From positions 1-27,499 of the IMG/VR virus record IMGVR_UViG_3300045902_000279: a DNA stretch of 27,499 nucleotides. The stretch is one strand, 5' to 3'. Positions 1-27,499 of this stretch are shown piece after piece. Numbering within the stretch: position 1 is the stretch's first letter; each line of letters opens with the position of its first letter. Both the position numbers and the translations under genes were made by a program. The DNA is from a virus. The notes beneath the pieces are model-generated. The model did not search any database. It saw only the letters and a list, made by a program, of their open reading frames with translations, and was not told the origin of the DNA.

Positions 1-1
1 A

Positions 2-199
2 GCCCTTTTTGCTATAATAGGCGCAGGTCTTTGCGCATTTTGTATCCCTGAAAATTTCATGGGATACAAAAATTTTAACGGCTGGTGCTCGCTTATTTGC
101 ATCGGTCTTGCTCTTTTTTTTGTAGTTTTATCAAAATTAAGCGGTGTTCACATTGACCCGACAAACAAATACGCTGACGACAACGAAGATGACTACTAA
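2..199 (+). CDS. C-terminal part of a small membrane protein (5' end outside window)
   Basis: The frame is open from the first bases to a TAA at 197-199, leaving 65 residues of a truncated protein. Two hydrophobic stretches are visible (about residues 1-16, and about 31-47 around CSLICIGLALFFVVL). They are separated by a short polar loop (PENFMGYKNFNG), which suggests a two-helix hairpin in the membrane. The C-terminal tail is very acidic (ADDNEDDY). I do not recognise the family. The next small frame overlaps its last 11 bases, consistent with a compact operon of small proteins. The true start and full length cannot be seen here. Confidence is good that this is coding, low for any function. 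Confidence 0.6.
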   Translation, partial: ALFAIIGAGLCAFCIPENFMGYKNFNGWCSLICIGLALFFVVLSKLSGVHIDPTNKYADDNEDDY

Positions 200-299
200 A
201 CTTTCTAAAAAAATAACCAAAGCCATTAAAAAAATGGCTAAGGTGGTTTACTTGACAAAAACTAAACATACTGGTGATACAAATGGTAGCCAAGGTTAA
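189..299 (+). CDS. Very small basic protein (36 aa), hypothetical
   Basis: An ATG at 189 opens a 36-residue frame that overlaps the upstream gene by 11 bases and the downstream gene by 17 bases, a spacing typical of compact phage operons. The product is strongly basic in its first half (MTTKLSKKITKAIKKMAK), where lysines alternate with hydrophobic residues and could form an amphipathic helix. The tail is polar. There is no clear Shine-Dalgarno. It could be a genuine micro-protein or a chance frame bridging two genes; the tight fit between the neighbours is the main argument for it. No function is assigned. Confidence 0.4.
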   Translation: MTTKLSKKITKAIKKMAKVVYLTKTKHTGDTNGSQG

Positions 300-543
300 T
301 TTACTATACTGTGTACTCCTTGTATGTTTAGGAATGTGTATTGGGTACTACATATTGTCTAACCTTTTTAGGCCGAGCGAAAAGTATATCTTTAAGCAAG
401 GCGCTGTTTATGGGGCAAGGATGTACAAAGAACATGTTCACAGGATGGGAACCTTTAATTACGTTGATGACTCTACTGTTATAGTAATAACGAACAACGA
501 TTCATTGGTAATATATAAATGGAGGTCAAATATTGAGAAATAA
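283..543 (+). CDS. Small single-pass membrane protein, hypothetical
   Basis: The product is 86 residues from the ATG at 283; an in-frame GTG at 274 is possible but less likely. A single hydrophobic segment near the N-terminus (about residues 7-27, LLYCVLLVCLGMCIGYYI) would anchor it in the inner membrane. It is followed by a polar domain of about 55 residues with a beta-rich pattern (STVIVITNNDSLVIYKW). No motif is recognisable. It overlaps the following gene by 11 bases, and that gene's GGAGG ribosome site lies inside its last codons, so the two are probably translationally coupled. Function unknown. Confidence 0.6.
   Translation: MVAKVNLLYCVLLVCLGMCIGYYILSNLFRPSEKYIFKQGAVYGARMYKEHVHRMGTFNYVDDSTVIVITNNDSLVIYKWRSNIEK
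521..525 (+). promoter_or_regulatory. Shine-Dalgarno that selects a TTG start
   Basis: GGAGG lies seven bases upstream of the TTG at 533. No ATG is available in that frame near the N-terminus, so this strong ribosome site is what supports the TTG start of the 533-919 gene. Confidence 0.6.
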
Positions 544-919
544 TGAATGGATTGATCTACCTGTTTACCAAACAGAGCTATACCCTAAAAGAATCAGGGA
601 CATAGCGAAAAAAGTTGGGGCAACGGTAGAAGAAATTGCAAATAACGAAGGAATCGCTCCCGGAGCAGTGCTATGGGAGTGGGTTAAGAGAGAAGACATT
701 ATGGATATTTTCAGGATAATCGAGTATCCAGAAGATGATACCATGTCTGTTATTATATTACTAAGCGGAGAACAATTGATAGTAAACATGCCACATAGAA
801 AATTAATGGCAAGAATACACAAATTTCTCTTAACAGAACCTCAGTACGATTTCTCGCAAGAAGGTTCTGCGCAGGTCGAAATCGTAGAAATAAACGGAGA
901 ACGCAACGACGAACAGTAA
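533..919 (+). CDS. Hypothetical protein, 128 aa, TTG start
   Basis: The protein reads well from the TTG at 533 (first residues MRNNEWIDLPVYQTEL). The first half contains a segment resembling a small helix-turn-helix or LysM-like pattern (KRIRDIAKKVGATVEEIANNEGI, about residues 19-41), but it is too short to assign. The second half is a beta-alpha mix (MSVIILLSGEQLIVNMPHRKLMARI). The C-terminus is acidic. There is no signal peptide or membrane segment. It overlaps the upstream gene by 11 bases and is six bases from the next, so it belongs to the same operon. Function unknown. Confidence 0.6.
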   Translation: MRNNEWIDLPVYQTELYPKRIRDIAKKVGATVEEIANNEGIAPGAVLWEWVKREDIMDIFRIIEYPEDDTMSVIILLSGEQLIVNMPHRKLMARIHKFLLTEPQYDFSQEGSAQVEIVEINGERNDEQ

Positions 920-925
920 TTCGGA

Positions 926-1519
926 ATGGAAAAGAAGAAATTTAAACACAACAAAGTCCCTGTTGACTTATTACAGCACTGCTTCGAGCAAAAGGCTGTG
1001 CACGGGGACTTAAAGGTGTTTTTGGGGACGGACTCAATCTTTATAGAAGGAAAGATACACTACTTCACAGTGGTAGCCTTTAGGTATGGTAAGAGCGGTG
1101 TCCATTTCATATATACCAAGGAGACGATTAACTCGATAAGAAAAGAGTCTGGTAAGCCCGACATTTTCACCAGACTGTGGAAGGAATGCGAACTGTCAAT
1201 GGCTTTAGCCCGTTTCTTTGTAGAAAAGGGAGTCTTTGATATTAAAGACATTATCATAGAAATAGACTACAACAACGTTGTAGAAACTATTTCTAAGCAG
1301 TTAATACCCGCTACAAAAGGGTGGGCAACAGGGGCAGGGTTCAAGTGTTTGGCCAAAATACCGCACAACCACAACAAGCCGGTAAGAACTTTATTGGAAG
1401 ACATGGTATGTATCGGCAACCCCGAACTTGACATCAACGGGAGGCCGTTACATCCTGAAGACTGGACAGATGTTCAGATTGCTTGTAAAGCGGCAAACCA
1501 CCTGTGTAAAGGTGTTTGA
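926..1519 (+). CDS. YkuK-like RNase H-fold protein (DUF458 type)
   Basis: The 197-residue product has the layout of the YkuK/DUF458 family of predicted RNase H-like nucleases. Seen in the sequence: the strand motif KVFLGTDS with an acidic residue near position 36; a long beta-sheet reading TVVAFRYGKSGVHFIY; a helix with LWKECELSMALARFF carrying E87 and E89; and a strand ending IIIEIDYNN with D114. Together these could form the carboxylate set of an RNase H fold. Length agrees with stand-alone family members. The substrate is unknown; a nucleic-acid processing role is inferred from the fold only. It lies in an operon of small proteins and its TGA is followed one base later by the next ATG. Confidence is moderate for the family and low for activity. 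Confidence 0.65.
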   Translation: MEKKKFKHNKVPVDLLQHCFEQKAVHGDLKVFLGTDSIFIEGKIHYFTVVAFRYGKSGVHFIYTKETINSIRKESGKPDIFTRLWKECELSMALARFFVEKGVFDIKDIIIEIDYNNVVETISKQLIPATKGWATGAGFKCLAKIPHNHNKPVRTLLEDMVCIGNPELDINGRPLHPEDWTDVQIACKAANHLCKGV

Positions 1520-1520
1520 T

Positions 1521-1757
1521 ATGTGCTTACTAAAAGCCATACTAATATCTGCATATTTATCCTCAGTAGTAATTTCCCTGCTCTTAACTTTATTCGCCTA
1601 TTACCACATAAAAGATAACAAAACTATGAAAGTTATGGACATGGATATTCGCATTAAATATCCAGCACTAATAATTACTGTTCTGATTATCCTATCGCTT
1701 GTCCCAGTGCTCAACACAATTGTTTCTAACAAACTGGTTCGAAAAATATTAATTTAA
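1521..1757 (+). CDS. Small two-helix membrane protein, hypothetical
   Basis: Starting at the ATG at 1521, one base after the previous stop, the protein is 78 residues. It has two strongly hydrophobic helices (about residues 4-28, ILISAYLSSVVISLLLTLFA, and 48-66, ALIITVLIILSLVPVLN) joined by a basic loop (HIKDNKTMKV). The lengths are right for two membrane spans. Its stop overlaps the next start as TAATG, so coupling is likely. An upstream in-frame ATG at 1428 would overlap the RNase H-like gene by 92 bases and is rejected. In a lysis-adjacent region a holin-like role is conceivable, but nothing proves it. Confidence 0.55.
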   Translation: MCLLKAILISAYLSSVVISLLLTLFAYYHIKDNKTMKVMDMDIRIKYPALIITVLIILSLVPVLNTIVSNKLVRKILI

Positions 1758-2443
1758 TGAAATATAAAATATTAACATCCCAGTACATGCAGATTGCTGG
1801 GGCACATAGACTGCCGTTAAAAGTATATAAAATAATCGCTCTAAAATCTTTCGATGTACTTATAAAAGGTTCTCAAAAGAACAACTATGTTGACAGAGTA
1901 GTAACCGTAAAAGAGGGAGAAATAGGCGGCTATATTCAATCTCAGTCAAATCTTCCACAGGAAGATAATAGCTGGGTATTTAACACTGCCTGTGTGTTTG
2001 AGAATGCAACCCTTGATAATTCAGCAGTACTTGACAATGCCAAAGTGTGTGACAATTCTAAAGTATCCTGCTCTACAATAAGAGGCAGGACAAGAGTATT
2101 TGGGGCATCTATTGTTGTCAATACATTTACAGATGACAATGTAGATATATCAGGAGGATCACAAGTATCAGACTCCTACCTGTATAACGCTGCGAGGGTA
2201 GACGGAAAGTCTAAAGTAGAAAAATCAAAAATGTTTGTAGGCTCAAGGGTTAATAAATATTCTCACATAATTAACTGTGAGTTGACCGATCAAGCAGAAG
2301 TCACAGATGGCGCAGTATGCACTAACTGCAACTACTCAGGGCAAACATTTGTAAAAGGAGGAACTCACTCTAACGAAACTATAAAGCAAGAAGTGCAACT
2401 CGATGTTGTATCAGTAGCAGATCCAAACCGTAAAGACTTTTAA
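1757..2443 (+). CDS. Beta-helix (hexapeptide-like repeat) protein
   Basis: About residues 60-200 of this 228-residue protein are a series of short hydrophobic/small-residue repeats (NATLDNSAVLDNAKVCDNSKV, then SCSTI, RVFGAS, SQVSDS, AEVTDGAV). This is the pattern of a left-handed beta-helix seen in hexapeptide-type and YdcK-like proteins. The segment just before the repeats (EGEIGGYIQSQSNLPQ) resembles the capping region of related phage and Bacteroidota proteins. There is no acyltransferase catalytic motif, so a structural or binding role is more likely than an enzymatic one. It could be a virion decoration or fibre-like protein. It starts at a TAATG overlap with the upstream membrane protein. 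Confidence 0.6.
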   Translation: MKYKILTSQYMQIAGAHRLPLKVYKIIALKSFDVLIKGSQKNNYVDRVVTVKEGEIGGYIQSQSNLPQEDNSWVFNTACVFENATLDNSAVLDNAKVCDNSKVSCSTIRGRTRVFGASIVVNTFTDDNVDISGGSQVSDSYLYNAARVDGKSKVEKSKMFVGSRVNKYSHIINCELTDQAEVTDGAVCTNCNYSGQTFVKGGTHSNETIKQEVQLDVVSVADPNRKDF

Positions 2444-2454
2444 AAAACAATAAA

Positions 2455-2520
2455 ATGGCAAAAATAAAAAGACCGAGCGGCCTATTAGGGCTATGGTGGT
2501 TCATCAGAGGGTATAAGTAG
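2455..2520 (+). CDS. Micro-protein of 21 aa, possibly a leader peptide
   Basis: An ATG at 2455 opens MAKIKRPSGLLGLWWFIRGYK and ends with TAG at 2518-2520. The last G of that stop is the first base of the GTG start of the next gene (TAGTG). This one-base overlap makes it a plausible coupling leader or a real micro-protein with a basic N-terminus and a short aromatic hydrophobic core. No function can be assigned. It could also be chance. Confidence 0.35.
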   Translation: MAKIKRPSGLLGLWWFIRGYK

Positions 2521-3017
2521 TGTCTTGGAGCTTGTTCAAAACAAAGTGTATGGTATTGACAGGTCAGCAGCACATATCAGTGCCACAGTTTGCCCAGACT
2601 ATTTCTGATGCCTACCATCAGGCTGTATCCTTACACTTCGATACCATGACCGCTGGCGGGCGCATTGTAAACAATGCACCTAAATTTCCTATACTATACC
2701 AGCAAATCCTTGCTCAGTGCAACGCAAACCTTGCTTCACATAGCGAGGTACATTTGTTGAATCAAATAGGCCCGTTCATACTCTCGTATTGGACGGGATT
2801 AATCATTACTGGCCCTACGGGAGTCGTTACTATACTGAGTCCCGGAAATTGGGTAGGGGTTCCAGTAGTCCAAAATATGGACTTTAACATCATGCTTAAT
2901 ACCATGATAACTTGTTTTAGGACACATATTATGACTGTTACAGGTCAATATGTATCAAGTGTAGTTCCGGGGGTAACTTCTCCTTGGAGCGGAGCGCTTC
3001 TACAAGCGCTTCCTTAA
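2520..3017 (+). CDS. Hypothetical protein, 165 aa, GTG start
   Basis: The frame starts at a GTG that overlaps the upstream micro-ORF stop. The product has an N-terminal helical part (VPQFAQTISDAYHQAVSLH) and a central part with two Gly/Pro/Thr-rich stretches (LIITGPTGVVTILSPGNWVGV). It ends PGVTSPWSGALLQALP, rich in small residues. No catalytic motif or signal peptide is visible, and the moderate hydrophobicity does not form a clear membrane helix. The composition suits a small virion or accessory structural protein, but I do not recognise the family. It is the last gene before the promoter-like spacer at 3018-3054. Confidence 0.55.
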   Translation: MSWSLFKTKCMVLTGQQHISVPQFAQTISDAYHQAVSLHFDTMTAGGRIVNNAPKFPILYQQILAQCNANLASHSEVHLLNQIGPFILSYWTGLIITGPTGVVTILSPGNWVGVPVVQNMDFNIMLNTMITCFRTHIMTVTGQYVSSVVPGVTSPWSGALLQALP

Positions 3018-3032
3018 ATTTTTATCAATATT

Positions 3033-3048
3033 TATAAATAAAAGGAGG
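3033..3048 (+). promoter_or_regulatory. T4-like late promoter box plus strong Shine-Dalgarno
   Basis: The spacer between the stop at 3017 and the ATG at 3055 contains an exact TATAAATA (3033-3040), the T4 late-promoter consensus. It is followed directly by AAGGAGG (3042-3048). A gp55-like late sigma is encoded at 8951-9709, which makes the box meaningful. If it is a promoter, transcription would begin about 10-14 bases after it, close to the ribosome site, which leaves a very short leader. An AT-rich chance match remains possible. Confidence 0.4.
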
Positions 3049-3054
3049 TTTAAA

Positions 3055-3732
3055 ATGAAACTAAAAAACATTTATAAAGAAATAATAACAGAAAGAATTG
3101 GGGTTGTAAATGAGGCTAGTTTGTCAAGGCTATTAAGTATGGCAAGCAAAAGAGACTTTTGCGTAGCCACGGGTTTTAGATCCGGAAACGATCTAAAAAC
3201 AAACAGACAATTAAATAGAGAACTTAACGCTGCCCTCGCATCAAAAAAAATGGGCGGGTACTCTTTAATAGGGCACTGGCAAGAAGCACCTGATGGGGTA
3301 GAATATAAAGACGCTGACCCCGAAACTTTGCAAGATTCTGTTGAAGAATCTGTATTGTTTATAAGGCCAGAAAGTATGCAAAGGAAAGAATTTGTAGATC
3401 TATGTGTATCCATTGCTCGAAAGTTTAACCAAGATGCTGTTGTATTAGGTCTTGTAGACAACGAGGCTAAATTTAACAGCAAAGGATTCACACTTAACAA
3501 AGAAGTAAGAGAAGATGGTACAGACTTTCCAGAATCTGGCATATATCTTCTGTTCAAAGATGGAAGTATGGACAAGATAGGGAATAGCCTTACATTAGGC
3601 AAGATATCGCAAGCGTACTCCCAAATGAAAAACAAGAAAAATGTCCCATTTGTTTTCGAGGGTGTCCTCCAACCTACGAACAACATAGGCAAACAGGCGT
3701 TCAAATCAAGAAACATAAAATACCTTATATAA
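3055..3732 (+). CDS. DUF3293-like phage protein, function unknown
   Basis: The 225-residue product begins MKLKNIYKEIITE, an N-terminal pattern that recurs in this phage (compare MKLKTILESIY at 14952). A central segment (about residues 38-75: ATGFRSGNDLKTNRQLNREL, then GGYSLIGHW) follows the pattern of DUF3293-type domains: alternating strand, N-rich turn, helix and a GY strand. The remainder continues as alpha/beta (ESVLFIRPES, DAVVLGLVDNEAKF). There is no known catalytic set. The start is fixed by a near-perfect AAGGAGG six bases upstream. It directly precedes the endolysin by 10 bases. The family call is tentative. Confidence 0.55.
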   Translation: MKLKNIYKEIITERIGVVNEASLSRLLSMASKRDFCVATGFRSGNDLKTNRQLNRELNAALASKKMGGYSLIGHWQEAPDGVEYKDADPETLQDSVEESVLFIRPESMQRKEFVDLCVSIARKFNQDAVVLGLVDNEAKFNSKGFTLNKEVREDGTDFPESGIYLLFKDGSMDKIGNSLTLGKISQAYSQMKNKKNVPFVFEGVLQPTNNIGKQAFKSRNIKYLI

Positions 3733-3742
3733 GGATAGATGA

Positions 3743-4681
3743 ATGACAGTATCAGAAATAAAAAAAATACAAAAAGAATTAAATATCCCGCTAACAGGAA
3801 AGTATGACTCTTTTACAGAAGCCGCTGTAAAGAACTTTCAGCAAAAGAACAAACTTCCTGCGACTGGCATATTTGACAACTCCACAAAAGAGTTGCTTTT
3901 AAAGGACAGTACGGAAGGTTTATTAACTACTGATCTAAGCGAAAACAAACACATAATAAACAGATACCTGCTCAAACCAGAAGAATACTACACAACAAAC
4001 GAGAATAAAGAATGGCTGTTCCTACATCATACGGCAGGATGGAACAATCCTTTTGCTGTAGTGGATGCTTGGGAGGCAGACACAAGAGGGAAGATAGGAA
4101 CAGAATACATTGTTGGGGGAAGGCACATACAAACGCTGGACGCAAAATATGATGGACAGATTGTACAATGCTTTCCCAGCCACAAGAACTATGCTTGGCA
4201 TTTGGGAATAGGGAACACAAAGGTTCACAGGGCGAGCATAGGCATAGAGGTGTGTAATTTTGGATGGTTAGTTAAGGACGGAAACGACTTTAAGACATAC
4301 ATAAGCCTTGATAACACAGGAAAGATAGTTAAAGGAAGGGGGCCAATTGTGAACCCAAGTGAAGTTTGTGATTTGGGCAAAGAGTTTCGAGGTTTTAGGT
4401 ATTACCACAAGTACACAGACGCACAATTATCTTCCCTTAAATATTTGATAACAAAGATTGCAAACGAGACAGGTATAGACATTACCAAGGGACTAAAAGA
4501 AAGGATAAGGAGATCCACCGATCCTTTTGCTGCTTTTGACTTTGACCCAAACGTGGTGGCCGGGAAGGTAAAGGGGCTTTATTGCCATACTAATGTATCG
4601 GCAAGAAATAAATACGGAGGCTTTGATAAATGGGACATCACACCACAACAAGGTGTAATAGATATGATACTATCTCTATGA
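3743..4681 (+). CDS. Endolysin: peptidoglycan-binding domain plus N-acetylmuramoyl-L-alanine amidase
   Basis: The N-terminal 55 residues form a PG_binding_1 module (EIKKIQKELNIPLTGKYD, AVKNFQQKNKLPATGIFD). From about residue 88 an Amidase_2/PGRP domain follows. Visible motifs are LHHTAGW with H95/H96, TEYIVGGRHI, YAWHLG with H153, SIGIEV, and near the C-terminus CHTNVSARNKYGGFDKWD with H282 and D298. These fit zinc ligands and the active-site region of the family (first His, last His, Asp/Cys). The enzyme would cleave the amide bond between MurNAc and L-Ala for host lysis. There is no signal peptide, so export would need a holin or other route. The order (binding domain first) is reversed compared with many endolysins but is known. 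Confidence 0.92.
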   Translation: MTVSEIKKIQKELNIPLTGKYDSFTEAAVKNFQQKNKLPATGIFDNSTKELLLKDSTEGLLTTDLSENKHIINRYLLKPEEYYTTNENKEWLFLHHTAGWNNPFAVVDAWEADTRGKIGTEYIVGGRHIQTLDAKYDGQIVQCFPSHKNYAWHLGIGNTKVHRASIGIEVCNFGWLVKDGNDFKTYISLDNTGKIVKGRGPIVNPSEVCDLGKEFRGFRYYHKYTDAQLSSLKYLITKIANETGIDITKGLKERIRRSTDPFAAFDFDPNVVAGKVKGLYCHTNVSARNKYGGFDKWDITPQQGVIDMILSL

Positions 4682-4720
4682 AAGAAAAATGAAAATAAAT
4701 AAATTAATAAAAGACCAAAA

Positions 4721-5443
4721 ATGAGATTAGAAGACTTGCTTGAAAAAGAAAATATTAAAAAAGACTTAATAGGTGATGTGAATGATTTTGGTGATGAAGA
4801 GGTAAAAATGTCCAAAGAACATGCTTATAAAGAAGTCATTGACGATAAAATTGATAGTAATACAAATTTTGTTATCCCCGATTATCTGATTAATGATCCG
4901 GAGGTGGTGGGTTACCCTGACCTTGAAATGCAGAAGGGGCTTTATGAATGGGTACTGAGAGACCTTCCTGTAAGCGGCTATTCTATAAAAGACATTGGAG
5001 CAGGGAGAGGGGATTTTTATGGATATATGAACGAGCAGGCTATTAAAGCAAGCCCGTCACCCAGATACACAGGTTTTGAAACTAAAGATAGTTTAGTAGC
5101 TGCCGGGCGAAGAAAGTACGAAAATATAGAACTTGTACAATCTGATTTCTTAGATTCAGACCTCGTTACAGACTATACTATTTGCATCGGAACCTTGAAT
5201 GAGTCACATGGAAATGATAAGTGGGAATACTTTAACAAAACTTTAAAACACTGCCTTGACACAACAAAAGTAGCCATAATATTCGTTTTGTCAGCCGATA
5301 TGGGCGGCTTTGACGGGTTTTTAGACTACCCGCTTACAGAAATAATATCACACATTCCTAAAGGTCTTAGGTTTAATATTGATTATACTAAATTTGAAGA
5401 TATTTACAAATTGACCGTCCATATCGGCGGGTATAATGACTAA
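4721..5443 (+). CDS. Class I SAM-dependent methyltransferase
   Basis: About 85 N-terminal residues are acidic and poorly structured. A Rossmann-type methyltransferase core follows: motif I IKDIGAGRGDF (residues 89-99), motif II strand YTGFE ending in E120, VQSDFLDSD with D142 as the motif III acidic residue, and strand TICIGTLNESHGND. The motif IV type (D/N-P-P-Y/F) of DNA adenine methyltransferases is absent, so the substrate is not indicated to be DNA; a small molecule or protein is equally possible. The ATG at 4721 overlaps the stop of an 11-codon frame as ATGA. It lies between the endolysin and a short hypothetical gene, in the transcription unit that ends at the terminator at 5733. Confidence 0.78.
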   Translation: MRLEDLLEKENIKKDLIGDVNDFGDEEVKMSKEHAYKEVIDDKIDSNTNFVIPDYLINDPEVVGYPDLEMQKGLYEWVLRDLPVSGYSIKDIGAGRGDFYGYMNEQAIKASPSPRYTGFETKDSLVAAGRRKYENIELVQSDFLDSDLVTDYTICIGTLNESHGNDKWEYFNKTLKHCLDTTKVAIIFVLSADMGGFDGFLDYPLTEIISHIPKGLRFNIDYTKFEDIYKLTVHIGGYND

Positions 5444-5454
5444 ACTTATATTAT

Positions 5455-5709
5455 ATGAGCGTAAACCAACGACATGCAATTGATCAAAAAAAAGTGCAAA
5501 AATTCGGCAAACACTTTGGGTCTATTGACTTTGAAGTAGGCCCAATCTCACATGCAGTACTTGAACTAAATCGTCAAGACACTAAGGCAGGAAAGTTCCT
5601 AATTGGAGGAAAGGAGTTTGACTGCACTTTGGCAGAGCTAGACAGGATCATCGAAACTTGCCAAACTGCAAAAGAAGTATTCTTTCAGAAATACCGTTTA
5701 GGACTTTAA
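5455..5709 (+). CDS. Hypothetical protein, 84 aa
   Basis: A short soluble protein with a basic first quarter (NQRHAIDQKKVQKFGKHFG), a central beta segment (GKFLIGGKEFDCTLAELDRI) and a C-terminal helix. No family recognised. It is 11 bases downstream of the methyltransferase and is the last gene before the terminator at 5733-5772, so it closes this transcription unit. Confidence 0.6.
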   Translation: MSVNQRHAIDQKKVQKFGKHFGSIDFEVGPISHAVLELNRQDTKAGKFLIGGKEFDCTLAELDRIIETCQTAKEVFFQKYRLGL

Positions 5710-5732
5710 GTACAGAAAGAAAATAATGGCCA

Positions 5733-5772
5733 AGAAAAGTCATCTACATCAAATAATGTGGGTGACTTTTCT
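5733..5772 (+). terminator. Rho-independent-type terminator hairpin
   Basis: A 12-bp stem (AGAAAAGTCATC 5733-5744 with GGTGACTTTTCT 5761-5772, one G-U pair) is extended inside by ACAT/ATGT around a six-base loop. The downstream sequence is U-rich (CTTTTATGG, then GTTTTTT at about 5794). It lies just after the stop at 5709 and before the promoter at 5845, which is where a terminator is expected. Confidence 0.65.
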
Positions 5773-5844
5773 GCTTTTATGGCTTTAAAATAGCGTTTTT
5801 TAAATCTTTAACACATCGTTAACTCATTTTTTCTTGCTTACCTC

Positions 5845-5875
5845 TTGCACATGTCAAAAATTTCTCGTAACTTTG
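5845..5875 (+). promoter_or_regulatory. Bacteroidota-type host sigma promoter
   Basis: TTG at 5845-5847 and TAACTTTG at 5868-5875 are separated by 20 bases. This matches the established -33 TTTG / -7 TAnnTTTG promoter of Bacteroides-type primary sigma factors (here CTTG at the -33). The predicted start is near 5882. It sits in a 329-base gene-free spacer between a terminator and the 6039 gene. It is the best single piece of host evidence in the window and suggests early or constitutive transcription by host polymerase. Confidence 0.65.
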
Positions 5876-5918
5876 CACTATAATTAATATAATTATAAAA
5901 ATATTTTTTAATAAAAAC

Positions 5919-5974
5919 GGGAGAAATTTTTAATTTCTCCCCATTCAAAGCAGGTACTGCTTGAATGTGTTTTG
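5919..5974 (+). ncRNA. Two tandem strong hairpins: leader RNA, attenuator or small RNA
   Basis: Hairpin one is a perfect 9-bp stem, GGGAGAAAT (5919-5927) with ATTTCTCCC (5933-5941). Hairpin two starts one base later: CATTCAAAGCAG (5942-5953) with CTGCTTGAATG (5957-5967), 11 pairs with one bulged A and a three-base loop. It is followed by TGTTTTG. RNA started at about 5882 would carry both. The U-rich tail after the second hairpin could end a ~90-nt small RNA, or the pair could regulate the 6039 gene. No known RNA family was recognised. Confidence 0.45.
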
Positions 5975-6038
5975 TAACTAAGAAAAACAGTTATTAACTT
6001 ATTATATTTAAATAATAATAGTTAATAATGACATAACT

Positions 6039-7175
6039 ATGTCAATGACCAATTTGACCAGATTTTTCCCTTATATTATTGCTGGATCTGCGTTACTTGT
6101 TTCAGTAATTGGATCATATTATTCAATTTCTGGGATAGGTAGAATCTTTGCCGGGCACCAAGTGGGAGCCACTTTTATGGCGTTTGCCCTTGAACTTGGC
6201 AATATTGTCACAGCATCTGCTTTAAAATTATACTGGCACGATCTTCCAAAGCTGTTGAGGAACTATCTTTGTTCCGCAGTTGTGGTTCTTTCCATTATAA
6301 CCTCCATCGGTATCTATGGATTTTTGTCGGACGGTTATCAGTTAACAAACAACAAAGATAAGATAGTCCAAGCAAGAATGGACTTAGTTAAGAAGAAGAA
6401 AGAAAGGTTTGAGATTCAACTTGCCGACTTAAAAAAAGAAAAAGAAGAAGTGAACGCTTCTATTTCAAATCTAAGAAAATCACTATCTACTGACAATCAA
6501 TACCAGACTGTTGACAAGAAGGGAAATGTCCTTACCCAAATTCAGGCAACTCAAAAGAAAGGAGTTCAAGCAGAACTAAATATATCCACGTCAAAAAGCA
6601 ATGATCTTTCTTTAAAGATAGATAGGCTAAATGATTCGATATCTGCCTATGATGTTAAGATTATCGAGATTCAGGCCAGTAACGACGTTTCTTCTGAGCT
6701 TGGGGCGTTGAAGTACATATCGAACATTACGGGTTCCAGCATGGATGTTGTAGTCAACTGGTTCCTGATATTGATTATGATTGTTTTCCAGCCTCTTGCC
6801 ATAGCGCTTATTTTAGCGGCTCTCTTTGCATTTTCAAAGAAATTCAAAGACAAGGAAGAATTAATACCAGTAGATTCGCCGTCAATTCCAGATGCTCCTG
6901 CAATTGATACGAAGCAAAGGGCAAAGAGGAAGTACAAATCAAAAAGGAATAAAGAAATTGATGATTCTGAAATAGACTCCGCAAAAACTTTCAATATTAA
7001 AATTGAAGGTTTAGAACCGGGAGAGGAATTGTTTCCAAACAGCACAACCGACACAGTAGCAGAGAAAGACCCTCCGACAGATAAAAAGGTCAGAAAGAGA
7101 AGGGTTGTAGAGACCGGTCTCCCTGAAGATTTGGCCACGCATTTATCAGAAAGTTTAAGTAAAAAAAAAGACTAA
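6039..7175 (+). CDS. Membrane protein with a large coiled-coil loop
   Basis: The 378-residue product has three predicted N-terminal membrane helices (about residues 11-33, 40-64 and 76-97). A charged coiled coil of about 100 residues follows (KKKKERFEIQLADLKKEKEE and on to IDRLNDSISAYDVK). A fourth helix is at 239-265 (WFLILIMIVFQPLAIALILA). The C-terminal tail of ~110 residues is hydrophilic, rich in Lys and Asp/Glu. The architecture suggests an inner-membrane protein with a long helical domain on one side. Proteins of this layout occur in large T4-like phages, but I know no function. The start follows the promoter and leader hairpins; an alternative ATG two codons on is equally possible. 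Confidence 0.7.
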   Translation: MSMTNLTRFFPYIIAGSALLVSVIGSYYSISGIGRIFAGHQVGATFMAFALELGNIVTASALKLYWHDLPKLLRNYLCSAVVVLSIITSIGIYGFLSDGYQLTNNKDKIVQARMDLVKKKKERFEIQLADLKKEKEEVNASISNLRKSLSTDNQYQTVDKKGNVLTQIQATQKKGVQAELNISTSKSNDLSLKIDRLNDSISAYDVKIIEIQASNDVSSELGALKYISNITGSSMDVVVNWFLILIMIVFQPLAIALILAALFAFSKKFKDKEELIPVDSPSIPDAPAIDTKQRAKRKYKSKRNKEIDDSEIDSAKTFNIKIEGLEPGEELFPNSTTDTVAEKDPPTDKKVRKRRVVETGLPEDLATHLSESLSKKKD

Positions 7176-7235
7176 GTGAACCACAAATAAAAATGATGTC
7201 CCACCAAGAAATACAGGCATGGGAGAAGAAGCATA

Positions 7236-7772
7236 ATGGAGAACTTTAAAAAATTCAGCTTATACGAAGATACAAATAGAAAAATATTTTCCAAGTTCAT
7301 TGCCCCAGACCAATTAGAAGAGAGGGTGCTTGATATAAACATTTCAGAACCTGAGACGTTGTACAGCATGTCATCTAAAGTAAGAGAATTTTTAAAGGAT
7401 AAACCAGAAGACTACGAACTCACGTTATATTTAGTCTGTGGCAACATACCGTCAAAAGACGCAGGTTTGTTCGCAGAATACTTAAAAGATTTAACACAGC
7501 CAATCGTAGTCGTTTTTAGAGGTATTGTGCACTTTGATTTCATCCATCTTTTCTTGGATAACTTGGTTTACTTAAACACAAGCAGTCAAATACAATACTC
7601 GAAGATAAAATTACACGACACAATGAAGAACCTGCTCACAAAACCTGACACATATAAGAAGTTTGTGCAGAGGTTTGTTGACGAGTATTGGAAATTAAAC
7701 GAAGGGAACATGCTTCCTATATCAGAACTTGAGGCGCTTGGGATAAAAACAGAACCTTTGCAAAAAAATTAA
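7236..7772 (+). CDS. ClpP/crotonase-fold protein lacking the ClpP serine motif
   Basis: Residues 37-125 align by eye with the core of ClpP-type serine peptidases. SEPETLYSMSSKVREFLKDK corresponds to the first helix, YELTLYLVCGNIPSKDAG to the strand and turn that read LYINSPGG in ClpP, and QPIVVVFRGIVHFDFIHLFL to the strand and helix that carry the catalytic Ser. DNLVYLNTSSQIQYSKIKLHD corresponds to the segment holding the usual His. The family motif G-x-A-x-S-M/A is replaced by GIVHFDF and there is no Ser at that place. It may therefore be an inactive paralogue with an assembly or binding role. The phage context (between a membrane protein and an HD enzyme) does not settle it. The fold is inferred from pattern only. 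Confidence 0.5.
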   Translation: MENFKKFSLYEDTNRKIFSKFIAPDQLEERVLDINISEPETLYSMSSKVREFLKDKPEDYELTLYLVCGNIPSKDAGLFAEYLKDLTQPIVVVFRGIVHFDFIHLFLDNLVYLNTSSQIQYSKIKLHDTMKNLLTKPDTYKKFVQRFVDEYWKLNEGNMLPISELEALGIKTEPLQKN

Positions 7773-7793
7773 AAATAAATATAATAAAAAATA

Positions 7794-8591
7794 ATGGCCG
7801 AGTTTTACTTAACCGACAAACAGATTCAAGCAAACTGGAAAACCTTCAGAGAGATAGTCAATGAAATTTCTCCACGAAGGAAGGACGCGATGAACAGAAT
7901 GTACGACGAACTTGATGAAAGGGTTGCGATGGCACCTGCTTCAAGTTATGAGTACTTCCACAACGCCATACCGGGCGGATACGTGGATCACGTGTTAAGG
8001 GTTTACAATAACGCCCTTAAACAATATGAACTATGGAAGAGTTCCGGTATGATAGTTGACAATTTTACATTAGAAGAACTGTCTTTCGCGGCAATCCATC
8101 ACGATATTGGAAAGTGCGGTATGCCCGGAGAAAATGGATGTCTATATCAGACAAACAAAAGCGAGTGGCACAGAAAAAACCAAGGCAAGATGTATCAAAC
8201 AAATCCCGACCTTATGTTCATGGATCACGCTGACAGGGGATTCTATTTGTTAAATTACTACGGAATTCAATATTCAGCCAACGAGATGCTGGGGATGAAA
8301 CTTGCGGATGGGATGTATTCTGATCACAATAAGCCTTATTTAGTATCATACGATCTCGATAAGAAATTAAGGAATAATATAGGCTTGATACTTCATCACG
8401 CTGACTTAATGGCAGCAAGGTTCGAGTTTGAGAGGTGGGCAACTACTTCCGAAAAGTTTCAGTTGTATGACAATAAAGTTCATAAGCAACCAGCACAAGA
8501 ACCTGCTGTAGGTGGCGGAAGCGCAGCGAATAAAAAACATCTTGATATTTTTGCTAAGGTATTTGCAGAGATGGAAAAAGAAAAGGGTTAG
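7794..8591 (+). CDS. HD-domain metal-dependent phosphohydrolase
   Basis: The 265-residue protein contains a full HD set: GGYVDHVLRV with H66, AAIHHDIGK with H103-D104, a further MDHADRGF with H145, and LILHHADLMAARFEF with H201/H202 and D204. The PGGYVDH start of the domain resembles YhaM-type HD proteins. Substrates in this superfamily include nucleotides, cyclic nucleotides and RNA 3' ends, and the sequence alone does not choose. The N-terminal 45 residues are helical. The tail after residue 235 is low-complexity (Gln/Ala/Gly rich). It ends with TAG two bases before the ATG of the next gene. Confidence 0.82.
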   Translation: MAEFYLTDKQIQANWKTFREIVNEISPRRKDAMNRMYDELDERVAMAPASSYEYFHNAIPGGYVDHVLRVYNNALKQYELWKSSGMIVDNFTLEELSFAAIHHDIGKCGMPGENGCLYQTNKSEWHRKNQGKMYQTNPDLMFMDHADRGFYLLNYYGIQYSANEMLGMKLADGMYSDHNKPYLVSYDLDKKLRNNIGLILHHADLMAARFEFERWATTSEKFQLYDNKVHKQPAQEPAVGGGSAANKKHLDIFAKVFAEMEKEKG

Positions 8592-8593
8592 AA

Positions 8594-8946
8594 TGGTAAT
8601 TATTTTATCAATAGTAACTTTTGTCCTTATTGCTTTGCTAATAGTAGCATTTATAGCGATAAGAAACCTTTTGAGTCAGAACGACACTTTGTTGGAAAAT
8701 TTGCAGATTTACAGTAACAAGATTGAGCAAATAGAGGATGAGACTATAAAATACCACAAGTACTTCCTTGAATTATTTACACAAACTTACCAAGAGCTTC
8801 AAAGAGTCAACAAAAGGGGGAGTTTTAGCAGTGACGATGAGGTTGGATTTGCTTTTAGAGTGATCCTTTCGGCAATAGAAACGGCGAAGAACAAACTTTT
8901 AGCAATAGAAACAGAAGAGGAGGTATACCCTGAAAAAAAAACCTAA
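8594..8946 (+). CDS. Small single-pass membrane protein with coiled coil
   Basis: From the ATG at 8594 the protein is 117 residues. It begins with a hydrophobic helix (MVIILSIVTFVLIALLIVAF, about residues 1-24), followed by heptad-like coiled coil (LLENLQIYSNKIEQIEDETI) and an acidic tail. An in-frame ATG at 8512 would overlap the HD gene by 80 bases and place a polar stretch before the membrane helix, so the later start is chosen. It lies directly upstream of the late sigma gene (four bases between stop and start). Function unknown. Confidence 0.62.
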
Positions 8947-8950
8947 CGAA

Positions 8951-9709
8951 ATGTATTTCGGAAAGCACGTAGAAGAGGCGATTATAGAGTATAATACATC
9001 TGATAATCCAAAGCAAAAAGAAATAATATTTACCAAAAGGATTTACCCAGCACTACACAAATTGGCGGAAAATCAAATACACGCCAAGAAGTTTAACGAT
9101 TACGGGTATAGCACCTACGATGAGAAACTACATGAATGTGTGGTACACCTTCATTCAAGGTTAGAGAAGTACGATCTCACTAAAGGGAGTGCTTTTTCCT
9201 ACTTTAATAGGATATCTATAAACTGGGTATGGGCGGAGATGAAGAAAGTAAAAGAAGATAGACAGTTTAAGGGAGACATAGAAGAGATAGACATGAGGAG
9301 AAATGTCTTAAATGAAATATCTAACGAGATTCATCTCGAAGATTTAGAGGACTTTTGTTCTAAGTGGTCTGCGTGGGGCATATCACACTTAGACCATTTG
9401 TTTTTGACAAAAAGGGATAAACGAATAGGAGAGGCAGTCTTTAACTTGTTTAAAAACGTAAAAAGTCTTGATATTTATAACAAGAAGGCTTTGTACATAA
9501 TGGTGAGAGAACAGGTTGACGTAAAAACCCAATATATTACAGATGTCATAAAAATTATGAAGCCCTTGCAAAGAGCAATGTATGCCGATTATCAAAAAAA
9601 TGGAACATGTAATTGGAATAAGTTTCTCTTACATTTTCCAGAAGAAGAGGAAATAGATGAAATCCATAATGAAATCGAAGAAGAGTTCAAGTCCCTTATT
9701 TACGCTTGA
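8951..9709 (+). CDS. T4 gp55-like late-transcription sigma factor
   Basis: The region from about residue 30 to 108 resembles sigma region 2 as found in the short phage late sigma factors. Seen are RIYPALHKLAENQIHAKKF, a helix with DEKLHECVVHLHSRLEKYD, then KGSAFSYFNRISINWVWAEMK followed by a basic stretch (KKVKEDRQFKG). This follows the layout of T4 gp55, in which the L-x-x-F/Y-D and A-F/Y-x-Y-x-x-x-x motifs precede a polymerase-binding/-10 recognition helix. At 252 residues it is longer than gp55 (185). It would redirect host RNA polymerase to TATAAATA-type late promoters, of which candidates lie at 3033 and 25082. The last 53 bases overlap the next gene. Confidence 0.72.
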   Translation: MYFGKHVEEAIIEYNTSDNPKQKEIIFTKRIYPALHKLAENQIHAKKFNDYGYSTYDEKLHECVVHLHSRLEKYDLTKGSAFSYFNRISINWVWAEMKKVKEDRQFKGDIEEIDMRRNVLNEISNEIHLEDLEDFCSKWSAWGISHLDHLFLTKRDKRIGEAVFNLFKNVKSLDIYNKKALYIMVREQVDVKTQYITDVIKIMKPLQRAMYADYQKNGTCNWNKFLLHFPEEEEIDEIHNEIEEEFKSLIYA

Positions 9710-10052
9710 CAATGGTGATGAAGTAAGGTTTGAGGACTTGTTGAAGAAAATATACACAAACTCTGAGGAGAAGAACCAAAACATAACTGCCACAGCCCAG
9801 CGAATAATGGCTTTGACCAAGACGCTAAACGATATGGTAGTTATGATGCCTATACTCGTTGACATGCAAAAGGCTGCTATTGCCAACGACGATATGCTCG
9901 TTAAGATGGCTGCCATTGTACAGAGAAGTCAAAACGCAAAATCAAAGGACGCCGGTCTCGATAACACTCTTATCACCGAAGAAGAACGTAAAATATTGAT
10001 GGACGCTGTAAGAGAATCCAAGAATATTCCGGGCAGTTCGTCAGAAGGATAG
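9657..10052 (+). CDS. Helical protein of unknown function beside the late sigma
   Basis: The 131-residue protein has a short basic N-terminus (MKSIMKSKKSSS) and a long helical middle rich in Met, Ala, Ile and Asn (ATAQRIMALTKTLNDMVVMM), suggesting an oligomeric helical bundle. It overlaps the sigma gene by 53 bases; an internal ATG at 9669 would shorten this to 41. Its place next to a gp55-like gene invites comparison with the late co-activator gp33, but no sequence motif supports this. It ends at TAG at 10050-10052. Confidence 0.6.
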   Translation: MKSIMKSKKSSSPLFTLDNGDEVRFEDLLKKIYTNSEEKNQNITATAQRIMALTKTLNDMVVMMPILVDMQKAAIANDDMLVKMAAIVQRSQNAKSKDAGLDNTLITEEERKILMDAVRESKNIPGSSSEG

Positions 10053-10081
10053 TTAAAATGGAAAAGAAACACAATTGATTT

Positions 10082-10160
10082 TATTTTTGCATGAGTGTTT
10101 ACTTCCGAAGCCCAGCCCATCGGATCTGCCGTGGCTGGGCAGCTCACATAATGGTCGGCA
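10082..10160 (+). other. GC-rich structured island (possible small RNA or 5' leader element)
   Basis: A stretch far more GC-rich than its surroundings carries an 8-bp perfect stem GCCCAGCC (10110-10117) / GGCTGGGC (10133-10140). Inside it a CGG/CCG (10121-10123, 10129-10131) stacks on a five-base loop, and a TGAG/CTCA outer pair is possible. TATTTTTG at 10082-10089 fits the host -7 box, but no good -33 lies upstream. It is not followed by a T-run, so it is not a standard terminator. A 25-codon frame (10092-10169) covers it. The gene-free stretch runs from 10053 to 10251; beyond this island it is AT-rich and shows nothing else. Confidence 0.45.
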
Positions 10161-10251
10161 TGTTTTAGCATATAAAAAGCACCAAGAATGTTAAAAATAC
10201 AATAACCTCAAGAATATATCCCAATATTTTTTAGGAACGGAGGGGATTTTA

Positions 10252-11277
10252 ATGATTGCAGCCGAAGTGGTTGAAACTAAGTATGCCTTTAAACCAAATC
10301 AAAAAGACCCAGACACGGGAGATACGCTTCCACTTGGGTCTATACAAGTTCGCATTGGTTCGCACGAATCGAACATCGGTCAAGTTCGTAACCTGTTTTG
10401 TCGGCCAGCGGTGTTTAATCGTCGAATCCCTAATATTGGAGAAATAGTATATTTAATATCTGCGCCTACGAACGACTTTAGTACTTCTAAAGTCAAAAAT
10501 TCAGGATTTTTATATTTTAGCCCGCTAAACACTACTGATGACATTGTTTCCCATCAGTTTCCGAGACTATGGAAGAGAAAATCATCAACTTCTAACGGAG
10601 GAGCTGAGAGGAAGAGCGACAAAGAAGAGCCGGGCTATACTTTTCCAAAGAATCCTGCGCCTTTGGACAGGTTACAGCCTTTTGAAGGGGATGATTTATT
10701 TGAAGGAAGGTTCGGCCATTCTATACGTTTTGGATCAACCGTCCAAGGGGACGACAGTGTTTATTCAAAAAAACCGACATGGAAGGGTACTAAGAACGGA
10801 GACCCTATAACAATCATTAGAGTTGCTAAACCTACTGGTGATGGGAAGAAGTACAATATTGAGGATATTGGAAAGGATGAGTCGAGTATTTACTTGACAT
10901 CTGCCCAAAGCCTCAGCAAGCTGAAAGGCGGTTTTGACAAGAATACGGACGTAAAACAACTTGGACAGAAGTCAATAGCACAGATTGTAGCCAACTCCAA
11001 GAGAGTAGTTATAAATGCTTATGATGATACCTTATTTTTAATTGGAAAGGAAAAAGCGATACTTACAGGAAAGAAGGTGTTGTTTCAGAGCGATAAATAC
11101 AAGGTTGATCTCGATGAATTGATGGACTTCTTAAAGAAATGGCTTGGAGAGGACGCAAAGTTAGCACAAGGTTCTGCACAATACTCAACAGCAGCTGGGC
11201 CAACAGCAACCTCAACAAACGTATCTTCCTATATTCAGTTACAGTCTTCCGACTTCACAAAGTTTAAAATGCCATAA
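10252..11277 (+). CDS. gp5-type baseplate hub protein with OB-fold domain
   Basis: The 341-residue protein shows an N-terminal OB-like domain (about residues 28-72: LGSIQVRIGSHESN, then RRIPNIGEIVYLISAP) as in T4 gp5 and Vgr-type spike proteins. It also carries the conserved motif FEGDDLFEGRFGHSIRFGS at residues 144-162, which is typical of the gp5-type hub proteins of marine and Bacteroidota T4-like phages. No lysozyme domain is present, unlike T4 gp5. The C-terminal part has beta-rich turns (RVVINAYDDTLFLIGKEKAILTG) that could form the start of a spike. A GGAGGGG at 10239-10245 fixes the start. It heads the baseplate module followed by gp25 and gp6. Confidence 0.72.
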   Translation: MIAAEVVETKYAFKPNQKDPDTGDTLPLGSIQVRIGSHESNIGQVRNLFCRPAVFNRRIPNIGEIVYLISAPTNDFSTSKVKNSGFLYFSPLNTTDDIVSHQFPRLWKRKSSTSNGGAERKSDKEEPGYTFPKNPAPLDRLQPFEGDDLFEGRFGHSIRFGSTVQGDDSVYSKKPTWKGTKNGDPITIIRVAKPTGDGKKYNIEDIGKDESSIYLTSAQSLSKLKGGFDKNTDVKQLGQKSIAQIVANSKRVVINAYDDTLFLIGKEKAILTGKKVLFQSDKYKVDLDELMDFLKKWLGEDAKLAQGSAQYSTAAGPTATSTNVSSYIQLQSSDFTKFKMP

Positions 11278-11364
11278 TGTTGTGTAGTTGTTAAATTCAA
11301 TCAGCCGAAATCGCCGGAAAGACGTCCAAGATAGTAAATAGAAGAATAAAATGAGGATAGGTCT

Positions 11365-11967
11365 ATGACACAGAAAGAAGCCAATATACTCGTGGAAATT
11401 ATTACAAAAGTAGTTAGAAAAGAACTTGGAACGTTCAGAAAACAATTGCTCCAAGAAGGTTATTCACCACAACCAGTCAGAAAACAAGTTGCCACCCAGC
11501 CAGCCGACAGGTTAACTGAGGTGCATAAGAATTTTAGGAATACAGTGAGGTTGAACAATGCTCCTAAGAAGAACATGAGTAAAAACCCTTTACTAAATTC
11601 AATTTTACAAGAGACTATTTCAATAGAAGAGGCTGAAAGACAGGCAGACGAAATGGCAATACTTGAGAGTGTAAATCTCCCAGTAGACATCAATGGAAGG
11701 TTAATATCAAGTAATGCAAACGTAGATCATGTACTTGAAGCAATGAACAGGGATTACTCTGGAATGTTTGCCCAAAAGGGAAAATCAACGCCCGCATCAG
11801 TAGCCGCAAAAAATCAACTTAGAAACGACTTCCTTGCAGCAATTGAAGACGATTTCCTTATAAATGATGCACAGAAAAGAAACCGAACGGAACAGTCCAC
11901 ATACCCAAGCGTTGAACCTTTTTCAAAAGACGAGGAAGATTTAGACTGGTTAAATTATGTATCTTAA
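11365..11967 (+). CDS. Hypothetical protein between hub and gp25 genes
   Basis: The 200-residue protein is mostly polar. It has an amphipathic N-terminal helix (ANILVEIITKVVRKELGTFR), a linker rich in Gln/Pro (SPQPVRKQVATQPADR), a helical centre with an acidic patch (ISIEEAERQADEMAILE) and a C-terminal acidic tail (SKDEEDLDWLNYVS). There is no membrane segment. A moderate ribosome site (GAGGATAGG) lies upstream of the ATG. Its position suggests a baseplate-related structural or assembly role, but no family is recognised. Confidence 0.55.
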   Translation: MTQKEANILVEIITKVVRKELGTFRKQLLQEGYSPQPVRKQVATQPADRLTEVHKNFRNTVRLNNAPKKNMSKNPLLNSILQETISIEEAERQADEMAILESVNLPVDINGRLISSNANVDHVLEAMNRDYSGMFAQKGKSTPASVAAKNQLRNDFLAAIEDDFLINDAQKRNRTEQSTYPSVEPFSKDEEDLDWLNYVS

Positions 11968-12045
11968 TTACAAACGTACTTAATGAAACTTTTTAATATA
12001 AAAAAGTATTACTATGATTAAAAATTTATATGACGGAGCGTAAAA

Positions 12046-12068
12046 CCCACAGGTCTTTATCCTGTGGG
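12046..12068 (+). repeat. Left-end hairpin of the IS605-type element
   Basis: CCCACAGG (12046-12053) pairs perfectly with CCTGTGGG (12061-12068) around loop TCTTTAT. The second copy at 27393-27416 keeps the outer CCCAC/GTGGG pairing but has different inner pairs (CCCACCC/GGGTGGG), so structure is kept while sequence changed. Such subterminal hairpins are what Y1 TnpA recognises. Confidence 0.7.
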
Positions 12069-12078
12069 ATGTAAGCGA

Positions 12079-12123
12079 CTAACCCTGATTGAGGATATAC
12101 TCACGAATAGTATCAGGACTTGC
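12079..12123 (-). pseudogene. tnpA: C-terminal remnant of IS200/IS605 TnpA (Y1 transposase)
   Basis: Read on the minus strand the codons give ASPDTIREYILNQG and a TAG stop (plus-strand CTA at 12079-12081). This is the typical last helix of TnpA (S-x-E/D-T-I-x-x-Y-I-x-x-Q). The second copy at the window end reads EASPETIRQYILSQS in the same place. The catalytic Tyr and HUH motif lie in the deleted part, so no active transposase is made here. Confidence 0.65.
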
Positions 12124-12300
12124 AAGAATGGACACGTTTTAGACCGTGACCTTAATGCTGCAAAGAATATTCTAAAAGAAGGATTAAAAATAATATTGTC
12201 AGGAACTGGCGATTACACGGGTGGAGACACAAATAAGACTTCTGTAAAGAAGCGCAAGTCTGTGAAACCCGAAGCCCATTTGTCTTTAGCAAATGGGTAG
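12121..12300 (+). pseudogene. tnpB: C-terminal remnant of TnpB (RuvC-III and end)
   Basis: The codons from 12121 read CKNGHVLDRDLNAAKNILKE and end SVKPEAHLSLANG with TAG at 12298-12300. This is the second half of the TnpB zinc finger followed by the RuvC-III motif D-R-D-x-N-A-A-x-N-I, then the usual Lys-rich tail. About 60 of the ~350-400 codons of a full TnpB remain, so nuclease activity is lost. An open frame that starts at 12064 is an artefact in which the first 19 codons are antisense to tnpA. The 3' end of tnpB and the right end normally also encode the guide (omega) RNA scaffold. Confidence 0.68.
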
Positions 12301-12321
12301 TTCACTAGATGGGGCGAACTA
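12275..12321 (+). repeat. Right-end hairpins of the IS605-type element
   Basis: First hairpin: CCCATTTG (12275-12282) with CAAATGGG (12290-12297), loop TCTTTAG, nearly the same loop as the left-end hairpin. Second hairpin: TAGTTC (12298-12303) with GAACTA (12316-12321), 12-base loop; the stop codon of tnpB forms its first bases. The pair resembles the right end and the 3' scaffold stem-loop region of TnpB-associated guide RNA. Confidence 0.6.
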
Positions 12322-12336
12322 TGAGGATAATAAAAT

Positions 12337-12801
12337 ATGCTATTAAAATATTACCCAGAAGATGATTCTAATAATACTATTGGCATACTTTTGCCTATGA
12401 ATGGCCGTTCTGATCGTGCATCAGACGGCTTTTTTGCTATGTCAAGGACTACCGAAGAACAGGCTATCTCAAACTACATAAACCTCTTATTAACTAAGAG
12501 GGGAGAAAGGTACATGCAACCGGAGTTTGGGATAGGAATACAGTTCTATCTCTTTGAGCAAAACGTCGAATCTCTCAGACTTGAACTTGAATCAGAGATT
12601 TACCGTCAAGCAAGATTTTGGCTGCCTTACATAATAAACCACAACATTGATGTAAAGCCTAAAGCGGATATTCCCGGATTGAACGGCGACCCAGAGAACG
12701 CACTTCAAATTGTAATAACCTTTTCCGTCACCGAGGCAGGGGCAAATAGAACCATAGCCCTTTTTCAGAAAGAGGGCAGGATAAGTTACAATATAACATG
12801 A
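12337..12801 (+). CDS. gp25-like baseplate wedge protein
   Basis: The 154-residue protein carries the GPW/gp25 signature: a helix with EEQAISNYINLLLTKRGERY (residues 40-59) followed by MQPEFGIGIQFYLFEQN (60-76), then a beta-rich C-terminal half (ALQIVITFSVTEAGANRTI). T4 gp25 is a wedge component that nucleates sheath contraction and binds gp6. The next recognised wedge gene is gp6, as in T4-like clusters. The ATG at 12337 lies about 10 bases from the right end of the IS605-type element, so its upstream region may have been rearranged by that insertion. The stop overlaps the next ATG as ATGA. Confidence 0.92.
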   Translation: MLLKYYPEDDSNNTIGILLPMNGRSDRASDGFFAMSRTTEEQAISNYINLLLTKRGERYMQPEFGIGIQFYLFEQNVESLRLELESEIYRQARFWLPYIINHNIDVKPKADIPGLNGDPENALQIVITFSVTEAGANRTIALFQKEGRISYNIT

Positions 12802-13085
12802 CGAAAATAAAGGCTACCTTACTTGGAATTCCACAACAAAGGTTTGTGCCACAAAAATATTTTCATACCTCTGTCAAAAAGCCTAAGATCGAATACATTG
12901 AACTGTACAGTTTTGATTTTGAATGCGATATGACTTTTGAGGAGGTACGAGAGTACAAGTATAAGTACCTTCCCCAACCAAAGTTCAGAAAAAAAATAGA
13001 AGAAATGTTCAACTTGAAAATTCCGATATTTATAAGGAAATTAGTATGGAAATTGGAGGACGTAAGCAATGGCTATGCTAAATAG
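12798..13085 (+). CDS. Hypothetical protein, 95 aa, between gp25 and gp6
   Basis: A small basic/aromatic-rich protein (IPQQRFVPQKYFHTSVKKPK, then FEEVREYKYKYLPQPKFRKK) with several conserved-looking Tyr and Pro. It overlaps gp25 by four bases (ATGA) and the gp6 gene by 17 bases, so all three are probably translated in a chain. No membrane segment or catalytic motif. Its position suggests a small baseplate wedge or assembly component. Family not recognised. Confidence 0.6.
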   Translation: MTKIKATLLGIPQQRFVPQKYFHTSVKKPKIEYIELYSFDFECDMTFEEVREYKYKYLPQPKFRKKIEEMFNLKIPIFIRKLVWKLEDVSNGYAK

Positions 13086-14955
13086 CAGGTACAAACGTAA
13101 CATAAGTTATGTAAATAAAGATTTTGCGGAATTTAGGATTGCGTTGATAAATCACGCAAAACAATACTTTCCAAACACAGTAAACGACTTTAATGAAGCA
13201 TCTCCCGGAACAATGATGATAGAGATGGCAAGCTATGTAGGAGATGTGCTTGCATTCTTTGCGGATGTAAGCCTTCAAGAGTCGTTACTTTCTAATGTTG
13301 AGGAGAGGATCAACCTTTACAATTTGTCTCAAGGCATGGGGTATAAGGCTAAGACAGTTGTTCCTGCATCTGTTGACCTTGACATATTTCAACTGATACC
13401 ATCAGTAGGATCTGGCACAAACACTAGACCTGACTTTAGATATGCCTTGTACGTTAAGGAAAACATGCAAGTGTCTACTTCGGATAAAGATGCCGTTCCA
13501 TTCTACACTAAAGATGCCGTAGACTTTAGATTCAGTTCGAGTTACGATCCAACTACTATAACGGTATATTCCGTTACAGGTGACGGCGCTATTGAATACT
13601 ACTTGTTGAAGAAAAAGGTTAGAGCCGTTAGCGGTCAGATAAGAACCAAGACATTTCAGTTCTCAGAACCAAAGATATACGATAAAATAGTACTTCCTGA
13701 AAACAACGTAACTGAGGTTATAAAGGTCACAGATAGTGACAACAATGTGTGGTATGAAGTGCCTTACTTGTCTCAAGACTTGGTTCCTATTTCTGTAAGA
13801 AACGTTCCGTATAACGATCCTAAATTAAGCAAGTACAGAAGTTCTGTCCCTTACATACTTTCTTACAAGCAGACCGAGAGAAGGTTCATAACAAGACTTA
13901 GAAAAGACGATCGCTTAGAGATTCAGTTTGGCTCTGGCTTGAGCAGTGAAGCAGACGAAGAGATTGTCCCGAATCCTATGAATGTAGGGCTTGGGCTTAA
14001 CTATTTTGAGAGGGTTGCAGATGTGAGCATAGACCCTATGAACTTCCTCTACACACGCACCTATGGCAGCGCGCCAGCAAACACAGTGCTCACTGTTCAA
14101 TATGCCACTGCAACAGGGGTTTCAGATAATGTATCGTCTAACCTAATCACGGAAATTATATCAAGCGAAATAATTGACCCAGTTGATACTACCGACCCCA
14201 CAGTATTGAACACCATTAGAGATTCCCTTTCAATTAACAACCCTTATCCAGCATTTGGCGGACAGAATAGGAAACCGCTTGAATCAATAAGACAAGAGGC
14301 TATGGCCAACTTTGCTGCACAGAACCGAGCAGTGACCAAGGAAGATTATATACTTAGATGCTTGTCCATGCCAGCAAAATATGGGGGTATCGCTAAAGCG
14401 TATGTAGAACAAGACTTTCAGTTAGGGCAGTGGAATGAGGAGAGGACACCAAACCCTTTTGCGCTGAACCTTTACATACTTGCTTCTGACTCCCTTGGAA
14501 ACCCTATACCGGCAAACGAAGCGATTAAAGAGAATTTGCGTCAATATTTGCGCCAATATAGAATGATGACAGATGCCATAAACATAAAAGACCCTTTCTT
14601 AATTGATTTGGGAATAAATGTTGATGTAATTGTCCGACCAAACGAGAACAGCAACGAGGTTCTCCTAAAGTGCAGCGAAAAGTTGATAGAACTGTTCAAA
14701 CCAGAAAAGTTACAGATTAACCAGCCGATACTGCTATCTTCCATCAGGAATGAACTTGACAAGATAGACGGGGTTCAGTCAGTACAGAGGATAGATTTTG
14801 TTAACAAGGTCAACATGAACGAGGGGTATGCTGGAAATCAATATGATGTTAAGGCAGCGATAAGAGGTGATGTTTTATACCCAAGTCTTGATCCATGCCT
14901 GTTTAGAGTACCTTACCCAAAACGTGACATTTTGATAAGAGCGGTAGAAATATGA
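13069..14955 (+). CDS. gp6-like baseplate wedge protein (Baseplate_J type)
   Basis: The 628-residue protein begins with the conserved N-terminal region of gp6/Baseplate_J proteins: YVNKDFAEFRIALINHAKQY, then ASPGTMMIEMASYVGDVLAF and ERINLYNLSQGMGYKAK. The middle domain (about residues 100-330) is beta-rich. A C-terminal region (from about residue 400) with LESIRQEAMANFAAQNRAVTK and EDYILRCLSMP matches the J-type core seen in wedge proteins that form the dimer ring of T4 baseplates. Length is close to T4 gp6 (660). It is the central wedge gene between gp25 and the following virion genes. The last bases overlap the next ATG (ATGA). Confidence 0.9.
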   Translation: MAMLNSRYKRNISYVNKDFAEFRIALINHAKQYFPNTVNDFNEASPGTMMIEMASYVGDVLAFFADVSLQESLLSNVEERINLYNLSQGMGYKAKTVVPASVDLDIFQLIPSVGSGTNTRPDFRYALYVKENMQVSTSDKDAVPFYTKDAVDFRFSSSYDPTTITVYSVTGDGAIEYYLLKKKVRAVSGQIRTKTFQFSEPKIYDKIVLPENNVTEVIKVTDSDNNVWYEVPYLSQDLVPISVRNVPYNDPKLSKYRSSVPYILSYKQTERRFITRLRKDDRLEIQFGSGLSSEADEEIVPNPMNVGLGLNYFERVADVSIDPMNFLYTRTYGSAPANTVLTVQYATATGVSDNVSSNLITEIISSEIIDPVDTTDPTVLNTIRDSLSINNPYPAFGGQNRKPLESIRQEAMANFAAQNRAVTKEDYILRCLSMPAKYGGIAKAYVEQDFQLGQWNEERTPNPFALNLYILASDSLGNPIPANEAIKENLRQYLRQYRMMTDAINIKDPFLIDLGINVDVIVRPNENSNEVLLKCSEKLIELFKPEKLQINQPILLSSIRNELDKIDGVQSVQRIDFVNKVNMNEGYAGNQYDVKAAIRGDVLYPSLDPCLFRVPYPKRDILIRAVEI

Positions 14956-15341
14956 AACTAAAAACTATACTTGAAAGCATATATGACAGAAGCGATATGC
15001 CACAAATCCAAGGCTCTGACCTAAAGGATGCCTTTATTTTATTACAGAAAGCGGGAGTGCCTGTAGAAGTAGATGAAGTGTCGCCAAAGAAACTTGTACA
15101 TTCCCAGAAGAGCGTAAACAAAAAAAAGGTTATGGCAATAACAAGGAGCATAGTAAAGGGAGAGAAGATGCCACCAATAGTAATTTCAGGAGATAATTAT
15201 ATCATTGATGGACATCACAGACAACTTGCCTATGCAGTCATAGACCCTGATAATAAGATAAAAGTAATAAGGATAAACCTTCCAAGGGACAAAGCACTTG
15301 CTGTATATAAAAAGGTTGAAAAACACTTGGAAAAAGACTAA
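14952..15341 (+). CDS. ParB/sulfiredoxin-fold protein inside the baseplate cluster
   Basis: The 129-residue protein shares its first residues (MKLKTILESIY) with the 3055 gene. From about residue 40 it shows a ParB/Srx-type fold: VSPKKLVHSQKSVNKKKVMA, then EKMPPIVISGDNYIIDGHHR (residues 71-90) with the G-x-H-R loop that binds nucleotide in ParB and sulfiredoxin, then IKVIRINLPRDKAL. The domain binds or hydrolyses nucleotides in other proteins; a function in a baseplate operon is not known. It overlaps gp6 by four bases and is followed with no spacer by the next gene, so it is clearly part of this transcript. Confidence 0.72.
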   Translation: MKLKTILESIYDRSDMPQIQGSDLKDAFILLQKAGVPVEVDEVSPKKLVHSQKSVNKKKVMAITRSIVKGEKMPPIVISGDNYIIDGHHRQLAYAVIDPDNKIKVIRINLPRDKALAVYKKVEKHLEKD

Positions 15342-16466
15342 ATGTACAGAACTATTTACCCGATAAAAGACGCTACTTTATATTCTCAAGAACCTGAGCA
15401 AAACACAGGGGTTGACCAGATTATAGAAATAGCCAAAGCAGCGTATGGCTCCCCCTCTTTAGAGGGTGACAGTACTGTTTATTATGGGGCAACGTATAAC
15501 AGTAGAATCCTCATTCAGTTTGACTTTACAGATATAAGTGCGTCCATTGTGAGCGGAAAAATAAACTCAACTGCAAGGTTCTACCTTAACTTGAGAGCAA
15601 CAGAAGCCACGGCACTTCCCATTAATTATACATTATATAGCTACGCCGTTTCAGGTTCTTGGACAAATGGGAGAGGTTTCTACAACAACAACCCGATCAT
15701 AACTGATGGAACATCTTGGAAATACAGACACTCTAAACTTGACGGAAAAGTTTGGTCAACCTCTTCTTACAATCCTACCTCGACGGGATCTTTCGCAACG
15801 ATACCCGGAGGAGGAAACTGGTACACAAGTTCCGTGTGCAGTCAGAGTTTTAACCACGAACTTCCAGACATCAGGATGGACGTTACAGACATAGTTAAAA
15901 GATGGCTATCAGGTTCGATAGAAAATAACGGGTTTATTGTAAAACTCAGCGACACTCTTGAGCAGGATACTACAATCTTTGGGAGCATAAAATTTTTCAG
16001 TGTGGAAAGTCACACTATATTCACCCCAAGATTAGACATAGTATGGGATAATTCAGACCTTACAGGAACTGGTTCATTTAGCGAGATAGGAAGTGACGAC
16101 TTTGTATTGTACTTGAAAAATAATAGAGGTGGATACAAGCAGTCAGAGAAACCAAAGGTTAGAATAGGAGTACGAGAGAAGTATCCGCAACAGACATACG
16201 CTACATCAAGTGTGTACCTAAACTCTAAAAGACTGCCAACGGGTTCTTATTTCCAAATACAAGATACCGAGACCGATGAAATAATTATACCATTTGACAA
16301 TATTGGGACAAAGATAAGTTGTGATACCAAAGGTAACTATTTCATTGTGGACATGTCCTCACTAATGCCTGAGAGATGCTACAAATTTGTATTTAAGAGC
16401 GAGTTTGATGGCGGAGATGTAGTAAGGTTCGTGGATGATAACTATATTTTTTTAGTAAGGAGATAA
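15342..16466 (+). CDS. Virion protein with DNRLRE-like beta-sandwich
   Basis: The 374-residue product begins TIYPIKDATLYSQEPEQNTG, typical of the DNRLRE-type domain start (a strand with an Asp-Ala-x-x). A C-terminal part of the domain (about residues 175-245) has RMDVTDIVKRWLSGSIENNG, the family pattern D-V/T-x-x-V-x-x-W-x-x-G-x-x-x-N-G-F. The last 120 residues form a second beta domain. DNRLRE domains are carbohydrate or surface related modules; in this cluster the protein is likely a baseplate or tail component. ATG directly follows the TAA of the ParB-like gene. Confidence 0.65.
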   Translation: MYRTIYPIKDATLYSQEPEQNTGVDQIIEIAKAAYGSPSLEGDSTVYYGATYNSRILIQFDFTDISASIVSGKINSTARFYLNLRATEATALPINYTLYSYAVSGSWTNGRGFYNNNPIITDGTSWKYRHSKLDGKVWSTSSYNPTSTGSFATIPGGGNWYTSSVCSQSFNHELPDIRMDVTDIVKRWLSGSIENNGFIVKLSDTLEQDTTIFGSIKFFSVESHTIFTPRLDIVWDNSDLTGTGSFSEIGSDDFVLYLKNNRGGYKQSEKPKVRIGVREKYPQQTYATSSVYLNSKRLPTGSYFQIQDTETDEIIIPFDNIGTKISCDTKGNYFIVDMSSLMPERCYKFVFKSEFDGGDVVRFVDDNYIFLVRR

Positions 16467-16473
16467 CATTTAG

Positions 16474-17328
16474 ATGCAAGTATCAATAAACAATGTAACA
16501 TACCTCGATCAGTTAACATCGAACTCTAAACTCTTGCAGTACTTAATACCACAAGAAGGCCATACCTATGAATATTCTACACAAGATGGGATAAATTCAA
16601 GGAACTACGCCTTATCTAAGAGAAACGGAGCCGGAGCATACGAGCTTCCAACTGATAAAGACAAGGTGTACTTAAACTACATACCAAAGAAAGTTTTTGT
16701 TTCCGATCAAAACTTAAAAGACTATACAGATACTTCCTTTTCATATTTTGTACAGCCAGTAGTAGTAGAGCCAGACAAGTTTACATTAATAGAAGGTCAA
16801 ATATTTAGATGCTTTGACAAAAACTCTCTACCACTGCCGAAAGAAGAATACACATACTGGATTATAGAGAACGGAAAGAAAAGGAAGATACCGAACTACA
16901 AGACCCTTGAGGTTATGATGGCACAAAGGGGTATAACCTTGTTGTCAGTAAGGGTTATACCCGAATCACAATGTGAACAAATAGAAGAGGCTATTGATAC
17001 AGCAGGGAACATCCCAGATAAGTCTGGGGCTTGGAATGAAGACATGAGTGATAAAACAAATGTAGAATTGCTCAAAAAGTTGGATGCAAACACAAAATCA
17101 GGAGCAGCGATAGCCGATGCTGCCGCAGCCAGCGCAGCGACTCAGATAGCAGCCGTTAAAGCCGCTGAGGAGAAAGCAAAAGCACAGGCAGATCAAGCCA
17201 AGGCAGAAGCAGCAGCGGCCAAGGCAGCCAGCGATGCTGCCATAGCACAAGCACAAGCAGCACAAGCAGCAGCAGAGGCGGCTAAGGCGCAGGCGGAAGC
17301 AGAAAAAGCAAAAGCACAGAATAGTTAA
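16474..17328 (+). CDS. Virion or assembly protein with Ala-rich coiled-coil tail
   Basis: Residues 1-170 form an apparently globular domain (SINNVTYLDQLTSNSKLLQY, DKDKVYLNYIPKKVFVSDQN, ending ITLLSVRVIPESQC). After about residue 200 the protein is almost pure Ala/Lys/Glu/Gln heptads (AAAAKAAS-type repeats, no Pro or Gly), predicting a long straight coiled coil of about 75-80 residues. Such tails act as trimeric shafts or whiskers in virions. It starts eight bases after the previous stop. A membrane role is unlikely since no hydrophobic helix exists. Family not recognised. Confidence 0.62.
   Translation: MQVSINNVTYLDQLTSNSKLLQYLIPQEGHTYEYSTQDGINSRNYALSKRNGAGAYELPTDKDKVYLNYIPKKVFVSDQNLKDYTDTSFSYFVQPVVVEPDKFTLIEGQIFRCFDKNSLPLPKEEYTYWIIENGKKRKIPNYKTLEVMMAQRGITLLSVRVIPESQCEQIEEAIDTAGNIPDKSGAWNEDMSDKTNVELLKKLDANTKSGAAIADAAAASAATQIAAVKAAEEKAKAQADQAKAEAAAAKAASDAAIAQAQAAQAAAEAAKAQAEAEKAKAQNS
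17098..17322 (+). repeat. Imperfect GCA/GCC-rich repeat tract encoding the Ala coiled coil
   Basis: The DNA is built of short units such as GCACAAGCAGCA and GAAGCAGAAAA, repeated with variation, and reads as Ala-Lys/Gln/Glu codons in frame. It is likely prone to slippage length variation. It is not a CRISPR array: units are not separated by unique spacers. Confidence 0.6.
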
Positions 17329-17389
17329 TAGGTTGTTAAATAAATACAACTACAAAAAAAAAGTTTTTACCTTTGCTATGATTTTAAAC

Positions 17390-17839
17390 ATGAAAAAAAT
17401 AAAAATTGATCTACTCATGGAGACCTTTTTAAGAGAAGCGCAAACAGCCCTTTTTGAACCAACTAAAGAAGGCGCACTCGATTTTGGAAATCAAATAAAG
17501 TCGAGTCTTAGTGGCTTAGTTCCTGAAATCAGGTTGTCAACGGGCGTTTTGTCTCGCTACGATTATGTTGACATAATATTGATCCTACAACCAAAAGAGA
17601 AGTGGGCTAATGGTTTGGTAGAGAATGCTGCAAGTATGAGATTTGAGATAAAAAATAACGGTAAGATAGAGATGACGCACAGTAGGCTCTATGTCAAGTC
17701 AAAGAGACCTATCTATGCTTTGCCAGTAAAATTTGTAAAGCAGTCTGTAAAAGACGCTTCACAGGCAGCAGAAAAGATAAAGAAGGTTGTAGAAAAGGCA
17801 AAAGAATTGTTTGCACAAGCAGGTGAACCGTTTGAATAA
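17390..17839 (+). CDS. Hypothetical protein, 149 aa
   Basis: From the ATG at 17390 the protein reads MKKIKIDLLMETFLREAQTA, a helix start common in this phage. Its middle is beta-rich (IRLSTGVLSRYDYVDIILIL) and its C-terminal helix is Lys/Ala-rich (AAEKIKKVVEKAKELFAQAG). An earlier in-frame ATG at 17333 would prepend a low-complexity stretch lying over a promoter-like TACCTTTG box (17368-17375), so the later start is preferred. No family recognised. Confidence 0.55.
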   Translation: MKKIKIDLLMETFLREAQTALFEPTKEGALDFGNQIKSSLSGLVPEIRLSTGVLSRYDYVDIILILQPKEKWANGLVENAASMRFEIKNNGKIEMTHSRLYVKSKRPIYALPVKFVKQSVKDASQAAEKIKKVVEKAKELFAQAGEPFE

Positions 17840-17879
17840 TTAAAGTCACTTTAAGATAAAAAACACCATCCCAGAATCA

Positions 17880-18156
17880 ATGGGAGGGTCTAAAAAAAGT
17901 ATTCTTAAAAAACCTTGAAGAGGTTATGAAGCAAGCATGAAAAGAAGAGTGGACACCAGAAATAGTAAAGGGCGAACTTCCTGACGTGAAGGTTAAACTT
18001 CCAAATGGTAAGATTGTAACAGGAAAGGTGTACGGAAGAATAAACCAGTTTGCTAATGTAGTGATTAAAACCGAATCAGGGGATAAATCAGAAGAGTTTG
18101 CTTGGAAAACACTGGCAAGATCCTTAAATAACGATACACATGTAATTATATGGTAA
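17880..18156 (+). pseudogene. Decayed small gene (frameshift plus in-frame TGA)
   Basis: An ATG at 17880 opens MGGSKKSILKK and stops at TGA. Shifting by one base at the run CTTAAAAAACC the codons read on as NLEEVMKQA, hit TGA at 17938-17940, and continue in the same frame as KEEWTPEIVKGELPDVKVKL and KVYGRINQFANVVIKTESGD to TAA at 18154-18156. The 72 open codons after the TGA lack any standard start at their beginning (first is GTG at 17987). The protein-like text supports a decayed gene of about 90 codons rather than random sequence. Family not recognised. The other gene-free stretch here (17840-17879) holds nothing I can see. Confidence 0.45.
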
Positions 18157-18235
18157 GTGAGGAATAGTCATCAGTCTCGAAAGATACATAAATAAGGAGA
18201 AGATTTTATCAGAACTACAAATCCAATATGGTCAA

Positions 18236-21200
18236 TTGTGGACTGACCAAGATTTGTCTATACTCGATTATGTTGTATTAATCCCGCATGACCCGAATCT
18301 CGTTAACAATCAGAGATCGGAACTCCACGTATATTCTTTCTATGGCGACTATCTCCTTGGAAACCATGATTCCAAGTACACATTCCTCGAAAACGTAAGT
18401 AACAGTTTACTTGTTGATGTACGATCTACTTTTGCTGATGCAAACATAAGTAGAGGATCTTACATAGTTTCTATAAACTTATTTCAAAATGTTTGGGGAG
18501 ACTTTGACAATAAAAAAGTCTTCGTAAAAGAAATAAGCCCTGACAGGACAGAATTAAAAGTATCTGTTGATAAGAAATATCTCGTAGAGTTTCCTCACTT
18601 CAAGACATATGTTAAGTCCCTAGCCGACAATAATATTTTAAACAACCTTGTAATTAATTTTGGGTTTAACCGAATACAAAAGGTTGTGAATGTTTGGTTT
18701 GACGGGGAGGAAGAAGGTGTTATCTACCTAAAACTATATCAGCCTATATTCGATGATATACAAGATAAGGACAAGGCATGGTTCGACTTTGAAGTAATTG
18801 ACCCATACATTGATACTGTTATCTTGGTAAACCCTACTGTAACTGGAAACGTAAACCAGTTGAGAGGGCCAAATTTTAACATAGATACCAGCCTATATTC
18901 TTCCAACTCAACAACTTACAAGAGTTGGGATGAACTGCTTGATGCGAACCTATCAACAACGCAAAAGATAATAGATAGAACCTTGTCAGGGTCGGGCGTG
19001 ACTCTGAATGTTGATTACACCAGTTTTGATAATTTTGTATTCTACTCGTCAGCAGAGAAAAGAATTAGAAACTTTCACTATAAAGTAAGTAAGATAGAGG
19101 AGTATTCGTCCTCGATAGCTGTGTTGCTGAACTCAACAGCAAGCAATACAAGATTCGTATCTGGCGCAATAGACTTGAACCAGCGAAGGATAGATCAAAT
19201 TGTCTCCAATTTCACTCCGTTTGAGAGGTGGTCTTATTACGAACCTACTGCCAGTTTATTCAGCCATGACGTGAGCGGTTCTATAACTCCGTGGCCAAAA
19301 AGGTTAATATCTGGGTCTTGGGTCAACTGGTCAATATCATCATCTATTACAGAAGATTGGTATAAGAAACTATTGACATCATCCAGTAAATACGATGAGC
19401 AAAATACTAACAGACTTTATTGGTCAATCCCGGAACACATTTACATGGAACCGGGAAACAGTAATTATGTGCTCTTTGTAGATATGATCGGAGAGCATTT
19501 CGACCTCTTATATGCTTACATAAATGCGCTGACAAAAATACATGAAAAAGAAGAGCATCCTAAGCGAGGAGTGAGCAACGGACTGCTCTATTCAATTGCC
19601 TCAAGTTTTGGATGGGAGTTACAGAACACCCGTCAACTTGCTGATCTGTGGACATACAAACTAGGAACAAACAACCAAGGTCAATATGCAGCGACGGGTT
19701 CGATGTTCTCACTATCTCAAGAAGACCAAACTCACATGATTTGGCGCAGGATAGTTAACAACCTTCCGTACCTGCTAAAAACAAAAGGAACATCAAGGTC
19801 AATAAAGGCTTTGATGTCAATATATGGGATACCCCAAACGCTCATAGGGATAAAGGAGTATGGAGGGCCAAGCCCTATTTCAGACAGGCCAACCCTCATC
19901 GAAGACAGATATTATTACAGTCTAAAGGTAAGCGGAAGCCAGTACATAGAAATACCAAGAAGACCTATCTCAATAACTTCTGGATCATGGGGAGGCATCG
20001 AAAGGGTAACAGATACCGTTGAGTTTAGATTCAAGACAGAAACCTCTTCCTCTGTATCTATGTCGTTATGGTCAATAAAGGACGGGCTGACCGGAGAGAC
20101 CAATATGAACCTTGAATTGGCTCATATAAGGACTAAATATCCGTTTTCCCAATCATACTCCGGATCAAATCAATACGGCTATCTTAAACTGAGCGCACTG
20201 GCATACGACATCAGCGGATCGGCATTTACCAATGTAGTAGCGTCGTCGTCTTATCTTCCTTTTTACAACGACGATTTTTGGACAGTAAACATCAGAGTTG
20301 ATTCGCCTCTCACTGGTTCTAACCTAACATCTCCTATAAGGCTCTCAGTTTCTCAAGTAAGCGATTGTTTATATGGGAGGATAGCAAACACATCCTCGAT
20401 TGTTTTAACGTCTCCTACGGCAAGCAGGGGGTTTTACAGGGCATGGGGACAATACCTTGGTTTCAGATCTTCTCCAAGCTATGTTATCTTTGGAGGGACA
20501 ACAGGCAGTTCTACTGGAACAGGGTTGAGCACGAGGTTTATAGGTAATATACAGGCATACAAAGAATATTTTGAAGTCATATCAGGTTCAACCTTTGATA
20601 GTCATGTGCTAAACCCAAGTGCCTATCACGGAAATACGGAAACTTCGAGTTTTTACACACTCCACAAATATTATCCGCTTGGCATAGATGCACAGAGGTG
20701 GAATCACGGGACTTATGTACAAGTTTCAAGCAGTCAACCGAACAGAAAGGCAAGTTTTGACACCACTGCCTCTTTCAAAGGATTTACAGCATATCCTGAA
20801 TCATTGCAGTACCCTTCTGACAATGAGACTTTTTATGTATATACTCCAAGTTTAGGGGGAAACTCCCTTAGATCTGAAAAAATAAGGCTTGAAGACTCTG
20901 TGCTATCAAGGGACTTGAGTCCAGTTTCCCGCGCAGAAAAAAGCGCATTCGACAAAGCAGGGTTTGACTCTAATAGGTTGGCTATCGTGTTTGCGCCTAA
21001 CGATCACGTAAACAATGAGATATATAACCATACTGGCTACGCAGAGCTTGATTATTGGATTGGAGACCCTGAATATCAATTCACTGAGGGCTATGCAGAA
21101 TTATCAAGGTTCAGGCACGAGTATTTTCAAAAATACGCAAGGAACAATGATGTAAACGCATTGATAAGACTACTTGCCTTGTATGATTACACGTTCTTTG

Positions 21201-21964
21201 AGCAGATTAAACAACTTGTTCCGGGACGCGCTGACCTCATCTCAGGTATCCTGATAGAAGATCCTGTACTTCACAGGAACAAAGTGATAATTGCCAAAAT
21301 ACCTACAATAGAAAACACACAGTGGGAAAAGACGATCCCAAGTTATGTGCCAACAAGTAGTGGTGAATATCTTGATCTTGATGCAAGTTCCTCAATCAAA
21401 ATAACCTTACAATCAAGATACAGTTACATTACTGGGTCAATAACAGACCCTGTTAGAACAGTATCTAAATATTTGTACACAACAGGGTCTATACCAGACC
21501 CAGTCATAATAACAGGATCAATCTGGAGCCACTTTAATACCAACTCAACGTCCTCGTTGTGCGGTGTTCTTGATATTGTTCCAAACCAATATAGCGGTAG
21601 CCAGTCAGAGACACAGAGTTATTACGAAAATCCTACAAAAAATTGCTGCTATAAGAAGGTAATCTTCCACTACTCTTCTTCTGGACAATATGGAAGTAGG
21701 TATCTACGACAATGGCACACTGCCGTATCCATGAGCTATGGCATGTATTACAGCAGGAGTCTTGAGTGTGGAAATTATCAAAATAATGAATGTTTTGTGT
21801 CAAATAACCACAGATTTAGAGGATCTAAACTTGAAGGGCCTGACTTTAACATAAATTCGCCCAATACCATTGATGGTGGCCCAGTTGTAACAGTATGGAC
21901 AACAACACCGGAAAGATTGCAAGTTGGGGATAATATAATAGAAGGAAACTTGATTGTAAACTAA
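18236..21964 (+). CDS. Large virion protein (1242 aa from TTG), tail or baseplate, with LamG-like domain
   Basis: This is the longest gene of the window. The N-terminal ~350 residues are beta-rich, a helical region follows (about 420-545: MIGEHFDLLYAYINALTKIH, then a conserved-looking NLPYLLKTKGTSRSIKALMS), and residues ~555-800 form a concanavalin/LamG-like sandwich (SLKVSGSQYIEIP, DTVEFRFKTE). The C-terminal part is Ser/Thr/Gly-rich with a short internal duplication (TGSI-x-DPV twice near 21435 and 21487). Proteins with the helical core occur in T4-like phages next to baseplate genes. The TTG start at 18236 has no ribosome site. The frame is open and coding-like further upstream to 18161 (SLERYINKEKILSEL), where no standard start codon exists, so the true start is uncertain. 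Confidence 0.72.
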   Translation: MWTDQDLSILDYVVLIPHDPNLVNNQRSELHVYSFYGDYLLGNHDSKYTFLENVSNSLLVDVRSTFADANISRGSYIVSINLFQNVWGDFDNKKVFVKEISPDRTELKVSVDKKYLVEFPHFKTYVKSLADNNILNNLVINFGFNRIQKVVNVWFDGEEEGVIYLKLYQPIFDDIQDKDKAWFDFEVIDPYIDTVILVNPTVTGNVNQLRGPNFNIDTSLYSSNSTTYKSWDELLDANLSTTQKIIDRTLSGSGVTLNVDYTSFDNFVFYSSAEKRIRNFHYKVSKIEEYSSSIAVLLNSTASNTRFVSGAIDLNQRRIDQIVSNFTPFERWSYYEPTASLFSHDVSGSITPWPKRLISGSWVNWSISSSITEDWYKKLLTSSSKYDEQNTNRLYWSIPEHIYMEPGNSNYVLFVDMIGEHFDLLYAYINALTKIHEKEEHPKRGVSNGLLYSIASSFGWELQNTRQLADLWTYKLGTNNQGQYAATGSMFSLSQEDQTHMIWRRIVNNLPYLLKTKGTSRSIKALMSIYGIPQTLIGIKEYGGPSPISDRPTLIEDRYYYSLKVSGSQYIEIPRRPISITSGSWGGIERVTDTVEFRFKTETSSSVSMSLWSIKDGLTGETNMNLELAHIRTKYPFSQSYSGSNQYGYLKLSALAYDISGSAFTNVVASSSYLPFYNDDFWTVNIRVDSPLTGSNLTSPIRLSVSQVSDCLYGRIANTSSIVLTSPTASRGFYRAWGQYLGFRSSPSYVIFGGTTGSSTGTGLSTRFIGNIQAYKEYFEVISGSTFDSHVLNPSAYHGNTETSSFYTLHKYYPLGIDAQRWNHGTYVQVSSSQPNRKASFDTTASFKGFTAYPESLQYPSDNETFYVYTPSLGGNSLRSEKIRLEDSVLSRDLSPVSRAEKSAFDKAGFDSNRLAIVFAPNDHVNNEIYNHTGYAELDYWIGDPEYQFTEGYAELSRFRHEYFQKYARNNDVNALIRLLALYDYTFFEQIKQLVPGRADLISGILIEDPVLHRNKVIIAKIPTIENTQWEKTIPSYVPTSSGEYLDLDASSSIKITLQSRYSYITGSITDPVRTVSKYLYTTGSIPDPVIITGSIWSHFNTNSTSSLCGVLDIVPNQYSGSQSETQSYYENPTKNCCYKKVIFHYSSSGQYGSRYLRQWHTAVSMSYGMYYSRSLECGNYQNNECFVSNNHRFRGSKLEGPDFNINSPNTIDGGPVVTVWTTTPERLQVGDNIIEGNLIVN

Positions 21965-21997
21965 TCAAGATATTTACCATAAAAAGGAAAATGTAAA

Positions 21998-22270
21998 ATG
22001 AAAATATCAAGGAAATTATCTAATAAGCAGGCGGTTTAAAAAATTATAAAGAAGATAAGAGGATTAGTATAGGCTGTACTTGGTGAAGATATTCGGTCAA
22101 AACAAAAAATATATGGTAATATAATTGATTTTGCTGAGAAAAAAACCTGTAAAAAAGGCTCATCTATTCAAGCGGCCATATTCGCAAGTTTTACAGAGTT
22201 CTTAAAAAAACAGCGTCGCACATCAAACAAACTATGTAAGGAAGCAAATGCCACTTTTTTCATCAGGTAG
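21998..22270 (+). pseudogene. Decayed small gene with two in-frame stops
   Basis: One frame from the ATG at 21998 reads MKISRKLSNKQAV, stop TAA (22037), KIIKKIRGLV, stop TAG (22070), then an open run of 65 codons (AVLGEDIRSKQKIYGNIIDF, then SIQAAIFASFTEFLKKQRRT) ending with TAG at 22268-22270. The ATG has an AAGGA site and promoter-like TAAAAAGGAAAAT upstream, so an expressed ancestor is plausible. It overlaps the start of the neck-type gene at 22248 by 23 bases. Alternatively it is AT-rich noise, since the sequence is Lys/Ile-heavy. This explains most of the 283-base gap 21965-22247. Confidence 0.35.
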
Positions 22271-22796
22271 AGATAGGTTATTGGTTAGACATATTAGCCG
22301 AGAGTTAATGCACAGGTTCATATCAATAGAGTGTGCTTTGTATAAACTTGCCCTACCAGAGATGGAAGTGAACCTGTACAATGAAAGCCATAAAAAAATA
22401 TATTACAACCCCGTTAGGTTATTTTGCTTGGTCAATAAAGATGATGCTACATTTAACGATGTAGACACAGGTCTCGACACTACCCAAACACTCCAATTTA
22501 AGTTCCTTAGAGACGATCTAAAAGACATTAACGTAGTGTTGTCTGAGGGCGATATAATAAAGTACGATGAAAAATACTATGAAGTTGATAACATTAAAGA
22601 ACAGCAGTATTGGATGGGAAGGAATGATGAGACTCTTCCCATAGAGGTAGAAGGAAGGAGCAATAGTAGTTTTGGGTTTAATATTTCGATTATAGCAGAA
22701 ACTCACTTAACCAGAATGTCGCAGTTGAATTTAGTTGAAGTCCGTTCTGGTGTAAATAGTATAAACGTAATGAGAACATTCCCCAAAAACCTATAA
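22248..22796 (+). CDS. Neck-type virion protein of T4-like phages
   Basis: The 182-residue protein has the pattern of a neck/structural protein found in marine T4-like phages: N-terminal DRLLVRHISRELMHRFISIE, then a strand region with KKIYYNPVRLFCLVNKDD, LQFKFLRDDLKDINVVLSEG, DIIKYDEKYYEVDNIKEQQY and C-terminal FNISIIAETHLTRMSQLNLV. Length agrees with those proteins. It would sit at the head-tail joint or in the tail completion complex; the exact T4 counterpart (gp13/gp14 region) is an inference from pattern only. The stop at 22794 is preceded by CCCAAAAAC, and a different frame continues beyond it (see separate entry). Confidence 0.62.
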   Translation: MPLFSSGRDRLLVRHISRELMHRFISIECALYKLALPEMEVNLYNESHKKIYYNPVRLFCLVNKDDATFNDVDTGLDTTQTLQFKFLRDDLKDINVVLSEGDIIKYDEKYYEVDNIKEQQYWMGRNDETLPIEVEGRSNSSFGFNISIIAETHLTRMSQLNLVEVRSGVNSINVMRTFPKNL

Positions 22797-22888
22797 AGGA
22801 AAATATTGATGAATTTTTGGGACGGAGCATTGCTGATAACCTAATCCCAAATAAGACTTATGCTAAACACTTATTATTTTGCAGATAA
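22779..22888 (+). other. Possible -1 frame C-terminal extension of the neck-type gene
   Basis: In the -1 frame the codons across the stop read PIKENIDEFLGRSIADNLIP and NKTYAKHLLFCR up to TAA at 22886-22888, a protein-like text without its own start. The shift point would be the run CCCCAAAAAC at 22781-22790, just before the zero-frame TAA. Either a one-base indel truncated the gene, or a fraction of ribosomes slips. The rest of 22797-22921 is AT-rich and holds a TATAAAGG box at 22792 and one nine-codon frame. Confidence 0.35.
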
Positions 22889-22921
22889 TAATATGAAAAA
22901 CTTTTCACATGGAGATAATTA

Positions 22922-23812
22922 ATGTCAAACCCTGTAATAAGACCATATCAAGAAGGGAACACAAGTCCCAATGTTGACCGATCAAAGGTTATAAGAAGGG
23001 ATAATGACGAGGTAGTTGTGCCAGAGGTCACTTTATATGATATTGACTACGCGGTGTATTTCCACTTGACCGAAAGTTTAAAGTTACAGATAGTTGACAA
23101 TGGAACCGCAATACAAGTGCCTGTTATGTTTGCCAATGGGGAGAAATGGTCTCAAATAAGGCAACATGGTTATTTGAGAGACGAGCATAAAAAGGTTCTT
23201 GCCCCAATAATTACCATCAGAAGAACTTCTATGACATCTGATGACAGACTGCCTATGTATAATTCAAATGCGGGACGGGCAACTTATAAATTATTTCCAC
23301 AAAGAACTTTAAGTATGCAGTGGGATAGGGTAGCAGGACAATACTTAAAAAAAGAATCAGTAGAATATTATTTAGTTGATTTTCCAGAATATGTTAGGGT
23401 ATATTATGAATTGATAATTTGGACAGATTTACAAGAGCAGATGAACCAAGTAGTTCACGCTATAACAAACACCAACGATCACGTTTGGGGCGACTTCAAC
23501 ACTTTTAGGACAAACATACAAGACATTGCCCACGACAATGTAAATGTTCCGGGAGAGGACAGGTTGGTAAAAACCACCATGACAATACAAGTAGATGGCT
23601 ACTTGAGGTCAGAGTACAAGTATCAAACATCTAAAGTCCAGAAGCAACACTCAATTAAGACAGTAAGGTTCTTGGAAGAAGGAAGCGAGAAAATTATATT
23701 AGATGCTTCTGATGAATACCCAACTGTAAATAAGCGCCTCGACATATCAGTACAAAACAAAGATACCATAAAAGAAGAGTTGGCCAATCTACGAAAAACG
23801 ATTAGAAGATGA
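22922..23812 (+). CDS. Virion protein, tail/neck region, 296 aa
   Basis: After a flexible N-terminus (NPVIRPYQEGNTSPNVDR) the protein is beta-rich, with YAVYFHLTESLKLQIVDNGT, PIITIRRTSMTSDD and a conserved-looking VYYELIIWTDLQEQMNQVVH (about residues 160-180), then a helical end. The layout of N-terminal tail, long sheet and the acidic/aromatic helix resembles the tail-completion or neck proteins that follow the neck gene in marine T4-like phages. No enzyme motif. An exact T4 counterpart is not assigned. Confidence 0.58.
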   Translation: MSNPVIRPYQEGNTSPNVDRSKVIRRDNDEVVVPEVTLYDIDYAVYFHLTESLKLQIVDNGTAIQVPVMFANGEKWSQIRQHGYLRDEHKKVLAPIITIRRTSMTSDDRLPMYNSNAGRATYKLFPQRTLSMQWDRVAGQYLKKESVEYYLVDFPEYVRVYYELIIWTDLQEQMNQVVHAITNTNDHVWGDFNTFRTNIQDIAHDNVNVPGEDRLVKTTMTIQVDGYLRSEYKYQTSKVQKQHSIKTVRFLEEGSEKIILDASDEYPTVNKRLDISVQNKDTIKEELANLRKTIRR

Positions 23813-23839
23813 TATTTATGATTAAAAACAAGGAAAAGA

Positions 23840-24178
23840 ATGGACTCAGCAACTAATAAATTTGTGAAATACTTTAATGACTTTTACTGGCCATCTGGAA
23901 TATACCCCTGTAAAAAGCATAAGAAAGATATAACTTGGCAAGAAATTAAAAAAGGCTACGATGCTGTTTTAAAGAAAAACCCTAAGCATGAATTTCACGG
24001 AGACTCTATGGACAGGGAGTTGATACGAGACGCTATGATTAACCTAAAGATTTTAGACCCAGACTATACTCAAAAAGAGTCTGTTAGAATGAACTTTAAT
24101 AAAAGAGTAGTCCTTGAGAATAGGCTTCGTAGTATGATTAGACAAATATTAAGGCAGATTATTAAAAATAAAAAATAA
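23840..24178 (+). CDS. Hypothetical basic protein, 112 aa
   Basis: The protein is Lys-rich with an aromatic patch (YFNDFYWPSGIYPCKKHKKD), a helix around KKGYDAVLKKNPKH and a C-terminal amphipathic helix (VLENRLRSMIRQILRQIIKN). No catalytic set or metal-binding pattern is clear. Its TAA overlaps the ATG of the decayed homing-endonuclease gene (TAATG). That gene probably inserted just behind this one. Function unknown; a small virion or nucleic-acid binding role is possible. Confidence 0.55.
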   Translation: MDSATNKFVKYFNDFYWPSGIYPCKKHKKDITWQEIKKGYDAVLKKNPKHEFHGDSMDRELIRDAMINLKILDPDYTQKESVRMNFNKRVVLENRLRSMIRQILRQIIKNKK

Positions 24179-25075
24179 TGGCAAACAAAGGAACAATCCC
24201 TTGGAATAAAGGGATAACAGTAGAAACGAGTGAGGGCGTTAAAAAATACACAGACTCAAAGAAAGGAATACCTAACGAAAAGACCAGACATAGGCATGAG
24301 GCAAATAGAAAGGCTCGATTAGGAGATGACTATTTGCTGATAGATAAGCCCGACTCTTAGGTAATACCTTGTACTTCCTGTGAAACTGGAAGCAAGACAT
24401 ACATAAGATTTGATACTTTTTACAGGGAGTTGTGTAAGGTTCGAGAAGGAACTTCGACACCTAAATGTAAGTCTTGTATGCAAATAGGAAAAATAGTAAA
24501 CCAAGAAACAAGAATGAAAATGTCGGAGGCTGCTAAAAGCAGAAATATCATGCCATAGGGTGTTGAAAGAAAAAGAATTAAAATTACAAGTATAATGAAA
24601 GAGCGTCATGCAAATATGACCGAAGAACAGAAACAAGAACTGGGTAGAAAGATAAAGAAAGGACAATGGGATAAACCCCAAGAGGAGATATATACTTGGT
24701 TGAAAAAGCGTTCAGACAAGAGAAAAGCAGAAATGAAAAGGGTTAGGACAACAGGATAAGTTTAAACCTTCATACAATCTTAATACGATACCTCTCGTAG
24801 AAAATGTTTTAAATGTAAAATATAATACAAAGTTTATTCACGCAGAATCGGAAAGTGGGGAGTATAGGATTTACGACAAAGAACTCAAAAGAACATACTA
24901 TGCAGATGCTTATTCACTTGAATTAAACCTTTGGGTAGAGTTTGACGAACAAGGCAAGTTCGATAAAGATACCTTAAAAGAAGAACATTTAACAAGAGAG
25001 TCAAGAATATCAACTCTATTAGGATGTAAAATTTTAAGATTTAAAATAAACAGAGATAACCAAATAATACTCTGA
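24178..25075 (+). pseudogene. Decayed free-standing homing endonuclease (NUMOD3 and Vsr/EDxHD-like nuclease)
   Basis: Frame one reads MANKGTIPWNKG, KARLGDDYLLIDKPDS, stop TAG (24358-24360). It then continues with a Cys-x2-Cys pair (IPCTSC), a second pair (KCKSC) and a NUMOD3-like RMKMSEAAKSRNIMP, followed by TAG (24556-24558) and more open codons to TAA near 24760. At about 24740, in an A/G run, the reading moves by +1 and continues as QQDKFKPSYNLNTIP, RTYYADAYSLELNLWVEFDE and STLLGCKILRF to TGA at 25073-25075. The last part has the D-x-Y-x-x-x-x-N-x-x-x-E-x-D-E / L-G-C-x-x-L-R-F pattern of Vsr-like nucleases. Two nonsense codons plus a frameshift make it inactive. It explains the whole 24361-25101 gap. 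Confidence 0.65.
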
Positions 25076-25081
25076 ACAAAA

Positions 25082-25096
25082 TATAAAAAGGAAAAT
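25082..25096 (+). promoter_or_regulatory. Late-promoter-like TATAAAAAGGAAAAT box
   Basis: TATAAAAA at 25082-25089 followed by GGAAAAT lies just upstream of the virion gene ATG at 25102. The 14-base core ATAAAAAGGAAAAT recurs at 21979-21992, and a shorter TATAAAGGAAAAT at 22792. All stand directly behind stop codons and before starts, consistent with combined late promoter and ribosome site. Confidence 0.35.
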
Positions 25097-25101
25097 AAAT
25101 T

Positions 25102-25803
25102 ATGGGGTATTTATCAAACCAAAGCATAACTGTGGATGCTATACTAACAAGAAAAGGCAGGGAGTTGTTGAGCCGTGGAAGAAACGAGTTCAATGTAACC
25201 TACTTTGCGCTTGCAGACGACGAAATTGATTATTCTTTGTGGAACCCAGATCACCCGCTCGGTAACGCATATTACGGCATTGTTATTGAAAGTATGCCGA
25301 TTACTGAGGCGGTTCCTGACGAAACTCAAAACATGAAATATAAACTCGTAACCTTGCCTCGCAAGACTGTAAGGATACCGGTAGTTTCTGTACCACAGAC
25401 TTCGTTCACATTGAGTCCGGGACAGAGCATAACCATCGCGCCTCAAACAATAAACTACACAGACGGAAATACAACCTTTGGATATTCTTTTACATTGGCA
25501 GACAGTGATGTGTGCTCAATGTACGTGGATCAGGCAGCGCCCGGACAGCAGTTTAGTGGAACAGGCAACATGGTAGCAGCGCCTCTCACTGAGAGCGAAA
25601 TAGGGGCATCTGTGACCGTTTCTGGAAAAAGCGTAGTTATTACAGCAAACATGCTTAACCTTTCCACAAGGTCAACAACACTGACTATTGTTGGTAACGA
25701 GACTGGTGGAAGCGTAGTAGTGAACATAACAGTAAGGAAGGTTACAACTAACACAACTCCAAACATTCCGTTGACAGGAAACGCACCTATCAAACTTCCT
25801 TGA
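25102..25803 (+). CDS. Virion protein with Ig-like C-terminal domain
   Basis: Residues 1-90 (SNQSITVDAILTRKGRELLS, then FALADDEIDYSLWNPDHPLG) match a module frequent in virion proteins of T4-like phages of this type. From about residue 95 the protein is Thr/Ser/Val-rich beta strands (SLTPS-like turns, SVTVSGKSVVITANMLNLST, GGSVVVNITVRK), an Ig-like or BIG-type domain that may decorate the particle or bind cell surface. No signal peptide. It is the first intact gene behind the decayed endonuclease and has the late-promoter-like box in front. Exact role unknown. Confidence 0.65.
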   Translation: MGYLSNQSITVDAILTRKGRELLSRGRNEFNVTYFALADDEIDYSLWNPDHPLGNAYYGIVIESMPITEAVPDETQNMKYKLVTLPRKTVRIPVVSVPQTSFTLSPGQSITIAPQTINYTDGNTTFGYSFTLADSDVCSMYVDQAAPGQQFSGTGNMVAAPLTESEIGASVTVSGKSVVITANMLNLSTRSTTLTIVGNETGGSVVVNITVRKVTTNTTPNIPLTGNAPIKLP

Positions 25804-25829
25804 TTAAGACAAAATAAAGAGAAAAGAAA

Positions 25830-27341
25830 ATGGCATTTATAAAGAAAGGCGTAGCCACTGGAACAGGTGGAACAGTTCAAAAGTTAGATGAATCGCAAAA
25901 GTCTAAGATGGAGGATGCGGGGCTTACCTTAATCCCAGTATCTACTGACCCTTCTGTATTGCAAAATACACAGCCTACTACCAAGCAAATTATGCCGGGA
26001 GTTAGCGTTGCTGGGTTTGAAACGAATAAAGGAAACTTTTTTGTATTGGATGAAAATAACGTTGTCCACAATGTTATCCCAACAGGCCCGTCCTTAGATA
26101 CAGGTGGAGTTAAACCTCAAACAGGGGGGGAAATATTCCCTCCTGTAATGGACTTTATACCGCCTACAAGAGATACAGGCGGGAGTACTCCTCCGATATT
26201 GCCAACGGCTCCTACTTTTCCCGCGCCGCTCCCTCCTAATAATCTTGGATCTGGAAGAATTTGGACAAGGTTTGAGACCGGTGATATTGTGCCAAACCAA
26301 CAAGAAACTATAACTCGTGCGCTATGGAGCGGTAATGTGGGAAATTTGGTGACTTTCTACACTTCTTCTGCTCAAAATGCAACTCAAAAGCGATATTACT
26401 ATGAGATATTTAACTCTGGTAGTGGGGAGTGTGGCAGCGAAGCACAATTTTCTGTGGCTTGGGGGCACAAACAAGGGTCAGGCTCAGCCGATGAAGGCGG
26501 GCAGATAAACGACACCCCTTCTCGCGCAATCTATGGCCAGTACAAGCAACTGTGTCTTGAGCCAGATGAACAGAGGTTCGTGATTGGCGGAAAGGCAACT
26601 GACTCAATTTATGTGATAAACATAAACAGAGCTAGAATGAGAGAATTTATTGATGAAGGGAACCTTGAGATAAACCTACAAAGGTTATCTGGTTCACAGT
26701 GGCTTGCAGGCGGTGGCGCACAGAACGCATGGACAGGTTCTAACGTAAGGGTATTCCCAACAAAAGCAGTAACAAGGTTAGTAGATGACAGTAAGATTGC
26801 CCCCGCAGAGGTAACAACAGCAGGGGAAGTCTATAATATCGTATCAGGATCCCTTGAAGACGGAGTTTATAACAGTTCTGCCCCACATTATTATGGAAAA
26901 CTTTATAGAAGGTTAGGTGTGATTGTTCTTGATGGAAATAGACTCGATATGAGCGCAAGTTTCCTAACGGTAACGGGTTCTGAAATACCCGGAGACAACG
27001 CTTTCAAACTGTTTACCTCATTATCGGGTTCAGCCTTATACACCGATGCAAGTGGAGATAGACTCGGTTTTCAAGGAAGAAGCGGCGAAAAGGTTAAATC
27101 TACCCACTATTTCGTCAGGGTAAAAAACCAAGAGTACAATTTCACAAACAACCCAACCTTCACGACAGGTAGCGAGGGAGACCTTGCAGAGCCAACAATG
27201 ATAGGAGACCCGACAGTTTACATTACGACAGTAGGGCTGTACAATGATAACAAAGATTTATTGGCAGTAGGTAAATTGAGCAAGCCGTTGCAGAAGAAAT
27301 TTACTAAGGAGGCATTAATCAAGCTAAAATTGGAATTTTAG
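25830..27341 (+). CDS. Virion protein with Pro-rich linker, 503 aa
   Basis: After an N-terminal region (KKGVATGTGGTVQKLDESQK) a Pro/Gly/Thr-rich linker spans about residues 93-137 (PPTRDTGGSTPPILPTAPTF). The rest is a large beta-rich domain with Gly/Ser turns (SGSQWLAGGGAQNAWTGSNV). The C-terminus (DPTVYITTVGLYNDNKDLLA, VGKLSKPLQKKFTKEALIKL) is a pattern seen at the end of virion proteins of marine T4-like phages. Role in tail fibre, neck or capsid surface cannot be decided. It ends with TAG 31 bases before the second IS605-type left end. Confidence 0.65.
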   Translation: MAFIKKGVATGTGGTVQKLDESQKSKMEDAGLTLIPVSTDPSVLQNTQPTTKQIMPGVSVAGFETNKGNFFVLDENNVVHNVIPTGPSLDTGGVKPQTGGEIFPPVMDFIPPTRDTGGSTPPILPTAPTFPAPLPPNNLGSGRIWTRFETGDIVPNQQETITRALWSGNVGNLVTFYTSSAQNATQKRYYYEIFNSGSGECGSEAQFSVAWGHKQGSGSADEGGQINDTPSRAIYGQYKQLCLEPDEQRFVIGGKATDSIYVININRARMREFIDEGNLEINLQRLSGSQWLAGGGAQNAWTGSNVRVFPTKAVTRLVDDSKIAPAEVTTAGEVYNIVSGSLEDGVYNSSAPHYYGKLYRRLGVIVLDGNRLDMSASFLTVTGSEIPGDNAFKLFTSLSGSALYTDASGDRLGFQGRSGEKVKSTHYFVRVKNQEYNFTNNPTFTTGSEGDLAEPTMIGDPTVYITTVGLYNDNKDLLAVGKLSKPLQKKFTKEALIKLKLEF

Positions 27342-27372
27342 AACTTATTGATAATCAAAGGTTTATGAAAAA

Positions 27373-27499
27373 TTATATGACGGAGCGTAAAACCCACCCA
27401 TCAGAATGTGGGTGGGATGTAAGCGACCATTAACTTTGTGAAAGGATATATTGACGTATTGTTTCTGGTGAAGCCTCACCTATTGAGCAAACGAAGAAG
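27373..27499 (+). mobile_element. Left end of a second IS605-type element (continues past window)
   Basis: The block repeats the 20-base core TTATATGACGGAGCGTAAAA of the element at 12026, then a hairpin CCCACCC (27393-27399) / GGGTGGG (27410-27416), then the shared ATGTAAGCGAC. Beyond it the tnpA C-terminal codons run on the minus strand to the end of the window, longer than in the first copy. Flanks in front of both copies also look alike (TATGA, an A-run, then TT). Whether the element is complete cannot be seen. Confidence 0.68.
27430..27499 (-). CDS. tnpA: C-terminal part of IS200/IS605 TnpA, Y1 transposase (partial)
   Basis: On the minus strand the codons read FFVCSIGEASPETIRQYILS, then QS and TAA (plus-strand TTA at 27430-27432). 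F/Y-F-V-x-S-x-G-x-x-S-x-E-T-I-x-x-Y-I is the typical end of IS200-family Y1 transposases, which cut and join single-stranded element ends through a Tyr and HUH motif. Those catalytic residues lie outside the window. There is no sign of decay in the visible part. It could supply the enzyme for the deleted copy at 12026. Confidence 0.68.
   Translation of the reverse strand, partial: FFVCSIGEASPETIRQYILSQS

Follow-up and report, generated by a model that had tools for sequence, protein, structure and literature searches.

Anatomy of the element upstream of the gp25 gene

The window analyzed here, a viral fragment of 27,499 bp taken from IMG/VR, carries a gene for a gp25-like baseplate wedge protein, followed by a small ORF and then a gp6-like baseplate wedge protein whose nearest named relatives come from a Microcystis phage and from Flavobacterium phages. 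A blastn comparison with named phages gave no match to the window. Immediately before the gp25 gene lies a 276-bp element (Table 1), confirmed to be an internally deleted IS200/IS605 element in which the left end, the tail of tnpA, the tail of tnpB, and the right end are fused. It has the hallmarks of this family: (i) subterminal imperfect palindromes at both ends, (ii) a fixed short target, with insertion 3′ of that target and without duplication, and (iii) remnants of a Y1 tnpA and of tnpB. A preliminary description of this DNA had named all of these parts, and its estimates of about 60 tnpB codons on the plus strand and of 1.5 to 2 kb missing between the fused parts agree with the 60 codons and ~1.5 kb found. 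Its edges (12026-12326) were too wide, the minus-strand tnpA tail is slightly shorter than the 15 or so codons proposed, and the distance to gp25, given as about 10 bases, is 31 bp to the ATG.

The left end reads ATGACGGAGCGTAAAA, and the arms of its hairpin lie at 12047-12054 and 12061-12068. At the other end, the hairpin CCCATTTG/CAAATGGG spans 12275-12297 (arms 12275-12282 and 12290-12297), and 68 distinct right ends or remnants in the retrieved loci carry GGGTAGTTCAC. Folded as DNA, the ends of the element gave z-scores of -2.8 to -3.4. TTTAT directly precedes the element here and in most other copies. By analogy with the anatomy of IS608 and ISDra2, GTAAAA may act as the left guide for TnpA, its TAAA being complementary to TTTA of the target, and GTGAA, whose place before the right hairpin matches that in IS608, is the candidate right guide. 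Reads of tnpA and tnpB match the Y1_Tnp and OrfB_IS605/TNB profiles; the tnpB tail taken alone matched Cas12f1-like_TNB weakly (E=1.8e-4, below the Pfam curated cut-off), and its DNA is 96% identical to the tail of an intact tnpB in a full-length element, L055.

Table 1. Features of the 276-bp element and its surroundings in the window
Feature	Position	Strand	Basis or remark
TTTAT target site / transposon-adjacent motif (TAM), 5′ of left end	12025-12029	+	Also present in the empty allele L003
Whole non-autonomous IS605 element	12030-12305	+	276 bp; L003 fuses 12029 to 12306
Candidate TnpA left guide GTAAAA	12040-12045	+	Near-invariant run in left-end alignment
Left-end hairpin CCCACAGG-loop-CCTGTGGG	12047-12068	+	Fold, covariation
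Last 12 tnpA codons and stop	12079-12117	-	Reads PDTIREYILNQG before the stop, as in full-length TnpA of relatives (L063)
GGA microhomology at deletion junction	12116-12118	+	Comparison with full-length L170
Predicted omega-RNA (reRNA) scaffold, ~190 nt	12116-12305	+	Covariation
Last 60 tnpB codons and stop, with third RuvC motif DRDLNAAKN	12118-12300	+	PF07282 match
Candidate TnpA right guide GTGAA	12262-12266	+	Near-exact complement of terminal TTCAC
Right-end hairpin and terminal GTAGTTCAC	12275-12305	+	Sequence recurrence, covariation
Predicted guide, 16-20 nt, gp25 leader beside right end	12306-12325	+	Exact 16-nt match after TTTAT in L003/L184
gp25-like baseplate wedge gene	12337-12801	+	PF04965, E=1.3e-9; PHROG baseplate wedge
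Left portion of another IS605 element, probably full-length	27377-27499	+	After ATTAT; cut by contig end

Empty and occupied alleles

The site is empty in a near-identical phage. Contig IMGVR_UViG_3300044998_000425 (L003/L184) matches window positions 1-12029 and 12306-14637 with three differences in 14,361 bp, the two flanks being 100% and 99.96% identical, and in it position 12029 is followed at once by 12306, without slip or duplication (AAAAATTTAT/TAGATGGGGCGAAC, the slash marking the point of insertion; in short form, TTTAT/TAGATGGGG). From this exact empty allele, the element is 276 bp long, its target is TTTAT, and it ends 31 bp before the gp25 ATG. Of the three differences from G001, one is 62 bp away from the gp25 insertion, and near the second site two differences fall at a distance of about 200 bp; such clustering is suggestive of co-conversion during homing, although the differences are too few for a claim.

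The same internal junction (...GTATCAGGACTTGCAAGAATGG...) recurs at four further sites in phage contigs, one on 3300044961_000149 (L050), one on 3300045902_000127 (L051), and two on 3300045902_000325 (L052 and L053). These four copies are 94-96% identical, all follow TTTAT, all end in GTTCAC, and their flanks are unrelated. Each of the five copies, window included, is intergenic and oriented with the flanking genes, and a TTTATC loop variant is restricted to the window copy and L051. The five copies thus share an identical junction and the same truncated structure at several sites and have no functional transposase, as is typical of a MITE or PATE. A search of viral contigs with the guides of the L050 and L052 copies revealed no empty alleles.

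Other reduced IS605 forms were also encountered. The contig with two of the copies (G005, IMGVR_UViG_3300045902_000325, 39.7 kb) holds six IS605 pieces: one left end, the two 276-bp-type MITEs, and three fragments made up of right end and tnpB tail. Micro-elements of ~50 bp, in which the left-end hairpin is fused straight to the right-end terminus, follow TTTAT at L042:401-452, L043, L045, L047, L048, and L114:112-158; the length of a G-run differs between contigs in the L042 group. At the L130 right end (1687, plus strand), the hairpin extends into a long, nearly perfect palindrome, AGTGAACTACCCATTTG...CAAATGGGTAGTTCAC. In the bacterial genome of Sphingobacterium cavernae, two more internally deleted members of this IS family (L178 and L179) have other junctions.

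Origin by deletion and relation to full-length elements

Compared with the full-length elements L055 (1766 bp) and L170, about 1.5 kb is missing from the 276-bp element. The break points in L170 are CAGGA on the tnpA side and TGGAC on the tnpB side, fused here as CAGGAC. The element arose by a ~1.5-kb deletion at the 3-bp GGA repeat, which removed nearly all of tnpA and tnpB and spared both ends. An 82% similar version (L071/L072) shares the junction, but its right hairpin differs and is preceded by a small loss; since the junction is shared despite this divergence, the deletion is either old or recurrent.

The preliminary description had spoken of two copies. A second element is indeed present at 27377, 95% identical to the left end of L055, but it is not the same MITE: its tnpA sequence continues past the MITE junction, and the reading of it as another MITE was rejected. 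The site (ATTAT target at 27372) is empty in L202 (contig 3300044961_000636; ATTAT/AAGAACGAACC), which is ~99.8-99.9% identical to the window over 8.3 kb. Contig G010 (3300045902_000205) opens inside an element right end followed by AAGAACGAACCAAC, and this matching flank marks it as the far side of an insertion at that very site. G010 belongs to the same phage as L202/L203 (99-100% identity over most of the overlap) and also carries L055, a full 1,766-bp element with uninterrupted TnpA (L055:1476-1877, minus strand; Y1_Tnp, E=2e-32) and TnpB (L055:1990-3183; OrfB_IS605, TNB, and HTH domains), at a site that is empty in 3300044961_000636 (TTTAT/TGCTTTTTCAG). Taken together, the empty and occupied alleles at gp25, at 27377, and at L055 make three IS605 sites polymorphic in one phage population, and the intact genes of G010 mean that a source with a MITE-like tail exists in trans. 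An autonomous relative within the same population is a further MITE/PATE trait, here with a tail 96% identical and a left end only 73% identical to L055, although alike in structure. Because the MITE left end is closer to L103 and L170 (95.7%), L055 may be a helper but not the direct parent.

Full-length relatives in cellular genomes were found by protein search, mostly in Bacteroidota (Sphingobacterium and Algoriphagus); the exact left-end pattern was absent from the cellular genomes searched. The window derives from a T4-like phage population, probably with Bacteroidota hosts, and these cellular relatives fit that likely host range. Close relatives in distant lineages (L168, a Patescibacteria MAG, and L181, a Woesearchaeota MAG) reflect either horizontal transfer or the binning of phage or Bacteroidota contigs. 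At L065, an IS605 left end (646-739) and tnpB (1990-3180) flank an HNH/NUMOD homing-endonuclease-like ORF (1305-1997), which occupies the expected place of tnpA. Elsewhere in the window, a region of ~1.2 kb (23828-25019) is replaced by ~85 bp in the near-identical L202; its ORFs are broken, two of them had no Pfam family, and about six of the ten window-L202 differences cluster at its edges, so that it looks like a decayed homing-type insertion with co-conversion.

Covariation and a predicted omega-RNA

Pair covariation is strong at both ends of the element. Across 21 elements, 97.8% of left-hairpin cells are paired, with 39 double-change cells against 14.3 after shuffling. The right end together with the tnpB tail (29 sequences, 27 distinct) forms a seven-helix structure in which 95.1% of cells are paired, with 94 double-change cells against 26.7 in shuffles, while slid controls reach 32-44% pairing. 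The conserved pairing previously noted in the left-end hairpins is thus borne out, and compensatory changes keep the hairpins paired at both ends. The helices of the scaffold include 12196-12212, 12218-12222/12267-12271, 12239-12252 (GTAA loop), and 12275-12297; four of the seven fall within tnpB codons and are separate from the right hairpin used by TnpA, and one has a GTAA or GCAA loop in many sequences.

This structure is what an omega-RNA (reRNA) would be expected to look like. ISDra2 makes an reRNA of ~150 nt that covers the 3′ end of tnpB and the right end and takes ~16 nt of flanking DNA as its guide (PMC8612924), and the guide length predicted here was taken from that system. A conserved, probably structured RNA spanning the tnpB tail and the right end, with a guide drawn from the flank, agrees with the definition of an OMEGA locus; an Rfam scan of the window gave no family at gathering score. 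The MITE keeps the whole scaffold stretch, which starts at GGACT, pairing with AGTTC. As an amendment to the preliminary description, the retained tnpB tail may be more than leftover, as it coincides with the covarying scaffold. The sequence that the guide would match in the empty allele is TTTAT followed by TAGATGGGGCGAACTATGAG.

Probable movement in trans and possible use of the retained RNA

Very probably, the 276-bp element is a non-autonomous IS605 derivative of the MITE/PATE type that is moved by TnpA in trans and whose predicted omega-RNA could be used by TnpB. Movement in trans by a TnpA is the well-supported part of this reading, and the TnpA encoded in G010 may be the one that acts. 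The Y1 transposase of a full-length relative in the same phage would recognize both hairpin ends in single-stranded DNA, excise the element in that form, and insert it 3′ of TTTAT. Read-through transcription of the late operon would then yield an omega-RNA with the gp25 leader as its guide, and TnpB from the full-length copy could cut empty alleles next to TTTAT and so favor copying of the element into them, which may help its retention or its spread between co-infecting phages. TnpB combined with reRNA supplied from a separate plasmid forms an active complex (PMC8612924). TnpB is also known to process the mRNA that encodes it (PMC10278001), so that it is an assumption that it would work efficiently with an RNA from another source. 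For plasmids, TnpB-driven spread of an autonomous IS200/605 element into empty replicons has been demonstrated (PMC11870625). It is a tentative and rather less probable extension that a gene-less element with its own guide RNA borrows TnpB to cut sibling phages without it and so behaves as a non-autonomous, RNA-guided gene drive.

The RNA half of this reading, and only that half, competes with an evenly balanced alternative, namely that the element is a pure passenger, an end-only MITE moved by TnpA whose tnpB tail and omega-RNA region are a neutral remnant with no working guide. Smaller derivatives that lack the scaffold occur at other sites (L114, L042, and L130), the scaffold core varies among the five copies about as much as the rest, not clearly less, with one helix weakened in L053, and the scaffold may have been inherited rather than selected in the MITE lineage. 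Against this, the deletion spares the entire covarying scaffold from its first paired bases, and the copies at several sites all keep it, although a search based on the tail favors such copies.

Trans mobilization into an empty gp25 site, as preferred here, also has to be weighed against precise excision, in which the site was ancestrally occupied and the L003 phage lost the element. IS605 excision likewise restores a perfect empty site, and two alleles alone give no polarity; the element is, however, absent from the whole records of the more distant relatives G002, G003, and G004, which makes absence the simpler ancestral state and excision improbable. Even less probable is that the insertion was kept for gp25 regulation, through a new leader or altered transcription or translation. 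Its sense orientation just before gp25, in a gap that measures 93 bp in the empty allele, would suit such a role, but a near-identical phage does without it and the other copies adjoin unrelated genes. That misassembly fused the element ends to the gp25 region is very improbable, for although multi-copy elements do break contigs in this data set (the window end, G005, G007, and G010), this copy is short, has both junctions exactly at known element ends, and carries its own variants such as the TTTATC loop.

The checks that the preliminary description had proposed came out in its favor: an exact empty gp25 site exists in a related phage, more copies with the same junction were found, and full elements of the profile-matched IS605 family are present in the population.

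Comparison with known systems

Trans-acting stand-alone omega-RNAs have been described for IscB, and PATEs have been described alongside TnpB elements. PATEs and other IS200/IS605 MITEs likewise consist of IS605 ends and are thought to be moved by TnpA in trans (PMC7290912). The 276-bp element differs from them in keeping ~190 nt at the tnpB tail, predicted to be a complete omega-RNA scaffold, in residing in a phage, and in having an empty allele known from a near-identical genome. With ISDra2 and IS608, which carry tnpA and tnpB, it shares subterminal hairpins, duplication-free insertion on the 3′ side of a short AT-rich target, the two genes (here as remnants), and an RNA from the right end (PMC8612924), which is predicted here; it differs in its target, TTTAT rather than TTGAT or TTAC, and in having no coding capacity. 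Its closest full-length counterparts are L170 and L169 of Sphingobacterium alimentarium and S. cavernae, with left ends 94-96% identical to the MITE and, like the phage element L055, right parts 90-96% identical. Unlike the MITE, a deletion derivative, these elements are 1.77 kb long with both genes, and the left end of L055 is less similar.

IS605 elements in T4-like phages are not in themselves unusual. According to the available part of one report, ISCaje1-4 of the Campylobacter phages CP220 and CPt10 lie at different places in related genomes; they carry tnpB, one of them also tnpA, and that part describes no MITE (PMC2853527). The plasmid TnpB gene drive (PMC11870625) resembles the arrangement proposed here in that a guide from the insertion site targets empty replicons, but it is autonomous, plasmid-borne, and tested, whereas here the element is gene-less, in phages, and its activity predicted. 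Whereas end-only IS605 derivatives (PMC7290912) and IS605 elements in T4-like phages (PMC2853527) are both known, the twist here is the presence in a phage of gene-less copies that retain an apparently complete guide RNA. The alleles also show that IS605 elements moved recently at three sites of a single phage population, one of them right before a baseplate gene. Near-identical phages that differ by one small IS605 derivative, with candidate helpers, guide, and target all known, form a natural pair in which it can be tested whether non-autonomous elements keep an omega-RNA for retention or drive by TnpB in trans.
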